Below are positions 1 through 64,000 of a stretch of DNA of 64,000 nt, in pieces; position 1 is the first letter of the stretch, and every line of letters begins with the position of its first letter. Where the stretch lies: the NCBI GenBank assembly GCA_018335795.1, contig JAGXRP010000035.1, positions 1 to 64,000 of the forward strand. The letters are read 5' to 3'. The notes under the pieces were generated by a model. That model had not been told where the DNA came from. It was given only the letters and a program-made list of their open reading frames with translations, and ran no database searches. Source of the stretch: Desulfobulbaceae bacterium (lineage in GTDB: Bacteria; Bacteroidota; Ignavibacteria; Kapaibacteriales; UBA2268). A program made the position numbers and the translations under genes.

Positions 1-252
1 AAAAGGCAATTGTTATGACAATGCAATAACAGAAACATTTTTCCATACATTAAAAATGGAATTAGTTTACCAAACACGATTTAAAACAAGGAGTGAAGCT
101 GAGATGATGATATTCGAGTATATTGAAGTGTTCTATAACAGACATAGGATGCATTCCAGTTTGAATTATTTATCTCCGCTAGAATTTGAACAACAATTTT
201 TTAGTAACAAATAATCTCTTATATTTGTGTACACAAAACTGGGGGAAGATCA
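1..252 (+). mobile_element. Right end of an IS3-family insertion sequence (left part outside window)
   Basis: The first 252 bases hold the 3' end of an IS3-type transposase gene and, about 38 bases after its stop, what looks like the terminal inverted repeat. Read inward from the right on the minus strand, the end is tgatcttcccccagttttgt, with the TG start and C-run common in IS3-family ends. The outer boundary at 252 is inferred from the TG/CA terminal dinucleotide and from where the neighbouring gene's reading frame stops. The left end and target duplication are not visible, so the element cannot be classified to subgroup. Confidence 0.7.
2..214 (+). CDS. IS3-family transposase (OrfB), C-terminal 70 residues, 5' partial
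   Basis: The open frame enters from the left edge and ends at TAA 212-214. It encodes the end of a DDE integrase-core transposase: the stretch [15 protein letters not shown] carries the family's third catalytic acidic residue (the Glu of NAxxETFF...LKxE). It is followed by the usual C-terminal pattern, an aromatic [16 protein letters not shown] motif and a PLEFEQ ending. No frameshift or stop is seen in this part, so the gene may be intact outside the window. It would cut and join the ends of the insertion sequence around it. The segment is short, but family assignment is secure from the motif. Confidence 0.9.
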
Positions 253-621
253 AGGTGTATCTTTATATTGCTTTCCTTCATCCTGAGTAACACAATGATC
301 TCCAGTGAACCAAGATGTTTTTCCTTCTTGAGAAATGGGTAAACCATTATTAGTACATAACTTTTTCTCAACAGTAGTACCAACTTTTAAATGCACTTCA
401 AAACTTGGCCATGGTGAACCAGTTGGAAATGGGCCACAAATTTTCTGAGAACCATTCTTGTTAAACTCTCCAAACCCTTTTTCGTTTGAATAATTAGAGC
501 CATCTTTGATATTTGTCCTATATTTACAAAATTTACTGCAATTACCTGCTGGATTTTTACAACTTGATACAATACATAATATCAGAAAAACGCTTAGAAC
601 TGTACAAACTTTTTTATACAT
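250..621 (-). CDS. Cys-rich lipoprotein of unknown function, 3' end probably truncated by the IS
   Basis: This encodes about 123 residues with a signal peptide ending in a lipobox-like IVSSC, so an outer- or inner-membrane lipoprotein is likely. The mature part has five further cysteines (in NCSKFCK, ICGP, LCTN and HCVT). I do not recognise the family. I chose ATG 621 because an AGGAG lies 6 bases upstream; an in-frame TTG at 627 overlaps that site. The stop codon TGA (252-250) coincides with the terminal TGA of the IS inverted repeat. The natural C-terminus has therefore probably been replaced by IS sequence, and the gene is probably a truncated remnant, though still translatable. Confidence 0.6.
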   Translation of the reverse strand: MYKKVCTVLSVFLILCIVSSCKNPAGNCSKFCKYRTNIKDGSNYSNEKGFGEFNKNGSQKICGPFPTGSPWPSFEVHLKVGTTVEKKLCTNNGLPISQEGKTSWFTGDHCVTQDEGKQYKDTP

Positions 622-623
622 TT

Positions 624-722
624 TCAACTCCTAAAAATAATAATAGATGAATGTAATTGAAAACTAAAAGAAAAACAGACTATCAACAAACCAAATAGCA
701 AAAGAATAATGTTATTATCCAT
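624..722 (-). CDS. Small hydrophobic peptide (32 aa), possible leader of the lipoprotein gene
   Basis: An ATG at 722 has AAGGAG with a 6-base spacer, the same arrangement as the next gene. The frame runs 32 codons to TGA 626-624, inside the Shine-Dalgarno of the lipoprotein gene (start 621). The product begins MDNNIILLLFGLLIVCFSF and is one short membrane-spanning or signal-like segment, with no soluble part. Overlap of its stop with the downstream ribosome site would allow translational coupling. It could be a real micro-protein, a leader peptide or a chance frame; the good ribosome site and tight overlap favour the first two. Confidence 0.4.
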   Translation of the reverse strand: MDNNIILLLFGLLIVCFSFSFQLHSSIIIFRS

Positions 723-923
723 ATGCAACTCCTTGTTGTAAAACAATGATTATATTTAAAACTTAATGCTAATTCTATAAAATTTCCATTGTTTATGAAA
801 AATCCATATTTATTCTTAGGACACCTTTTTGCAAAACAAATAAAATAATATGACACTTCCAAATTTTATTTTAAAATTTCAAAAAAAAAATCAATTATTT
901 TCCGTTCCAATGCTCCATAACAC
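723..923. other. AT-rich intergenic region without recognised genes
   Basis: About 200 bases between the small hydrophobic ORF and the terminator of the next minus-strand gene. The stretch 841-900 is almost pure A/T. The minus-strand promoter of the small ORF and lipoprotein should lie here, but I could not pick a convincing -33/-7 pair. No further ORF with a ribosome site was seen. Confidence 0.5.
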
Positions 924-960
924 AAAAAACCCTCATCAAATCAAGTCTGACAAGGGTTTT
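924..960 (-). terminator. Rho-independent terminator of the T9SS cargo gene
   Basis: Arms aaaaccct (926-933) and agggtttt (953-960) form an 8-bp stem. On the minus strand the stem is followed by a run of T. It lies about 20 bases after the stop of the minus-strand gene ending at 982. Confidence 0.7.
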
Positions 961-981
961 AGAGAGTGGAAAATTTTCGTT

Positions 982-1887
982 TTATCTTTGGATTACAAAT
1001 CTGCCTGATTCGGGTATGCCGCCGGTGGTGATTGTGTAGTTATATACGCCATTGCCCAGACTCACTCCGGTGATGATGTGATTGATTTTGCCGGCACTCG
1101 ACACATTGACATTTTGCTTAGATACCACATTGCCCGATACGTCGCTGATAGTCAATTCATATACGCCCTGTGTGGGTGCGTTGAATTCGAGATTAATGGC
1201 ATCATTTGCAGGATTGGGGAATACATTTGCGTTATATCGTGCTGCAGATTGGTCGGATTTTTGGAAAAGTCCACCTTCGTCTTCAAATGGGCTACCGTCC
1301 CAAAGCATCACTCTCATAAGCTGATGTTCAGGATTATTCTCAAATTTATTGCCCTTTCCATATTTGCCTTTGCCCTTGCCATGATTTGGGCATTCCGCCG
1401 ATTTGTTCTCACATTCAGCTTTTTCGACGTTTTCTTGTTTCCATTCGCGTTTCATAGTACGCATATCATCTTGCCATTTTTCCGATTTTGGCTGAATCTC
1501 TTCTTTTAAATTTGCGAAAAAGTCAGAGTGGTTCTCAATTATAGGAAGCAACTGAGCATGCATTTCTTTCATTTGCTCTCTCATCGGATGATTTTTGCCT
1601 TTTTTGCCGCCTTTGTTGCCTCTGTCCGGTGTGAAATTTCTCATGTGTTCGAGCCCGTCTTTCTTGAATTCGGTAGCTTTTGCTCTTGCACTATTCAAAA
1701 TTGCCAATTCATCGCTATTCAATTCCTTATCAATTTGGCTCTTCCAAATATTCATTTGAGGGTGTATGTTTTGTTCTGCGTAAGTTCGGATGTCAGCTTT
1801 CAAATCGTCGAAGTTTTTTTGAGTCTGCGAAAACAATAGGATTGATGAAAATGCTATAAAAACTGTAATTGCTAAGATGCGTTTCAT
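982..1887 (-). CDS. Secreted Spy/LTXXQ-like protein with C-terminal T9SS sorting domain
   Basis: This 301-residue protein has an N-terminal signal peptide (MKRILAITVFIAFSSILLFS). A helical, charged region (about 25-150) follows, with residues reminiscent of Spy/CpxP-type periplasmic proteins (methionine- and lysine-rich helices). Next come a Gly/Lys-rich linker with HGKGKGKYGKG (about 170-180) and a final ~80-residue domain starting NVFPNPAND and ending SGRFVIQR. That last domain matches the type A sorting domain of type IX secretion cargo, so the protein is probably exported by T9SS and anchored or released at the cell surface. The Spy-like resemblance is weak; the sorting domain is clear. 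It is a single gene with its own terminator. Confidence 0.75.
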   Translation of the reverse strand: MKRILAITVFIAFSSILLFSQTQKNFDDLKADIRTYAEQNIHPQMNIWKSQIDKELNSDELAILNSARAKATEFKKDGLEHMRNFTPDRGNKGGKKGKNHPMREQMKEMHAQLLPIIENHSDFFANLKEEIQPKSEKWQDDMRTMKREWKQENVEKAECENKSAECPNHGKGKGKYGKGNKFENNPEHQLMRVMLWDGSPFEDEGGLFQKSDQSAARYNANVFPNPANDAINLEFNAPTQGVYELTISDVSGNVVSKQNVNVSSAGKINHIITGVSLGNGVYNYTITTGGIPESGRFVIQR

Positions 1888-1958
1888 TTTGATACTCCAA
1901 GTCTAATTTTAAAAAACTATTTACAGAAATTAGACAATTGAAGGCAGAAAAGGTTTAA

Positions 1959-2774
1959 TCACTTAGCGACAATCACATCAATACTCGCTCCGAGCGGTGC
2001 CAATTCGGATTGTGATGGGCTTTGTCCGATGACAGTATTTGAAGTGAAGGTTTCGCTTCCGATGTATTGAACATTGCCCAACACGAAGCCTTTTTCTTCC
2101 AAAATCACTTTGACTTCCTCTAAAGTATGCCCTAAAAGCACCGGAACAGGATTTTGTGCATCTGAACCCTTGCTGACTACTAAATCAATTATTTGACCAT
2201 ATGGTATCAGCTGACCCGAATTTTTGCTTTGACGCATAACCGAATCTTTGGGGATATTGTCGGAGAAATCGTAGCTGATTTCGCCAAGTTGAAATCCACG
2301 TTTCATCAATTCGAATCGTGCCGTGCTCAAGTGCAATCCTATCAAATGTGGTACTGCAACTTTTTCTTTACCTTTGCTCACGGTCAGATAGACGGTTCTG
2401 CCTACTTTAACTTCCGTTGATGAATTCGGAACCTGCTTGATTACAGTTTCAGGAGGGAATTCCTCGCTATATTGTTGTGTCGAAACAGCATAATTTAAAC
2501 CATTTTGTTTTAGAATGCTTGAAGCATTGCGCAGATTCGAGCCTGTCACCTCCGGCACCTTGACAAGGTCACGGTTATGAACCATCGCAGGCATTATCCA
2601 AGCATCAAAAATGACCAATAAAAGATAGACTGAAACAAGGAAAATCCCGGTCACATATATATAAGGCAATGCCTGTTTGGAATCAAACTTCATATTAAAT
2701 CCCGAAAATTTGTATTCGTCTTTTGGACGATACTTGCTATATGGCTTATGTTCTCTATGTAATTCCTCGTTCAT
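1959..2774 (-). CDS. Membrane-anchored protein with three PASTA domains
   Basis: The protein has a short cytoplasmic N-terminus, one membrane helix (around YIYVTGIFLVSVYLLLVIF), then three consecutive PASTA repeats (about residues 70-140, 140-210 and 210-271). Each has the PxxxGxxxxxA...L...G...V pattern and ends in a VSKG-type strand. PASTA domains bind peptidoglycan fragments or penicillin-type ligands. Here there is no kinase or transpeptidase domain, so this is a stand-alone cell-wall sensor or scaffold, a form common in Bacteroidota. An in-frame TTG at 2792 could add six residues (MIDKIE); neither start has a clear ribosome site. I kept the ATG. Confidence 0.85.
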   Translation of the reverse strand: MNEELHREHKPYSKYRPKDEYKFSGFNMKFDSKQALPYIYVTGIFLVSVYLLLVIFDAWIMPAMVHNRDLVKVPEVTGSNLRNASSILKQNGLNYAVSTQQYSEEFPPETVIKQVPNSSTEVKVGRTVYLTVSKGKEKVAVPHLIGLHLSTARFELMKRGFQLGEISYDFSDNIPKDSVMRQSKNSGQLIPYGQIIDLVVSKGSDAQNPVPVLLGHTLEEVKVILEEKGFVLGNVQYIGSETFTSNTVIGQSPSQSELAPLGASIDVIVAK

Positions 2775-2813
2775 TTCAATTTTGTCTATCAAATCTCAAA
2801 ATTTTATCAAGTA

Positions 2814-2821
2814 CAAATCTA
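2814..2821 (-). promoter_or_regulatory. Possible Bacteroidota-type -7 element of the PASTA gene
   Basis: On the minus strand this reads TAGATTTG, matching TAnnTTTG. It sits 20-40 bases before the possible starts of the PASTA gene. No good TTTG -33 partner was found at 19-23 bases, so it is a weak call. Confidence 0.25.
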
Positions 2822-2880
2822 ATAATATTTCGTGTCACTTACGTTAATAATTCAGTTAAGAAGTAAATTTTGGAGATAAA

Positions 2881-3915
2881 TTGCAAATACTCGAAAAAGT
2901 TCGAAATCTGTTATATCCGGCATTCGAACAAGCCCGTACAGCCATACACAAATCTGGACGCATTTGGATTTCGACTCACCGCAACCCCGATGGCGATGCA
3001 ATAGGTTCGGAGCTTGCTCTCTACCATGCATTGACTGCGATTGGCAAGAAAGTTGAAATCGTAAATTGCGACCCAACACCATATAATTTGATGTTTACGG
3101 ATAAAAACTCTATTATCAAAAGTCATAAAGATTACTCGTTTGATGCTTCATATGTTGATTTGATAATCATTGTCGATTTGAACGATTCGTCACGCCTCGG
3201 AACTCTTGCACCGATTTTCAATGAATCTAAAGCTTTCAAGCTATTGATTGACCATCATACCGAAGCAAATATCAATGTTGATTTGTCTATAGTCAATACC
3301 CAAGCAACTTCCACAGGTGAGTTGGTGTATTATTTCTTGAAATTTCTCGATATTGATTTAAACAGCGACATCGCCCAAAATCTCTATCTTGCAATTATGA
3401 CAGACACGGGCAGTTTCCGTTTCCCCAGAACTGATGCAAGCACTCATAAAATAGTAGCCGATATTTTGCAATATGACGTTAATCCGGTCGATATTTATGA
3501 ACAAGTCTATAATACGAATTCCATTAATTCTATTCATATTCTCGGTTCGGCTCTCAAAAATATCACGCTACATTATGACGGGAAATTGGCAATTATGCGA
3601 ATAAGCGCCGAGATGCTCCGTTCCGCTAATGCTTCAAACGACGATATTGATAATTTCGTCAATCATACTCTTTCAATTGTTGGGACAAAAATTGGCGTGA
3701 TGATAGCAGAGGTAATTGGCAGCGATGAATTGAGGATTTCAATTCGCTCAAAGGGCACGTATTCAGCACGGAAAATTAGCTCGCATTTCGGTGGTGGCGG
3801 GCATTTGAACGCAGCCGGAGCAAGAGTGAAAAATATTTCTTTGGATGACGCATATAAGCAAATAATTGAATTCGCAGAATCTGTAATCGAAAGCACAGGA
3901 ATTAAAAATGAATAA
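2881..3915 (+). CDS. nrnA: DHH/DHHA1 phosphoesterase, NrnA-like oligoribonuclease/pAp phosphatase
   Basis: This 344-residue enzyme has the classic DHH motifs. Motif I is NPDGDAIGSE near residue 40, then an IIVDLND acidic motif, then the DHH triplet in LLIDHHTE, and a C-terminal DHHA1 domain with GGGGHLNAAGA. The family uses a two-metal site to degrade nanoRNA and dephosphorylate 3'-phosphoadenosine 5'-phosphate in the cytoplasm. The start is TTG 2881, supported by a GGAG five bases upstream and by the lack of a suitable ATG. Its end overlaps the mazG start by 8 bases, so the two are cotranscribed and probably translationally coupled. Some members of this family act on c-di-AMP or pGpG; the sequence alone does not exclude that. 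Confidence 0.9.
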   Translation: MQILEKVRNLLYPAFEQARTAIHKSGRIWISTHRNPDGDAIGSELALYHALTAIGKKVEIVNCDPTPYNLMFTDKNSIIKSHKDYSFDASYVDLIIIVDLNDSSRLGTLAPIFNESKAFKLLIDHHTEANINVDLSIVNTQATSTGELVYYFLKFLDIDLNSDIAQNLYLAIMTDTGSFRFPRTDASTHKIVADILQYDVNPVDIYEQVYNTNSINSIHILGSALKNITLHYDGKLAIMRISAEMLRSANASNDDIDNFVNHTLSIVGTKIGVMIAEVIGSDELRISIRSKGTYSARKISSHFGGGGHLNAAGARVKNISLDDAYKQIIEFAESVIESTGIKNE

Positions 3916-4723
3916 AAAAGCCGAAATCCCGCTTCCTTCCAACCCGGAAGATGCAATATCACAATTTGAAGCATTTGTCGAAATTGTGAAAATTCTCCGT
4001 AGAGATTGTCCTTGGGACAGCACCCAGACAAACCGCTCGATTGCACATCTGATGATAGAGGAAGTTTACGAAGCTATTGATGCAATTTACGAAAATGACG
4101 ATGCCGAATTCTCGAAAGAATTGGGCGATTTATTGCTTCATATCGTGCTGCATGCAGTGATAGCAGAGGAAAGAATGGCATTCGATTTAAAAGATGTAAT
4201 CAAAAAAATATCGGCAAAAATGATTCATCGTCATCCGCACGTATTCGGCGACACAAGTGTTGATGGGGTAGAGCAGGTGATGCAAAATTGGGAAGCTTTG
4301 AAGCTGAAGGAATCCGGCGGCGGAGAACGAAAATCTGTCCTCGATGGCGTCCCTAATAGTCTTCCGGCTTTGCTAAGAGCAGAAAGAATTCAACATAAGG
4401 CATCTCGTGTTGGCTTTGATTGGGATAATCCGGACGACGTTTGGGCAAAAGTTTTTGAGGAAATCACAGAATTCAGACATGAATTGAAAAGTGGAAATAA
4501 TGAAAAAGCTGAACAAGAATTTGGCGACTTGCTATTTGCATTAGTGAATGCAGCGAGATTTGAAGGCATTGTCGCAGAACAGTCTTTGCATCTGACGAAC
4601 AACAAATTCACAAAGCGCTTTTATTATATTGAAAAAATCGCACGCGAACGTGGACTTGACCTCAATGATATGACTTTGGAGGAGATGGACGAAATTTGGC
4701 TTGACGCTAAAAATTTTGAATAG
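3908..4723 (+). CDS. mazG: Nucleoside triphosphate pyrophosphohydrolase MazG
   Basis: This 271-residue protein has two tandem MazG domains. The first carries IEEVYEAIDA...ELGDLLLHIVLHA (EExxE plus ExxD metal ligands, about residues 50-95). The second carries FEEITEFRHEL...EFGDLLFALVNAA (about 185-225). Full-length MazG hydrolyses NTPs to NMP and pyrophosphate, acting in house-cleaning and stringent-response control. The start overlaps the end of nrnA by 8 bases, so both are one operon of nucleotide turnover enzymes. Confidence 0.92.
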   Translation: MNKKAEIPLPSNPEDAISQFEAFVEIVKILRRDCPWDSTQTNRSIAHLMIEEVYEAIDAIYENDDAEFSKELGDLLLHIVLHAVIAEERMAFDLKDVIKKISAKMIHRHPHVFGDTSVDGVEQVMQNWEALKLKESGGGERKSVLDGVPNSLPALLRAERIQHKASRVGFDWDNPDDVWAKVFEEITEFRHELKSGNNEKAEQEFGDLLFALVNAARFEGIVAEQSLHLTNNKFTKRFYYIEKIARERGLDLNDMTLEEMDEIWLDAKNFE

Positions 4724-4745
4724 TTGACTAAATTTCTTATATTTG
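4715..4745 (+). promoter_or_regulatory. Bacteroidota-type promoter of the Cys-rich/TonB receptor operon
   Basis: TTTG (4715-4718) and TATATTTG (4738-4745) are separated by exactly 19 bases, matching the Bacteroidota consensus TTTG-N19-TAnnTTTG. The -33 part overlaps the end of mazG. Transcription should start near 4752, about 30 bases before the start codon at 4784. Confidence 0.65.
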
Positions 4746-4783
4746 TATTGTAACTTTTTGCATTTTTAAGTGTTTATATTGAT

Positions 4784-5284
4784 ATGTTGATGATAAAGTA
4801 CATAATGTCTGTTATTTTAATGGTGACAACCTTAACTGTCACCATTGGAGTCACCTTGCATGAACACTTTTGTGGTATGTCCGGCGAGGTAACTATCAAT
4901 ATTATCGAAAGAGTTGATTGTCATTGCGAAAGCGAAGAATCTTCTTGTGAAGTTTCTCAGGAACATTCAGCGTCATGTTGCAGTGTCGAAAGCGAAAAAG
5001 TAGATTATCCTGTTGAAGTCAATCGCGCAAAATGTTGCGAAGAAACAATTACTGTCATTCAGCTTGACGAACAGTTCCTTAGTAACACAATTCATGAATA
5101 TTTAATCAAATACCCGACAGAATATATTCGGACATTTGCTATTGATTTTTGCGAAAAACACGAAATCAAAACTTGGGAAAAGCGGCTAAAGATGCTTTAC
5201 TCAGGTTTCAAAGATAATTTAATCAAATTTATTTACCTTCTTTCAAATTACGAACGAGAAGAACTCCCCAAGTCCTCATTGTAA
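4784..5284 (+). CDS. Small Cys-rich exported protein preceding a TonB receptor (HYC_CC_PP-like)
   Basis: This 166-residue protein begins with a hydrophobic signal or anchor (MIKYIMSVILMVTTLTVTIGV). An LHEHFCG motif follows and then cysteine clusters DCHCES, SSCEVS, SCCSV and KCCEE. It resembles the small HYC_CC_PP-type proteins found beside TonB-dependent receptors in Bacteroidota, although the typical HYC is HEHFC here and the PP is not evident. The His/Cys pairs suggest heavy-metal binding, possibly copper; that is inference. It directly precedes the receptor gene and shares its promoter. There is no strong ribosome site. Confidence 0.6.
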   Translation: MLMIKYIMSVILMVTTLTVTIGVTLHEHFCGMSGEVTINIIERVDCHCESEESSCEVSQEHSASCCSVESEKVDYPVEVNRAKCCEETITVIQLDEQFLSNTIHEYLIKYPTEYIRTFAIDFCEKHEIKTWEKRLKMLYSGFKDNLIKFIYLLSNYEREELPKSSL

Positions 5285-5341
5285 CTCCTTTTTTTGTATT
5301 TATACAATCAATTAATTTTTTTAATTAATAAGGATAAAACA

Positions 5342-7561
5342 ATGAGAAATCATATTTTGTTAATTATATTTTCAATATTTTTTATAAGTATTAACCTTTT
5401 TTCGCAACAAATCATTACAGGTACTGTATATGGAGTGGGTGCGGATGAAGAAAAAATCCCCTTGTCTAAAGCTCGTATCACATGGATGAATTCCAATGTG
5501 GGCACTTTAACCGATGATAAGGGCAACTTCAAAATTGAAGAAATACAAGGCGGTCACAATTTAATCATCAGCTTTTTGGGATATGTCAGCGACACAATCC
5601 ACGTCCACGACTATGAAGGGACGCTTGAAATTGTAATGGATAAATTTACAACCACTGATGAAATCACTGTTACCGGAAGGATGACTGATGCGACCATTTC
5701 AAAATCAGATATTTCAAGCAATTTTAAAATTTCCGAAAAAGGTTTGCAAAAGGCAGCATGCTGTAATTTAGCTGAAAGTTTTGTGACAAATGCAGCAGCT
5801 GATGTCGAATTCTCCGATGCTGTCACTGGAGCCAGGCAGATTAAACTTCTTGGTTTGCAAGGGATTTACAGCCAGTTGATGTTCGAAAATATTCCCTCTT
5901 TAAGAGGATTAGCAACGTCATTTGGCTTGTCTTATGTTCCGGGACCTTGGATGCAATCAATTTCCATTTCAAAAGGTACATCGTCCGTTGTAAATGGTTA
6001 TGAATCAATTACAGGACAAATCAATCTGGATTTCAAAAAACCGGAAGATTATAACCCTATGCATTTCAATGTGTTTACAGAAGAAATCGGACGATTTGAA
6101 GCAAATGTTGACGCAACTTACAGATTATCCGATGAAATTAGTACGATGGTGTTTTTGCATGGCAATAGCAGCAGTTTTGACCATGACTTCAACGGAAATG
6201 GTTTTACTGACCATCCTTTGGTTCAGCAATTCAACTTCATGAATCGCTGGAAACTTCAGTACGACAGATTCGAATCTGTAACAGGAGCGCATATTATCGT
6301 TGAAGATCGCCAAGGCGGACAAAGTGATTTTCTACGTGGAACTAATAAAGACGCTTACGGCATTGACATTAAAACTAATCGTTTCCAAGTGTTTTCTAAA
6401 AATGGATTCTTGTTGGACGAAGACGCAATTTCTTCAATCGGGACGATTGTTTCGTTTACTCATCATAGCCAAAAATCATTTTTCGGCAAACGTACTTATG
6501 ACGGCGAACAAAATTCATTTTATGCGAATTTTATTTTCGACCATAGCTTTGCAGATTACGAAGCAGAAGAAAAATACGCGAAATTGACAACCGGCTTAAG
6601 CTTTCAATACGATAATTTGAATGAAAGTTTGGATTTAAACCCTACAAATCGTAATGAACTTGTTCCGGGTATCTTCACTGAATTTTCTTATTCGGGACTG
6701 CAAAACTTCATATTTACAGCAGGATTGAGAGCGGATAATCATAATCTATATGGAACTTTTATCACACCTCGTTTCCACATAAAATATGACCTGACTGCAA
6801 GTACTGTATTGAGAGCGTCAGCTGGCAAGGGCTATCGCTCATCTTATATTTATGCCGAAAATTCTGCAATTCTTGCTTCATCGCGAAATATAATTATCGA
6901 AAGTGACCTAAAGCAAGAAGAAGCATGGAATTACGGGCTAAATACTACGTCGGAATTTGATTTCGGTGGTGTTTACTTCACACTAAATATTGATTATTTC
7001 CATACACAGTTTATAAATCAAGTAGTTATGGATATGGATAGAGATGTAAATTCAATTTATTTCTCAAATCTTGATGGCGAGTCATATTCCAATAGCTTCC
7101 AAATTGATTTAATCATCGAACCATTCAGTGGTTTTACAGCATCAACTGCGTATAGAATTAACGATGTGAAAAGCACCTATAACGGGGTGTTGATGGATAA
7201 GCCTTTGCAAAGTTTCGTCAAAAGCTTTTTGAATCTTGCATACACATTGCCTGACGAATCTTGGAGTTTCGATTTTACATTTGATTACAACGGCAAGGGT
7301 AGATTGCCATCTACTGCAAACAATCCTGAAGAATATCAATTAGCCGACGAATTTCCCGGTTACTTGATGCTTCACACACAAATCACCAAACGTTTTGGAC
7401 AATTTGAAGTTTATATTGGAGGCGAAAATCTCAGCGATTACATTCAGCCGAATCCGATAATCGCAGCGAACGACCCTTTTGGACCGTATTTCGATACTTC
7501 TATGATTTGGGGACCGATTATGGGTAGAAAAATTTATATGGGTGCAAGATACACACTCTAA
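5342..7561 (+). CDS. TonB-dependent outer-membrane receptor with carboxypeptidase-like N-terminal domain
   Basis: This 739-residue protein has a signal peptide (MRNHILLIIFSIFFISINLFS). A carboxypeptidase-regulatory-like beta domain follows (about 24-105, with SNVGTLTDDKGNF). Next come a TonB-box-like DEITVTGRM stretch, a plug with GLQGIYSQLMFE and a GYESITGQI motif, and a long beta-barrel ending in an aromatic-rich strand with terminal Leu. ATG 5342 is chosen because AAGGA lies 7-8 bases upstream; an upstream TTG frame at 5294 has none. It imports a ligand across the outer membrane using TonB energy. The Cys-rich neighbour points to a metal substrate, but the sequence does not prove it. Confidence 0.9.
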   Translation: MRNHILLIIFSIFFISINLFSQQIITGTVYGVGADEEKIPLSKARITWMNSNVGTLTDDKGNFKIEEIQGGHNLIISFLGYVSDTIHVHDYEGTLEIVMDKFTTTDEITVTGRMTDATISKSDISSNFKISEKGLQKAACCNLAESFVTNAAADVEFSDAVTGARQIKLLGLQGIYSQLMFENIPSLRGLATSFGLSYVPGPWMQSISISKGTSSVVNGYESITGQINLDFKKPEDYNPMHFNVFTEEIGRFEANVDATYRLSDEISTMVFLHGNSSSFDHDFNGNGFTDHPLVQQFNFMNRWKLQYDRFESVTGAHIIVEDRQGGQSDFLRGTNKDAYGIDIKTNRFQVFSKNGFLLDEDAISSIGTIVSFTHHSQKSFFGKRTYDGEQNSFYANFIFDHSFADYEAEEKYAKLTTGLSFQYDNLNESLDLNPTNRNELVPGIFTEFSYSGLQNFIFTAGLRADNHNLYGTFITPRFHIKYDLTASTVLRASAGKGYRSSYIYAENSAILASSRNIIIESDLKQEEAWNYGLNTTSEFDFGGVYFTLNIDYFHTQFINQVVMDMDRDVNSIYFSNLDGESYSNSFQIDLIIEPFSGFTASTAYRINDVKSTYNGVLMDKPLQSFVKSFLNLAYTLPDESWSFDFTFDYNGKGRLPSTANNPEEYQLADEFPGYLMLHTQITKRFGQFEVYIGGENLSDYIQPNPIIAANDPFGPYFDTSMIWGPIMGRKIYMGARYTL

Positions 7562-7582
7562 TTCTTCGCTACAATCGAAATT

Positions 7583-7620
7583 AAAAAGGGTGATTGCAGT
7601 CGCAGTCACCCTTTTCTTTT
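7583..7620. terminator. Bidirectional rho-independent terminator
   Basis: The 14-bp stem aaaagggtgattgc / gcagtcaccctttt (one G-T pair) has a 4-base loop and T-runs on both sides. It lies between the convergent TonB receptor gene and glnN, and can serve both. Confidence 0.85.
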
Positions 7621-7669
7621 ATACATTACTTTTTGCCAACTAAAATAATTAATAAAGTAAATATTTATT

Positions 7670-9859
7670 TTAATGCAAAAACAATAGCTCGCGATATTTT
7701 GGTAATTGCCAATATTTATCGTCCACCATCAACTCCAACTTGTCTGCATGAGAACGGATAATGTCGAACAATGGTTTTACTTTTGTGCTGAAATGTTCTG
7801 CTTTTTCGCCATCAACACTTTTTTGTGATGCGGCTTTACGTTCTATTTCCAATTCATTCAAATGTTTTATCATTCCTTCGAGATGATTAGAAATCTTAAT
7901 CAATTGATTTTTATGAGCTTCAGCTTCAGCAATTAATCCGATTTCTTTTAATCCCTGAACATTTTTAATTAATTCATTTTGATATGAAACAACTGAGGGA
8001 ATTATCATTGTTTGTGCAATTTCATCCACTAACACAGCCTCAATTTCCAATTTATGAATATATTCCAAAATTGCGACATTATAACGAGAAATTATTTCAT
8101 CACGACTGAAAACTCCCGTTTTTGCAAGAAACTCAATATTATGCTCTTTAATCATTTCATTTAATGCAATTGGAGTCGTCTTGAGATTTGGCAAGCCACG
8201 TCTTTCAGCTTCTTGCACCCATTCCTCACTATAATTATCGCCATTAAAGATTATTGGTTCGCATTCTTTTAGCATTTCAATTAAAGTATTTTTAATTGCA
8301 GTTTCCTTTTCTTTTCCTTTCGAAATTAATGAATCAACTTTATTTTTAAATTCAGAAAGTGTATCGGCTGCAATAATATTCAATATTGTCATTGGGTTAG
8401 AAACATTAACCGATGAACCAACAGCCCGAAATTCAAATTTATTTCCGGTAAAAGGGAATGGGGAAGTACGATTTCTATCAGTTGTATGGAGTTTTTGGAA
8501 TGGCACTAAAAGATGTTCCAATCCAGAATTTACTTGAATACTATCGTCAACATATTCTACACCATTTTTGAATGCATCTAATACTTTTTGCACATTATCA
8601 CCCGTAAATACGGAAATAATGGCTGGTGGTGCTTCGTTAGCTCCAAGTCGATGCTCATTTCCGGCATTTGCAATACTGGCTCGCAGCAAATCGGCATGTT
8701 TGTAAACAGCATATATTGAGTTTATAAAGAAAGTCATGAACATTAAGTTTGTTTCAGGATTATCCCCCGGTTCAAGTAAATTGACTCCTGTATTTGTGGA
8801 CATTGACCAATTATTATGTTTGCCTGAACCATTCAATCCATTAAAGGGTTTTTCGTGCATCAGCACCCTCAATCCGTGTCTTTTCGCAACGCGGTCAATT
8901 TTATCCATAAGAAGCAAGTTATGGTCGGCTGCTATATTTGCATATTCAAAATGTGGGGCACATTCAAATTGATTTGGCGCAACTTCATTATGGCGAGTCT
9001 TAATGGGAATCCCCAATCGTAAGGCTTCTTGCTCAAAATCAATTATAAAATTGTAAACACGTTCGGGGATCGAGGCGAAATAGTGGTCTTCGAGCTGTTG
9101 CCCGCGTGCTGAAGCATTTCCATAAAGAGTCCGACCGCACAAAATTAAATCCGGACGGGCATTGAACAATGATTCATCAACCACGAAATATTCTTGTTCC
9201 CATCCGAGAGTTGGTATGACTTTGTTAATATTTTCATCAAAATATTTACATACGCCGACTGCAGATTTGTTAAGCAAACTCATAGATTTGAGTAAAGGGG
9301 CTTTCATGTCGAGTGATTCGCCGGAATATGAAATCAAAATTGCCGGAACGCATAGAGTTTTGCCATATTTCCCGCGACGAATGAAAATCGGAGATTTCGG
9401 GTCCCAGATTGTGTAACTTCTCGCATTGTGTGTACTTCGCAAACCTCCGGACGGAAAACTCGAACCGTCGGGCTCTTGCACTATCAATTCCAATCCCGAA
9501 AGCATTTCAATAGCTTGCCAATGCTTATCAAATTTGAAAAAAGTATCGTGCTTCTCGGAAGTTTTGCCGGTGAGTGGTTGGAACCAATGCGTGTAGTGCG
9601 TTACTCCATGGTCAATCGCCCAATTCTTGAGTCCAATCGCAATCATATCAGCGGTATCGGAATCTAAAGCAATATCGTTTTCGATGCAATTCTCGAATTT
9701 TTCGTAAACATCAATCGCAAGGTACTTTTTCTTGGCTTCAGGACCAAAGACATATTGGTTGAAGTACTCTGAAACTGGCTTGTCCATTGGTTTCAAATAC
9801 GAAGTATCGTAGTTCTTCTTTGCAGCAATATTCTGAATGCTCCCAAGTCTGACGGTCAT
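7670..9859 (-). CDS. glnN: Type III glutamine synthetase
   Basis: This 729-residue enzyme has the length and motifs of GSIII: VTHYTHWFQPLTG near residue 90, EPDGSSFPSGG, GQQLEDHYFASIPERV, RHNEVAPNQFE, and the catalytic stretch HEKPFNGLNGSGKHNNWSMS. It makes glutamine from glutamate and ammonia with ATP. GSIII is the usual glutamine synthetase of Bacteroidota, cyanobacteria and some anaerobes. It is a single gene sharing a terminator with the convergent receptor gene. A minus-strand TATTTTTG at 9914-9921, which fits TAnnTTTG, may be its -7 element, although no -33 partner was found. Confidence 0.95.
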   Translation of the reverse strand: MTVRLGSIQNIAAKKNYDTSYLKPMDKPVSEYFNQYVFGPEAKKKYLAIDVYEKFENCIENDIALDSDTADMIAIGLKNWAIDHGVTHYTHWFQPLTGKTSEKHDTFFKFDKHWQAIEMLSGLELIVQEPDGSSFPSGGLRSTHNARSYTIWDPKSPIFIRRGKYGKTLCVPAILISYSGESLDMKAPLLKSMSLLNKSAVGVCKYFDENINKVIPTLGWEQEYFVVDESLFNARPDLILCGRTLYGNASARGQQLEDHYFASIPERVYNFIIDFEQEALRLGIPIKTRHNEVAPNQFECAPHFEYANIAADHNLLLMDKIDRVAKRHGLRVLMHEKPFNGLNGSGKHNNWSMSTNTGVNLLEPGDNPETNLMFMTFFINSIYAVYKHADLLRASIANAGNEHRLGANEAPPAIISVFTGDNVQKVLDAFKNGVEYVDDSIQVNSGLEHLLVPFQKLHTTDRNRTSPFPFTGNKFEFRAVGSSVNVSNPMTILNIIAADTLSEFKNKVDSLISKGKEKETAIKNTLIEMLKECEPIIFNGDNYSEEWVQEAERRGLPNLKTTPIALNEMIKEHNIEFLAKTGVFSRDEIISRYNVAILEYIHKLEIEAVLVDEIAQTMIIPSVVSYQNELIKNVQGLKEIGLIAEAEAHKNQLIKISNHLEGMIKHLNELEIERKAASQKSVDGEKAEHFSTKVKPLFDIIRSHADKLELMVDDKYWQLPKYRELLFLH

Positions 9860-9967
9860 AAAATTGACTCCATATAAAATGTTTTAAAATTTATGACTTA
9901 TGACGATATAAAGCAAAAATATGAAGAGATGTGGAAAAGTTTTTGTTAAGCTAAACTTAATTTAAGG

Positions 9968-10948
9968 TTAAAAGAAACATTTTTCAATTTCACCTTTGGC
10001 GATTCCTCTAAAATATGAGTCCAAATCAAATTGATTAAGCAGGGTTGATATTACGTTATACTCGTGCTTTACACCGATAAGTGCAACTTCAATATCAGAT
10101 GTTTCGGCTGTATTAAAATAATCGCCGTAAATTTTGCACTCTTTGATGAAACCATTTTCAACATTCAAATGTACTTCAATATTTCCTGCTGAAGTTCTTT
10201 CTAATTTTTCAAAATTGTACTTTGCTTGATAGCCGAAATTCCAATCCCAAGTGCTGTATTTTTCGTCTGCTAATTTCTGAATCGCTTCATTATCTTCCGA
10301 ATTGAATTCATACATTGTGGCATCTGCATACATTGACTGAATATGCTTCATAATCAGTTGCGTAAATTGGTCGAGAGCAATTGGATGGGGGAGATGTTCG
10401 CTAATATTGGTAACGCGTGAACGAACTGATTTTACGGCTTTATCTTGAAATTTTAAGGGATTGACTTTGAGTGCTTCGGTCAAATCTGAAATTTGCGAAG
10501 TGAAAAGCAATGTGCCATGCTGCAGAACGCGATTACGAATAACATGAACTGCATTACCGGAGAATTTTTTTCCTTCAATTGTTAAATCGTTGCGTCCTTC
10601 AAAAATTGCGTTTACACCAAGTGATTGCAAAACATCTAAAATTGGTTGAGTATATTTGCGAAAATCAACAAGGTTGCTGTCTTCGCCATTGACGATAAAA
10701 GTAAAATTCAGATTGCCCAAATCGTGGAAAACGGCGCCGCCACCGGACAATCTTCTGACAACTTTGATGTCGTTTTGGCGGACATGTTCGAGATTTATTT
10801 CGGCAAGAGTGTTTTGGTGTTTTCCGACTACAATGGCGTTGTTATTTCGCCAAAGCATGAAAATATCGTCTTGGAAATTTTTGAAAAGGTGCTCTTCGGT
10901 TGCCATGTTGATATATGGCTCAATCGAAGTATTATATATACAAAGCAT
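9968..10948 (-). CDS. lplA: Lipoate-protein ligase A
   Basis: This 326-residue enzyme has the biotin/lipoate ligase fold motifs RRLSGGGAVFHDLGNLNF (lipoate/ATP loop, residues about 63-80) and KKFSGNAVHVIRNRVLQHGT with the catalytic Lys. A C-terminal accessory domain is present (about 250-326). It activates free lipoate with ATP and attaches it to E2 subunits or GcvH. Full length suggests a complete ligase and not a scavenging amidotransferase. It stands alone between glnN and the porQ pair. Confidence 0.92.
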   Translation of the reverse strand: MLCIYNTSIEPYINMATEEHLFKNFQDDIFMLWRNNNAIVVGKHQNTLAEINLEHVRQNDIKVVRRLSGGGAVFHDLGNLNFTFIVNGEDSNLVDFRKYTQPILDVLQSLGVNAIFEGRNDLTIEGKKFSGNAVHVIRNRVLQHGTLLFTSQISDLTEALKVNPLKFQDKAVKSVRSRVTNISEHLPHPIALDQFTQLIMKHIQSMYADATMYEFNSEDNEAIQKLADEKYSTWDWNFGYQAKYNFEKLERTSAGNIEVHLNVENGFIKECKIYGDYFNTAETSDIEVALIGVKHEYNVISTLLNQFDLDSYFRGIAKGEIEKCFF

Positions 10949-11013
10949 AAGTCTGTTTCTATCTGATATATTGTTTATTTGATAAATGCGAAATACAGTA
11001 ATTTCAGCTAAAT

Positions 11014-11439
11014 TTACTTACTCGGGTTAGCATTTGCGGCTTCTTGAGCAGCTAATCGAAAAGCATCAACAACGCGTTTATATTTGAGCGATTCAGATCC
11101 CTTCAACTTGGAACGCTCCAAAAATGCTACAAAATTGTTTGCTATTGCAAATGCAATTTCAAATTTGATTGGAGTATTTTCTGTTATGTTTTTTTGCAAA
11201 ATTTCATCAATAAATGGTTTGAGAGTAGTCTTAACTTCGAGAAAAGAATTAACTTCCGCTCCTGCAATTTCTACATCATCAATTTGGTTATACGCAAACA
11301 ATAAGTCGCCGGCATTCACTCCGGGCTTGAGCATAACTGCTTTTTTTTCGGTTTGACCGAATGCCGAATTATGGTTCATTCCGAACAACAGAAACGTTGT
11401 TGCCACTATTAAAAAGCAAAATTTAAAAAGCACTTTCAT
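11014..11439 (-). CDS. Small exported protein of unknown function, in operon with porQ
   Basis: This 141-residue protein has a signal peptide (KFCFLIVATTFLLFGMNHNSAFG) and then a mostly helical mature domain with no cysteines or recognised motif. A strong ribosome site (AGAGGG) precedes the ATG, and only 8 bases separate it from the stop of porQ upstream, so the two are cotranscribed. A periplasmic accessory role related to the outer-membrane protein is possible by position only. Confidence 0.6.
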   Translation of the reverse strand: MKVLFKFCFLIVATTFLLFGMNHNSAFGQTEKKAVMLKPGVNAGDLLFAYNQIDDVEIAGAEVNSFLEVKTTLKPFIDEILQKNITENTPIKFEIAFAIANNFVAFLERSKLKGSESLKYKRVVDAFRLAAQEAANANPSK

Positions 11440-11447
11440 TTTCCCTC

Positions 11448-12401
11448 TTAGAATAATTGTTGTACACCTAAACTAATACTGAATCTATGCAAATTAACGG
11501 CTGAACCGTATCGAGTGAATCCATAGTCGAAATTTATCATATCGGTTTTGACACCAATACCGCCAGAAAACCCGGTCAAACCTTTGTCCACTTCCGATGA
11601 TGTGAGTGAGCGAGCTTCGTTATCGTAGCCCAATCTTGCTTGAATATATTCGCCCAGATTAATTTCAGCACCTACATTGAATCTTTTGAATCTATCGAAA
11701 AAGTTATCAGCTTGGTCGGACAAATGATGCAATGATAAATTGAATAAAATCGGCAAACCTTGCAATCTGTGGTTAAATCCTACTCTGAAGTCCAAAGGCA
11801 AAGGTTCGTTTTGATTGCCAATTTTGGTGATTTGAGTGCCGATATGCAAAATTGACATTGCAAGGTTTGTTCTGCCATCGGGCAACAAATACAAGAGACC
11901 CGCATCAAAAGCAACCGCAGAAGTGCTTACTTCTTCAATTCCCGTGAAAATATATTTTAGCGTCAATCCATAATAAAAATCTTTGTCGAGCTCATTCGAA
12001 TAGCTGATTCCGAACAAGAAATCATTTGCCCCAAAGGTGCGACCATCTCGATTACCCATCCCATCGGCATATTCGAATGCTCCATAGCTTGTGTATCCAA
12101 TTGATGCGGCTAAAGAGCCGTCTTCTCCGGTATGATGAGTATAACTTACATTGCCGGAATTAATATCCAATACATGCTTCAAAAATGTCACTGAAAGTGG
12201 CTTTGTAGTTATCGTACTGACTGTTGCTGGATTGAAATACATTGACGTCGGGTCATCTTCCATAGCAACGAATGAGCCTGAAAGGCCTGATGCACGGGCG
12301 CTCGAAACATATCTCAAAAAACTGAAAGGCGAGTCAATCGCAATTCCTTCGCTCACGGCAGCTAATAATAATATTACAACGGCAAATTTAAGTTTGTTCA
12401 T
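11448..12401 (-). CDS. porQ: Type IX secretion system protein PorQ-like outer-membrane barrel
   Basis: This 317-residue protein has a signal peptide and an N-terminal motif FLRYVSSARASGLSGSFVA followed by DDPTSMYFNPATVS, the signature of the PorV/PorQ family. The remainder is amphipathic beta strands typical of a FadL-like barrel, ending in LGVQQLF with a terminal Phe. Length and the SARASGL motif favour PorQ over PorV. In T9SS, PorQ takes part with PorZ and PorU in attaching cargo to A-LPS. This fits the sorting domains on the proteins at 982-1887 and 28149-30449. Confidence 0.75.
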   Translation of the reverse strand: MNKLKFAVVILLLAAVSEGIAIDSPFSFLRYVSSARASGLSGSFVAMEDDPTSMYFNPATVSTITTKPLSVTFLKHVLDINSGNVSYTHHTGEDGSLAASIGYTSYGAFEYADGMGNRDGRTFGANDFLFGISYSNELDKDFYYGLTLKYIFTGIEEVSTSAVAFDAGLLYLLPDGRTNLAMSILHIGTQITKIGNQNEPLPLDFRVGFNHRLQGLPILFNLSLHHLSDQADNFFDRFKRFNVGAEINLGEYIQARLGYDNEARSLTSSEVDKGLTGFSGGIGVKTDMINFDYGFTRYGSAVNLHRFSISLGVQQLF

Positions 12402-12458
12402 TTTGTCACCATATTGTTATCGAAAACGTAGATATACTCCATAGGCAAAGAATTCTCC

Positions 12459-12866
12459 TTAAATATTTTCGTTGATTATGTCCAAGAAAAATTTTGGCGG
12501 CTTCATAGGCTTTCGCGATTGTGAATTCATAAATATATGCTCTGTAAATCCATTTGTTATTATCGTATTATCTTTCAAAATATTATAATTGAACCTTATC
12601 AAAGCACCACCATTGTATTCTAAAGCGGCTTGAATTTCCAAAATATCATCATAATAAGCCGGATTGATGTATTTTGCATATGCTTGAGTCAAGGGCAACA
12701 AAAAGCCCTCATCTTCCATTTTGCGGTAATTCATATTATGGGTTCGCATTAATTCTGTTCTACCAATTTCGAATAAAGTTAAGTAATTTCCGTTGTAAAG
12801 AAATCCCATACGGTCAGTATCTGCATACCTTACACGAAAAGTAGCAACATTTTGAAATGTCTTCAT
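12459..12866 (-). CDS. Acyl-CoA thioesterase of the YbgC/4HBT hotdog family
   Basis: This 135-residue single hotdog domain has the YbgC-type motif RVRYADTDRMGFLYNGNYLTLFEIGRTE; the Asp of ADTD and the Tyr/Asn region form the usual active site. It hydrolyses acyl-CoA thioesters; members interact with phospholipid synthesis or the Tol system. It starts 2 bases after parB ends and is therefore the last gene of the nudix-parA-parB operon. Confidence 0.85.
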   Translation of the reverse strand: MKTFQNVATFRVRYADTDRMGFLYNGNYLTLFEIGRTELMRTHNMNYRKMEDEGFLLPLTQAYAKYINPAYYDDILEIQAALEYNGGALIRFNYNILKDNTIITNGFTEHIFMNSQSRKPMKPPKFFLDIINENI

Positions 12867-12867
12867 C

Positions 12868-13812
12868 CTAATACTCTTTCACTTTATCAAACAATTCAAT
12901 CAATCTTTCCAAATCATCAGACGAATAAAACTCAAATTCGATAATGCCACTTTCCTTAGATTTAGGAATTATTCTCACATTTGTGCCGAATGACACCCGA
13001 AGTTTATCAGCCTTATCATTCAAAATCGCTTTGGTTGATTCGGCTATTGGATTTTTCTCAGGGAATTTTGCCTTGGGTTTGTCTATAGCAATTTTTCCTG
13101 ATTCGATTCTTTTAACCAAAGTTTCCGTTTCGCGAACGTTCAATTTCTTATCAATAATCTCATTTCCTGCCCAAATCATCTTTGCGGCATCGTTCAGTCC
13201 CAACAAAGCTCTTGCATGCCCCATACTTAGACGTTTCTCGCGAAGCATTTCCTGCACTTTGAGTGGCAATCGCAACAAACGCAAAAAGTTTGCAATTGTA
13301 GAACGGTCCTTGTTGAATAATTCAGCGATTTGTTCTTGAGTATAATTGAATTTTTCGATGAATTCGTTGTATCCGTATGCTTCTTCCATCGGATTGAGGT
13401 CTTTACGCTGAATGTTCTCTTCCAATGCTATTACAAGCATTTGCGAGTCAGATTTGACAGCGAGAACGTAAGCCGGAATGACCTTCAAATCAGCTTCGAT
13501 TGACGCTCTGAGACGTCGCTCGCCGCTCACTAATTCATAACCGTTAATTGTTTTGCGAACGATTATCGGTTGCAATATTCCATGCTTTTTTATCGAATTA
13601 GTCAAATCCTCGAGACCGTCAGGGTCGAAGTTTTTCCTTGGCTGATATGGATTGACTCTAATTTCGTTGACATTTATTTCGGCAAATAGTTTACTTTCTG
13701 CCGTTTCTTTGCCACTCAAACTGAATCCCTTTTCGGTATCAAATTCTACAGAAGAAATCAAGGCTCCGAGACCTTTACCCAAACCTGTTTTCTTTTTCGG
13801 TAACTTATTCAT
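12868..13812 (-). CDS. parB: Chromosome partitioning protein ParB
   Basis: This 314-residue protein has an N-terminal [13 protein letters not shown] tail (ParA-interaction region). A ParB CTPase domain follows with [10 protein letters not shown] and the GERRLRAS box (about 55-130), then a helix-turn-helix domain with [14 protein letters not shown] and [16 protein letters not shown] (about 140-220), and a C-terminal dimerisation domain. It loads at parS and spreads as a clamp to organise the origin region. It overlaps parA by 8 bases. I saw no parS-like palindrome nearby. Confidence 0.95.
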
Positions 13813-14590
13813 TATTTCTCAAAAATTTTCTGTTATTGTCCACTAATTCAGTTGCAAGGTCTATATAATTTTGTGTGCCCGAGCAAGTAGCATCGTAAAG
13901 TAAGACCGGCAAACCATGACTTGGTGCTTCGGAAAGCCTTACATTACGGTTAATCACAGTCTTGAATACTTTTTTCCCAAAATGTTGTTTGACCTCTTCG
14001 GCAACTTGGTTGGACAAACGAAGTCTCGAATCAAACATTGTTAGCAGTACTCCTTCGATTTCCAAATCTGTGTTGAGCTGGTATTGAACGATTGATATTG
14101 TATTGAGCAATTGACCGAGCCCTTCGAGTGCATAATACTCGCATTGGACGGGTATCAATACCGAATCCGCCGCAGACAGTGCATTTAAAGTCAATAAGCC
14201 CAAAGATGGGGGACAATCAATAATCAAAAAATCATAATCATCACGAATATTTTTCAATACATTTTTGAGAATTAGCTCGCGATGTTTGATGCTCACCATT
14301 TCGATTTCTGCACCTACCAGATTGATATGCGAAGGCAAAAGTGACAAGTAGGGCATCTCAGTTTGCATAATCGTAGAATTGACTTCGATGTCATTGACCA
14401 ATACTTCGTAAATTGTGTGGTCGGAACGTTTTGTATCAATGCCCACACCGGCAGAAGTATTTGCCTGGGGGTCAATATCTATCAGCAATACTTTATACTC
14501 ATTTGCCGCAAGTGATGCAGATAAATTAATCGAAGTCGTAGTTTTGCCAACTCCGCCTTTTTGGTTCGCTATTGCTATTACTTTGCCCAT
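13805..14590 (-). CDS. parA: Chromosome partitioning ATPase ParA/Soj
   Basis: This 261-residue ATPase has a deviant Walker A ([15 protein letters not shown], residues 9-23), switch I region ([14 protein letters not shown]) and Walker B ([15 protein letters not shown]). It forms DNA-bound ATP dimers and moves ParB-origin complexes. Its stop overlaps parB by 8 bases; upstream the nudix gene ends 3 bases before its start, making one operon. Confidence 0.96.
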
Positions 14591-14593
14591 CGT

Positions 14594-15139
14594 CTATAAA
14601 CCATATTTTAAAGAATAATAAAATAATGCCGTTAGTATTACCGAATGATTCAATTCACCGGAAAGTATCAAATTTCTAATTTCAGGAATCGGAATCGTTA
14701 CCACATCAATCACTTCGTGACTGTCAAGCTGTTGACCGTATAATTTTTTGCAATCCATCCAAACAAAACTTGTACATTTATTAGTCAAGAAAGCAGGATT
14801 GGGGAGACTGACACCAATTTGAATCGGTTCACCTGCGCCAATAAAGCCCGTTTCTTCCATACATTCGCGTTTAGCGGCATCAAGTGCGGATTCGTTTTGC
14901 TCTTTCAATCCACCGGGCAATTCTAAGCTGACAGAATCAGACCCATGCCTGTATTGCTTCACAAAAATGACATTGCCATCATCGGTAATTGGGATAATAT
15001 TTACCCAATCAGGAGAATCAAGTACCGTAAAAAAACCTCGTTGCATACTAACGGGGTTCAATCTTTCGATGCTTTTAGCCCTAAAAATTTTCAAATCAGC
15101 TACCTGAGTTTCCGACAATGTTTCCCATTTACTAATCAA
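14594..15139 (-). CDS. NUDIX hydrolase, ADP-ribose pyrophosphatase-like
   Basis: This 181-residue protein has a complete Nudix box, GLKEQNESALDAAKRECMEETGF-type (Gx5Ex7REUxEExGU, about residues 77-99). The N-terminal region KIFRAKSIERLNPVSMQRGFF is like that of ADP-ribose pyrophosphatases. It hydrolyses NDP-sugars or similar house-cleaning substrates. The start is TTG 15139: no in-frame ATG precedes the conserved N-terminal region, and a -7 element lies 30 bases upstream. It is first gene of the parAB operon. Confidence 0.85.
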   Translation of the reverse strand: MISKWETLSETQVADLKIFRAKSIERLNPVSMQRGFFTVLDSPDWVNIIPITDDGNVIFVKQYRHGSDSVSLELPGGLKEQNESALDAAKRECMEETGFIGAGEPIQIGVSLPNPAFLTNKCTSFVWMDCKKLYGQQLDSHEVIDVVTIPIPEIRNLILSGELNHSVILTALFYYSLKYGL

Positions 15140-15168
15140 TACACGTGCTTATGAAATTATACAAAATA

Positions 15169-15201
15169 CAAATTTAAGAAAAAAATTGCTCAAGTTTTCA
15201 A
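15169..15201 (-). promoter_or_regulatory. Candidate promoter of the nudix-parA-parB-thioesterase operon
   Basis: On the minus strand TAAATTTG (15176-15169) fits TAnnTTTG. A TTG at 15201-15199 lies 22 bases upstream as a possible -33. The leader to the TTG start at 15139 would be short, about 20-25 bases. Confidence 0.4.
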
Positions 15202-15336
15202 CTAAGTTTAAACTCAAGTGCAAATGTGATTTGATTAGTTAGAATTCTATGTCTCGACTTGGTTGAAACTAACACTACATGTATTATAAAAAATCTTGTC
15301 CCACACATATTCTTATAATTTTGTTCAAGACAAAAT

Positions 15337-15375
15337 CACACAGAGGCTGCCCTTATAAGACAGCCTCTGCAACAA
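15337..15375 (-). terminator. Hairpin terminator after the DUF5684 gene
   Basis: Perfect 9-bp arms cagaggctg (15341-15349) and cagcctctg (15361-15369) enclose an 11-base loop. The T-tract on the minus-strand side is imperfect (gattttg), so termination may be partial. Beyond it, up to 15139, the sequence is AT-rich and holds only the nudix promoter. Confidence 0.6.
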
Positions 15376-15395
15376 AATTTAATACAAGTTAAGTA

Positions 15396-15791
15396 TCAGA
15401 ACTGTGTTTTTGTCCCGACATATTCAGAGCTATCAAAAGCGAGAATAGGCAAGAAAATTATACTAAGTAAGATTAAGCCAACAGCGAAACCAGTGCCTTT
15501 ATTGAACGATTTAGCTAAATCCAAGTATAGTATAATTCCAAAAATAATGTTCACAAATGGAATCAATAAGAGAACTATCCACCAAATCGGGCGCCCCACA
15601 ATCTTAAGCATAATAATTATGTTGTAAATCGGTATTAGAGCGGCCCAACCGGGTTCACCGGCTTTTTCGAAAATTTTCCAAAAACTTACTATAACAATAA
15701 GAAGCAAAATAACCCAAATCACCATAGAACCGGCTAAAATAGCCATCAATCCGCCACTTACTTCGGGGGACATATTGTCTGAATAATCCAT
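15396..15791 (-). CDS. DUF5684-type small integral membrane protein
   Basis: This 131-residue protein has about four hydrophobic helices and the characteristic motif FEKAGEPGWAALIPIYN between helix 1 and 2, followed by GRPIWWIVLLLIPFVN. That is the pattern of DUF5684 proteins, often annotated signal-peptidase-I-related without catalytic residues. Function is unknown. A strong AGGAG with 6-base spacing supports the start at 15791. It is monocistronic, with a hairpin terminator downstream. Confidence 0.75.
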   Translation of the reverse strand: MDYSDNMSPEVSGGLMAILAGSMVIWVILLLIVIVSFWKIFEKAGEPGWAALIPIYNIIIMLKIVGRPIWWIVLLLIPFVNIIFGIILYLDLAKSFNKGTGFAVGLILLSIIFLPILAFDSSEYVGTKTQF

Positions 15792-15846
15792 AAGACACTC
15801 CTGAATTAATGATACTTACAAAAAATGAGAAAGATTCTCAAATTAT

Positions 15847-16212
15847 TTATTCTTTGAAAAACATTTTCAATGATTGCTTAGAGAGTTCGACGTGTTTCGG
15901 TTTAATATGCGACAATACTATAGACACAGCGGCAACGAGAGCCCCAAGGTCATCGCTGTAACCTACAAAGGGTAATATATCCGGTAATGCATCAAGCGGC
16001 AAAATGAAGTATCCCAAAGCTCCGTATATAACTGTTTTTGCCCATGATGGGGTATCGTCATCTCGCACTACGTGATAGAGAACAAAGACTTTCGACAAAA
16101 TTTTGTAACTCCATTTTCCGGCATTCATCTTAATCTTAGACCAAAATGATTTTTCGTTGTAATTGCGAGCCATTTCCGGATTAAGCAATATATTTTTTTC
16201 GATATCTTTCAT
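15847..16212 (-). CDS. DUF1232/YkvA family membrane protein
   Basis: This ~121-residue protein has the YkvA signature ILPLDALPDILPFVGYSDDLGAL near residues 70-95, preceded by a hydrophobic segment (AKTVIYGALGYFILP). Its function is unknown; it is a small inner-membrane-associated protein. ATG 16212 is used: it overlaps the TGA of the upstream GPP34 gene by one base, and AGGG lies 9 bases before it. It is coupled to that gene. Confidence 0.85.
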   Translation of the reverse strand: MKDIEKNILLNPEMARNYNEKSFWSKIKMNAGKWSYKILSKVFVLYHVVRDDDTPSWAKTVIYGALGYFILPLDALPDILPFVGYSDDLGALVAAVSIVLSHIKPKHVELSKQSLKMFFKE

Positions 16213-16892
16213 CAAAAATTCCCTACAACACTAGCCGCAGCAACCGAGCCGGCTACAGAGGATGCAATAATTTCTGTTACTTCGTTATTAATATCGGCTA
16301 CAACTTTGCCGATATTTTCATTTTTGATGTAATCTTCGATGATATTTGCAGCTTGGCGACGTTCCTCTTTAAGGAAAAGCTCGTCAATCAAATTTGATGC
16401 TTTTATCAAGCTCAACAAAGCTAAAGTGCGGTTATCTGGCTCTTCATTTTCCAATACAATTCGTCTGATGGCAATTCGGCTCAATACTTCGGGCATTGGG
16501 TCTTGGGTAGGAAATCTTTCGACAGGAATCAACCACAGAATCTTTTTTTCTTCTCGCTTCAAAACACCTCTATCTACAAGACTAGTTATGATTTTCTCAG
16601 TCAAATCATCAATTGAAGAATTGAAATTCTTAATCCAGAAGGAAGTGTTTTCTGGTTCTACTTTTACATTTATCAACCCTAGTGCTTCATCAAGCAATTT
16701 ATTACCGGTTTGGGATGAATCAATAGCATAGATTTTTTCATTGCGGATTTCGATTTTCTTAGCTATGTAAAGGTCTAATAATAAGGCGCCTGCTAATCCG
16801 AATGGCAAAGCAGTTGATACCGACAAAAGTATTTCGCCGGATTTGTCATCCATGCCAAGTAATAGCAATTCTTCAGCAAGTGTCAATTCCAT
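16212..16892 (-). CDS. GPP34-family (Golgi phosphoprotein 3-like) lipid-binding protein
   Basis: This 226-residue protein begins LTLAEELLLLGMDDKSG and continues LPFGLAGALLLDLYIAKKI, the N-terminal hallmark of GPP34 (GOLPH3/Vps74) domains. Helices with a KEERRQAANII region follow. Bacterial members are common in actinobacteria and scattered elsewhere; their role is unclear, and the eukaryotic relatives bind PI4P and glycosyltransferases. A glycine/alanine-rich C-terminus (SSVAGSVAAASVVGNF) is present. It is coupled to the DUF1232 gene, suggesting a joint membrane-related role. Confidence 0.8.
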   Translation of the reverse strand: MELTLAEELLLLGMDDKSGEILLSVSTALPFGLAGALLLDLYIAKKIEIRNEKIYAIDSSQTGNKLLDEALGLINVKVEPENTSFWIKNFNSSIDDLTEKIITSLVDRGVLKREEKKILWLIPVERFPTQDPMPEVLSRIAIRRIVLENEEPDNRTLALLSLIKASNLIDELFLKEERRQAANIIEDYIKNENIGKVVADINNEVTEIIASSVAGSVAAASVVGNF

Positions 16893-16962
16893 AGAATAAT
16901 AAATTTTATGTTAAAAAAATCAAACACAATATAATCACAATCATCAAAAAAAACAAGTGATT

Positions 16963-19035
16963 TTAATCTTCAATTGGAGTTTCGATAATTATTTGCACAG
17001 TACGGCAGTAAAATCTACCTTCAGGTGTGTTGTTGTTATAAAGCAACATATCTTCGCCTATACCTTCGACGATTGCATTTTTGAGTTTCAAACGGTCAGC
17101 AACAGACTTCGCTCTACGTTGCGATAATCGCTTATTAACATCGTCGTCACCCATTGAGTCTGTATATCCACGAACATATATTTGAGATCTTTCATTTGAA
17201 CGGTCTTTGATGAAATCTACTACTTTTCTGTGTTCGGAGTGCAAGTCGTGCTTCCCGAAATCAAACAAAATCAAACTATAATACTCGAATTCCTTGTCCT
17301 TTATCCGCTCGAGTCGCTTACGGTCAATAGTCAATTGTTCGATTGGCAATCTATTTTTGGGTGATTCTAAAGTCTGACCCAAACTATCTGTAACTTGAAT
17401 TGAATAGAAAATATTTCCGGCAGTACGCGGATAATGCGGAGTTTTGTCATTTAATTCCCAATCGAGTTCCTTTTTGGGATTGCCGGAACCTTTGAAATTA
17501 ACCAATTCTACACCGTCAAAGCTGGCTTTAACTTTCCAATCTTTGATTCCGACTGCCGATTTCGTTTCGGTAATAAACCTCAAATCATAATCACTTATGA
17601 TACGCAAAGTATCTATAGTTACAACAGGCTCTGTTATACGCCAATCATTTGATGAGATTTCAACGCGACGGTTTTCTTCCGAACCTCCCTGCTCGTCATC
17701 ACGGGTTGCTTTCGACGGTAAGTTACGAATATCAATGGGCATTCGAGTACCTTCGATTTCCCATACATCGCGTAAATAATCACGCACTGACACAGCTCTG
17801 TCTCTTGACAAATCCTTGTTGTTGCGTTCCTCGCCTATGTTTGAATTACAGCCCGTGATTTTAATTGTCGCCTCCGGATAATCCCTCAGCCTTCGGCCTA
17901 TAATATTCAAAACATGATAATAAGTTTCGAGTGCATCTAAATTTTGCAGATTGCTATTTGAATATGCTTCCGTTTGGTTTCGCTTCAGCTTTCGATATCT
18001 CGTTGGGATGTCGGATGATAATGAATCAAAGAAAACATAAGTCAGCAAGGGACGTAAATTGAGCGATACAAAATCTTCAATCTTTATGTTAAAATTTTTA
18101 TCAACATTGCCAAGCGAATCTACCTTTGCAATTAGTATTGACGCATCCAATGCCGGAGGAGCTATTGGTAATGCCGGTTCCGGAAATGGTGGAGATGGTG
18201 GTGGCGGTGGCGGCGGCGGTGGTGGTGGCGGTTCTTTATATTTAACAGACACTCCACCGTTAATCGAATGAGCATTCCAACTAACGCCCTTTACCACAGG
18301 AGTTGCATTAAATGTAAAGAACAATTCGGGCGATAGAATCAAGGATTTATCTTTATTCATAGGGAAATGATATCCTGCGCCTATTTTAATACCAAATTGT
18401 AGGTCAGTTACATCAGGAATATCTCCAAAAGATAAATTTCGTTCGCGTGTACCATCATTATAAGTGCCTCTATCCGATGGCGAGATAATTTTCTCGGTTT
18501 GGATATAGTGGGCATTTGCTAAATATCCGATTCGGAAACCTGCGTATGCAATCAAATCAGGCATGAAATAATAGCCTGCCATTGGTTCAATGCCGATTGT
18601 GCCATAGTTTGCTTTTATGCTATGTTCGAAAATTCCGATTTGAGAAATTCCATCAACTATAATTGTTCTTGGCTCTTCTTCGGATAAGGTTCCGTCATAG
18701 CTCGAATAGCCCAATCTCAAGGTAAGATGCAATTTCTCATCCCAGGGATACTCGAAAAGTCCACCGAATTCGAATCCTGTGCCTGTTCCGAAGCTATAGT
18801 TTGGGCAACATCCGGCAACATTCGGTAGCTTAGAAAAATTTGCGGTGTGGAGATTATACGAGAAATGACCGTAAAGCCCAAAACGAGGCTTAAGCTCGTA
18901 GTTAACGCTGTCCATAGCCAAATCTGAGATTGCTTCGCCATTATCGGCAAGGCTACTCGAAGTGAACAACAAGAGTAATATTAGTGTAAGGCTTATTTGC
19001 TTTAACATGTATAAAATTTTATTTTCCCTCTTCAT
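16963..19035 (-). CDS. Large outer-membrane protein with N-terminal barrel, poly-proline linker and two OmpA-like domains
   Basis: This ~690-residue protein has a signal peptide (LKQISLTLILLLLFTSSSLA) and an N-terminal beta region like an OmpA-type barrel (about 35-265, HFSYNLHTANFSKLPNV). A proline run of 12 (about 270-285) follows, then a first OmpA-like periplasmic domain (about 330-465, with NKDLSRDRAVSVRDYL and EENRRVEI). The middle is Ig-like (about 470-575), and a second OmpA-like domain ends the protein (about 590-690, VRGYTDSMGDDDVNKRLSQRRA). OmpA-like domains bind peptidoglycan, so this is likely an envelope tether. Starts at 19035 (MKREN) or 19008 (MLKQ) are both possible. Confidence 0.85.
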   Translation of the reverse strand: MKRENKILYMLKQISLTLILLLLFTSSSLADNGEAISDLAMDSVNYELKPRFGLYGHFSYNLHTANFSKLPNVAGCCPNYSFGTGTGFEFGGLFEYPWDEKLHLTLRLGYSSYDGTLSEEEPRTIIVDGISQIGIFEHSIKANYGTIGIEPMAGYYFMPDLIAYAGFRIGYLANAHYIQTEKIISPSDRGTYNDGTRERNLSFGDIPDVTDLQFGIKIGAGYHFPMNKDKSLILSPELFFTFNATPVVKGVSWNAHSINGGVSVKYKEPPPPPPPPPPPPSPPFPEPALPIAPPALDASILIAKVDSLGNVDKNFNIKIEDFVSLNLRPLLTYVFFDSLSSDIPTRYRKLKRNQTEAYSNSNLQNLDALETYYHVLNIIGRRLRDYPEATIKITGCNSNIGEERNNKDLSRDRAVSVRDYLRDVWEIEGTRMPIDIRNLPSKATRDDEQGGSEENRRVEISSNDWRITEPVVTIDTLRIISDYDLRFITETKSAVGIKDWKVKASFDGVELVNFKGSGNPKKELDWELNDKTPHYPRTAGNIFYSIQVTDSLGQTLESPKNRLPIEQLTIDRKRLERIKDKEFEYYSLILFDFGKHDLHSEHRKVVDFIKDRSNERSQIYVRGYTDSMGDDDVNKRLSQRRAKSVADRLKLKNAIVEGIGEDMLLYNNNTPEGRFYCRTVQIIIETPIED
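18188..18236 (-). repeat. GGT/GGC trinucleotide microsatellite encoding the proline linker
   Basis: A near-perfect run of ggt/ggc triplets on the plus strand (CCN proline codons on the coding strand) encodes 12 consecutive prolines followed by SPPFPEP. Synonymous variation (ggt versus ggc) limits slippage, but triplet gain or loss would leave the frame open and only change linker length. Confidence 0.8.
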
Positions 19036-19069
19036 TCTGCAAAATATCAATTTTGATTACTAAATCATG

Positions 19070-19077
19070 CAAATATA
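19070..19077 (-). promoter_or_regulatory. Possible -7 element of the tandem-OmpA gene
   Basis: The minus strand reads TATATTTG, a match to TAnnTTTG, 35 bases before ATG 19035 and 62 before ATG 19008. No clear -33 TTTG at 19-23 bases was found. Confidence 0.3.
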
Positions 19078-19175
19078 ATCAATAATAATTTTTGAATTGC
19101 ATAATCTTGTCTTGATTTTTTTCATAATTTTAAAAATATGTAAAATTGAAAAACAAAATTTTATTCAGGTGAGAA

Positions 19176-20417
19176 ATGAAAAAGTATTTTTTAATCGTTT
19201 TCGTAGTGTTAATAAGCTCTCAAGCCGCTTTCAATCAGCAACCAAGAATTGACAAAGGAATGATGATTGAACCAAAAAATGAAAGTTGGGACAGCATAAA
19301 AGTCCATATTGAAAAATTCGAGAAAAAAGAAAAGCCCAAAAAGAATCGCTTCATACTCGATTTTTCCAATATCAAAATCCCCACTACACTTGACGGATTC
19401 AAAACAGTATGGCATAATGGCCCTGTCAAGCAGGCATCTACCGGTACTTGCTGGTGTTTTGCAGCTACGTCTTTTTTAGAATCTGAACTGAAACGAATTC
19501 ATAATAAGGAAATCAAACTATCGGAAATGCACACAGTTTGGTATCAGTATGTTGAAAAGGCTCGTCGATTCATTGCCGAACGCGGTGATTCGGAATTTGG
19601 CGAAGGTTCGCAAACAAATGCCGTAATGGCAATGTGGAAAGAATACGGATGTGTACCAAACGATGTATATAACGGAATGGTGCAAGGACAAGAATATCAC
19701 AACCACAGCAAAATGTTTACCGAAATGAAATCCTATCTCGAATTTTGCAAGACTAATAACATTTGGAACGAACAACAAGTTCTGGACAATATCAAATCCA
19801 TTTTGAATAAATATATGGGCGAGCCGCCTACTGAATTTACTTGGAACCAGAAAAAATATACTCCAAAGACATTCCGAGACGAAGTTGTGAAGCTGAATCC
19901 TGACGACTATGTTGATATGATGTCGCTATATGAACAAGGTTTCGGCAAAAAGACCATTTACGATGTGCCCGACAATTGGTGGAAATCACATGATTACTAC
20001 AATATCCCAATCAGTGATTTCATAACCGGTCTGAAAAGTGCCATACGCAATGGCTTTTCAATGACATTGAGTGGCGATGTTTCAGAAGCCGGAATGTATT
20101 CTTATGCCGATGCTGCTGTGGTACCAAGTTTTGATATACCTTCAGCCTATATAGATGATTACGCCCGCCAATTTCGATTTAGCAATGGGAGTACAGGCGA
20201 TGACCATGCTATACATCTTGTAGGATGGCATGAAAACGAGAGCGGAACTTGGTTTTTAATCAAAGATTCGGGCAGTGGCGCCTACAACGGCAAATTCAAA
20301 GGATATTATTTATTCCACGAAGATTTTGTAAAGCTCAAAATGACCTGTTTCCTTGTTCACAAAGATTCCATCAAAGACTTGATGAATAATTTTGGTAAAC
20401 AGAACCGTTTTGAATAG
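19176..20417 (+). CDS. Exported C1-family cysteine peptidase (aminopeptidase C/bleomycin hydrolase-like), atypical Asn site
   Basis: This 413-residue protein has a signal peptide (MKKYFLIVFVVLISSQAAF). The papain-fold catalytic motif KQASTGTCWCFAATSFLE carries Gln86 and Cys92, followed by FGEGSQTNAVMAMW, and the His motif GDDHAIHLVGW has His344. At the third position the usual NSWG is IKDSGSG, so the expected Asn is Asp364. The fold and length fit C1B aminopeptidase C relatives, here secreted. The Asp may still orient His, so activity cannot be ruled out. An AGGTGA ribosome site precedes the start. It is monocistronic and convergent with the OPT transporter. Confidence 0.82.
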   Translation: MKKYFLIVFVVLISSQAAFNQQPRIDKGMMIEPKNESWDSIKVHIEKFEKKEKPKKNRFILDFSNIKIPTTLDGFKTVWHNGPVKQASTGTCWCFAATSFLESELKRIHNKEIKLSEMHTVWYQYVEKARRFIAERGDSEFGEGSQTNAVMAMWKEYGCVPNDVYNGMVQGQEYHNHSKMFTEMKSYLEFCKTNNIWNEQQVLDNIKSILNKYMGEPPTEFTWNQKKYTPKTFRDEVVKLNPDDYVDMMSLYEQGFGKKTIYDVPDNWWKSHDYYNIPISDFITGLKSAIRNGFSMTLSGDVSEAGMYSYADAAVVPSFDIPSAYIDDYARQFRFSNGSTGDDHAIHLVGWHENESGTWFLIKDSGSGAYNGKFKGYYLFHEDFVKLKMTCFLVHKDSIKDLMNNFGKQNRFE

Positions 20418-20609
20418 CAGACATTGCAAGAGGTGAATATTTAATGTACAATTTTCAATATTCCCAATTCGACCTCTACGAAGTCGCATCAAATTAAACA
20501 TCAATATTTACAGTCGTGTCTTTGAAACTAAGAGGGAAATAATATTAATTATCCCTCTTAAAAAGTCGCTTTATTAGGTCAGCCCTTTAGAGTGAAGCAA
20601 TAATTCCAA

Positions 20610-20643
20610 TAAAAAAGCTGCCTCTTGTGAGACAGCTTTTTTT
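20610..20643. terminator. Bidirectional terminator between the C1 peptidase and OPT genes
   Basis: aaaaaagctg and cagctttttt form a 10-bp stem with flanking A- and T-runs, suited to both converging genes. A second, AT-looped inverted repeat, taagaggga/tccctctta (20529-20560), lies between this and the peptidase gene. It lacks a following T-run. Confidence 0.8.
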
Positions 20644-20667
20644 CATTAGCGGTAGTGCTACCGAATA

Positions 20668-22695
20668 TTAGTCGTTATCCGGTTTTGCGCGCATCGTCTC
20701 CCATACGAAATATATCACTAATAAGATGAACATTACCAATCCGAGAATTTCGGAGCCAATAGCACCTTCCGACCAAAGATTAGAGTTAAGACTGAGATTA
20801 ATCCAACCTACGTTGTTCATGAATAATATCAAAGCTCCTAATACACCGAATAGTGCCGCACCCGCTATAAAGCCCGATGCAATCAATGTGCCGCGTTGGC
20901 TACGTGCATTTGCAAGTTTTGCGTCTTTGCTGCTCTTGCCGATATAATGTGCCAATAAACCGCCGACAATCAAAGGCGTGTTCAAATCCAATGGGATAAA
21001 CATACCTAATGCAAAAGCGAGAGGTGAAATTTTCAGCCAATTCACAAGAATAGCAATTATTGCACCGACAGCAAAAAGCATCCAATGAATTTCGGCACCC
21101 TGCAACATCAATGGCTCAATCACGGCTGCCATAGCATTTGCTTGTGGAGCAACCAATGGGTCAGTAAAAACGTCTGTTTTTACAAATCCGTATGCTTGGC
21201 TTAATATATAAATGACCACGCCAACAGTAGCCGCAGAAACGAGTGTGCCCAAGAATTTCCATGATTCTTGTTTAACAGGTGTAGAACCAAGCCAGTAACC
21301 GATTTTCAAGTCTGTGATAAAACCACCAGCCATCGAAAGTGCAGTACACACGATACCACCGATTATTAGGGCACTAACCATACCTTGAGGTCCTTGCAAA
21401 CCTGCTTGAGCCAACACAATCGAAGACACAATCAATGTCATTAAAGTCATTCCCGATACAGGATTTGTCCCGACAATTGCTATTGCATTAGCTGCAACTG
21501 TTGTGAATAAAAATGCGATAATTACTAATGTTGCCAATGCTATCAATGCTTGGGTCATAGTAATCGAAGTGCCTAACATCAAGAAAATGAAAATTGCAAT
21601 AATTGTAAATAATGATAAAAATATTACAAAGGTCATTTTAATATCTTTTTGTGTTCTGATTGCAGCGGGTTCTTTGCCTTCTTTACCACCTATAAGTCCA
21701 ACTACGGCTAATTTGAAGGCGCTTCCGATTACACCCGATGATTTGATTATACCTATGACACCTGCCATTGCGATGGCACCGATACCGATTGGACGAACAT
21801 AAGTTCTGAATATATCTTCCGGTGACATTGCAGCGAAAAATCCAACACCTTCAGGACCGGCTATAATATTGCCGATTGCATTCAAAAGTGGAATGAAGAC
21901 TAACCAAGACAGTAATGAGCCTACAACGATAATAGTCGCAAATTTAAGCCCTACGAGATACCCAAAGCTGAAAATTAGTGCCGAAACATTGAGTTTCATC
22001 ACGATTTTTGATTTTTCTGCTAAAGTCACACCAATCGGTAAGATTTTAGATGTCACAACTTCTGACCATAGCTTGACGGAATGGAACATGAAATCAAAAA
22101 TACCACCAATCAGACCGCTGACGATTAGGATACCGGCTTGCTTGCCACCTGATTCACCCGTCATAAGGATTTCGGTTGTAGCTTTTGCTTCAGGAAATGG
22201 AAATTTGCCGTGCATGTCTTTGACAAAGTACTTTCTGAACGGAATTAAGAATAAGATTCCGAGGAAGCCGCCAAACAGCGACGAGAAAAATATTTGGAAG
22301 AAATTCACTTCGATTTCGGGATATTTATATTGCAAAATATACAATGCAGGTATGGTGAAGATAGCGCCCGCCACTATCACACCGGAACTAGCACCGATTG
22401 ATTGAATGATAACGTTTTGCCCCAAAGCACTTTTCTTTTTGAAAAAAGATGATGCTCCTACGGCAATAATCGAGATTGGAATTGCGGCTTCGAAAACTTG
22501 TCCGATTTTCAAGCCTGAAAATGCAGCAGCAGCAGAAAAGATGATAGCCATTAACAACCCCATACCGACAGAATATGCTGTGACTTCAGGGAAAACTTGT
22601 CCCGCTGGCATTACTGGTTTATACTCTTCGCCTGGGTTCAGCTCTCGGTAAGCGTTTTCAGGTAGTTCGCTTTTACCGGTGTTAACATGTTCCAT
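20668..22695 (-). CDS. OPT-family oligopeptide/metal-chelate transporter
   Basis: This 675-residue polytopic protein has about 14-16 membrane segments. It carries the OPT-family N-terminal motif ELTPRAVI-like region (here AGQVFPEVTAYSVGMGLLMA) and the typical FPFPEAKATTEILMTGE and GLKIGQVFEAAIP motifs. Bacterial OPT proteins import oligopeptides or metal-siderophore-like chelates by proton symport. AAGGAG lies four bases before the ATG. It is a single gene; the MFS transporter upstream has its own start and a 130-base gap. Confidence 0.9.
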   Translation of the reverse strand: MEHVNTGKSELPENAYRELNPGEEYKPVMPAGQVFPEVTAYSVGMGLLMAIIFSAAAAFSGLKIGQVFEAAIPISIIAVGASSFFKKKSALGQNVIIQSIGASSGVIVAGAIFTIPALYILQYKYPEIEVNFFQIFFSSLFGGFLGILFLIPFRKYFVKDMHGKFPFPEAKATTEILMTGESGGKQAGILIVSGLIGGIFDFMFHSVKLWSEVVTSKILPIGVTLAEKSKIVMKLNVSALIFSFGYLVGLKFATIIVVGSLLSWLVFIPLLNAIGNIIAGPEGVGFFAAMSPEDIFRTYVRPIGIGAIAMAGVIGIIKSSGVIGSAFKLAVVGLIGGKEGKEPAAIRTQKDIKMTFVIFLSLFTIIAIFIFLMLGTSITMTQALIALATLVIIAFLFTTVAANAIAIVGTNPVSGMTLMTLIVSSIVLAQAGLQGPQGMVSALIIGGIVCTALSMAGGFITDLKIGYWLGSTPVKQESWKFLGTLVSAATVGVVIYILSQAYGFVKTDVFTDPLVAPQANAMAAVIEPLMLQGAEIHWMLFAVGAIIAILVNWLKISPLAFALGMFIPLDLNTPLIVGGLLAHYIGKSSKDAKLANARSQRGTLIASGFIAGAALFGVLGALILFMNNVGWINLSLNSNLWSEGAIGSEILGLVMFILLVIYFVWETMRAKPDND

Positions 22696-22828
22696 AAAAC
22701 TCCTTCATTTCTAACAAAAAAATAATTTTTCAATATTGTTCATTATAAAGATATTAAATTAACTACATTGGAGTTATTAAACAAATGATTTAAAGAAGAA
22801 AGTGAGGAATTTTATGACTTGAATCAGT

Positions 22829-24244
22829 TTATTTTGGCTTTTGATTAAGATAAACTCTTGAATGTAAGTAAATTAGCAATGTGGAAAAAATTCCGATGCA
22901 TAAGAAAATATACCATATTCTATTTGGGGAATATAAGTCCCAGAGCATCGAAGTTGACTCTTGAATCGAAGTTTCGGTAAAATTGACCAAATTTTCCATA
23001 GCGTTGGAATGAGTGATGGTGGTCATATCAACTTGCTGAGACTCCAAATAGCGCATTGCAAGCGTACTTTTCTCACTATATTCGTTATATAGATAGCCAC
23101 CAAGTAATGAGCCCCCCGCAAGCCCGATTGCAAATGAAATGTTGAGATAGCCCAAATATATCGAGCGGCGAGATTTAGTGCCAAGCGATGCCATATATTC
23201 AAGGTATCGCGGATTTGTAATCATTTCGCCCAAAGTATAAACGAGCATCCCAAGAACTGCCATTGAACCAATTTGAGTGGCTCCCGATACAAATAACCCA
23301 ATGCTTGCAGTGCTAATACCAAACATAATTGCATATCGGAGTTTCACACCCGACATCAGCCACGAAACCGTTACAACTCCAAGCACTATAAAACTCGAAT
23401 TAAGCGTATAAAGCCATTTAAAATCAATCATTGTTCCGAGCGATGTCTTCATTAACATATAATCAGGCAAATTTAATGCTTTTGCCACTTGCGAAGTATC
23501 AACCCAATCATATATAAAATTCGGTAGTGTTTCGTAGAATTGCATATATATTATTGCAAATCCACCCATAATAATCACAAAACTCAAAATCTGTGGTCGT
23601 AGTACACCAATTAAAATTTCCTTAACTGTTATTGAAGGCTCGTTTTTAATATCTTCATTTTCATCTTTTATGAAAAAAATTAATGGAAAAATAATTAATA
23701 ACATTGAACCTGTGGCGATAAAGAAAACTTGCCATGAAATTGCTTCTAAATAATTTGATAGGGCAGGAGCAAAGAAAAATGCAACATTTATTAGCATAAT
23801 ATTTAATCCCCAGCCTATCGATGTGAATTTATCACGCATCGAATTGGAAATTAAGCCTTGCAAAGCCGGTTTGAAACTACCCAACCCGATTCCTACAAAA
23901 ACAGCGGCAGTCATAACTCCGGCAAATTCGCGTTGAAAAGCAAATAAATAAAATCCAATTATTGCAAAAAATATTGAAATAAAAATCATGTTTTTTCTGC
24001 CAAATTTATCTGCCAAACCACCTGTCAGTACAGGAATTAAATTTTGCACTAAAGCCCATACGAAAAAAATCATACCTTTCGTAGTATGCTCCCAATGTAA
24101 TCCGCCTGTAATATCTTTTTGAGAAATATATATAGCCATTTGCAGAACTAATGACGAATAAGCAAGTCGCTCAATCATTTGAATTAGATTAAGCAACCAA
24201 AATTCTTTGCTAAAACTGCTAATTTGAGTGAAAATATTTTGCAT
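22829..24244 (-). CDS. Major facilitator superfamily transporter, POT/peptide-like
   Basis: This ~471-residue protein has 12 predicted membrane helices. The loop 2-3 signature GGLADKFGRKNMIF is MFS motif A, and the early helix EFWLLNLIQMIERLAYSSLVLQM resembles the ERFSYY region of proton-dependent oligopeptide transporters. It probably takes up or exports small peptides or related compounds. ATG 24244 is used; an in-frame TTG at 24250 would add only two residues. It lies 10 bases after the DUF1460 gene and in the same operon. Confidence 0.8.
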   Translation of the reverse strand: MQNIFTQISSFSKEFWLLNLIQMIERLAYSSLVLQMAIYISQKDITGGLHWEHTTKGMIFFVWALVQNLIPVLTGGLADKFGRKNMIFISIFFAIIGFYLFAFQREFAGVMTAAVFVGIGLGSFKPALQGLISNSMRDKFTSIGWGLNIMLINVAFFFAPALSNYLEAISWQVFFIATGSMLLIIFPLIFFIKDENEDIKNEPSITVKEILIGVLRPQILSFVIIMGGFAIIYMQFYETLPNFIYDWVDTSQVAKALNLPDYMLMKTSLGTMIDFKWLYTLNSSFIVLGVVTVSWLMSGVKLRYAIMFGISTASIGLFVSGATQIGSMAVLGMLVYTLGEMITNPRYLEYMASLGTKSRRSIYLGYLNISFAIGLAGGSLLGGYLYNEYSEKSTLAMRYLESQQVDMTTITHSNAMENLVNFTETSIQESTSMLWDLYSPNRIWYIFLCIGIFSTLLIYLHSRVYLNQKPK

Positions 24245-24254
24245 TGGCAATTAT

Positions 24255-25139
24255 TTATTTAATTTCCAAAGGTCTAATTACTGATATTCCTGTAGCACTT
24301 TTGCTCTTTTTAAGATACTCGGAAATAGGCTCGTCAATAATTACTTTTTTCTGATTTGTAGAAGCATGGAATAAATGTACGTCACCATTTTCCGATTTGC
24401 TGATAATCCCGGTATGTGAATAATCCAAGCCTTTAATCGAAGTAACAATAGCGATAATATCTGCATTTTGTAATTCATTTTCAATTGATTTTACTTCATC
24501 TTTTGGAATAAAATAATGTTTGCGAGAGTTAATTTCATCTTCGAATTTCTTAATTATTTTAACTAATTTAGGATTATCTTTCAATGCTGCATATTTATCG
24601 GGATTTGAAGACATAAACCCGACTTTCGGTTCAAACTTTATACCTCCCAAAGACTTGGTTATATCCTTGACAACATTTTTTTGCACATTATCATATATCC
24701 AATCCGAAGTATAGTGCAATCTTGATTCATAGCCATCGAGAACGCCACCACGATAACGAACATATGTAACTTCGTTTACAAGGCTACTGATATCAAAATC
24801 CCCTTTTTTGAATGAACGTGCCATACAAAGCACAAGCTCATAAAATGTAATACAGTCAAGCCCTTCGAAATTGATTCTGCACATTTCTCCTCCGCTGCCT
24901 TCGAGTGTATTCCCAACGTATGGAGTGCCGATAAATTTATTTGCTATTTTGAACATCAATTCATTGAGTGGTAAATTGGTTTGTTTTTCAAATTCACCGG
25001 CTAAATTCCAGAGTTTTTCAACGCCTATAACAGAGTAATCATGATTAGCAAGCAAGGGCAAGTGATTGCCTACAAACAGTAACGTAGTCGCTCCCAATAA
25101 TGATTTGACAAAATCTCTTCTTGTATTAATGTTATTCAT
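24255..25139 (-). CDS. DUF1460 N-acetylmuramoyl-L-alanine amidase-like protein, exported
   Basis: This 294-residue protein begins NTRRDFVKSLLGATTLLFVG, with a twin-arginine-like signal. The DUF1460 fold (NlpC/P60-like) shows GTPYVGNTLEGSG, the catalytic Cys in FEGLDCITFYELVL (about residue 95), VRYRGG...SRLHYTSDWI and the likely His in YSHTGIISK. Members cleave peptidoglycan amide bonds or N-acyl groups in the periplasm. It overlaps the RNase HI gene by 8 bases and precedes an MFS peptide-type transporter, which would suit cell-wall fragment recycling (inference). Confidence 0.85.
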   Translation of the reverse strand: MNNINTRRDFVKSLLGATTLLFVGNHLPLLANHDYSVIGVEKLWNLAGEFEKQTNLPLNELMFKIANKFIGTPYVGNTLEGSGGEMCRINFEGLDCITFYELVLCMARSFKKGDFDISSLVNEVTYVRYRGGVLDGYESRLHYTSDWIYDNVQKNVVKDITKSLGGIKFEPKVGFMSSNPDKYAALKDNPKLVKIIKKFEDEINSRKHYFIPKDEVKSIENELQNADIIAIVTSIKGLDYSHTGIISKSENGDVHLFHASTNQKKVIIDEPISEYLKKSKSATGISVIRPLEIK

Positions 25140-25770
25140 TTATAATCAATTTTAATTGTTCATTCAATTTTTTAGCTTCCTTCCTGTCTAAAATAAGCTC
25201 AATATCGCTTTTTTTAATGACGAATTTGTCATCGGAATATAAAACTTTTATTTCATCTTTTGCTTTAGGAATCGCTTTCTTTACCACAGATGGAGGTGCG
25301 ATGCCCTCATAAACGTAATCCGGTGGCAAATTGGGCATTGAAGCCTCAGCTTTGCAAAGTTCGTCGCATCTCTCGTTTTCGGCTTGCCCAGCGTGACCTT
25401 TGACCCATTCAAACTTTACGTTTCGCCCTTTGACAGCTTCGAGCAACTCTTTCCACAAGTCTTGATTGAGCACTTCCTTGTTGTCACTTTTCCGCCAACC
25501 CTTTTTAATCCATGCCTGAAGCCACTTCTTGTTGATTGCGTCGCAAATTAGCTTGGAATCAGTATGTATCGTTATGTAATACTTTGAGTCATTCTTCACC
25601 GCTTTCAGTGCTTCAATAGCTGCCTTAAGCTCCATCCGGTTGTTGGTCGTAAGCCGAAAGCCTCCACTGAGTTCTTTGCGGCGCTTATTGTGAATCAAAA
25701 TTGCGGCATATCCACCCGGACCCGGATTGCCCAAACTCGACCCATCAGTATATATTATTATATTTTCCAT
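25132..25770 (-). CDS. rnhA: Ribonuclease HI with C-terminal extension
   Basis: This 212-residue protein has the RNase HI catalytic core at residues 1-150: YTDGSSLGNPGPGG (first Asp), NNRMELKAAIEAL (Glu), TDSKLICDAI (Asp) and VKGHAGQAENERCDELC (His and last Asp). It degrades RNA in RNA-DNA hybrids. About 60 extra residues after the core (LPPDYVYEGIAPPS onward) form a lysine-rich tail of unknown role, longer than E. coli RNase HI. It heads an operon with the DUF1460 and MFS genes. Confidence 0.93.
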   Translation of the reverse strand: MENIIIYTDGSSLGNPGPGGYAAILIHNKRRKELSGGFRLTTNNRMELKAAIEALKAVKNDSKYYITIHTDSKLICDAINKKWLQAWIKKGWRKSDNKEVLNQDLWKELLEAVKGRNVKFEWVKGHAGQAENERCDELCKAEASMPNLPPDYVYEGIAPPSVVKKAIPKAKDEIKVLYSDDKFVIKKSDIELILDRKEAKKLNEQLKLIINE

Positions 25771-25887
25771 ATTTTCCTATGCGAACTTAAGAAATTTGTT
25801 TGTAATTTCGGCAATAAAGATTATATTAGTCTTGGGGGAATTTAATATTTTGAACATTCTTTTTTTAAATAGCATAAAGAGGAAAAT

Positions 25888-26319
25888 ATGGAAGTGATTG
25901 AAATTTATGGTTTCAAATTGAAAGAAAAGCAAAGAATCAAGTTGCCATTCTTTGAAACATCGGTTGCGGCTGGTGTACCGAATCCGATTGAAAGTGACAG
26001 TTGTGTCGAAATTGACCTCAACGAATATCTCGTTGACCATCCTGCATCTACTTTTTTCGCTAAAGTCCGTGGTTTGAACATGGTACAGCAAGGTATTCGT
26101 GATGGCGACATTTTAGTCGTGGATACATCAATCGAACCTGTGGACCAGAAAATTGTTCTTGTCACAATCAATGGTTCGTTGACAGTAAAGATTTTTCGCG
26201 AAATTGATGGCGAAATATTTCTCGAATCTCAAAATCGCCAGTTTTTGCCTTTAATGATGGAACCTTATATTGAGTTCAAAATCATTGGCGTTGTGACGAA
26301 AATCATACACTCTTTATAA
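25888..26319 (+). CDS. UmuD-like S24 peptidase-fold protein lacking the catalytic serine
   Basis: This 143-residue protein has the UmuD/LexA C-terminal fold. An AAGVPNP site at residues 27-33 resembles the Ala-Gly self-cleavage site. FFAKVRGLNMVQQGIRDGD aligns with the active-site loop, and VKIFREIDG carries the conserved Lys101. Asn64 occupies the position where the family has the nucleophilic Ser, so self-cleavage in cis should be impossible. A good AGAGG site precedes the ATG. It is followed 57 bases later by a second UmuD-like gene with an intact Ser-Lys pair. It may act as a non-cleaving partner in a heterodimer or as a regulator; no UmuC is nearby. Confidence 0.82.
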   Translation: MEVIEIYGFKLKEKQRIKLPFFETSVAAGVPNPIESDSCVEIDLNEYLVDHPASTFFAKVRGLNMVQQGIRDGDILVVDTSIEPVDQKIVLVTINGSLTVKIFREIDGEIFLESQNRQFLPLMMEPYIEFKIIGVVTKIIHSL

Positions 26320-26341
26320 GCAAAATATTTTTCAATTTTGA

Positions 26342-26360
26342 TACTTCGATTGCCGAAGTA
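26342..26360. promoter_or_regulatory. 19-bp palindrome before the second umuD-like gene, operator candidate
   Basis: Perfect 7-bp arms TACTTCG and CGAAGTA are separated by ATTGC, 17 bases before the ATG at 26377. There is no T-run, so a terminator is unlikely. The position suits a dimeric repressor such as a LexA-type protein; the owner is unknown. Confidence 0.4.
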
Positions 26361-26376
26361 ATTATGGTTTGTACGA

Positions 26377-26796
26377 ATGAAAGTTAACAAAATAGTAGAA
26401 TTGAAAACGCAGTACAGTTTTGAAGCGCCTGTTTTTGATGCACATGGCAAAGCAGGCACTTCACAATCTGCCGAATTGAAAAACAAGCTGGATTTGAACA
26501 GCTATTTGGCACCTTTCCCCGGGGAGACTTATTTAGTCAAGGTTTCCGGCGAGAGTATGATAAATGAAGGAATTTATGATGGCGATATTCTCGTTGTGAA
26601 TAAAAGGGACCGACCTGTGGACGGAAAGGTGGTCATAGCCTCATTAAACGGTGAAATGGCTGTTAAAACCTACCGCGACATAGGCGGTGTAATTTACCTT
26701 TTCTCAGCGAACGATAAATTTTTACCGATTGAAATTAAACCATTTTGGGAATTTGAGATTCAGGGAGTCGTCAAGCACGTGATTCATGCTGTCTAA
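26377..26796 (+). CDS. umuD: UmuD-like S24 peptidase, catalytic Ser/Lys intact
   Basis: This 139-residue protein is the length of E. coli UmuD. KAGTSQ at 25-30 provides the Ala-Gly cleavage site, VKVSGESMINEGIYDGDIL carries the nucleophile Ser60, and MAVKTYR carries Lys97. Upon RecA filament contact, UmuD-type proteins cut themselves and the shortened form joins a UmuC polymerase for translesion synthesis. No umuC is present in the window, so a partner polymerase would have to be encoded elsewhere. It overlaps the convergent mtaB by 4 bases. A palindrome lies just upstream. Confidence 0.85.
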   Translation: MKVNKIVELKTQYSFEAPVFDAHGKAGTSQSAELKNKLDLNSYLAPFPGETYLVKVSGESMINEGIYDGDILVVNKRDRPVDGKVVIASLNGEMAVKTYRDIGGVIYLFSANDKFLPIEIKPFWEFEIQGVVKHVIHAV

Positions 26797-28088
26797 TCGT
26801 TGATTACACTTCCGAATGCGTAGTCTCCGTGGACTGATTCGACCATAACTTTGACAAAACTTTTTGCTAAGTTTTCGTCACCTTCAAATTTGACTCGGAC
26901 GTAGTTTTCCGACCAACTTTTCCATGTTCTCGTGCTTTTATCGTAGGATTCGGGGATTACTGTCGCAATTTTCCCGACTCTGCTTGCATAAAATGAGCGC
27001 TGCTTGGCTTGTGATAGATCACGGAGTAGATTAGTGCGTTCTTTTCGGATATGAACAGGAACGACTCCGTCGAAACTTGCAGCCGGAGTATTATCACGCT
27101 CGGAATAGGTAAAAACGTGAAAATAGCTCGCAGGAAGCTCGTCCAACAAATCATAAGTTTCGCGGAAATGCTCATCTGTTTCGCCCGGGAAGCCCACTAT
27201 GACATCAATTCCGAGTCCGCAATTTGGGATATTTTCTTTGATTTTGTAAATCAAATCTTTGTAAAACGATGCTTTGTAGCGACGCTTCATTTTTTTCAGA
27301 ATCTCCGACGAACCGCTTTGCAATGGAATATGAAAATGTGGACAAAATACGTCAGAAGCCGCAACAGCACGTAAAATTCTGTCATTGAGCAAATTCGGCT
27401 CAATTGACGAAATCCTAATTCTCAAATCCGGCTTCATCGAATCCATCAATTCCACTACGTCCGCAAATGTTTTGCCGTCCGGAGTGCTGTAATCCCCAAG
27501 ATTTATCCCCGAAATCACAACTTCCTTATAGCCGGATGCCACAATTTTATTAATTTGCTCAGGTATCAGAGCGAATGGAATACTTCTCGAACTACCGCGC
27601 GCATAGGGAATCGTGCAGAAAGTGCAAAAATAATCGCATCCGTCCTGAAGCTTCAAAAATGCACGAGTTCGTAGCTCATTATCGGTTGTGAGTGCGACGT
27701 CGAAGGGCAAATCCTCGATACACGAAACGTTTACCTGAGTTTGCTCTTTGCCCATTAGTTGATGCACGAGCGAGGGCACGCGGAATTTCTCCCGTTGACC
27801 GAAAACTGCATCCACACCTTCGATTTGCGATACCTCTTCGGGCTTGAGTTGAGCATAGCATCCCATTACGCCCAAAAAAGCGTCCGGGGATTGTCGCTTG
27901 GCACGACGGATTATTTTTCGTGCTTCGACATCGGCATTATTAGTCACCGAACAGGTGTTTATCAAGATTATATCGGCAGTGGTGCCAAATTCGGTTAAGG
28001 AATAGCCCAACTGCTCAAACTTATCTTTGATAGCCGCTGTTTCGGCATAATTGACTTTGCAACCTAATGTATGTAACGCTACTTTCAT
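26793..28088 (-). CDS. mtaB: tRNA (N6-threonylcarbamoyladenosine-37) methylthiotransferase MtaB
   Basis: This 431-residue radical-SAM enzyme starts with an N-terminal UPF0004 domain with LGCKVNYAET, NTCSVTNNAD and MGCYAQ (three Cys for one Fe-S cluster). The radical-SAM motif CDYFCTFCTIPYARG follows (CxxxCxxC), and a C-terminal TRAM-like region ends the protein. The SVTNNAD and KVNYAE variants are typical of MtaB (t6A) and less so of MiaB. It adds a methylthio group to t6A37 of tRNA. Monocistronic. Confidence 0.93.
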   Translation of the reverse strand: MKVALHTLGCKVNYAETAAIKDKFEQLGYSLTEFGTTADIILINTCSVTNNADVEARKIIRRAKRQSPDAFLGVMGCYAQLKPEEVSQIEGVDAVFGQREKFRVPSLVHQLMGKEQTQVNVSCIEDLPFDVALTTDNELRTRAFLKLQDGCDYFCTFCTIPYARGSSRSIPFALIPEQINKIVASGYKEVVISGINLGDYSTPDGKTFADVVELMDSMKPDLRIRISSIEPNLLNDRILRAVAASDVFCPHFHIPLQSGSSEILKKMKRRYKASFYKDLIYKIKENIPNCGLGIDVIVGFPGETDEHFRETYDLLDELPASYFHVFTYSERDNTPAASFDGVVPVHIRKERTNLLRDLSQAKQRSFYASRVGKIATVIPESYDKSTRTWKSWSENYVRVKFEGDENLAKSFVKVMVESVHGDYAFGSVIND

Positions 28089-28148
28089 TCAACTCATACT
28101 TATTCAATACAATTAAATGAAAACGTTTAACTTATGATTTTATTCCTT

Positions 28149-30449
28149 TTATCTCTGCACCATCACCTTAATTGTTTTGGCTTCGGTGCCGTGCTTGATT
28201 CGCATCAGATAGATGCCGGGCTCGACGCCGGAGCAATTCCAAATCACGTTTCCGCTGTAACTTGTGTGAGGCTCGATACGAATGCTCGATTCATCAGAAA
28301 CTTTGTTGCCCAACACATCATAAACAGCAATGTCATAATTTTCTACATCGAAGCTCATATCCCAATAAACTAAAGTCCTGACTTCATGCGATGCCGGCAT
28401 TGGGTAAGCCGGATAGCTATATAAATAGTTCATGTCCTCGGTTTGGTAATCTTCAACTGAGGCTGGGTTACTATTCAATTTTAAATTGTATAGCCCCATT
28501 GTTCGCTTTTCATCCATATAATATGCTATGAAAGTGCTGTCAAACTTTTGGAATTTCTTGAGTATTCTTCCGCCTTTAGGTAACAAGTAGTGATTCCATT
28601 TTGAGCGGTCAAAAATATCATCAGTGTAAAACAATGTATCTTCGATAGCTATATAATACACATTATCGTTAAAATCTATTGCGTTGCAATTTTCGTCGTA
28701 ATTGGGACTTACTTTGTACTGATAGAAAGTCTCCACGCTCATATTTGTCGTATTAAATATGTCAAAAGTTACTATTGAATCATTTTTGTCATAGTTTACA
28801 AAACAAACAAGTTTTCCTGCTTGAGTATCTAAGTCTTTGTATTGAATAAATGTATTGTTTACGCTATATTTTTTAATTGCATCGAATGATTTACCGGAGT
28901 TCAATGTTTGCTTAATTTCATAATGATTATCGAGAGAATTATAACAGAAAAAAGTATAATTTGTGGTGTCAACATAATAGACATAATTAATTACATAATT
29001 TGAGTCAAATAATGTATAATAGCCATTAAAATTTTTATCCATTACACGCAAACCAATGTAAGCTTTATTTTGCCAAATTGAGTAAGCAGTTGAAATAAAA
29101 TAATTATCTTTAATTTGTAGATTCGCAAAATTTTGAGTTGTACCATACTTTAAGTAAGGATGCTCTTTACTATCTACAAATATGCCACTTTTTCCATAAT
29201 CAGGTGATATATATAGCCCTTGTGTGCCATCATCCTCATTATTTCGAGTAAATAAGTAAAGCAAATCTTCTTCAGGGTTATAGTATTTAAATACAAATCT
29301 ATTATATTTACCAGACCTGCTAAAATCATATGTTGGTTGAAAAGTTATACCATTATCAGTTGTTTTATAAATATGCCCATAAAAGCTATTATTTGTTAAT
29401 TGAATAAAATATAAATATGTGGAATCATTCACTCGTTCCGGCAATGAACTTGCATAAAAAAATGAATGAAATTTGCATAATGTATCGTTCATCTCCTTTG
29501 AAATAATTAATTTATTGTTTCCAACAGCTATTAATCTCTCCTTATGTATTATAAAATCATTTGGTTTAAATGAATATATAGTCTCACGAATCAAAGGGAC
29601 ACTTGTTATTAATTCTAAAGAATCAGGGTTAATAACCTTATGTAGCCGAAATGGACCGGCATATTTTCCGAATGTTGGATTGTCAGAATAAACTAAATTG
29701 TACCATTTACTATCCAAATATTTAAAATAACCGTAATATTTTGAAGAATAAACACGTTCAATACTCGCGAAGTCGCTTGTTGTATAGCCTGTATTCCCAA
29801 TACGTGCATAAAATTTATTATCAATGATATCAACTTCATAAGTTGAAGTTATATTCGTACCAAATAGTTCAGAGAATGAAATTATATCTTGATTTTGCAA
29901 ATCTTTATCAAATCTGATAAATCTCGATGAATCAATTGCAACTATTAATTGTTCATTATAATATGCAAGAGATTTTCTATATTCAAATTTGAAATGACTA
30001 AATAAAGTAGGAGAGAGAATATCAAATTCATTCTTAATCTTAATATCATTACCAATTGTCATGACCTTTTCTGGAGTTCTAATAAAATAACCATGTGGAT
30101 ATTGAATTACAGCTAAAATATTTGTTTGTATATCTCCAACAATTTCCCAGCTTAAAAATTTGTCTATTGATTTGGCAAATTGCCCTACACTATTTAGAGC
30201 AATTACCTCTTCGTCATTCCAAAATATTTTCAGAATTTGATGACTTTCAAATACACTTATTTGCTCCCAAATATTACCATTATCATAACTGATGAGCATT
30301 GACCCATGGTCACCCCATGCGATTACTGTGTCGCCTTTAGCTTCGATTCCGATGAAATTTATATTCAAAGGGCTTAATTCCACCTGACTTTTAGATTCGT
30401 TTTGAAATTGAATCAATAAAACAATGTATATTATTAATAACTTTTTCAT
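28149..30449 (-). CDS. Large secreted beta-propeller-like protein with C-terminal T9SS sorting domain
   Basis: This ~766-residue protein has a signal peptide (MKKLLIIYIVLLIQFQNES). A long region follows of repeated sequences with G..I..S.D.G..W-type turns (IAWGDHGSMLISYDNGNIWEQ, YKTTDNGITFQ, YISPDYGKSG), like Asp-box/BNR or YCF48-type propellers. A final type A T9SS sorting domain (YSYPAYPMPASHE ... TIKVMVQR) ends it. It is exported by type IX secretion to the surface. ATG 30449 has AAGGA 7-8 bases upstream, better than the in-frame TTG at 30464. Ligand unknown. Confidence 0.8.
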   Translation of the reverse strand: MKKLLIIYIVLLIQFQNESKSQVELSPLNINFIGIEAKGDTVIAWGDHGSMLISYDNGNIWEQISVFESHQILKIFWNDEEVIALNSVGQFAKSIDKFLSWEIVGDIQTNILAVIQYPHGYFIRTPEKVMTIGNDIKIKNEFDILSPTLFSHFKFEYRKSLAYYNEQLIVAIDSSRFIRFDKDLQNQDIISFSELFGTNITSTYEVDIIDNKFYARIGNTGYTTSDFASIERVYSSKYYGYFKYLDSKWYNLVYSDNPTFGKYAGPFRLHKVINPDSLELITSVPLIRETIYSFKPNDFIIHKERLIAVGNNKLIISKEMNDTLCKFHSFFYASSLPERVNDSTYLYFIQLTNNSFYGHIYKTTDNGITFQPTYDFSRSGKYNRFVFKYYNPEEDLLYLFTRNNEDDGTQGLYISPDYGKSGIFVDSKEHPYLKYGTTQNFANLQIKDNYFISTAYSIWQNKAYIGLRVMDKNFNGYYTLFDSNYVINYVYYVDTTNYTFFCYNSLDNHYEIKQTLNSGKSFDAIKKYSVNNTFIQYKDLDTQAGKLVCFVNYDKNDSIVTFDIFNTTNMSVETFYQYKVSPNYDENCNAIDFNDNVYYIAIEDTLFYTDDIFDRSKWNHYLLPKGGRILKKFQKFDSTFIAYYMDEKRTMGLYNLKLNSNPASVEDYQTEDMNYLYSYPAYPMPASHEVRTLVYWDMSFDVENYDIAVYDVLGNKVSDESSIRIEPHTSYSGNVIWNCSGVEPGIYLMRIKHGTEAKTIKVMVQR

Positions 30450-30529
30450 AAAAATGTCCTTCAAAATAAATTCTGTATATATTACTTAAACACATGAAAA
30501 TACGATTTGTTGCATTATGAACAAAAAAT

Positions 30530-30562
30530 AATAAAACTACCGGCGAGTAAAAACTCGCCAGC
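30530..30562 (-). terminator. Terminator after the Cys-rich secreted gene
   Basis: ggcgagt (30542-30548) and actcgcc (30553-30559) form a perfect 7-bp GC-rich stem with a 4-base loop. The minus-strand side continues into a T-rich stretch (gttttattatttttt). It lies 20 bases after the stop at 30579. Confidence 0.75.
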
Positions 30563-30578
30563 AGTCTCTTACAAATTA

Positions 30579-31247
30579 CTATTCACTTGGGTTACATAGA
30601 GTAGAATTAGGTATTGTAAAACATTCAGTTTCTTCAAATTCATTTTCGGGGTCTTTTACAGGTCCAGTTGGGCATTTACCAACAGAACCACTATATGATT
30701 GAAGAATTTTAATCGCTTGAGGTGGATTTGCGGTAGCATCCCAACAGTATCTCCATACTTCATCGCAAGTATTATCATTTTCAGGACATACCTTAAACCA
30801 TATATTGCCCATAAATTTTTGCTTTACCCAACATAGGTTCTTAATAACTGTATATTCAATAATATTTTGTTGATTCTCGCAAGGAGCTATTTCGTTATTA
30901 ACACATATAAATGTCTTAATGAATGAATACGAAGTAACAATTTTGTCAATTTCATTCGCTATATAAGTATCATCTGCACCATACGGGCATTCTGGATCCT
31001 TTTTTGTAAATGCAAGCACTTGTATTGCTCCAAAAGGGTGGATATAAGCACACATAAAGCAAATTTCAACTTCGTATTCGCAACCATTTACCCAAATATT
31101 ATCAACAATTATTGACGAAAATGGTGATTCGCATTCTTTGCCAGGTTTGGCAGTTGTATTATTTGTGAAAGAAATCACAAGAAAAGGCAAAATAAATACT
31201 GTTAAAAGTATTATTCTTGATAAGTTATTCAAAGTTCTTATCATCAT
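30579..31247 (-). CDS. Cys-rich exported protein of unknown function
   Basis: This ~222-residue protein has a clear signal peptide (NLSRIILLTVFILPFLVIS). The mature domain holds about sixteen cysteines (GKECES, NGCEYEVEICFMCAY, DPECPYG, FICVN, PCEN, LCWVK, VCPENDNTCDEVWRYCW, GKCPT, ECFT, LCNPS), suggesting disulfides outside the cytoplasm. The family is not recognised, and there is no lipobox or sorting domain. ATG 31247 is chosen because GGAG lies 6 bases upstream; the ATG at 31259 contains that site. Its own terminator follows. Confidence 0.6.
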   Translation of the reverse strand: MMIRTLNNLSRIILLTVFILPFLVISFTNNTTAKPGKECESPFSSIIVDNIWVNGCEYEVEICFMCAYIHPFGAIQVLAFTKKDPECPYGADDTYIANEIDKIVTSYSFIKTFICVNNEIAPCENQQNIIEYTVIKNLCWVKQKFMGNIWFKVCPENDNTCDEVWRYCWDATANPPQAIKILQSYSGSVGKCPTGPVKDPENEFEETECFTIPNSTLCNPSE

Positions 31248-31324
31248 TTTAGACTCCATAATTTAAAAAATTGTTTAAATAAAGTGAATTAATTCATTAT
31301 ATCTCAACAAAATTTCGTACTTTT

Positions 31325-31364
31325 GTATGTTACTAGTTTGTCAGTAGCTATGCTACTAACATAC
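31325..31364. repeat. Imperfect 12-bp inverted repeat in the intergenic region
   Basis: gtatgttactag (31325-31336) pairs with ctactaacatac (31353-31364) with one mismatch. A nested 6-bp agtagc/gctact hairpin lies inside. It could form a long hairpin in RNA or a cruciform; no flanking T-run. Confidence 0.5.
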
Positions 31365-31411
31365 GAAAATGCTGAGAAATAGGGATTCTTGCAGAAACTT
31401 TAGTTCTGAGT

Positions 31412-31510
31412 ATTGAAGAAAAAGCCGAGTTTAAATCCCCGTGAAATGACTCGGCTTTTTCGTTTCGCAATTCCAAGCATCTCTGCCTCAATTTAGTGTT
31501 ATTCATTTTC
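31412..31510 (-). ncRNA. Candidate small RNA (or very short ORF) with strong terminator
   Basis: A minus-strand promoter-like pair at 31516-31546 would start transcription near 31509, and a strong hairpin at 31418-31461 would end it, giving a transcript of about 90 bases. An alternative is a 52-codon ORF from ATG 31506 (MNNTKLRQRCLELRNEK...) that reads through the hairpin and has no ribosome site. I cannot decide between them. Confidence 0.3.
31418..31461. terminator. Strong bidirectional-looking hairpin terminator
   Basis: Arms gaaaaagccgagt (31418-31430) and actcggctttttc (31449-31461) form a 13-bp perfect stem with A-run before and T-run after. It is about 210 bases past motA and 170 bases before the Cys-rich gene, so it may insulate the flagellar operon from the gene below. 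Confidence 0.75.
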
Positions 31511-31515
31511 TTATG

Positions 31516-31546
31516 CAAATCTAATAAAAAATATAATACTAAGCAA
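31516..31546 (-). promoter_or_regulatory. Candidate Bacteroidota-type promoter on the minus strand
   Basis: TAGATTTG (31523-31516) fits TAnnTTTG, and a TTG (31546-31544) lies 20 bases upstream. It faces the strong hairpin at 31418-31461 and, beyond it, the Cys-rich gene. Confidence 0.4.
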
Positions 31547-31669
31547 GCAAAAAATAAATTATGAGCGATAATTAATATTTAGGCGACACTTTGTTCATAA
31601 ATGAATAGAAATTGTGCCTATCTGTGTAGCTTGTTACTTAACAAATTATAATAAATAGGAATATTTAAC

Positions 31670-32524
31670 TTATTGTTTTTTAATCGTGTTGTCAACGATT
31701 GAATTGCCTGAGTCTGTGATTTTGTCAGGCGGGGGAATGTTATAGATTTTACGTCCTTTGTAAATTTGCTCCTGCTCTTCGAGAGGAAATGCTGAAATCA
31801 GTCTGGCACGAATAACCGTAGGAGTCTCGCCGGATTGAACAGCTTCTACGCCGTCCAACATCATTTGCAGTAAGTTGATTTCATTATCGTGAATCGTCCG
31901 AAGCTTGTCACCCATAGGCAACCAGACTATGTTTGCCATCAAAATCCCCCACAAAGTAGCTATGAACGCAGTGCCAATGTGGCGAATCAAAATATTCGGG
32001 TCCGAGCCGACAGATGCGAAAGAGAGGATGAGTCCCATCACAGTCCCGATGATGCCCATAGTAGGGGAGTAGCCGCCCAATTTGTTGAAAAATCCGATAT
32101 TGACCATGTGGCGTTCGGAAATATAATGGATTTCGTTGTTGGCTATTCGGTTGAAAGTGTCGGGAGTCGCACCGTCTATACATATTTCGAAGAATTTTTT
32201 CAGATACGGATGTTTTGCATTTTTCAATTTCCCTTCTAATGCCAATATCCCGTCGCGCCGTGCTATTGCTGCATATTGGATGATTTGCTCTAAAATTTCT
32301 TTGAAGTCATAAACGGGTGGATTGAAAGCGATTTTGAACAATCGGGGCAATCTTTTTATCATCGCAAAATCATGCCCGGCAATGCCTGCGGCTAAGGTCC
32401 CGACGATGACTATGGTCATACCCGGAATCAAGAACAGCATATCAGGGGTGCCACCTTCGAAGAAGAATGAACCCAATATCGCTGCTAAACCGAGCAGAAT
32501 TCCAAATAAAGTGCTACCTTTCAT
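31670..32524 (-). CDS. motA: Flagellar motor stator protein MotA
   Basis: This 284-residue protein has four membrane helices (two N-terminal at 1-50, two at about 150-205) and the MotA motifs LIPGMTIVIVGTLAAG, YSPTMGIIGTVMGLI and FIATLWGILMANIVWLP. A large cytoplasmic loop between helices 2 and 3 interacts with FliG. MotA with MotB forms the ion-conducting stator. No motB follows here, although motA is the last gene of the flagellar operon. The C-terminus is proline- and charge-rich (YNIPPPDKITDSGNS). Confidence 0.92.
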   Translation of the reverse strand: MKGSTLFGILLGLAAILGSFFFEGGTPDMLFLIPGMTIVIVGTLAAGIAGHDFAMIKRLPRLFKIAFNPPVYDFKEILEQIIQYAAIARRDGILALEGKLKNAKHPYLKKFFEICIDGATPDTFNRIANNEIHYISERHMVNIGFFNKLGGYSPTMGIIGTVMGLILSFASVGSDPNILIRHIGTAFIATLWGILMANIVWLPMGDKLRTIHDNEINLLQMMLDGVEAVQSGETPTVIRARLISAFPLEEQEQIYKGRKIYNIPPPDKITDSGNSIVDNTIKKQ

Positions 32525-32542
32525 AAAACTAATGTAATCATT

Positions 32543-33532
32543 CTATCTGAGAAAATCAAATAAAGAATTTCGCATTATCGAACTTCCCACTTGGAGCGAG
32601 TATCTCAACGCAATTTCTTCCATTTGCAAATTGACTGCGGTACGGGCTACATCAGTGTCTTCTTTGATTGAGCGATATTCTTTCAATCTAATTGTTTCCG
32701 AAGTAGTTTGGTCGGCTATTAATTCAAGTCTGTTGATTTTTGCACCATTCTCGCCATTTGCTTTGTCAATTTTTTCAGTATAGTCTGCTAATTTTTTTTG
32801 CAATATATTTAATTTATCAAAATCATCTGTATTAATATTATCGAATTCTTGACGTGGAGTGCCATCAGCCTTGAATGCCAAGAGATTATAAAGTTCGAGT
32901 ATTGAATCGAATAATTCAAAATCTTCGCCAAAAATATCATCAGCTTTTGTATTAATTATTTCGGTTGTTTTGCCGTCTTTATTAATTATTCTATCTTTGA
33001 AATTTCCATGAAAAACGAGTTCCATTCCCGACGGGTTTTCAGCTGTTGGCGGTACTTTTTTTAATTCAAATGGTACTTTATTATTTTCGGGAGCATCAGC
33101 CATTGATTCAGGTGTAGTCTTAGTCCCCGAAAATAAATATTTCCCGTTGAAATCAACATTGCTTTGCTTCAGAATGTCTTCCATGATACCTTTTATAAAG
33201 ACCGAGAGCGAATGTGCATTACCGGAATTACCTATTTGAGTGGCATCAATTGCTAATTCTCTGATTTTGCGGACATTATCGGAAATAAATTCTAAGCTTT
33301 CCTCGACAGCCCGTAATTCACTTAGAGAATCTTGAATAATATTATAATAATTATCATTTTGGGCAATTTTTGAGGAAAACATTTTTGCATCTACAAAATT
33401 AGACGGATTATCCGATAGCGACGTAATATCTTTTCCTGTGGAAAGTCTGATTTCTTCTTTGAATTTTCGGTTCTGAATTTCATCCAAATTTCGTTGATAA
33501 GGAATGAATGTTGATTTATGTGTAACGCGCAT
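32543..33532 (-). CDS. flgL: Flagellar hook-associated protein 3 (HAP3)
   Basis: This 329-residue protein has a flagellin-like N-terminus (LDEIQNRKFKEEIRLSTGKDITSLSDNPSNFVDA), a variable middle with NGKYLFSGTKTTPES, and a flagellin-like C-terminus (DVARTAVNLQMEEIALRYSLQVGSSIM). It joins the hook to the filament outside the cell. It directly follows flgK (2 bases) and is read before motA. Confidence 0.93.
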   Translation of the reverse strand: MRVTHKSTFIPYQRNLDEIQNRKFKEEIRLSTGKDITSLSDNPSNFVDAKMFSSKIAQNDNYYNIIQDSLSELRAVEESLEFISDNVRKIRELAIDATQIGNSGNAHSLSVFIKGIMEDILKQSNVDFNGKYLFSGTKTTPESMADAPENNKVPFELKKVPPTAENPSGMELVFHGNFKDRIINKDGKTTEIINTKADDIFGEDFELFDSILELYNLLAFKADGTPRQEFDNINTDDFDKLNILQKKLADYTEKIDKANGENGAKINRLELIADQTTSETIRLKEYRSIKEDTDVARTAVNLQMEEIALRYSLQVGSSIMRNSLFDFLR

Positions 33533-33534
33533 TT

Positions 33535-34974
33535 TTATCTCCCTAAATTAACTATAGTTGCAAGCAATTCATTCGTAACAGAAACTATACGAGAAGACGC
33601 TTCGAATGCTTTTTGATATTTTATCAAACTGATTGCCTCTTCGTCAAGGTTAACTCCCATAATAGATTCGCGTTGCGAATTTAATTGGTCGTTGATTAAT
33701 CCCATTGTTTTGTAGCCGTTTTCAGCTTCGCGAGCTATTAATCCAATTTTACCCAAAAACCCATTGAAATATTCAATAGGATTAGCGTTATTGAAAAAAT
33801 CCGGAGTTTGCGACAATCGAGCAATTGCTTGTGCAATAGACGAATTACCGGGTTCACCTGCACTATCGGAAAGCGGAATGTCTCGCGGGTTATTTTTTAT
33901 ATCATCGGAAATTCGAATATTAAATGCGTTTAATTCCAAATCAGTTGGGTCGAAAAATCGTCGCATAGGTGGGAGACCATCTGCATCATCCAAACCATAG
34001 CCGCCCATCATCATATCGTTCACTTTTTGGGCAAATACCCGGACGAAAGCATGAAAATCCTTAGCTTCCGAAAATTCATTTCCACTATACTTTTCATTCA
34101 TTTTGACATTGAAAATCTGCAAGTTAGCATTGATTTCGCCACCTTGTGTGCTAATGTCAGTTTCGAGATTTTTAGCTTTGTCAAATTTGAACAATCTCAC
34201 AGTTTGTTCGCCCGTCACATCGTTTACCACTATAGTAGCGCGGAGTTCTTTGCTACTTGTGGAAGTGACCAGATCAATCCCATTGATGAATACATTTACA
34301 GTCCCGTCGTCATTTTTTCCTACATTTATATCAACGTATTTGGATAATTCCTCAAGCAAATTTTCTCTTGTATCAATATATGTAAGAGCTGAATTTGCAG
34401 AATCAGTTCCACTTCCGGCTATTTGTTTGTTAATTTCTGTGATTTGAGTCGCCAAACGGTTGATTTCCGTTACGTTAGAATTAACCTTTGCCAATGCTTC
34501 GTTCCGCAAATCCTGCATTCCATATGCAATTCTGTTAATTCTGTCGGTCAAAGTCTGAGACTGGGTAGTCAAGTAACTACGTATAGAAATACTCTCGGGT
34601 TTGAGAGCCAATTCATCGAAAGTTTTGAAGAAATTGGTAATCAAATCAGCAACGCCATTGTCGCCGGGTTCAGCCAAAACTGTTTCGACACGTCTGTAAA
34701 AACTTGCTTGAGTGCCGTAATTGCTCAACCGTGCCATAGAGTTCCTAACTTCACGGTCGTAATATGATTCGCGGAAGGATTGTAATTTGTCATATAAAAC
34801 ACCGGTACCGAGATAGTTACCGTTGATTTTTAGCGGGTTTGTTTCCTTCAAAATTGCGGCACGACGCGAGTAGCCCGGAGTGTTGACATTAGCAATATTA
34901 TTACTGGTTACGTCAAGCCCCAAGCGCTGGGCTAATAAAGCCCTTTTGCCAATTTCGAGGGAAGAAAAACTCAT
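33535..34974 (-). CDS. flgK: Flagellar hook-associated protein 1 (HAP1)
   Basis: This 479-residue protein begins LEIGKRALLAQRLGLDVTSNNIANVNTPGYSRR, the rod/hook family N-terminal motif. A long coiled-coil D0/D1 region and a C-terminus EAISLIKYQKAFEASSRIVSVTNELL complete it. It caps the hook at the filament junction. Its start overlaps the stop of the IVP-like gene (TAATG), so the two are translationally coupled; flgL follows. Confidence 0.94.
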   Translation of the reverse strand: MSFSSLEIGKRALLAQRLGLDVTSNNIANVNTPGYSRRAAILKETNPLKINGNYLGTGVLYDKLQSFRESYYDREVRNSMARLSNYGTQASFYRRVETVLAEPGDNGVADLITNFFKTFDELALKPESISIRSYLTTQSQTLTDRINRIAYGMQDLRNEALAKVNSNVTEINRLATQITEINKQIAGSGTDSANSALTYIDTRENLLEELSKYVDINVGKNDDGTVNVFINGIDLVTSTSSKELRATIVVNDVTGEQTVRLFKFDKAKNLETDISTQGGEINANLQIFNVKMNEKYSGNEFSEAKDFHAFVRVFAQKVNDMMMGGYGLDDADGLPPMRRFFDPTDLELNAFNIRISDDIKNNPRDIPLSDSAGEPGNSSIAQAIARLSQTPDFFNNANPIEYFNGFLGKIGLIAREAENGYKTMGLINDQLNSQRESIMGVNLDEEAISLIKYQKAFEASSRIVSVTNELLATIVNLGR

Positions 34975-35327
34975 TAATTAAGGCTTCCGCTGTTTACCAT
35001 TAAATTTTCAGTAATATTGTCAATTTTGCTTATAACTTCGGAATAATCGGTATATTTGATTTTTTGCAGTAATTCAAGATAGTCCTTACATTCCTGCAAA
35101 TTTCCGACAATTTCGATAAAACCACGAATCTTGGCGATTTTAGTCTCTTTTTCAAAACTCAAAGCCATTTGTTCGGGTAGTACTTCAATTATTTTACCCA
35201 TTCGCGATTGTAATTGGTACAACTCACAATCAGGCAAAGCAAAAATGATTGATTCAATTTGTTGCTTCAATTCGTATGCTTTTTCAATCATACTCCTGTT
35301 TAAACCTTGACCTACACTCATCTCCAT
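34974..35327 (-). CDS. Small helical protein resembling the four-helix-bundle S23/IVP family
   Basis: This ~117-residue all-helical protein sits between flgN and flgK. Its layout AYELKQQIESIIFALPDCELYQLQSRMGKI ... FIEIVGNLQECKDYLELLQ matches the pattern of four-helix-bundle proteins encoded by 23S rRNA intervening sequences (A.EL...I...LP..E.Y.L..Q....  FI.I..G.L.E...YL.L). In this operon it may be a flagellar chaperone or regulator; that role is inferred from position. Start among ATG 35327, ATG 35321 or TTG 35333 is uncertain. It overlaps flgK by one base. Confidence 0.55.
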   Translation of the reverse strand: MEMSVGQGLNRSMIEKAYELKQQIESIIFALPDCELYQLQSRMGKIIEVLPEQMALSFEKETKIAKIRGFIEIVGNLQECKDYLELLQKIKYTDYSEVISKIDNITENLMVNSGSLN

Positions 35328-35341
35328 ATCCAAAATAAATT

Positions 35342-35779
35342 TTAAACTCTAACATTACATACATTATTTGTGCCATTTGTGAGTATTTCAATCATTTCCT
35401 TTACGGAATGTCTTGCACGGTTGGTCAACACACGGTTACTTGTGTTGATTAAATGTAATTCAGACATCAGTAAGTTCATGCTTTCTTTCAGATTATTTAT
35501 TTCGGTTTCTTCGTTCTTGTTGCATAATTTAGCCAATTCGCTCAACTTAACTTGGGTAGCTTTCTGTTTGGTTATTTTTAGCCAATTGGCGATAATCGTC
35601 AAACGGTTGTCTTCGGCTTTTCGCAAATTACCCGAAATTTCTTCTTGGAGAGAAGTTATATCTCCGATGTCTTCGAGTTTCATTTTGATTAAGGCATTTT
35701 GCTGTCTTTCAGCAAGATTGAACAAATCCTTAAGAAGTTGTTCTTCATATTTTAGATATGTGATTAATTTGGATAGCAT
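35342..35779 (-). CDS. flgN: Flagellar export chaperone FlgN-like protein
   Basis: This 145-residue, fully helical protein carries an N-terminal EEQLLKDLFNLAERQQNALIKMKLEDIGDITSLQEE segment typical of FlgN, which holds FlgK and FlgL subunits before export. It precedes the flgK-flgL pair, the expected partners, with only the IVP-like gene between. Confidence 0.8.
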   Translation of the reverse strand: MLSKLITYLKYEEQLLKDLFNLAERQQNALIKMKLEDIGDITSLQEEISGNLRKAEDNRLTIIANWLKITKQKATQVKLSELAKLCNKNEETEINNLKESMNLLMSELHLINTSNRVLTNRARHSVKEMIEILTNGTNNVCNVRV

Positions 35780-35788
35780 ATTTGTAGC

Positions 35789-36658
35789 CTAAAATTGATT
35801 TAAGTATTTATTCACTTTTCTTACGTAATTTTCAGTTTCCTTGAAAGGAGGTATGCCATTGTATTTTTCTACATTTCCGGGACCGGCATTGTATGCAGCC
35901 AAAGCAAGATTTGTATCATTATTAAATTTGTCTAACATTTGGCGTAAATATCGTGCTCCACCCATGATATTTTCTTCGGGGTCAAAAGAATTCGTGACTC
36001 CCAAATCCCGCGCTGTTCCGTCCATCAGTTGCATTAGGCCTTTTGCACCTGCAATTGATTTCGCATTTACTTGTCCTGCAGATTCGGCTGTGATGACTGA
36101 TTTAATCAAGGTTTTATCGAGATTGTATTTATCTGAAGCTTGACTGATAATATCGTCGAATTGATTTAATCTTTGTTTGACGCGGTCGAAAAAAGTGCCA
36201 CCAATTTCATTATTTGTCTCAACTACTTTAGAATTAATTGGCTTACTTGAATTAGTTGTAATGATTTGCAAGGGTTCCGTCGGAATTGTTTTTTCAATAA
36301 TATTTTTAGTTGGAATTTCTTCGTTTGTAAAAAATTTATAAACTTGTTCGGCTATCCCAATTCCCTTACCTGTTGAAGAGATTTTATCAGTCAGCATCAA
36401 ATATGAATAATCCATCAAAATATCACTGCCAAAACCTTCGTCGCTTTCGTCATCAAGTTGTGCATTCCGAATTTCTTTAAACATCATATTCATAAATATT
36501 GCTTCAAATCCACGAGCAGCTTTTTCAAGACCAAGTTTGTCAGATTCTGACAAATTAATTTTTGCCGTAGAACGTACTCGATTTTTCAAATCATTAATTT
36601 GACTTTCGTAAATCTTGCTTGGGTCAGGTTTTTCGATATTTAATTTATAATTATCCAT
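35789..36658 (-). CDS. flgJ: Rod-binding FlgJ-type domain fused to a lytic transglycosylase (SLT)
   Basis: This 289-residue protein has an N-terminal Rod-binding domain (about 40-110, GLEKAARGFEAIFMNMMFKEIRNA ... MDYSYLMLTDKIS). A linker follows, then a C-terminal SLT lytic transglycosylase domain (about 165-289) with catalytic Glu in VITAESAGQVNAKS, then GAKGLMQLMDGTARDLGV and LAAYNAGPGNVEKYNG. It cuts peptidoglycan so the rod can pass. The enzyme domain differs from the GH73 glucosaminidase of enterobacterial FlgJ. It sits between flgI and flgN. Confidence 0.9.
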   Translation of the reverse strand: MDNYKLNIEKPDPSKIYESQINDLKNRVRSTAKINLSESDKLGLEKAARGFEAIFMNMMFKEIRNAQLDDESDEGFGSDILMDYSYLMLTDKISSTGKGIGIAEQVYKFFTNEEIPTKNIIEKTIPTEPLQIITTNSSKPINSKVVETNNEIGGTFFDRVKQRLNQFDDIISQASDKYNLDKTLIKSVITAESAGQVNAKSIAGAKGLMQLMDGTARDLGVTNSFDPEENIMGGARYLRQMLDKFNNDTNLALAAYNAGPGNVEKYNGIPPFKETENYVRKVNKYLNQF

Positions 36659-36659
36659 T

Positions 36660-37760
36660 TTATTGAATTATTAATTCTCCTTGCAGTGAACCAGATTCTT
36701 TAAGAGCCTGAAAAATAGAAATTAAATCGCGAGGATTAACTTGTAATAGATTTAGAGCATTAGCGATGTCTTGCACCGTTGGACCTTGGACGACTAAAGT
36801 ACGTGATTCACGAAGTTCCTCACGAGTTGTAATTTCGGCTGTTTCGGCTATTTGTGGCGGTCTGATAGTAAATGGTGCAGGTTGTGGAACTAATACTTGC
36901 TTTTGAATTGATATTTCAAGACCTGCATGAGCAATCACTGCGGGCAATAATTCAACATTTCCACCGACAACAACTGTGCCCGTTCTTTCATTTATGACAA
37001 CTCTTGCTATTGGGTCGCTAATTACATTAATTACTTCAATTTGTGCAATTAATTCCATTGCTTGATTGTTATTTATTCCTGCAGGTAAAGTAACTTCTAC
37101 TGTACCTGCATCAAATATTTGTGCAGAATTAGTAAGCCCTGCAACAGAATTAACAGCTTGAGATATTCGCGACGCAGTTGTAAAATCAGGCTCTCTTAAA
37201 CTAATTCTTATTTTATTATCAATAATGATTTCACGATTAAAACTAATTTCCAGAAATAATCCGTTTGGTACACGTCCTGTCGTTGAAATATTTTTTCCTA
37301 ATTTTGAACCCAGTGCATTAAAATCGTAACCACCTACCGAAAGAGAACCTTGAGCCATCCCGACAATTGTACCGTCAGCAGTAGATAGGGGAGTCATAAG
37401 CAAAACACCACCTTGCAAAGAATTTGCATCCCCAATAGAAGATACAATTACATCAACCTTGCTGCCTGCTTTCATAAAAGCAGGGATAGTTGCAGTTACC
37501 ATAACAGCTGCCACATTTCTAATTCTTGGATTTCTCTCGGGAACAGTCAAACCGAAGCGTTTCAACATATTTGAAACAGATTGCACAGTATATGTAGTTT
37601 GTTGATTATCGCCGCTTTGGTTCAATCCCGATACTAATCCATAACCAACTACTTGGACACCGCTCACACCTTCGATTACTGCAATATCTTTTATCCGAGC
37701 ACCAAATAAATCCGATGCAATCAAAAAGAAAATTATTAATATTATATTTATTTTATACAT
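36660..37760 (-). CDS. flgI: Flagellar P-ring protein FlgI
   Basis: This 366-residue protein has a signal peptide (INIILIIFFLIASDLFG) followed by ARIKDIAVIEGVSGVQVVGYGLVSGLNQSGD and the family motifs RNVAAVMVTATIPAF and GGVLLMTPLSTADG. It ends in QALKESGSLQGELIIQ. It forms the periplasmic P ring around the rod. It lies between flgH and flgJ, with 7-base and 1-base gaps. Confidence 0.95.
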   Translation of the reverse strand: MYKINIILIIFFLIASDLFGARIKDIAVIEGVSGVQVVGYGLVSGLNQSGDNQQTTYTVQSVSNMLKRFGLTVPERNPRIRNVAAVMVTATIPAFMKAGSKVDVIVSSIGDANSLQGGVLLMTPLSTADGTIVGMAQGSLSVGGYDFNALGSKLGKNISTTGRVPNGLFLEISFNREIIIDNKIRISLREPDFTTASRISQAVNSVAGLTNSAQIFDAGTVEVTLPAGINNNQAMELIAQIEVINVISDPIARVVINERTGTVVVGGNVELLPAVIAHAGLEISIQKQVLVPQPAPFTIRPPQIAETAEITTREELRESRTLVVQGPTVQDIANALNLLQVNPRDLISIFQALKESGSLQGELIIQ

Positions 37761-37767
37761 ATTTAAT

Positions 37768-38340
37768 TTAAAATAAAAGTCTTAAAAATTTTGTTAAAAG
37801 CCCCGGTTCTTGAATTTCAGAAACACTACCATCACCTTCAATTAATAAAGTTAGTTCGAGTATTGAATATGAAAAAACCGAATTATCCGGCCGTACATCA
37901 ACCGGACGAACAATGCCCTTGATTACAACTGTTTGCGTTTCGCCATTGACTTTTGTTGTACGAGTTCCCTCTATTCGCAAATTGCCGTTCTCGACTACTT
38001 CGACCACTTTGGCACTCAATCGTGACCTGATTTTTTCATTACGTGAAGTTTGCCCACGTCCTTGATGTCCTGTTCCTGTTCCTAAAGAACCGCCCATTGT
38101 ATTATTTCCCGAACCTGTGTTATATCCTAAATTTGCATCTACACTCGTGGAACGGTTGCTTTGCGTGTTTGCTGAATTATCTGCCTGAGTATCTTCGATA
38201 ATCAAAACCATAATCGCGTCACCTTCACGGAATGCTTTTACATCCGAAAATAATGAGCGAGAACTGTTTTGAATAAATTGACTATAAGCATTCAAATTGA
38301 ACGCAAATAAAATAATAATAAAAAATAATATTCTTTTCAT
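37768..38340 (-). CDS. flgH: Flagellar L-ring protein FlgH, without a lipobox
   Basis: This ~190-residue protein has FlgH motifs SRSLFSDVKAFREGDAIMVLI, a Ser/Thr/Asn-rich loop, RLSAKVVEVVENGNLRIEGTR and VNGETQTVVIKGIVRPVDV, so L-ring identity is clear. The N-terminal signal (KRILFFIIILFAFNLNAYSQF) has no Cys, so the usual lipoprotein anchor is missing. ATG 38340 is chosen for its AAAAAGG 8 bases upstream; the GTG at 38349 and ATG at 38346 overlap the flgA stop. The L ring sits in the outer membrane. Confidence 0.9.
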   Translation of the reverse strand: MKRILFFIIILFAFNLNAYSQFIQNSSRSLFSDVKAFREGDAIMVLIIEDTQADNSANTQSNRSTSVDANLGYNTGSGNNTMGGSLGTGTGHQGRGQTSRNEKIRSRLSAKVVEVVENGNLRIEGTRTTKVNGETQTVVIKGIVRPVDVRPDNSVFSYSILELTLLIEGDGSVSEIQEPGLLTKFLRLLF

Positions 38341-38345
38341 TTTCA

Positions 38346-39047
38346 TCACCTTTTTGATAAATTGTTAGCATCTAAATATACGTTTCCGTCATCGCCTACA
38401 ATTCCTGTTAATGTACCACCACTATCTCGTTTTATTCTAATCTGTTGTCCAGCAATTCCATCTTGTAACGCCGTTCCCATTGTTCTTATTCTAACTGCAC
38501 CCGAATTCACTATTATACTGACTTTTTCGCTTCTTTTAATAATTGTTTCGGCTGCCAATAATGTACTATTCACTATTGTACCTTTTGAGATATTTCTCGA
38601 AGCTTGTTTGCCAATTAATTGTTTAATATCTGTAATATTATTCGAACAATTATTATCCGATATTATTTTTTTATATGTAAAATCAGATTCTAAAAAAGTT
38701 TGCCCCACGGGAATCGTTTGAGCCGCAACTAAAACATTTATTTCATATTTAATTCGAACGGAATAATCTATAAACTTTACAATTCTATCTTCATTTCTAA
38801 ATTTAATCATAACACGATTCAAACCACAATCCTGGATATCCGCATCCAATTCTGCATGTATTCCGGATTCGGGAAAGGAAATATCACTAATGTTTTGTAG
38901 TATTTCTACTTCTGCAATTCCGGTATTGGATTTCATAATATGATTAATAATTGCCTCTTTCAATCTTTCAGCCGAAAAACTTGATTGCGAGTATGACATT
39001 ATACTCGTTGCAATAATTAGTAATATTATATATATACTTCTTATCAT
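38346..39047 (-). CDS. flgA: Flagellar P-ring assembly chaperone FlgA
   Basis: This 233-residue protein has a signal peptide. Its SAF-type C-terminal domain contains VLVAAQTIPVGQTFLESDFTYKK, ISKGTIVNSTLLAA and GQQIRIKRDSGGTLTGIVGDDG. It is the periplasmic chaperone for P-ring (FlgI) assembly. It begins 1 base after flgG and overlaps the flgH region. Confidence 0.9.
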   Translation of the reverse strand: MIRSIYIILLIIATSIMSYSQSSFSAERLKEAIINHIMKSNTGIAEVEILQNISDISFPESGIHAELDADIQDCGLNRVMIKFRNEDRIVKFIDYSVRIKYEINVLVAAQTIPVGQTFLESDFTYKKIISDNNCSNNITDIKQLIGKQASRNISKGTIVNSTLLAAETIIKRSEKVSIIVNSGAVRIRTMGTALQDGIAGQQIRIKRDSGGTLTGIVGDDGNVYLDANNLSKR

Positions 39048-39048
39048 T

Positions 39049-39837
39049 TTATCTCTTCAAATTAACTGCTGTTGCAAGTATTTCATCGGCTGTACGAACA
39101 GATTTTGAATTCAATTCATAAGCTCTTTGAGCATTTATCATATTAACCATTTCTTCGACAATGTCCACATTCGATGCTTCAAGATGAGATTGGATTATTT
39201 CACCTGTATTTATTGATGCCGGTTGTTCAAAAATTGCAGCGCCAGACGCCGGAGTTTCAGCATAAAGATTATTGCCCATCGAACGTAAACCACCCGGATT
39301 AATAAAGCGGGCGAGCTCTAATTGTCCCAAAACTTGTTCATCAGTGGCGCCTTCAAGCAGCATACTCACAACTCCATCGCGTGAAATCAAAATCTCGAGT
39401 GCATCATTCGGAATCGAAAAGCCCGGCTCCAACAGATAGCCTTGGCTTGTCGTTATTTCCCCGTTGCGATTGAGTTGGAAAGAACCGTCGCGTGTAAAAC
39501 TATATGTACTGTCGGGCTTGCGAATGATGAAAAAGCCCTCGCCACTTATAGCCAAATCGAGTGGATTATTTGTCTGTGAAATATCGCCTTGTCTGAAAAT
39601 CTTTTTTGTTGATACAAGTTCGGTACCTGAGCCAATTTGGACCTCATTTAGTGGCTCAACACCTGAACGAGCAACATTACCCGCAGGTCTGAGCGTTTCG
39701 TATAATAAATCTTGAAATTCAGGTCTAACTTTTTTGTAGCCTGTTGTGTTGACATTCGATAAGTTGTTCGATATGATTTCAACATATCTCTGTTGGGCTG
39801 TCAAGCCTGTTGCTGCTGTCCTTAAAGTTTTATCCAT
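39049..39837 (-). CDS. flgG: Flagellar distal rod protein FlgG
   Basis: This 262-residue rod protein has the N-terminal motif LRTAATGLTAQQRYVEIISNNLSNVNTTGYKKVRPEFQDLLYE, the FlgG loop QTNNPLDLAISGEGFFI, and the C-terminus NVDIVEEMVNMINAQRAYELNSKSVRTADEIL. It forms the distal rod. It lies between flgF and flgA in the operon. Confidence 0.95.
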   Translation of the reverse strand: MDKTLRTAATGLTAQQRYVEIISNNLSNVNTTGYKKVRPEFQDLLYETLRPAGNVARSGVEPLNEVQIGSGTELVSTKKIFRQGDISQTNNPLDLAISGEGFFIIRKPDSTYSFTRDGSFQLNRNGEITTSQGYLLEPGFSIPNDALEILISRDGVVSMLLEGATDEQVLGQLELARFINPGGLRSMGNNLYAETPASGAAIFEQPASINTGEIIQSHLEASNVDIVEEMVNMINAQRAYELNSKSVRTADEILATAVNLKR

Positions 39838-39866
39838 TATTTATCCTTTTTTTTTATTTTCAAATT

Positions 39867-40646
39867 TTAATAAAATCTGCTCATAGCGATAGATTTTTCA
39901 AGGGTGCTGTCGTTCGTTTGAATCACTTTGCTTCCTGCTTCAAAAGCACGTTGCAATTCAATCATCTTCACCATTTCTTGCACTATATTGACATTTGAGT
40001 TTTCGAGCCATCCTTGTCGGATAAAAAATTCGCCATCTTCGAGTTTTAGTCCGTCTGATTCCCAAGTAGCAATGAAATCTTGATTTGAAATTCTTTGCAA
40101 AGTTTTTGTATCATCGGGCATCATCAAAAGTATTTTTCCAACTTCATATTCGTTGAAGAAGATTTCGCCTGTTTCGGAAATTCTTAAATTCGTATTTCGC
40201 GAATCGTTCGAAATTTGTGGGTTTGACATGAATTCTTTGTTTATGGAAATAACACCATTTTCGCCCATCAATTTTTTGCCGTCATGGGTGATGATTTCTC
40301 CGGTTTCCGAAAGAGTAAAACTTCCGGCTCTTGTCAGAAATTCTTTGCCTTCGACATCTTGAACCACGAAAAATCCCTTACCTTCAATCGCAATATCCAA
40401 TGGATTGTGAGTTTGTTCCATAGCACCGTTTGAGAAATCGTAATAGGAGCCGACAGGTGGGTCGTTCTGTTCTATATCGCCTTTGACGTTAAAGAAATTA
40501 GCTCGAGCGTCAAGCAAATTTCGCTCGAACACCTCAGCTCTTTTGAAACCGGTTGTCGAAGCATTTGCCAAGTTATTGGCACTTACTTCTAATCTTGTTT
40601 GGCTATTCATCATCCCTAATGAAGCCGTAAATAATTCTTTTAGCAT
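39867..40646 (-). CDS. flgF: Flagellar proximal rod protein FlgF
   Basis: This 259-residue hook/basal-body family protein has LFTASLGMMNSQTRLEVSANNLANASTTGFKR at the N-terminus, QTHNPLDIAIEGKGFFVV in the middle and SNVNIVQEMVKMIELQRAFEAGSKVIQTND at the C-terminus. Being first and followed by FlgG, it is most likely FlgF. GGAG lies 5 bases before the ATG. A sigma-54-like promoter ends about 28 bases upstream. Confidence 0.88.
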   Translation of the reverse strand: MLKELFTASLGMMNSQTRLEVSANNLANASTTGFKRAEVFERNLLDARANFFNVKGDIEQNDPPVGSYYDFSNGAMEQTHNPLDIAIEGKGFFVVQDVEGKEFLTRAGSFTLSETGEIITHDGKKLMGENGVISINKEFMSNPQISNDSRNTNLRISETGEIFFNEYEVGKILLMMPDDTKTLQRISNQDFIATWESDGLKLEDGEFFIRQGWLENSNVNIVQEMVKMIELQRAFEAGSKVIQTNDSTLEKSIAMSRFY

Positions 40647-40673
40647 CCATGCTCCAAATTTTTATATAAACTA

Positions 40674-40689
40674 ATCAAGCCTTGTGCCA
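40674..40689 (-). promoter_or_regulatory. Sigma-54-like promoter of the flgF-motA operon
   Basis: The minus strand reads TGGCACAAGGCTTGAT, against the sigma-54 consensus TGGCAC-N5-TTGC. The -24 half is perfect and the -12 half has GA instead of GC. It lies about 28 bases before the flgF start, which fits a short leader. The rest of the 250-base gap (40690-40899) is AT-rich with no ORF. Confidence 0.45.
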
Positions 40690-40899
40690 ATTCAATTACT
40701 TCATTGCTCAAAATAGTTAGGAAGTGTAGTAAAGCGGATTTGAAGTGCTATATAAATTGTCAACACATTTTATTGTTTAGAAACATATATAAAAAATCAT
40801 GATGAATATTCACCATTGGATAATATTGTCATAAGCTCAAAACTTGATGAGATTTTTGATATTTTGGAGCAAATATTCTTTAGTAAGGCGGGGATACTG

Positions 40900-42870
40900 T
40901 TAATCTGTAATTTTATTCAAAAAATGGAACCATGATTTGTAGTAAGTGATATTATTCTCCAAACCTTTGATATCATGCCCCTGACCTTCGAAAAGCACTA
41001 ATTCAAAATCTTTGCCGTATTTTTTCAAACTGTCTGCCATCCAAATACTTCCCTCCAATGGTACTCGGTTGTCATTTGTGCCATGCGTCAAAAGTAATTT
41101 ACCTCGTAACAAATTAGCGTGATATAGCGGTGACCTCTCCTTAAGCTTTTCTTCCTCTGTTGCAGGGTCGCCTGCTTCGAGGAGAACCCAATCAGGTATA
41201 TTGCATGTTTGATAGAAATGAATAATGTCTGAAAATCCGGCATCACACAATCCAAATCCCCAATCGAAATTTGTCTTGTAACCATTTACTTCACCGGGAA
41301 AAGTTAAAAGTCTTAAGACTGCATAACCACCATGAGAACCACCGAATGTACCTATCCTATTTGGCGGAATTCCCATCTTTTCATTTACATATTTTGCGGC
41401 ATAGATGATATCCAAAATTTCATTTCCACCCAAATCTTTATCATTCATCGCTTTGAAATCAAAACCCCATCCGTCAGAACCTCTCGGTGCAGGACTTAAA
41501 ACTGTTATGCCAGCTTCGGCAAGTAGATGATTCCTGAAATTAAAATTGTTATAGCCACCATAAAAAGATTGAATCAATACGATTTGCTTGTCTTTGGGCA
41601 ATGGATTTTTCGGTTTGTATAAATATGCATGAATCATTCTTTGCTTGCCAGTTTTTTCATCAATATCAAAAGTTGGGTAGTCAATTTTTTCTATATCAGC
41701 GTGGTAAATTTTTGATTTTAATTCATTTGGCAAATCGTATTTTACATCAAACTCAAATTTATTGTCTTTTATAGTTATTTCGGACATGATAAACTTTGTG
41801 TTCGCCGAAGAACCTGTTGACATAATTTTATTCCCTTTGGAATCAATAATAACATAATTGACGTCAATTACTTGTTTGTACAAAATTTGACCGTCATCAG
41901 GATTGATTAGCATGATGTTTGTGTTAATCGGATTTGAAGAAGTGAGTGCGATTAGTCTTTTGTTACCAACTTCGACAAGGTCATAAGACGACACATTTGC
42001 ATCAAGTTTTGTCAACTGCATAGTTTCGTTTGTCAGAATATTATACTTGAAAACATTATTTATGTCCGCTTCGTTTGAAGAATATAGGAATTCATTGTCA
42101 TTAAGCCATTTTGGAAATATTGCCGGAGTTTTACGTTTCAACGTTTCATCTGTAATAATTTTTGTTGTTCGATTTTCCAAATCTAACAATAATAGATTGC
42201 CATATGCACGGTCTCTATTTTTACTGGCTGTTACTATGATGTATTTTCCGTCTCGACTCTGCAAAGGTTTTCCCCAAGTAAAAGACATATTAGGATTATC
42301 CCTAAAAAGTATTACCTCCTTGCCGGACTTCAAATCAAGTATTCTAACTTCGCCCAACCTATCATCTTTTGTTCCGAGTCTTGCAATATAGATAATTTTA
42401 TCCTTATTCGTACTGAAATTATAACCAAAAATATATGGAACGTCAGTTAATTTTTCAACCTTACCTGTTTTAATACTCATCCTATATATATTCAGAACTT
42501 CATCGTTACGTTCGTCCCCGTTCCAATAAAAACATGAATCAAAATGGTTATAACTCAAATCAAAAACATTGCGTTTGGAAAAATCAATTTCAGATACTGC
42601 TTTGCCGGACCATAAATCAACTCTATCATTTATGTCTAGATATAGTAATTGCTGAGTATTTCCTTCTTTAAAATAGTACATTATGCCTGATATGTAATCA
42701 ACTTTGATTGCTCCAAAAGGGAAACCTTCTAAATACGGAGTAAGGTCAATAATTCTATCTTTGAAATAGATAAGATTTTCGTTCTTAATTTCAGGGTCAC
42801 TTTCATGTCGTTCGCAAGAAACTATACACGACATAAGTATCAAAATCGTCACTAAATATGATTTTTTCAT
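40900..42870 (-). CDS. S9-family (prolyl oligopeptidase-type) peptidase, lipoprotein
   Basis: This 656-residue protein has a signal peptide ending CIVSC (lipobox) and then a propeller-like domain (about 25-400) with repeats such as QSRDGKYIIVTASKNRD. An alpha/beta hydrolase domain follows (about 405-656) with the catalytic Ser in FGGSHGGYAVL, Asp in THGTNDNRVP and His in EGQGHDIKG. It cleaves oligopeptides in the periplasm or at the outer membrane. A TAAATTTG -7-like element lies 29 bases before the start (42899-42906, minus). Confidence 0.9.
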   Translation of the reverse strand: MKKSYLVTILILMSCIVSCERHESDPEIKNENLIYFKDRIIDLTPYLEGFPFGAIKVDYISGIMYYFKEGNTQQLLYLDINDRVDLWSGKAVSEIDFSKRNVFDLSYNHFDSCFYWNGDERNDEVLNIYRMSIKTGKVEKLTDVPYIFGYNFSTNKDKIIYIARLGTKDDRLGEVRILDLKSGKEVILFRDNPNMSFTWGKPLQSRDGKYIIVTASKNRDRAYGNLLLLDLENRTTKIITDETLKRKTPAIFPKWLNDNEFLYSSNEADINNVFKYNILTNETMQLTKLDANVSSYDLVEVGNKRLIALTSSNPINTNIMLINPDDGQILYKQVIDVNYVIIDSKGNKIMSTGSSANTKFIMSEITIKDNKFEFDVKYDLPNELKSKIYHADIEKIDYPTFDIDEKTGKQRMIHAYLYKPKNPLPKDKQIVLIQSFYGGYNNFNFRNHLLAEAGITVLSPAPRGSDGWGFDFKAMNDKDLGGNEILDIIYAAKYVNEKMGIPPNRIGTFGGSHGGYAVLRLLTFPGEVNGYKTNFDWGFGLCDAGFSDIIHFYQTCNIPDWVLLEAGDPATEEEKLKERSPLYHANLLRGKLLLTHGTNDNRVPLEGSIWMADSLKKYGKDFELVLFEGQGHDIKGLENNITYYKSWFHFLNKITD

Positions 42871-42898
42871 TTTTATTTAATTGCAATCAACATAATGA

Positions 42899-42906
42899 CA
42901 AATTTA
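42899..42906 (-). promoter_or_regulatory. Possible -7 element of the S9 peptidase gene
   Basis: The minus strand reads TAAATTTG, fitting TAnnTTTG, about 29 bases upstream of the ATG at 42870. No clear -33 partner was seen. Confidence 0.3.
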
Positions 42907-42978
42907 AACAAAATTGGTTAATTAATAAATGAAAAATACTGTAATTGTGTGATTATTACATATAATAAATTTTCAGAT

Positions 42979-43362
42979 ATGCTAAATTTACTTTTAGTTG
43001 GACTTGGTGGTTTTATCGGGGCGATTTCAAGGTATTTGATAGGTTCTTATTTTGAGGGACATTCAGAATTCTTATCCTTTCCGATTGGTATTTTAATTGT
43101 CAATCTCGTTGGATGTCTTATTATTGGTATGTTGGCAGGTGTGGCAGAAAGTACGACTCTAATTTCCGAAGAAATCAAATTAATGCTTTTTGTAGGTTTG
43201 TTAGGTAGTTTCACTACTTTTTCAACATTTTCGCATGACACTATGAATTTTATTACTAATGGCTTATTGATTCATGCAATGTTGAATGTTTTGTTATCTG
43301 TTGTTATAGGTATATTTGCAGTTGCAGTAGGTTTCAAATCTATGGATTTAATTTTTAACTGA
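42979..43362 (+). CDS. crcB: Fluoride ion channel CrcB/Fluc
   Basis: This ~127-residue protein has four membrane helices and Fluc motifs LVGLGGFIGAISRYLIG, FPIGILIVNLVGCLIIGML and GLLGSFTTFSTFSHD (the Na+/F- path). It exports fluoride as a dual-topology dimer. ATG 42979 starts at the conserved LNLLLVGLGGF; an in-frame GTG at 42949 would add ten residues. No fluoride riboswitch was recognised upstream. It precedes nadA by 14 bases and may be cotranscribed. Confidence 0.92.
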   Translation: MLNLLLVGLGGFIGAISRYLIGSYFEGHSEFLSFPIGILIVNLVGCLIIGMLAGVAESTTLISEEIKLMLFVGLLGSFTTFSTFSHDTMNFITNGLLIHAMLNVLLSVVIGIFAVAVGFKSMDLIFN

Positions 43363-43376
43363 TTTAGGTGAGCAAA

Positions 43377-44297
43377 ATGAGCGAGTTAATAGAAAAATTG
43401 AATAGATTAAAGAAAGAACGAAATGCCGTAATTTTAGCGCATTACTACCAAAATGCCGAAATTCAGGATGTTGCTGACTTCATGGGTGATTCACTTGCTT
43501 TGGCACAAGAAGCAAAGAAGATTTCAGCTGATGTCATCTTGTTTTGTGGTGTGCATTTTATGGCAGAAACAGCTAAAATTTTGAATCCAACTAAAACTGT
43601 TCTCGTGCCGGATATGGATGCAGGATGCTCTCTCGCAGATAGTGCACCTCCGGAATTATTCCGTAAATGGGTTGATGAACACCATGACCATGTGGTGATT
43701 TCGTATATTAATTGTTCTGCCGATGTCAAAGCAATGTCTGATATTATTTGCACCTCATCTAATGCTCACAAAATCGTAAATTCTGTACCGCTCGATACAC
43801 CGATTTGCTTTGCACCGGATAAATATCTCGGAAGTTATCTTGCTAAAAAATTAGGTCGTGATATGGTTCTTTGGAATGGCTCATGCCAAGTACATGAAAT
43901 TTTCTCTGAATCTGAAGTCATCAATTTGATGCATCAATTCCCTGATGCTGCCGTTTTAGCTCACCCTGAGTGCCCTGAAAATATTCTGGATTATGCTGAT
44001 TTTATTGGCTCAACAACAGCAATAATAAAAGAAGCTACCACTTCGGCTAAAAATGACATAATTGTTTTAACCGAATCCGGGATAATACATCAACTTAAAA
44101 AAATAGCACCTCACAAGAATTATATACCTGTACCAAGTTTGGAAGGTTGCGCATGCAACGAGTGCCCGTATATGAAATTGAATACGATTGCGAAAATGGT
44201 TTCTGCTCTCGAAACATTGCAACCGGAGATAATTATGGACGAATCGCTACGATTGCGTACCTTGCGTCCACTTGAAAGAATGTTGGAACTAAGTTAA
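43377..44297 (+). CDS. nadA: Quinolinate synthase NadA
   Basis: This ~306-residue enzyme has motifs ILAHYYQNAEIQDVADFMGDSLALA, the first cluster Cys in LFCGVHFMAETAKIL, ADVKAMSDIICTSSN and the C-terminal CACNECPYMKLNT. These Cys ligate the [4Fe-4S] cluster that condenses iminoaspartate and DHAP to quinolinate. ATG 43377 has AGGTGA 5-6 bases upstream; the in-frame GTG at 43368 overlaps it. nadC follows after 6 bases. nadB is not in the window. Confidence 0.95.
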   Translation: MSELIEKLNRLKKERNAVILAHYYQNAEIQDVADFMGDSLALAQEAKKISADVILFCGVHFMAETAKILNPTKTVLVPDMDAGCSLADSAPPELFRKWVDEHHDHVVISYINCSADVKAMSDIICTSSNAHKIVNSVPLDTPICFAPDKYLGSYLAKKLGRDMVLWNGSCQVHEIFSESEVINLMHQFPDAAVLAHPECPENILDYADFIGSTTAIIKEATTSAKNDIIVLTESGIIHQLKKIAPHKNYIPVPSLEGCACNECPYMKLNTIAKMVSALETLQPEIIMDESLRLRTLRPLERMLELS

Positions 44298-44303
44298 AAT
44301 AAT

Positions 44304-45164
44304 ATGCTTGAATACCCACAATACAAGACCTTGCCGAAATCATACGTGGAAAATAAAATTCGCGAATTCATTGCCGAGGATGTTCCTGATGGCGATATTA
44401 CCACCATTTCGACTGTTCCGAGTGCTCAAAGAATCAATGCTTATATTGCTACAAAATCAGACATCGTTTTCGCAGGAACTGAAATATTAAAGCATATGTT
44501 TTCTGAGTCATACGGGCTTGAACTTAAAGTCAATGACGGAGATAGAATTAGTGCAGGCACTGTGATTGCAAGAATCGAAGGTTTGGCTCGAGAAATTTTG
44601 ATTTACGAGCGCATTATATTAAATTTGCTCCAGCGTTTGTGTGGAATAGCTACCGATACGGCAAAATACGCTGATTTGGCAAAGCCATACGGAGTTAAAA
44701 TTTTAGATACCAGAAAGACTACGCCCGGATTGCGACTGTTTGAAAAATATGCTGTGACTTGTGGCGGTGGATATAACCATAGACTTAATTTATCGGAAGG
44801 GATTTTAATCAAAGACAATCACATTTCCGCAGCACAATCGGTTACAAATGCTTTGAATATGGCAAGAAACACTGCTGCGGGAAAGCCCATTGAGCTTGAA
44901 GTCGATACAATCGAACAAATTAACGAAGCATTACTTAATCCACCCGATGGATTTTTGTTAGATAATATGAATAGAGAAACGACTATTCAAGCAGTTAGAA
45001 TTATCCGAAATCATCCTAAGGGCAATGATATATTTATCGAATCATCAGGTGGTATCAATCTCACAAACATTGAAAATTATTTCACAACCGGAATCAATGC
45101 AATATCAATCGGGGCTCTGACTCATAGTGCCAAAGCCGTTGATATTCATATGGAATTTGATTAG
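44304..45164 (+). CDS. nadC: Nicotinate-nucleotide pyrophosphorylase NadC
   Basis: This 286-residue enzyme has motifs AEDVPDGDITTISTVP, ERIILNLLQRLCGIAT, LDTRKTTPGLRLFEKYAVTCGGGYNHR and IELEVDTIEQ, and ends with SGGINLTNIENYFTTGI. It converts quinolinate and PRPP to nicotinate mononucleotide, the step after NadA. It is the last gene of a crcB-nadA-nadC run, convergent with the chemosensory operon. Confidence 0.96.
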   Translation: MLEYPQYKTLPKSYVENKIREFIAEDVPDGDITTISTVPSAQRINAYIATKSDIVFAGTEILKHMFSESYGLELKVNDGDRISAGTVIARIEGLAREILIYERIILNLLQRLCGIATDTAKYADLAKPYGVKILDTRKTTPGLRLFEKYAVTCGGGYNHRLNLSEGILIKDNHISAAQSVTNALNMARNTAAGKPIELEVDTIEQINEALLNPPDGFLLDNMNRETTIQAVRIIRNHPKGNDIFIESSGGINLTNIENYFTTGINAISIGALTHSAKAVDIHMEFD

Positions 45165-45166
45165 TC

Positions 45167-46360
45167 TTAATGAAATTTTATTTTCAACATCGAAAAGTCA
45201 TCGTCTAAAATTTCCTTGCTACCAAGAATTTTTACTTTGTTGAGCAATCCGTCTATTTCATCGGCATTATCGTTCTTGGTTTCATTGATAAAATCTGCCA
45301 TTTCGTCAAGCTCCCAAATTGAGCCGTCAAGAAGTTCGATTTCATATACTCCATCGGAATATACGTAGAGAAGTGAATCTTCCGGAACATTCACTTTGGT
45401 TGCGTTAAAAGGGAAATCCGGTAAACCACCGATTATAAAATTATCATTCATCAGCTTATTCATATTGCCTTGCTTATCAATCAATAGGGCAGGAGGATGT
45501 CCGGCACTTATATAGCTAATTGTTCTATCGGCTTTGTTATAAACTCCATACCAAATTGTGAAATAGAGTCCGTTATGGTCTGACATCTGGAAAGCTTTAT
45601 TTAAAGCTATTGCCACTACTGCCGGGTCATGAAAATTGAGCGTTGACAAGGCATTGCTTTTCAAGAAATTCATAGCCGAAACTGATAATAATGCAGGACC
45701 TACGCCATGCCCGCAAACATCAAGCAAGTATATGGCAAAATGGTTGTCGTCCAACCAATGATAGCCGAATGAATCTCCACCTAATTGAGCAGAAGGGATA
45801 AATCTCCAAAATGTCGAAATACCGTCTTTACTGATTGCTTCAGGAAGCATAGAAATCACATATTCGCCCGCTTTACTCAATTCTGAAGCTAAAGCTTTTT
45901 GACTTTTTTCCAATGATTCGTAGGCTTCGTTCCTTTGCAATAGATTTATATATGCTTTGGAATGATAGCGGATACGAGCTAACAATTCAATTTTATCAGG
46001 CAATTTTACTATATAATCGTTTGCACCTGCTTCAAACATCTCAGCCTTGGTTGTAGCTTCTTCTTTAGACGATAAAACAATAATTGGCACATCTTTCAAT
46101 TCCTGCGATGCACGATAGAATTTTACCAATGTCAAACCATCAATATCAGGCATTATCAAATCTTGTAAAATCAATGTTGGCTTGATTTCCTTCGCCGTTG
46201 GTAGGGCGATGGCAGGGTCTTGACAGAAGTGATACTCGATATCATCAAATTGCGATAACATTCGTCTCACTTGCTCGCCAACTATTAATTGGTCATCAAC
46301 CAATAGTACTTTGATTTTATATTCTTTAGGTGTTAATTTTAGTGGGTTGTCATTTTGCAT
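45167..46360 (-). CDS. Response regulator: WspR-like receiver fused to a PP2C/SpoIIE phosphatase
   Basis: This 397-residue protein has a receiver domain (about 15-135) with acidic pair Asp22/Asp23, phospho-acceptor Asp67 in ILQDLIMPDIDG and a VLSSKEE Lys. A helical linker RIRYHSKAYINLLQRNEAYESLEKSQ (about 140-165) resembles the receiver and stalk of WspR. A PP2C/SpoIIE domain (about 175-397) follows, with metal-binding LGGDSF, DVCGHGVGPA, SAGHPPAL, YSDGVYE and DDDFSML. WspR carries a GGDEF cyclase at this place. It is the last gene of the chemosensory operon. CheA should phosphorylate it and so switch dephosphorylation of an unknown target, such as a STAS protein. Confidence 0.9.
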   Translation of the reverse strand: MQNDNPLKLTPKEYKIKVLLVDDQLIVGEQVRRMLSQFDDIEYHFCQDPAIALPTAKEIKPTLILQDLIMPDIDGLTLVKFYRASQELKDVPIIVLSSKEEATTKAEMFEAGANDYIVKLPDKIELLARIRYHSKAYINLLQRNEAYESLEKSQKALASELSKAGEYVISMLPEAISKDGISTFWRFIPSAQLGGDSFGYHWLDDNHFAIYLLDVCGHGVGPALLSVSAMNFLKSNALSTLNFHDPAVVAIALNKAFQMSDHNGLYFTIWYGVYNKADRTISYISAGHPPALLIDKQGNMNKLMNDNFIIGGLPDFPFNATKVNVPEDSLLYVYSDGVYEIELLDGSIWELDEMADFINETKNDNADEIDGLLNKVKILGSKEILDDDFSMLKIKFH

Positions 46361-46374
46361 GTTTTATCCTTATA

Positions 46375-47376
46375 TTATATAATTGTTCTCTTTATTTTGT
46401 CAGCAATTTCAACCGGATTTAAAATTTCCATTGATGCACCTAATTCGGCAGCAACTTTCGGCATTCCAAAAACAACCGAACTTGCCTCATCTTGAGCGAT
46501 TGTCAGCCAACCGGCTTTTTTCAATTTTAGCAAACCTTTGGCTCCATCATTGCCCATTCCGGTTAAAACTATTGCAATTCCCGTTCCAATCCAATTATCT
46601 TTGATGGACTCAAAAAAACGGTCAACTGAGGGTCTGTAATGGTAATTTATCGGCTCGGGCGTGTATTCGAAATATCCCAATGGGTCAATAATCAAATGGT
46701 CGTTAGTTCCTGCAATGTAAACGCGCCCATTGATTGGCTTTGTTTTAGCTACGGCGATTTCGACAGGCAATTCTGAATATTTATTCAGCCATTCGGCTAA
46801 ACCGTCAGCAAATTTGCTGTCCACATGTTGAACGATAACGATTGCTGCGTTTAAGTTTGCAGGCAAATTAGATAAAATCCCTGTCAATGCTTTCGGGCCA
46901 CCTGTTGATGAACCGATAGCCACCATATTCACTTTATTACCTGAATAGATTGCACTTTGCTTTTTCTCGAATTGCGAGGTATAGCTAATTAATTTTCTAA
47001 TCGTGCTGATTTTTTTGACTAAATTATCTTCACCAATCAGATTACCTGCTTCATCCAATACAGGAGTTTCAACAACATCTAAAGCACCGTAACCCATCGC
47101 ATCGAATACTTTAGTGCGATTAATATTCAGCGAGGTAGTCACAATCATAATCGAACATGGATTGCTTTCCATGATGATTTTTGTTGCTGTAGCGCCATCC
47201 ATCACCGGCATCATAAGATTCATCAGAATCAAATCCGGCTTGTCGGCATTAAGTTTTTCGATTGCTTCGGCTCCATTGGTGGCAGTCCAAGCAATTTCAG
47301 TCGCTTCAATGGATTTTATAACTTTTCGGAGTATTTCTATTTCAATCAATAAGTCATTGACAATGGCTATTCTCAT
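46375..47376 (-). CDS. cheB: CheB-type methylesterase (WspF-like) with Asn at the phospho-acceptor site
   Basis: This 333-residue protein has a receiver domain (1-120) starting RIAIVNDLLIEIEILR, as in WspF, and a CheB methylesterase domain (about 148-333) with IGSSTGGPKAL (Ser), VQHVDSKFADGLAEWL (His) and GMGNDGAKGLL (Asp). It demethylates receptors. In the receiver, ILMNLMMPVMDG has Asn53 (codon 47218-47220) where an Asp is phosphorylated in the family, so phospho-activation is likely lost or the domain is locked. It lies between cheA and the PP2C regulator. Confidence 0.9.
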   Translation of the reverse strand: MRIAIVNDLLIEIEILRKVIKSIEATEIAWTATNGAEAIEKLNADKPDLILMNLMMPVMDGATATKIIMESNPCSIMIVTTSLNINRTKVFDAMGYGALDVVETPVLDEAGNLIGEDNLVKKISTIRKLISYTSQFEKKQSAIYSGNKVNMVAIGSSTGGPKALTGILSNLPANLNAAIVIVQHVDSKFADGLAEWLNKYSELPVEIAVAKTKPINGRVYIAGTNDHLIIDPLGYFEYTPEPINYHYRPSVDRFFESIKDNWIGTGIAIVLTGMGNDGAKGLLKLKKAGWLTIAQDEASSVVFGMPKVAAELGASMEILNPVEIADKIKRTII

Positions 47377-47379
47377 TTC

Positions 47380-49725
47380 TTAAGGTGTCCCTATCAAATC
47401 GTAAACGGCATTAAGTAAAGTGTTATCATGAAAGCTGCTTTTGGTCAAATAATATGAAGCTCCGGCAGAAAGTCCGGCTTTTTTGTCGTCTTCTCGGTCT
47501 TTGTATGATACAATCATAATCGGCAAATCGCGATATTTTATATCATTTTTGATTCGTTTGACCATTTCGATTCCATTCATCCGAGGCATGTCTATATCCG
47601 AAATTACCAAGTCGAAATTATCACGATGCAAAGTATTCCAACCATCAATGCCATCAACGGCAACAGTCACTTTAAATCCTTTGTTCTCGAGAAGTTTGCG
47701 CTCAACTTCACGAACTGTTATCGAATCATCTACCACGAGAATGTGCTTTAGTTTTTTGTCGCCTTTTTGGAGATTGATATCGGCTTTTTCCAATTTCCCG
47801 GATTTGATAATTACATCTATTGACCTGACTAAATCATCAACATCCGTAATCAAAACAGGAGTTCCGTCCTCTAAGATTGCTCCTGAGCTGATGTTTTGGA
47901 TTCGCCCTAACTTCTTGTTAATTGGAATAACCACCAAGTCTGTCTGACTGATAAATCTATCCACTGACATCCCGAATTTGCTCAATCTATCGCTCACAAC
48001 GACAATTGGATATTTAATCCTTTCGCTTTTGACTCTTTGAATTCCGAAAATTTGCGCAGCATCAACAATGCCGATGTTTTCGCCTTCAAGTTCGCAATAA
48101 TAATGATTTTCGGCTTTTTTCAATTCTGAAGTCGAAAGATGCACTATTCGTTCAATTCGTGAAAGTGGAATAGCATAAGGTTCGCCTGCAATTTCGACTA
48201 ATAATGACCTCAAAACCGACAATGTTAATGGCAATTGTAGTTGAAAAATTGTACCTTTGTTTGGCTCCGAATCAACTCGAATCATACCGCCAACTTCATG
48301 CACCATCGAAAACACTACATCGAGCCCGACACCGCGTCCTGAAATTTCAGTAACTTCAGTTGCGGTTGAAAATCCGGGCAAAAACAAGAAGTCGAATAAT
48401 TCGGCTTTTGTCATGAATTGAGCCATTTCGGCAGTCGTAAATCCCTTGTCAACAATTTTTTTGCGGATATACTCGGTGTCCATGCCTTTGCCGTCATCCT
48501 CGATAAAGACCATCAACATACCGGATAAGTGCCTTGCCTCAAGTGTAATTGTCCCGGTTTCATTTTTAGATTTCGATGCTCTTTCGTCCGGCATTTCAAT
48601 ACCATGGTCTATTGCATTTCGGATAAGGTGATTGAGCGGAGCTTCGAGCTTTTCGAGAATATCGCGGTCAACTCTGGTGCTTTCGCCTCGAATTTTAAAT
48701 TCTACTTTTTTACCCAATTTTTTGGAAATGTCCCGAACAAGTCGCGGAAATCCTGCAAGTCCCTCGGAAAAAGGCTTCATCCGTGTATCAATTGCTTCGT
48801 TATAAAGCCTATCTGTAAGAATTTCTAATCGGCGAGAAAATTGGTCGAAATCATCAATATAATCTCGCAATTCACTCAATAACATATCCATTTTTTTTGA
48901 TGCATCACGAAAATTTTCGTTAATCTCATCGGAAATATTGTAGGGTTGAAGTTCTTGATAGATTGATTCCTTCAGCGTATTCAACTCAATAATTCCGTTT
49001 TTCAATATTTGAAGCTCATTTCCGAATGGGCGGAGCAATTTTGTTTGCACTAAAATTTCACCTGTCAGACCAAGTATTTTGTTCAATCTGTCAGACAAAA
49101 CCCTAACAAATCTATCATCAGTCTTTTTGGCATTTGATTCAATTTGTTCATCCTTCGCGATGGCTGATTCAATTTCTTCGCTTGGTGTTTGAACGACTTC
49201 GATGCTTTTCTTTTCGACTATTTCGATTGGAACTTTTGGTTCATGTTTATTTGAACCATTTGTTGAAGCGTTGCTTTCATGTGCTTTCTGAGAACCGTTT
49301 GTTTTGGGTTTTTCATCTCCAAATTCCTTTATGGGTAACGCATTCAAACTATCAATCAAGCTTTTGATTTTGTTAGTCGAATTACTCAAGACGTCAGGAA
49401 TTTCTGCAATTTCATGATTAAGAAGAGAAGTATAAAAATCGTTACATTCCAAAAGGACTTCAATATCGGTCGAATCAATCACACGCTTCTTTTTCATAAC
49501 GGCATCAAGAATGTCTTCCATCGAATGTGCCAAATCTACAGCTTTGTCTAAACCGACAATTCGTGCGGCTCCTTTGATTGAGTGTGCTGCTCGCATCAGC
49601 GGTTCTACATTTTGAGGTGAACTGTTCTTTTCGAGATTGATTAATCCAATTTCCAATGTTTTGGTATGGGATTCCAACTCAAGCCGGAACAAATCCAGCA
49701 TTTCCATGTCTATTTCATTTGACAT
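47380..49725 (-). CDS. cheA: Hybrid histidine kinase CheA with C-terminal receiver (WspE-like)
   Basis: This 781-residue protein has domains in the following order. An HPt domain (1-115) carries His48 in RAAHSIKGAARIVGL. A low-complexity Asn/Ser/Glu linker of about 90 residues takes the place of P2. A dimerisation helix pair (about 215-320) and a HATPase domain (about 330-510; LNHLIRNAIDHGIEMP, DDGKGMD, GRGVGLDVV) follow. A CheW-like P5 domain (about 510-640) is followed by a receiver (about 655-781) with Asp in DLVISDIDMPRMNG. It reads receptor state and phosphorylates the REC-PP2C protein, and perhaps its own receiver. The CheA-REC layout is that of WspE. Confidence 0.92.
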   Translation of the reverse strand: MSNEIDMEMLDLFRLELESHTKTLEIGLINLEKNSSPQNVEPLMRAAHSIKGAARIVGLDKAVDLAHSMEDILDAVMKKKRVIDSTDIEVLLECNDFYTSLLNHEIAEIPDVLSNSTNKIKSLIDSLNALPIKEFGDEKPKTNGSQKAHESNASTNGSNKHEPKVPIEIVEKKSIEVVQTPSEEIESAIAKDEQIESNAKKTDDRFVRVLSDRLNKILGLTGEILVQTKLLRPFGNELQILKNGIIELNTLKESIYQELQPYNISDEINENFRDASKKMDMLLSELRDYIDDFDQFSRRLEILTDRLYNEAIDTRMKPFSEGLAGFPRLVRDISKKLGKKVEFKIRGESTRVDRDILEKLEAPLNHLIRNAIDHGIEMPDERASKSKNETGTITLEARHLSGMLMVFIEDDGKGMDTEYIRKKIVDKGFTTAEMAQFMTKAELFDFLFLPGFSTATEVTEISGRGVGLDVVFSMVHEVGGMIRVDSEPNKGTIFQLQLPLTLSVLRSLLVEIAGEPYAIPLSRIERIVHLSTSELKKAENHYYCELEGENIGIVDAAQIFGIQRVKSERIKYPIVVVSDRLSKFGMSVDRFISQTDLVVIPINKKLGRIQNISSGAILEDGTPVLITDVDDLVRSIDVIIKSGKLEKADINLQKGDKKLKHILVVDDSITVREVERKLLENKGFKVTVAVDGIDGWNTLHRDNFDLVISDIDMPRMNGIEMVKRIKNDIKYRDLPIMIVSYKDREDDKKAGLSAGASYYLTKSSFHDNTLLNAVYDLIGTP

Positions 49726-49731
49726 TTGTCA

Positions 49732-50418
49732 TCACCATTTCAATTTTGAATTTATCATATCGAATAATCTGTTTGTATCAATAATACTGACGGTTCTATC
49801 TCCAATTTCAAAAGTATTTGATGTCAAAGTTGTTTCCGATTTTGTGATTGTTGCGGGTGCTTTGGTGTAATTCTGAGTATCAGATTTGAAAACGCCATAA
49901 TGTTCGTCAACCGGAATCACATACGTTTCATCTGAGCTTTCTAAAACAAGCAGTGATTTGTATTTTTTAGCATCACCGTTTTCTAATGGTTTAACTCTAT
50001 TCAAACTCAAAAACGCAGACAATGATATGCACATGAGCAATTCACCGTTAACGTTGGTCAAACCCAAAAGATAATCGTTTGTTCTCCCCGGTACATAATG
50101 AACAAACTTAGAATCAACGGCTTCCTTAAAACTAACAGTTTTTACAGCAAGCCATTCATCTGCAATCCTGAATACAATAAGTGATTCCTGCGAATCAGAC
50201 TCGATTTCCTTGGGTGAACTGATTTGTTCAGTCCATTCATTTATCAATTCTTCGGGAATTTCACGCTTAAATAGCTTTCTTCCGCCTTCAGTATATACCG
50301 GGCAATTTTTGCAATGGTCATAACTTACAAGCAAATCACAGGAATTATCGCCGTAAATGCCAATTCTATTCCAGCACTTTGGTCCCTTGTCAAAAATGAC
50401 TTTTTCTAAATTTGCCAT
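49732..50418 (-). CDS. CheW-like coupling protein with N-terminal Cys motif (WspD-like)
   Basis: This 228-residue protein has a ~60-residue N-terminal motif with four cysteines (KCWNRIGIYGDNSCDLL ... YDHCKNCPVY; Cys15, 27, 36, 39), characteristic of WspD and a few other CheW proteins. It may bind metal. A CheW domain follows (about 85-228; LIVFRIADEWLAVKTVSFKEAV and YLLGLTNVNGELLMCISL). It couples receptors to CheA. It lies between the CheR-TPR and CheA genes, like WspD in the Wsp operon. Confidence 0.85.
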   Translation of the reverse strand: MANLEKVIFDKGPKCWNRIGIYGDNSCDLLVSYDHCKNCPVYTEGGRKLFKREIPEELINEWTEQISSPKEIESDSQESLIVFRIADEWLAVKTVSFKEAVDSKFVHYVPGRTNDYLLGLTNVNGELLMCISLSAFLSLNRVKPLENGDAKKYKSLLVLESSDETYVIPVDEHYGVFKSDTQNYTKAPATITKSETTLTSNTFEIGDRTVSIIDTNRLFDMINSKLKW

Positions 50419-50420
50419 AG

Positions 50421-51662
50421 TTATGAATTACTTAGTTTTACAAAAACGCGTTCAGCCCGTTCTCTATAAATATTTGCAAGTTCGTGTTCGCCACTACTTT
50501 CATAAATCAGGCTTGTATGAACCAATGATTCGTAATGGTCCGGCTTAAGATAAAGCACTTTATGAAAATAATCTTTTGCTTCTGTGATTTTACCTGAAGC
50601 ATTACTTATAAGCCCCATCACGTATAAAGCCCTGAAGTCGCTATTATCACTACTTAGTAATTCATTACAAATATGTTCTGCATCTACGTATTCACCCTTA
50701 TTTGCCAAATTGTTGAGTCTAATGTATAAATCATCTTTATTTTCTTTAAGAATTGGTTTATGTAGCTTTTCAGTTTTTTGAGCAGGCTTTAAACTTGATT
50801 TTTGAGGAGCTTTCTCATCTGCCTTAGCACTTGATTTTGTAAACAAAGTTCGCTCAGTAGCATTTGGCGTAATAATTTGTTTGCATGCGAAAGCCATATC
50901 ATGCTGTACATGCTCGAAATGGTTGCGAGTAAAATATGCTGTTTCGGACAAACCAGCAAACAAAACACCATCTTTTCGGAGCAATCGGTTTATATTTTGG
51001 AGAACTGCATTCCGAGCTTCAATATTAAGATATATTAACAAATTTTTACAAAAAATATAATCAAATTTTGCTTCATTTGCTAAGAAATCGCTTTTTACAA
51101 TATTAGCTTGTCTGAAATTAGGAATAGATTTTATTTTGCTGTCAATTGCGAAATTTTTATCATTCGTAAGCTCAAAGTATCTTGATTTGAAACCTTCGAA
51201 ATCATTCCGAAATGAGCTTCTGCCATAAATTCCTTTTTTTGCTATATTCAGCGAAATAGGATTGATATCAACCGCTACAATTTCAAAATCATTTATATTG
51301 AATCCAAGGTCTATCAATAACATAGATATTGAATAGGGTTCTTCGCCGGTCGAGCTTGGAGCAGAAAGTATCCGCAATTTATTAGTAGGGGAATATTTGA
51401 ATCTTCGCGAAGATAGTTCATGTTTGAGAAATTTGAAACATTCTGAATCTCTGAAAAACCAAGTTTCTGCAACAGTGAGTTCATTGATTAAATCTTGAAT
51501 TCTGTTGTTATCCGACATAAGATTGGCAAATTGCTTATTCTCCAATTCATCATGAGTGACGTGTTTGTTGATGGCACTTGCAACAGAAATGATACCAATT
51601 GAGTCGGTATCAATGCCCATCTCACTTTCTATATATTTAATTATTTCGCCAAAATCAGTCAT
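50421..51662 (-). CDS. cheR: CheR methyltransferase with C-terminal TPR (WspC-like)
   Basis: This 413-residue protein has an N-terminal CheR domain (about 1-80) and a SAM-binding domain (about 80-275) with ILSAPSSTGEEPYSISMLLI, IVAVDINPISLNIAKKGIYG, FDYIFCKNLLIYL and LFAGLSETAYF. A linker of charged residues and two or three TPR-like helices end the protein (about 315-410; RALYVMGLISNASGKITEAKDYFHKVLYLKPDHYESLVHTS). It methylates the receptors encoded upstream. The TPR tail is shared with WspC. Confidence 0.92.
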   Translation of the reverse strand: MTDFGEIIKYIESEMGIDTDSIGIISVASAINKHVTHDELENKQFANLMSDNNRIQDLINELTVAETWFFRDSECFKFLKHELSSRRFKYSPTNKLRILSAPSSTGEEPYSISMLLIDLGFNINDFEIVAVDINPISLNIAKKGIYGRSSFRNDFEGFKSRYFELTNDKNFAIDSKIKSIPNFRQANIVKSDFLANEAKFDYIFCKNLLIYLNIEARNAVLQNINRLLRKDGVLFAGLSETAYFTRNHFEHVQHDMAFACKQIITPNATERTLFTKSSAKADEKAPQKSSLKPAQKTEKLHKPILKENKDDLYIRLNNLANKGEYVDAEHICNELLSSDNSDFRALYVMGLISNASGKITEAKDYFHKVLYLKPDHYESLVHTSLIYESSGEHELANIYRERAERVFVKLSNS

Positions 51663-51692
51663 AAATATAAAATCGTTTAAATAGGAATAAAA

Positions 51693-52124
51693 TTATAAAT
51701 AATTTTCGATTGTGCTAACTAACTTTTTCAAGTTGACTAAATGCACCAATTCAAAATCAATCAAAAAGACCTTGTCAATGAATGGGTGTGCTGTATAGCT
51801 ATTTATTTTTTCTTCATGCAAATTAGAATCAAGACTAAATGTTTCCGATACAACTTCAGAAATTATTCCGAATTCGATTTCAGGAGTTTCCGTATCTCGC
51901 ACTACAATAATTCTCGTGCTCAAATATATGTTAGCGTAATGTTGTTTCAGATAATATGCCAAATCGAACACCGGAATTAGCGAGCCACGGAAATTAATCA
52001 AACCCTTAAGATGTTCTGATGACTTTGGAATAGGAGTAATTCTGACAAAAGGTATTACTTCGACAACATTGTCTATATTGATGCAATAGTTAGCTTCATC
52101 AATTTTGAATGGCAATATCATCAT
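51693..52124 (-). CDS. cheW: CheW coupling protein (WspB-like)
   Basis: This 143-residue single CheW domain contains NYCINIDNVVEVIPFVRITPIPKSSEHLKGLINFRGSLIPVFDL, the defining CheW motif. It links receptor tips to CheA. It sits after the second receptor gene (4 bases) and before cheR (30 bases). Confidence 0.92.
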   Translation of the reverse strand: MMILPFKIDEANYCINIDNVVEVIPFVRITPIPKSSEHLKGLINFRGSLIPVFDLAYYLKQHYANIYLSTRIIVVRDTETPEIEFGIISEVVSETFSLDSNLHEEKINSYTAHPFIDKVFLIDFELVHLVNLKKLVSTIENYL

Positions 52125-52128
52125 AAAA

Positions 52129-54243
52129 CTACCCTTTAATCGTGAATTTTTTCAACTCTTTGTTCAGTCCTACTACAGCCTGATTCAGTTGACCTGTAGC
52201 ATTGTTAAATTCCGTTATCGAATCGCGTGTAAATTTTGCAGCATTATTCAATTCTTTCATAGATGAGTTGATTTCCTTTGAATTGCGAGATTGCTTAGTG
52301 GTCGAATCATATACGCTAGCGATTACTTCGGGTAATTGATTGGCACTCGAAATTAATTCGCCTAATGTGGAAATCAATTCCGATGCCTTATCTGTACCGC
52401 TTTTTGTCTGTTCTGTATATTTTATTATCGAATCAGAGCCTTCTTTTACAGCAATTTGCATCTCGGTAATCATATCTTCAATTTCTAGAGCTGCAATTGC
52501 AGTTTGGTCTGCTAATCTTCTAATTTCCCTTGCAACAACGGCAAATCCTGTTCCGTATGCACCGGCTCGTTCGGCTTCTATTGAGGCATTTAGAGATACT
52601 AGATTTGTCTGATTAGCCACTTTTGTAATTGTTGTGATTACCGAACTGATTTTTGTAGCTCTGGATTTGATGGTTTCAAGTTTTTCCGAAATATCAGCTG
52701 ATGATTCGGTCAAAGATGACATATTTGTTTTCAATTGGTTCAAATTTTCGTACCCGTCTTCTGCAAATTCAGAAGTTTGCTTTGCCATTTTGTTCAAATA
52801 ATCGGTCTGGACAGTCAAGTTTTCAGAAGTATCAGCAATTTCGTTACTCAATGAACTAACTTGATTTGTCAAAGCGGCTTGCTCGGCTACTATGGTTTCA
52901 ATTTCTTTGGCTGATGAAGTTATATTTCCTGTTGAATCGAAAACTAAATCAGCAGAACTTTTAACCTGAGTTAGCAATGAACCTAAATTGATTGTCATTT
53001 GTCGAATCGCACGGAATAATTTTAAAATCTCATCTCGCACATTAGTTTTGTCTTCCAAATATTTTTTGAACATACCGCTTCTTTTGGGGTCGTTAATTTC
53101 ATTTACAGCTGCTGATATATCACCTTTGGCAATTAACTCTGTGATTTCGGTTACAACTTTGATATGATAAGCTATTTGGAGAGAAATCATCACTACCATT
53201 ACAATGGCTATTGATAGAGCTAATCCGGTAACCGCAAAGGCAATCTGCCTTCTTTCCTCAAAATATTCCAATCGCTGATTGAGCAATGTATTTAATTCAT
53301 CATTCGTCGTATTCCAGAATTCCCAACTTGATTCGTTTACTTTGAGCACTAATTCCATAAATTCGTTCTTGTTTACCACACTAACAGCTTGGTCAGAGTA
53401 TTGTTCGTTGTGTTTTAGCAAGAACTCAAAATCGCTGTCAAATTTTAGAAAATTTGGGCGTAACACATTTGTCAAATTTGCATTTGTTCCGTAATATTTG
53501 CTGTCATTTTGGATAGATGTATTCAAAGCTGACAGCAAATGCTCGATATCTGTGCTTAGAGATTGTGCTAAATAGCGTAAGTAGCCTGCATGTTCCGTAT
53601 CAGGGTCAGTTAAAAATTCAGATGACGAGATTACATAATATGAAAAGCTTGTTTTGAATTTTGGCAATGATAGGAGAGTGATATCCGTCAAATAATAAGA
53701 ATCGAGGTCAGGGTCAAGAATCAAACCTGATTCGTCACCAATAAATCTTGTTAATTGGTTTATCAAGCTAAATATTTTACTGTACGATTTTGAAGATTCG
53801 TTAAAATTAGCATTATTGCTAATATTGGTTAAATTTTTCCATTCTTCATTGATTGATTTTGGAGTAAAAGACTTGTGCAACTCGTCATTGAGCAGTTTGT
53901 AAGCAAGTTTATTGTTATTTGATTGCTCATGAATTAAATAATCTAATTTGTTAAGATTTTGGTCAATTTCATTTGAAAGTGAATCACGCCTTTTGTTAAG
54001 TAATTGCGAAATTTCAATATATCCATCGTCATATATAGCCTTTGATAACATACTGTGCTCAGTCAATTGACTCAAAGATTCAATAACCGGTTCTAATAGT
54101 ATGTTCCCTGAGATTTCCATCTCTACTTTCTCGATGTTTGTATTGTAAGCAGAAAAGACAAAGAACATGAGCGATGCAATTGGCAAAATAAAAACAAGTG
54201 TGCTAATAAGCAATTTGACCCAGATTTTCAGATTTTTAAACAT
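52129..54243 (-). CDS. Methyl-accepting chemotaxis protein with long periplasmic helical domain
   Basis: This 704-residue receptor has two membrane helices (residues 9-30 and about 335-360) bracketing a ~300-residue, mostly helical periplasmic domain (with [21 protein letters not shown], typical of NIT/4HB-like sensors). A HAMP region and signalling domain follow, with the hairpin tip [40 protein letters not shown]. Its ligand is unknown. It lies 16 bases after the other receptor gene and ahead of cheW. Confidence 0.9.
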
Positions 54244-54259
54244 ATCGCCATTTTCCTTA

Positions 54260-56467
54260 TCAACTTATTTTAAATTTTGATACTTCACTTTGTAATCCTC
54301 TCACTGCATCGTTGAGATTTTCTGTTGCTCGCTTGAATTCAGTCAAAGAATCCTTCGTTTGGGTTGCTGTCATACTCAATTGAGACATAGCTTCACTGAT
54401 TTGCTCTGCACTCTTAGATTGATTTTGTGTTCCTGTACTTACGTTTTCAAATTCGGGAATCAATTCTTTAACTCTTTCAATAATAGAATTCATTTGTTCG
54501 CCAATTTCGCCGATATTGCTCGTTCCGCGTTTTACTTCCTGTCCAAATTTATCCATTTCCATCACACCTGATGAAACCGAACTTTGCATTTCACTAACCA
54601 TATACTCAATATCTTTAGTTGATACTGCTGTTTGGTCAGCCAATCTGCTAATTTCGCGAGCTACAACCGAAAAACCTTTACCGTATTCACCTGCTTTTTC
54701 GGCTTCTATCGAAGCATTCAATGATAGTAGATTTGTTTGCTCCGAAATTTTATTAATCGTGGTCACAACTGTCGAAATCTTATTAGCTTTATCATTGATT
54801 ATGGAAAGCTTCGATGTGATTGAATTAGTTGCTTTAGCAAGGTCAAACATTGCTTGTTCCATCATTGTTAAGCTTGATTTGCCGTTTTCAGCCAAATCAG
54901 CAGTAACATTTGCGTTCGTACTAACTTTTATGATTTTGTTTGCCAACGTATATGAAGTTTGGGTTATTTCCTTGCTCGTTGCAGATACTTCTTTAGTAGA
55001 TGCGGCTTGCTCGGCAACAGTTGCTTCAAGTTCACGAGCCGATGCCGCGATTTGAGTTGCCGATGTTGTCACTTGAATGCCCGAACGTTGTACTTGACCA
55101 ATCAAGGAATCTAGATTGTTTATCATTGATTCAAAAGATTTGTACAGTTTATAAATATCATCTTTAAGATTGCTGCTCTTCTCGGAAACAAATTTTGTAG
55201 TTGTTTTTAGTCTTTCAAGATTACTCTTTGCAGCATGTATGTTGCCTGAAGCAATATTTGAAGCTAAATTAGTCAAATAACCCAGTGGTTGGGTCATTCG
55301 TTTTGCAAAGAACATTGTCAAAATCAATATGATGAATAAAGTGAAAATAATCAGACTTAAATAAATATTCTGCAAATCCGAAATCGTTGCTTCTATTCTA
55401 TTTCGCGAATCATTGAAATCATCATCAAATGCTCCGGCTCCAATGACCCAGCCCCAAGGTTTGAAATACGAAACCGCTGAAAGTTTTGAACGCATTGAGT
55501 CATTACCCACATCCTGCCATTGATATTCTTGAATGAAAAGCTCTCCTTGTTTGAGCTTCATTGCATTTTCAACCATATTTCTTACAAACTTATTTCCATT
55601 CGCATCGGCTATTTCTAAAACGCTTTCGCCGTCCCGCTCACCATTTTTAGAAATAATGTATTTGCCATAGTGAGGATTTAGCGACCCAAGTACGAACACA
55701 TATCCTGTTTTACCTACTTTTATGTTCATGATTGATTTCCGAATTGATTCAATGGAAGCAATCCGTTCACCTACATATATCATACCCTCAATTCGTCCGT
55801 TGATATAATATGGCTCGTATGCAGTGACATACCAATCATTAACAACAAAAGCAACGCCATTATAAACTTCCCCGTTCATGACTTTTGCTATTACGGGATT
55901 GACTTGACCATCGGGATTCACAGCCGGGATGTAAGTTCCAATTGCTCGTTTGTTATCATGATTTCTGACAGAAGTTGCTACTCTAATCATATCACCTTTT
56001 TCATTTATTCGCTGGAAGAGTGTGACTGTACCAAAAACCTGTTCGGTAACAATATCGACAACATGAGTCGGAGTATCAAAAGAAGTATTTTGACCAAGCC
56101 ATTTTGAGCCGATATTGACTGCAGGGAGCGTAACTTCGGTGATTTCACCTGTGAATTGATTTAATGCATTCCATTTGATTAGTTGCTTTGTGAAATTGAA
56201 ATCACCTTGGTCCTTGATTGTTTGCCTAAGCACATTCAAAGCAACCTTGTTTTTTTGGACAAAAAGTTCATTTGCCGTTTCAATAATTCCATATGCATCT
56301 TTTGAAATTTGGCTGATATTTGCTCTCGATAATGAATCGAGTTCCGTTTTAGTTCTTTTGGTCAGTTCAAATTGCAACCGAGCCGTAAAAACTAAAATCA
56401 AAATAACAGGTAATAATGCTGCTGAGACAGTCAGAATCATGAGTTTGCTTTTAAATGTCAATTTCAC
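54260..56467 (-). CDS. Methyl-accepting chemotaxis protein with Cache sensor domain (WspA-like tip)
   Basis: This ~735-residue receptor has membrane helices at about 10-30 and 380-405 with a double-Cache-type periplasmic domain between (about 40-375; [61 protein letters not shown]). HAMP and a signalling domain follow, with [38 protein letters not shown] and [19 protein letters not shown], close to WspA. The start is GTG 56467 with GGAG 8 bases upstream; the GTG at 56473 is only 2 bases from it. First gene of the operon. Confidence 0.9.
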
Positions 56468-56558
56468 CTGCACTTCTCCGAAATATTTTCGTCTATTGGT
56501 TTCAAAACAATTAACAAATTAACAAGAAAAATTGTTTTTTTCATAAATATACTTAGTC

Positions 56559-56566
56559 TAAATTTG
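56559..56566 (+). promoter_or_regulatory. Possible -7 element for the TPR-like gene
   Basis: TAAATTTG fits TAnnTTTG and lies 27 bases upstream of ATG 56594. A TTG at 56532-56534 is 24 bases upstream, slightly outside the usual spacing. Confidence 0.3.
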
Positions 56567-56593
56567 AATTTTATTAAATTAATTAAAGTAAAA

Positions 56594-57379
56594 ATGTTTT
56601 ATTTCAAAATTTTCTGTGCTCTCATTGTTTACTTTTTGCTGAATATATCTCAATCAATTGCCCAAAAAGACATTGAACCAAAGAATAATGTGCTGAAATC
56701 AATCAAAGACAGCATTGATTACTACTATCATACATTCGATACAGTAGCATTTGCAAGGCTTTTGAAGAAATGTGAATCAGAAATTGTTCGTTACCCTAAA
56801 AGTTATTATGCAAATTATTATGCAGGCATGCTCAAACTGATTCTGGGGAAAATCAACTATAACATTGATTCCGACTACGCCTACGAGCTTTTCACAGAAG
56901 GAGTTGAGAATTTTCATGTTTCTGAAAAAAGCAAACGGACAGGAGAAATCTGTGCTTTACTGTCCGCTACATATGGCAAAAGGTCGTCACTCTCAGGGCT
57001 AAATGCAATTTTCTTAGGTATGAAAGCGAAATCTTGGATTTATGATGCTGCAGAACTTGATAAGCAAAGCACTAAAATCAATCTTGTGGCAGCAACACAT
57101 CTAATGCATTTGCCATCATTTTACGGTGGAGACAAGAAAAAAGCTCGAAAACTGTTGCTCGATGCATTCGAAATTCAAAAAAGAAATCAATCACAAGATT
57201 CTTTAGAATTGAACTGGGGGGATGACGCCGAACTACATGCTTATATGGCACAACTCGAAATTTTAGAGAGCAACATCGAAAAGGCAAAATTTCATATGTC
57301 TGAAGCATTAAAAATCAAGCCGAATTATGGATTTGTACTATTTGATCTGAGCATTCAACTTAAGAAAATAAAGCCCTAA
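56594..57379 (+). CDS. Exported TPR-like protein of unknown function
   Basis: This ~261-residue protein has a signal peptide (FKIFCALIVYFLLNISQSIAQ) and helical repeats consistent with degenerate TPRs (about 80-250; KSYYANYYAGMLKLILGKI, AELHAYMAQLEILESNIEKAKFHMSEALKIKPNYG). ATG 56594 starts just before the signal; an in-frame TTG at 56564 would add ten residues. It diverges from the chemosensory operon and overlaps hpt convergently by 4 bases. Role unknown. Confidence 0.65.
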   Translation: MFYFKIFCALIVYFLLNISQSIAQKDIEPKNNVLKSIKDSIDYYYHTFDTVAFARLLKKCESEIVRYPKSYYANYYAGMLKLILGKINYNIDSDYAYELFTEGVENFHVSEKSKRTGEICALLSATYGKRSSLSGLNAIFLGMKAKSWIYDAAELDKQSTKINLVAATHLMHLPSFYGGDKKKARKLLLDAFEIQKRNQSQDSLELNWGDDAELHAYMAQLEILESNIEKAKFHMSEALKIKPNYGFVLFDLSIQLKKIKP

Positions 57380-57915
57380 GCTTGGTCTTTGATGTAAATA
57401 TCTAACAATTGTCGCCCGTACTCGGCGTAGTCTAATCCATATCCTACAACGAACAACTCCGGAATTTCAATACCGATATACTTAACATCTATATCAACTT
57501 TTCTCGCTGTAGTTTTGGATAATAAAGTAGCTACTTCGACAGATTTAGGATTAAATGTTTTGACAAAGTCCAATAAGGATTTCAAGGTATAACCAGTATC
57601 AATAATGTCCTCGACGATTATAATGTCTTTACCACCGAAATTCTCGCCCAAAGATTGAAGAGTCACATTGCCGGAACTTTCCATCTCAGAACCATAACTT
57701 TTGGCACTTATCACTTCGATTTGGGATTGGAGATTTACACAGCGAATTAAATCGGCAGCAAAAAAAATAGCACCTTTCATCACTACTAAAAATAGGGGAG
57801 ATGAGTCGGCATAATCCTTTTCGATTGATGTAGCCATTATTTTCAATGATTCATGAATTTGTTCTTTTGAGAACAAAATTTTGAATTTTACGCCATTTAT
57901 TTCCATAATATCCAT
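57376..57915 (-). CDS. hpt: Hypoxanthine phosphoribosyltransferase
   Basis: This 179-residue enzyme has the PRPP-binding motif IIIVEDIIDTGYTLKSLL (about 105-122), the flexible-loop region SAKSYGSEM and purine site VKYIGIEIPELFVVGYGLDYAEYGRQL. It converts hypoxanthine or guanine to nucleotides for salvage. Its AGGA ribosome site overlaps the tilS stop six bases upstream, so the two form the classic tilS-hpt pair. Confidence 0.95.
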   Translation of the reverse strand: MDIMEINGVKFKILFSKEQIHESLKIMATSIEKDYADSSPLFLVVMKGAIFFAADLIRCVNLQSQIEVISAKSYGSEMESSGNVTLQSLGENFGGKDIIIVEDIIDTGYTLKSLLDFVKTFNPKSVEVATLLSKTTARKVDIDVKYIGIEIPELFVVGYGLDYAEYGRQLLDIYIKDQA

Positions 57916-57921
57916 GATTTC

Positions 57922-60513
57922 CTACTTTAGCTGAACAATTTCAGCTTTTAAAAATTTCTTCGTCTCACTGTCAATTTTAAATTTCTCTCCGATTCGCTTC
58001 CCAACAACCCAAACAGTTTCATAAGTATTTCGGACGATGATGATGTTTGGTTTTTCGAGCAAAGTAACCTTTTCATTTGTCAAGAAATCGCTTATTTTCA
58101 TCTCACCGGGTGCTCCAAGAGGTTGGAAAGTGTCGCCTTGTTCCCAATTTCGTATTTCCACATAAGTCCCAACTTTATCATAATCAAAATATTCTACTTC
58201 GGGGTTTTCGATAATTTTCACAGCACGTTTATCAACTAAAGTGAAAACGATTTTATAACCGTTCACGCGGTATTCGCTTGGTATTGAGCCAAATACTTTT
58301 ATTTTCTTAATGACGGATGATTTGGATATAATTACAATGTTTCTGTCCTTCAGTGCAAAATATCCGGAGCCAATTTCTACTTGAGTGCCACTTTGTTTGT
58401 CAAAAATTGACATGATTCTATCAACGGCTGACAGCGATAATGGCTGCAATCTAAAATATTTAAGCCAAGCAGCTTGAATAATTTCACCTTGCATGAACTC
58501 TTCATGAGTTTGAAGTATAGGTACCTTGAGACTGAATCTTTCGGGTGTGACATCCACAACTACCGGGAGTAAATGCTTTTTGACTAATTCTCTAATCAAA
58601 TTATCAGCACCATAAATTAATCTTGCTGTACGTGTAATGATATCATCAACAGCAGGATTAAAATCAGCCCTAAGTTTTGGCATCAAATCTAAACGAATCT
58701 TGTTTCTTGTATAATTCAACAATTGATTCGATTCATCTTCTCGCCATTTTAGTTTACGCAATTCGGCATAATTTTTTATTTCTTTCTTGCTAAAAGCAAG
58801 TAGAGGTCTAATGATGAGTACATTTTTTACAAATTTCCTGACTTCAGGGATGCCGCTTAATCCGGTTAATCCCGAACCACGTAATAAATTTAGCATAAAG
58901 GTTTCAACTGAATCATCTGAAGTATGGGCAGTAGCCATCAAATCGGCATCTAAATTTCTAGTCGTACGTTCAAAAAAATTGTATCGCAAATTACGAGCTG
59001 CATGTTCGATACTTATATTATTTTTTTGTGAGAATGCTTTAACGTTACCGGAACTATTTAAGAATTGGACGTTATATTGTTCAGCCAAATTCTTTACTAA
59101 TTCAGCATCTAAGTCTGATTCTTTCTCACGAAGCATATGATTGAAATGTGCGATGTATATTTGCAATCCCAATTTATCAGCAATCAAAGCCATACAATCC
59201 AACATGACTACAGAATCAACACCACCACTGACTGCAAGAACTATTCTGAATCCCTTTTCTATGTAGATTCTCGTTTTGAGAAAATCTTCGATTGTTGCTA
59301 AAAATTTCCGGATTACCGGATTTTTTAATAATCGTGGAGCTAATTGTTTAACGTCGGGTAATGAATATGTCAATACTTCTCGAGCGATAGGTTTTGGTGT
59401 ATGCTTTGATTGCAAGTCCTGTTTAAGGTCTTCCTTATTATTTTTAGCATTTATAGATTGTGGTTTTTGCTTAGTTTGCTCTGCTTTTGTTTTTTGATTC
59501 GGATTTTGTTTTATCTTATTCGGGTTTTGCTTAATCTGATTGGGGTTTTGCTTTTGTTGATTCGGATTTTGTTTTATCTGATTCGGGTTTTGCTTAATCT
59601 GATTCGGGTTCTGTTTTGGCTGTTCTACTGTAGTTTGTAGCTCAGAATTCACAACAAGGTCTTCAACTTTCTCCTTTTGATTCGGGTTTAGTTTTTGTTG
59701 ATTTGGATTTTGCTTAATCTGATTGGGATTTTGCTTTTTTTGATTCGGGTTTTGCTTAATCTGATTCGGATTCTGTTTTGGCTGTTCTACTGTAGTCTGT
59801 AGCTCAGAATTCACAACAAGGTCTTCAACTTTCGCCTTTTGATTCGGGTTTTGCTTAATCTGATTGGGGTTTTGCTTTTGTTGATTCGGGTTTTGCTTAA
59901 TCTGATTGGGGTTTTGCTTTTGTTGATTCGGATTTTGCTTAATCTGATTGGGGTTTTGCTTTTGTTGATTCGGATTTTGCTTAATCTGATTCGGATTTTG
60001 CTGATGTTGGCTTCTACCCTGAATGTTTTGATTTGGAATATAGTTGGCTTGTCGTGGAGTAGATGTATTGCTTTCAGTGGCAATTTTGTCAGAAACTTTT
60101 ATTTCATCATCAGAATCGAAAGTAATGATAGAACTGAAATTTAGAGATTCAATTTTTGGTTCAGCATTTTCAATCTCTGATATTTCATTTTTAACTACTT
60201 TTGTTGACTTGCGTTTTTGAGAACTATTGCTAGAAGATTGATGCGCGTTTGAATTAACAGATTCAACATTCGAGTTATCAGTTTTTGAGTCATCAGCTAT
60301 TTTAAGTTCAGTAATCGTCACAGAAACTTTCTTTTCATCAACAATCACTGTATCGGGTGAGGTGTTGCTTGTTACCTTTCGTCGAGTATTAGATTTTTTG
60401 CGTTGAACTTTGAAGCCATCTATCTCGGTTTCAGAATTTACTTTTGTTGAAGCCGGAGATTCATCAGTTAATTTTTTAGCAATATCTGCTTTGGTTTTAT
60501 TACTTTTTGCCAT
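57922..60513 (-). CDS. tilS: tRNA(Ile)-lysidine synthetase TilS with a ~400-residue repeat-rich N-terminal extension
   Basis: This 863-residue protein has its TilS core from about residue 400, with the PP-loop SGGVDS at 429-434, HFNHMLREKESD, a TAHTSDDSVETFMLNLLRGSGLTGLSG motif and a C-terminal domain to 863. TilS attaches lysine to C34 of tRNA(Ile2). The first ~395 residues are charged and low complexity. Residues about 170-342 are tandem KQNPNQ/QKQNPNQIKQNPNQ repeats of 14 residues. No Met lies between residue 1 and the core, so no ATG start could skip the extension. Normal TilS is about 430-450 residues. Paired with hpt. Confidence 0.9.
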   Translation of the reverse strand: MAKSNKTKADIAKKLTDESPASTKVNSETEIDGFKVQRKKSNTRRKVTSNTSPDTVIVDEKKVSVTITELKIADDSKTDNSNVESVNSNAHQSSSNSSQKRKSTKVVKNEISEIENAEPKIESLNFSSIITFDSDDEIKVSDKIATESNTSTPRQANYIPNQNIQGRSQHQQNPNQIKQNPNQQKQNPNQIKQNPNQQKQNPNQIKQNPNQQKQNPNQIKQNPNQKAKVEDLVVNSELQTTVEQPKQNPNQIKQNPNQKKQNPNQIKQNPNQQKLNPNQKEKVEDLVVNSELQTTVEQPKQNPNQIKQNPNQIKQNPNQQKQNPNQIKQNPNKIKQNPNQKTKAEQTKQKPQSINAKNNKEDLKQDLQSKHTPKPIAREVLTYSLPDVKQLAPRLLKNPVIRKFLATIEDFLKTRIYIEKGFRIVLAVSGGVDSVVMLDCMALIADKLGLQIYIAHFNHMLREKESDLDAELVKNLAEQYNVQFLNSSGNVKAFSQKNNISIEHAARNLRYNFFERTTRNLDADLMATAHTSDDSVETFMLNLLRGSGLTGLSGIPEVRKFVKNVLIIRPLLAFSKKEIKNYAELRKLKWREDESNQLLNYTRNKIRLDLMPKLRADFNPAVDDIITRTARLIYGADNLIRELVKKHLLPVVVDVTPERFSLKVPILQTHEEFMQGEIIQAAWLKYFRLQPLSLSAVDRIMSIFDKQSGTQVEIGSGYFALKDRNIVIISKSSVIKKIKVFGSIPSEYRVNGYKIVFTLVDKRAVKIIENPEVEYFDYDKVGTYVEIRNWEQGDTFQPLGAPGEMKISDFLTNEKVTLLEKPNIIIVRNTYETVWVVGKRIGEKFKIDSETKKFLKAEIVQLK
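59488..60004 (-). repeat. In-frame 42-bp tandem repeats within tilS (QNPNQ-type)
   Basis: Units such as attcgggttttgcttaatct (plus strand) recur with a 42-base period, encoding QKQNPNQIKQNPNQ. Within the array a larger segment encoding KVEDLVVNSELQTTVEQP occurs twice (about 59620-59680 and 59785-59840), which indicates duplication of a multi-unit block. All units are multiples of three bases, so the frame is kept. Confidence 0.9.
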
Positions 60514-60576
60514 ATTAAAATTATATACGAATTATGAGATTTAACATTTCTTTCGGAAATGAACAATCATTTAATT

Positions 60577-60584
60577 CAAATATA
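60577..60584 (-). promoter_or_regulatory. Possible -7 element of tilS-hpt
   Basis: The minus strand reads TATATTTG, fitting TAnnTTTG, 64 bases upstream of the tilS ATG. A TTG at 60610-60608, inside the end of the histidine kinase gene, is 23 bases upstream. Confidence 0.35.
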
Positions 60585-60589
60585 ATATA

Positions 60590-62113
60590 TTAATCATTGT
60601 CTTGGTTCAATGGAATAGAAAATGCAAAAGTTGAACCCTTTCCGAGAGTACTTTTTACCCAGACTCTGCCGTGATGTGCATCGATCAATTTTTTGACTAT
60701 CCAAAGCCCCAATCCGGTAGAATTTTCGTTCCCTGTTGGTTTTGCACTCAACCTAGCACCTCTTTCAAATGTATGTTTCAAATCTTCTTGTGATAGTCCT
60801 AAACCGTTATCACTTATCTCGAAAACTACATTATCATTTTCAAAGAAAGATTTCAACTTCACACTTCCACCATTTTGAGTGAATTTAATAGCGTTAGAGA
60901 CTAAATTTTCGATTACTTCATCAATTTTGTTGGGGTCGAGCATACATTCCGGCAAGTCAGACTGCAAAGATGTTGTAAAAATGATTGATTTGTTCTTAGC
61001 TGCTATTTTGTTACGAGTAAACACATCATTCACAATATAGTTTAAGTTTGCTTGTTCAAAATTTATAATCATCCGATTACTTTCAAGAGCCATGATTCTT
61101 GATACTTCTTGTGAAAGATTAACAATTCTTGAGGTTGTTTGGGCTATATCGTTTATGATTTCCTGTTGCTCACTTGCAGTTAAATCATACGATGTCAGCA
61201 ATTCCACTAAACTTTTAATAAGCGAAGCCGGATTTTTGATGTCGTGAATAACCACCGCAAAAAGGTCGTCCTTTTGCTTTTGGAGGTCTTCTAATTCCAT
61301 TTTGCTCTTTGACAGTTTTTGAACCATATGTTGTAAATCGCTGTTTTGCTTTGCTAATTCTTGAGCTCGTAGCAATACTGCGTCAATTTGTCCACGTAAG
61401 GCTGAAATTTCAGCCCTCAGCTTACTATTTTCCTCTAAAGCGGACTCATATTTTGATAAATCTACACCTTTCGATTCGCTTTTAATTGCAATTTGCTTTT
61501 CAGCCCCATTCTTTTTTCCTTTCGCTATATATAGCACCAATAGTATGATTACAAGCAATCCAAGCAGTGCTATTATGATTTTCTCAAGGTTAGATGATGA
61601 TTCTGTACTTACTTCTTCCGTAAGCAAAGTGTCAGGAGGTGCTACCATTCCGGCTATATGTTGTTTGAGAGAATCAATTTTGACAAACATTGCAGCTTTT
61701 TCGTTATCAACAATGATTTTTATTTCCGTTTCTACTGCATTCCATTGTCTTTGCAAATCGAATGCTCCTATCGTCAAAATATAATTTTTTTCGGGTAGAT
61801 TTTTGTAAGAAACTGATGGCGAACCTGTTGTACGTATAGATGAATCTATCCCATCACTAAATTTAACTCTGAAGTAAAATGGCGTTGTTTTATCAGCGCT
61901 TTGAGCTGTATTAAGCCTGTATTCGACAGAAATCGAATCCGAATTGCTGATGGTAATGCCATTACCGAAATCGCTGACTTTCGTACTATTGACATAAATT
62001 GTCTCCAACACTACAGTTTTACTCGAATCTATAGGCTGACTATATGTTTGCCTGATAGGCAATATGTTCAACAGCACTATAAATGAAATCGCTAAAATAA
62101 TTTTAATTTTCAT
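60590..62113 (-). CDS. Membrane sensor histidine kinase
   Basis: This 507-residue protein has a signal or first helix (IILAISFIVLLNILPI), then a periplasmic beta domain of about 140 residues resembling a triple-Tyr (Y_Y_Y) sensor fold. A transmembrane helix (about 180-200, IIIALLGLLVIILLVLYIA) and a coiled coil (about 222-280) follow. The HisKA domain carries phospho-acceptor His in AVVIHDIKNPASLIKSL, and the HATPase domain shows ENLVSNAIKFTQNGG, DNGLGLS and GLGLWIVKKLIDAHHG. It should phosphorylate a response regulator, but none lies beside it. Its signal is unknown. Confidence 0.88.
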   Translation of the reverse strand: MKIKIILAISFIVLLNILPIRQTYSQPIDSSKTVVLETIYVNSTKVSDFGNGITISNSDSISVEYRLNTAQSADKTTPFYFRVKFSDGIDSSIRTTGSPSVSYKNLPEKNYILTIGAFDLQRQWNAVETEIKIIVDNEKAAMFVKIDSLKQHIAGMVAPPDTLLTEEVSTESSSNLEKIIIALLGLLVIILLVLYIAKGKKNGAEKQIAIKSESKGVDLSKYESALEENSKLRAEISALRGQIDAVLLRAQELAKQNSDLQHMVQKLSKSKMELEDLQKQKDDLFAVVIHDIKNPASLIKSLVELLTSYDLTASEQQEIINDIAQTTSRIVNLSQEVSRIMALESNRMIINFEQANLNYIVNDVFTRNKIAAKNKSIIFTTSLQSDLPECMLDPNKIDEVIENLVSNAIKFTQNGGSVKLKSFFENDNVVFEISDNGLGLSQEDLKHTFERGARLSAKPTGNENSTGLGLWIVKKLIDAHHGRVWVKSTLGKGSTFAFSIPLNQDND

Positions 62114-62193
62114 TTCTACTCATGTTAAAATTTAAGTATATAAATATACTAAATAAAAGTTAAATACAAAATTCTATGCCAAACATTAACAAT

Positions 62194-62234
62194 TTAGGAT
62201 AAATTTTTTTCTAATTAGGATAACAATAGTCCTA
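62194..62234 (+). promoter_or_regulatory. Repeated TTAGGATAA motif before the Rrf2 gene, operator candidate
   Basis: TTAGGATAA occurs at 62194-62202 and 62215-62223, 21 bases apart (two helical turns). The second copy forms an inverted pair TAGGA-N9-TCCTA with 62230-62234. It lies 47-87 bases before the rrf2 start, where an autoregulator would bind; the match to a known IscR site is poor. Confidence 0.35.
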
Positions 62235-62280
62235 TTTTCCTATCGTCTTTTGCATTGATTGTTTAAAACTATGACTAAAA

Positions 62281-62733
62281 ATGTTTCGATTGTCAAAAAA
62301 AACTGAATATGCCATTCTTGCTATGCAATATCTCGCCGAAAAAAGCGGAGAGCCTGTTTCTGCAAAAGAAATAGCAACAAGTTTGGGTTTATCTTTTGAA
62401 TTTTTGTCAAAATCGTTGCAAAGTCTGATGAAAAGTGGGCTTGTTAGTTCCCAACAAGGAATCAAGGGTGGCTATCATTTGGTAGGCACTCCTGATATGA
62501 TTTCTGTAATGGACATCATTCAAGCAGTAAGCGAAAATGTAGGTATAGTAGAATGTATGACTGAAAGCGATTGCTCCAGAAGTGGTTCATGTAATCTGAA
62601 AGACCCGATGTCAATATTACAGTCTAAAGTAAATGAAGTCTTCACACAAACATTTCTTGCCGATTTTGCAAACGAAACCGAAAGCAATCAATTTTTTAAT
62701 AAAGATTTCAAAATTCTAAACGGAATTAATTAG
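62281..62733 (+). CDS. Rrf2/IscR-family Fe-S transcription regulator
   Basis: This 150-residue regulator has an N-terminal winged helix (EYAILAMQYLAEKSGEPVSAKEIATSLGLSFEFLSKSLQSL) and three cysteines at 92, 98 and 104 in ECMTESDCSRSGSCNL. That is the same C-x5-C-x5-C spacing and numbering as the [2Fe-2S] ligands of IscR. It likely senses Fe-S status and controls the suf operon that starts 12 bases downstream, and probably its own gene. Whether it represses or activates is not visible. Confidence 0.92.
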   Translation: MFRLSKKTEYAILAMQYLAEKSGEPVSAKEIATSLGLSFEFLSKSLQSLMKSGLVSSQQGIKGGYHLVGTPDMISVMDIIQAVSENVGIVECMTESDCSRSGSCNLKDPMSILQSKVNEVFTQTFLADFANETESNQFFNKDFKILNGIN

Positions 62734-62745
62734 GAGCTTGACCCA

Positions 62746-64000
62746 ATGTCTCAAGATGTTAAAGATGACGACCAACTGTTACTCGAAAACCTTGCTAAAA
62801 GTGAATATAAGTATGGATTTTTCTCTGATATTGAACAAGAATTTGCACCTAAAGGCTTAAGTGAAGAAATAGTACGCTTCATTTCTATGAAGAAAAAAGA
62901 ACCTGAATTTATGCTTAAATGGAGGCTTAAAGCTTATCACCATTGGTTAACAATGAAGGAACCTAAATGGCAGAAAGTGAATTTCCCCAAAATTGATTAT
63001 CAGGACGCATATTATTATGCTGCTCCTGTTGATAAGCCAGGACCGAAAAATTTGAATGAGGTTGACCCGGATATTCTATCAATTTATGAGAAGCTTGGAA
63101 TTCCGCTAAATGAACAAAAGAAATTGCAAGGTATAGCCGTAGATGCTGTTTTGGATAGTGTCTCTGTAGCTACTACTTTCAAAGATAAGCTTAATGAAGC
63201 AGGTATCATTTTTTGCCCGATTAGCGAAGCGGTGCATAGCCATCCGGAATTAGTCGAAAAATATCTCGGAAGTGTAGTGCCGCATACGGATAATTACTTT
63301 GCTGCTCTAAATTCTGCTGTATTTTCAGACGGTTCATTTGTATATATTCCCAAAGGTGTTCGTTGTCCGATGGAGTTATCAACTTATTTCCGAATAAATG
63401 CTTCAAACACAGGACAGTTTGAACGAACTCTTATCATTGCCGAAGAAGGGAGTTATGTCAGTTATTTGGAAGGATGTACAGCGCCAATGCGTGATGAGAA
63501 TCAGCTTCACGCCGCAGTTGTAGAGCTTATTGCTCACAAAAATGCAGAAATCAAGTATTCAACTGTCCAGAATTGGTATCCCGGAGATAAAGAAGGCAAA
63601 GGTGGTATCTATAATTTTGTGACTAAACGCGGTATTTGCGAGGGTGCTAATTCCAAAATTTCATGGACGCAGGTCGAAACCGGCTCATCTATTACATGGA
63701 AATACCCAAGTTGTATTCTCAAAGGGGATAATTCAATCGGCGAATTCTACTCTGTGGCAATGACAAATAACTATCAGCAAGCTGATACAGGCACAAAGAT
63801 GATTCATATCGGCAAAAACACCAAAAGTAGAATTGTATCAAAAGGGATTTCGGCAGGATTTAGCGAAAATAGTTACCGCGGCTTGGTCAAAATCACCAAA
63901 AATGCGTCTAAAGCACGCAATTTCTCTCAATGCGATTCTCTCTTATTGGGCGATAAATGCGGTGCACATACATTTCCTTATCTCGAAATACAAAATCAGT
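62746..64000 (+). CDS. sufB: Fe-S cluster scaffold protein SufB, 3' partial
   Basis: The frame opens at ATG 62746 (AGGAG 9 bases upstream, just after the rrf2 stop) and runs off the right edge without a stop, giving 418 codons of the usual ~470-480. The sequence is Suf[92 protein letters not shown] and [19 protein letters not shown], with the conserved late cysteines. With SufC and SufD it builds clusters on the SufBCD complex. The rest of the suf operon lies beyond the window. Confidence 0.96.

Follow-up and report, generated by a model that had tools for sequence, protein, structure and literature searches.

The Wsp system of Pseudomonas is built from WspA to WspF and the response regulator WspR (PMC5812489; statements on published systems follow the available parts of the cited texts). 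The locus analysed here resembles it in its components and in the receiver and stalk of its regulator, and differs from it in having a PP2C output instead of GGDEF, two receptors, and a CheB whose receiver lacks the phospho-acceptor Asp. The action predicted here for the regulator is like that of HsbR on HsbA in P. aeruginosa, in which HsbR, a REC-PP2C-kinase protein, dephosphorylates the STAS-type antagonist HsbA when it is itself phosphorylated, and so acts on FlgM/FliA (PMC5812489); HsbR, however, is fed by the HptB phosphorelay rather than by a receptor/CheW/CheA array, and has its own kinase domain. The RsbK-RsbM-RsbY-RsbV-RsbW system of B. cereus (PMC9912610) parallels the path proposed below, from a methylation-tuned kinase (RsbK) through a regulator phosphatase (RsbY) and a STAS protein (RsbV) to RsbW, but RsbK is a stand-alone histidine kinase, the system has no receptor/CheW/CheA array, and it drives SigB. 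RssB of P. aeruginosa (REC-linker-PP2C; 3f7a and 3eq2) shares the overall architecture and gives the best whole-chain fold match, whereas its identity is 24-25% and its receiver is absent from the 16 PDB matches (E<=1e-10) to residues 12-158 of the protein studied here. RsbU is under the control of a coiled-coil linker, and exchange of input domains among phosphatases, cyclases and kinases has been proposed (PMC12143880); RsbU-type phosphatases resemble our regulator in the helical linker leading into the PP2C domain and differ in their input, which is an RsbT-binding domain and not an array-driven receiver.

PP2C outputs have also been catalogued beside arrays. A survey of 2012 listed "Ser/Thr phosphatase: family 2C" among the regulator outputs of array clusters with CheR-TPR, which it assigned to ACF systems; the available part of its text gives no receiver lineage, targets or RsbW/STAS linkage for them (PMC3447774). 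Partner switches acting on diguanylate cyclases are discussed in PMC7647112, a link between a REC-PP2C-kinase protein and chemoreceptors has been suggested in Campylobacterota (PMC9239204), and "WspE-WspRF" has been reported in Planctomycetes (PMC6461901). PP2C outputs in array clusters, and HsbR and RsbY as REC-PP2C regulators of partner switches, were thus known before. In the open-licence PMC literature searched, as far as its text was available, we found no description of a WspR-type receiver on PP2C or of its link to RsbW. The original prediction that this wiring is not well described is overstated for PP2C outputs in CheR-TPR clusters. What is new here is a real and widespread WspR-receiver-PP2C variant, together with a testable prediction of its RsbW partner.

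The gene run and its regulator

The window (the whole stretch of 64,000 nucleotides that was analysed) contains a run of eight minus-strand genes from 56473 to 45167, separated by gaps of 2 to 30 bp, in which the gene for the REC-PP2C protein is the last. The run begins with two chemoreceptor (MCP) genes, at 54260-56473, with a Cache_3-Cache_2 sensor domain, and at 52129-54243. These are followed by a CheW gene at 51693-52124 (WspB position), a CheR methyltransferase gene at 50421-51662 (WspC position), a second CheW gene at 49732-50418 (WspD position), a gene at 47380-49725 for a CheA with Hpt, ATPase, CheW and C-terminal receiver domains (WspE position) and a CheB methylesterase gene at 46375-47376 (WspF position). 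We take this to be the gene order of Pseudomonas wsp. The combination typical of Wsp/ACF clusters, receptor, two CheW, CheR-TPR, CheA-REC, CheB and regulator in Wsp order, is present, with weak TPR matches at the C-terminus of CheR (TPR_8, 22.4 bits against a Pfam cut-off of 25.7), and so is a multidomain output response regulator within the cluster. The eight genes probably form one operon, a single transcript being suggested by their spacing. All three CheW-type domains of the genome and two of its three MCPs sit in this run.

The CheB receiver has Asn in place of the expected phospho-acceptor Asp (LMNLMMP). The Asp is missing in 10 of 64 aligned CheBs from the loci compared, including that of the sister genome G196, in an alignment that holds a few rows not of Wsp type and possibly some misalignment, and in which rows gapped at the site were not counted as lacking it. 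Elsewhere in the window, the C-terminal half of the minus-strand ORF at 57922-60513 resembles, by sight, tRNA-Ile lysidine synthase, and its N-terminal part is a long NPNQxKQ repeat.

The last gene of the run (45167-46360, minus strand) starts with ATG and encodes 397 amino acids, of which residues 12-158 form a WspR-type receiver and stalk and residues from about 165 to 397 a PP2C domain. Pfam assigns residues 18-131 to Response_reg (67.3 bits) and residues 204-396 to SpoIIE/PP2C (124.6 bits), the latter over positions 1-191 of the 192 in the profile. The receiver residues D22, D23, D67 and K119 are present, and so are the PP2C motifs G-G-D196, D214, H218-G219, S-D336-G337 and D387-D388, which include the conserved metal-binding Asp residues of SpoIIE/RsbU-type phosphatases. 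Across 73 WspR-type/PP2C rows (the window protein, L044-L047 and 68 fusions among the best 80 of 555 relatives), D22, D23, D67, K119, D196, D214, H218 and G219 are kept in every row, while 72 rows have D336-G337 and 71 have D387-D388, L070 and L114 being truncated at contig ends. A degenerate PP2C domain is ruled out by this conservation. An AF2 monomer model from 36 sequences (mean pLDDT 92.8, pTM 0.74) has a single helix, residues 123-171, that runs from the receiver to the phosphatase and joins the two domains, and its best whole-chain fold matches are the RssB entries, then both WspR entries. The PP2C domain thus looks complete, as in the original prediction, with all metal-binding motifs and a nearly full-length Pfam match.

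The receiver and stalk show a much closer relationship with WspR than with any other protein of known structure. Residues 12-158 match the WspR entries 3bre and 3i5a with 177.7 and 175.4 bits, against 58.7 bits for the best non-WspR chain, PleD, and the WspR alignment extends through the stalk up to residue 158. In the reciprocal search, the receiver of a Pseudomonas WspR (L139) matched the REC-PP2C gene of this genome with 188.8 bits and 61% identity, and the second-best of its 20 matches in the genome reached 54.6 bits. A receiver of the generic RsbU/RssB type is ruled out by the gap in bit scores and the reciprocal match. A quick maximum-likelihood tree separated 91 WspR-type receivers from three other REC-PP2C receivers, taken from this genome and two relatives, with an SH-aLRT support of 97; it was computed from 145 columns, its outgroup branches are long, one reaching a length of 10, and its safest parts are this separation and the terminal groups. 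These results agree with the original prediction that receiver and stalk are specifically WspR-like, and the grouping with generic RsbU/RssB regulators that would have spoken against it does not appear. Because a SpoIIE/PP2C domain takes the place of the C-terminal GGDEF, the protein is nevertheless not a WspR. A type of array known for turning on a biofilm messenger thus ends here in a protein phosphatase.

Distribution of the fusion and other outputs of the receiver

Among 296 genomes of the same phylum, its own included, ten have any match at E<=1e-30 and five have a match of at least 450 bits (its own genome, G196, G184, G224 and G116), so the gene is rare in its own phylum. The gene run is found in all five, with cheR missing from it in G224 and G116 and the run complete in the two others and in this genome; the four other carriers belong to the same family or class as this genome. 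In a scan of a genome collection with the full-length PP2C alignment as query, in which the best 80 of 555 relatives were kept, the fusion is present in 68 of these 80, spread over 12 phyla. Planctomycetota account for 34 of the 68, and the other phyla are Pseudomonadota, Thermodesulfobacteriota, Verrucomicrobiota, Acidobacteriota, Cyanobacteriota, Myxococcota, Lentisphaerota, Elusimicrobiota, Ignavibacteriota, Chlamydiota and Chloroflexota; phyla were taken from the records, most of which are labelled MAG, and five fusions have no stated phylum. CheA was found in 51 of the 73 loci; of the 41 loci whose flanks both reach 5 kb or more (best 80 of 555 relatives), 34 have it. Genomes credited with "WspE-WspR" by name alone may encode a phosphatase and not a diguanylate cyclase.

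The WspR-type receiver also carries other outputs. By Pfam, GGDEF is found on it in L134, L137, L139, L141, L142 and L143 and in the second regulators of L077 and L080. Class III adenylate/guanylate cyclases follow it in the second regulator of L081 (L081:8356-9813) and in L132:9758-11107, L133:5326-6780, L135:10001-11464, L136:3601-5004 and L140:9725-11068, and histidine-kinase modules in both genes of L138. Since the query was a PP2C alignment, the loci are the best 80 of 555, and half of the 68 fusions are from Planctomycetota, the frequencies of these output types are not to be read from the 80 loci. Two outputs may stand side by side: the cyclase and PP2C regulators of L081 are in tandem, and the divergent WspR-PP2C genes of L077 and L080 each adjoin a wsp-like run that ends in a GGDEF-type regulator. 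The L077 GGDEF-type regulator (129-1154, minus strand) reads SDEKF at the signature site; this GGDEF domain may be inactive, and the L077 array may therefore rely on the phosphatase.

The original prediction spoke of an output swap, which implies that GGDEF came first, an order for which the receiver tree gives no support. The receiver tree requires at least eight output changes among labelled rows, of which the starred branches force only two for the PP2C label; L134 was entered as "other" though it carries GGDEF, and L137 and L140-L143 were labelled by similarity and later confirmed by Pfam. The GGDEF-bearing WspRs of Pseudomonas and Cupriavidus fall among the PP2C receivers, with modest support in a weakly resolved tree.

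RsbW and STAS genes near the fusion and in this genome

The original prediction also named a partner switch (STAS/anti-sigma) as a possible target of the phosphatase. In relatives, 8 of the 73 rows (L047, L065, L071, L090, L091, L092, L093 and L125) have a gene for an RsbW-type kinase, the usual opponent of such phosphatases, no more than 5 kb from WspR-PP2C, all eight being confirmed by Pfam, and a STAS gene lies within the same distance in L047, L065, L071, L077 and L125. Among the 41 loci whose flanks are both 5 kb or longer (best 80 of 555 relatives), seven have RsbW and five have STAS within 5 kb, and 34 have no RsbW in that range. Moreover, a Pfam-confirmed RsbW gene lies upstream of the first array gene in L119 and L123, and G224 has an RsbW-STAS block about 5 kb further downstream. 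Against a background of 64 PF13581 matches of at least 60 bits in 23 genomes, about 111 Mb (hand count), the expectation for 41 stretches of about 11 kb is about 0.27 RsbW loci, compared with the seven found (Poisson P about 2e-8), a figure that is a guide only because part of the background comes from genomes with linked copies, the detection profiles differed and L090 and L093 are related. This background is the genome-wide density of PF13581 and not the surroundings of unrelated PP2C genes, and PP2C genes in general may lie near RsbW genes.

Some of these neighbours are very close. The RsbW gene starts 1 bp past the regulator in L092 and overlaps it by 4 bp in L091, and in L071 it follows the regulator in the same direction, together with a STAS gene. 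The genome of L092 (G301) has no PF13581 match other than this adjoining RsbW, and both of its CheW-domain matches are in one MCP-CheW-CheA locus with no response regulator beside it; in the genome of L091 (G312), three CheW matches are likewise in one locus with no response regulator beside it. In these two metagenome assemblies, which are possibly incomplete, the lone array and the separately encoded WspR-PP2C/RsbW pair may complement each other. By sight, the RsbW genes of these Verrucomicrobiota run on into genes like those of oligopeptide ABC transporters (L092:11564-16573 and L091:4415-8674). In cyanobacteria of the Scytonema group, the WspR-PP2C gene is followed by a DUF6272 gene, a weak STAS-like gene under the cut-off and a mechanosensitive-channel gene (L128:9986-14214), and a similar STAS-like gene is near WspR-PP2C at L130:7760-10166.

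The search of this genome for STAS and RsbW-like genes, as originally proposed, found ten STAS matches and four PF13581 proteins over the cut-off, none of them linked to the gene run. Local profiles found no STAS or RsbW gene in the window, the matches of the genome being on other contigs; the sole PF13581 match in the window is under the cut-off (60674-60904), inside a gene at 60590-62113 that is a histidine kinase by sight. One of the four PF13581 proteins, the C58 RsbW (G000:C58:20888-21256; L053:6877-7290; minus strand), is encoded divergently beside a STAS protein (C58:21404-21682; L053:7366-7713; plus strand), and no target gene was recognised beside this pair. In a nearest-hit test, the C58 RsbW was the nearest for 10 of 12 array-linked RsbWs and for 9 of 21 controls (hand count). 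Because this separation is only mild, an RsbW tree was built; the 12 of the test included a second RsbW of L047 and a distal one of L106, both of which were dropped from the "adjacent" group of the tree, to which that of G224 was added.

The careful tree of 41 RsbW rows, from which the control rows L147 and L167 and seven further controls identical to adjacent rows were left out, contains a 12-row clade with a support of 99/95. Eight of the 12 are array-linked RsbWs from five lineages (L047, G224, L071, L091, L092, L125, L119 and L123), and the others are the C58 RsbW of this genome, one RsbW of G196 and one G184 gene entered twice. Only 1 of the 21 controls falls inside the clade, and this one (L170) is the identical gene to the G184 row L190; the array-linked RsbWs of L065, L090 and L093 fall outside. 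The order inside the clade is not resolved and several of its rows are long-branched, with a meeting of long branches possible for L092 and L125 and an odd composition in L090, L093 and L163. Because all the genomes compared carry WspR-PP2C, the clade indicates a preferred type of RsbW and not co-occurrence. The C58 RsbW and the adjacent C58 STAS protein are therefore our predicted partners of the REC-PP2C protein, although the genome also offers ten STAS matches and one SiaC-type protein as possible substrates, and the C58 pair could be served by nine further SpoIIE-type phosphatases. The idea of a partner-switch target thus gains from RsbW/STAS genes near the fusion in a minority of loci of several lineages and from the shared clade, and loses from the lack of any STAS or RsbW gene over the cut-off in the window.

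A proposed path and its alternatives

We consider it fairly probable that the array acts through the phosphorylated REC-PP2C protein and a dephosphorylated STAS protein on an RsbW partner switch, with the C58 proteins as the predicted partners. A signal at the receptors would set the autophosphorylation of CheA, whose phosphoryl group would pass to D67 of the receiver. Phosphorylated receivers would then pair, and the continuous helix 123-171 would relay this to the PP2C domain and turn the phosphatase on. The phosphatase would take the phosphate off a Ser of the STAS protein, which would then bind the RsbW-type kinase and free whatever the kinase held, and CheR-TPR and CheB would provide adaptation. 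The gene run, the receiver lineage, the intact catalytic residues and, in relatives, the gene linkage and the RsbW clade are read from sequence; we infer every phosphotransfer, the pairing of receivers, the phosphatase step, which protein is its substrate and what the path finally acts on. If true, two major kinds of signalling logic would be joined in one path, the chemoreceptor array with its methylation memory and the RsbW/STAS partner switch. There is about an even chance that this is one case of a widespread unnamed module, in which a Wsp-type array with a dedicated phosphatase and a dedicated kinase of the RsbW clade couples chemoreceptor arrays to Ser/Thr partner switching with no c-di-GMP involved. 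The WspR receiver-stalk would then be a plug-in, joined in other proteins to GGDEF, class III cyclase or histidine-kinase outputs, and PP2C would perhaps be as old an output as GGDEF.

A different target for the phosphatase, a SiaC-type threonine phosphoprotein in place of a STAS protein paired with RsbW, is suggested by a locus of this genome (L050:6486-10415) that holds PP2C, SiaB-like DUF6272, SiaC and second PP2C genes; one PP2C domain there is among the genome's closest to that of the REC-PP2C protein (213 bits, 43%). DUF6272 and weak STAS-like genes also come after WspR-PP2C in L128. The SiaB/SiaC locus, however, already has PP2C genes of its own, and the kinases near WspR-PP2C in other lineages are of the RsbW type by Pfam, so that we hold this target to be distinctly unlikely. 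Local SiaB and SiaC profiles also matched none of 85 sequences, a weak null because these profiles, from two sequences each, missed the L128 DUF6272 that Pfam finds. A set of genes similar in appearance to the L050 locus is present in G196 (L051). That the PP2C domain serves as a binding adaptor, like E. coli RssB, and has no phosphatase activity is highly improbable: although no whole-chain structure matches better than the RssB entries, all 73 rows keep the metal-site residues wherever they cover them, and the score against the Pseudomonas RssB equivalog model is 107.5 bits, below its cut-off of 700.

The array might instead be a motility chemotaxis system whose CheY is encoded elsewhere and acts on the flagellum, with the PP2C regulator as a side branch. 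All three CheW-type domains of the genome being in the run would fit this, as would several single-domain receivers in the genome and flagellar genes, named by sight, about 4.5 kb from the run. Because FliM is present in the genome, and begins with a stretch like the CheY-binding one, a motility role keeps some probability. We nonetheless judge this reading unlikely: the run has no genes for a single-domain receiver, CheD or CheZ, and the four relatives with the operon have 7 to 9 CheW matches, which indicates further CheW/CheA genes besides the operon there. Its layout, with CheR-TPR and a multidomain regulator, is moreover of the ACF type (PMC3447774).

The original prediction that the array does not lead to c-di-GMP synthesis fits the GGDEF content of the genome. 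There are two GGDEF matches. The only one over the cut-off (41 bits) has DESTY as its signature in an alignment with WspR-type GGDEF domains, and the second, under the cut-off, is a 30-position fragment in a short, stop-containing frame; neither was recognised as a competent diguanylate cyclase. With regard to the receiver of CheA, 811 of 871 genomes with a single receiver-bearing CheA were found without the usual CheY phosphatases, which was read as a phosphate sink in the available text of PMC10782961, and by analogy the CheA receiver may have this role in the present genome. An identical 148-aa receiver is encoded at L180:465-911 and L181:460-906 (C57 and C68), each time with the same 105-aa neighbour, which reflects either a duplication or an assembly artefact.
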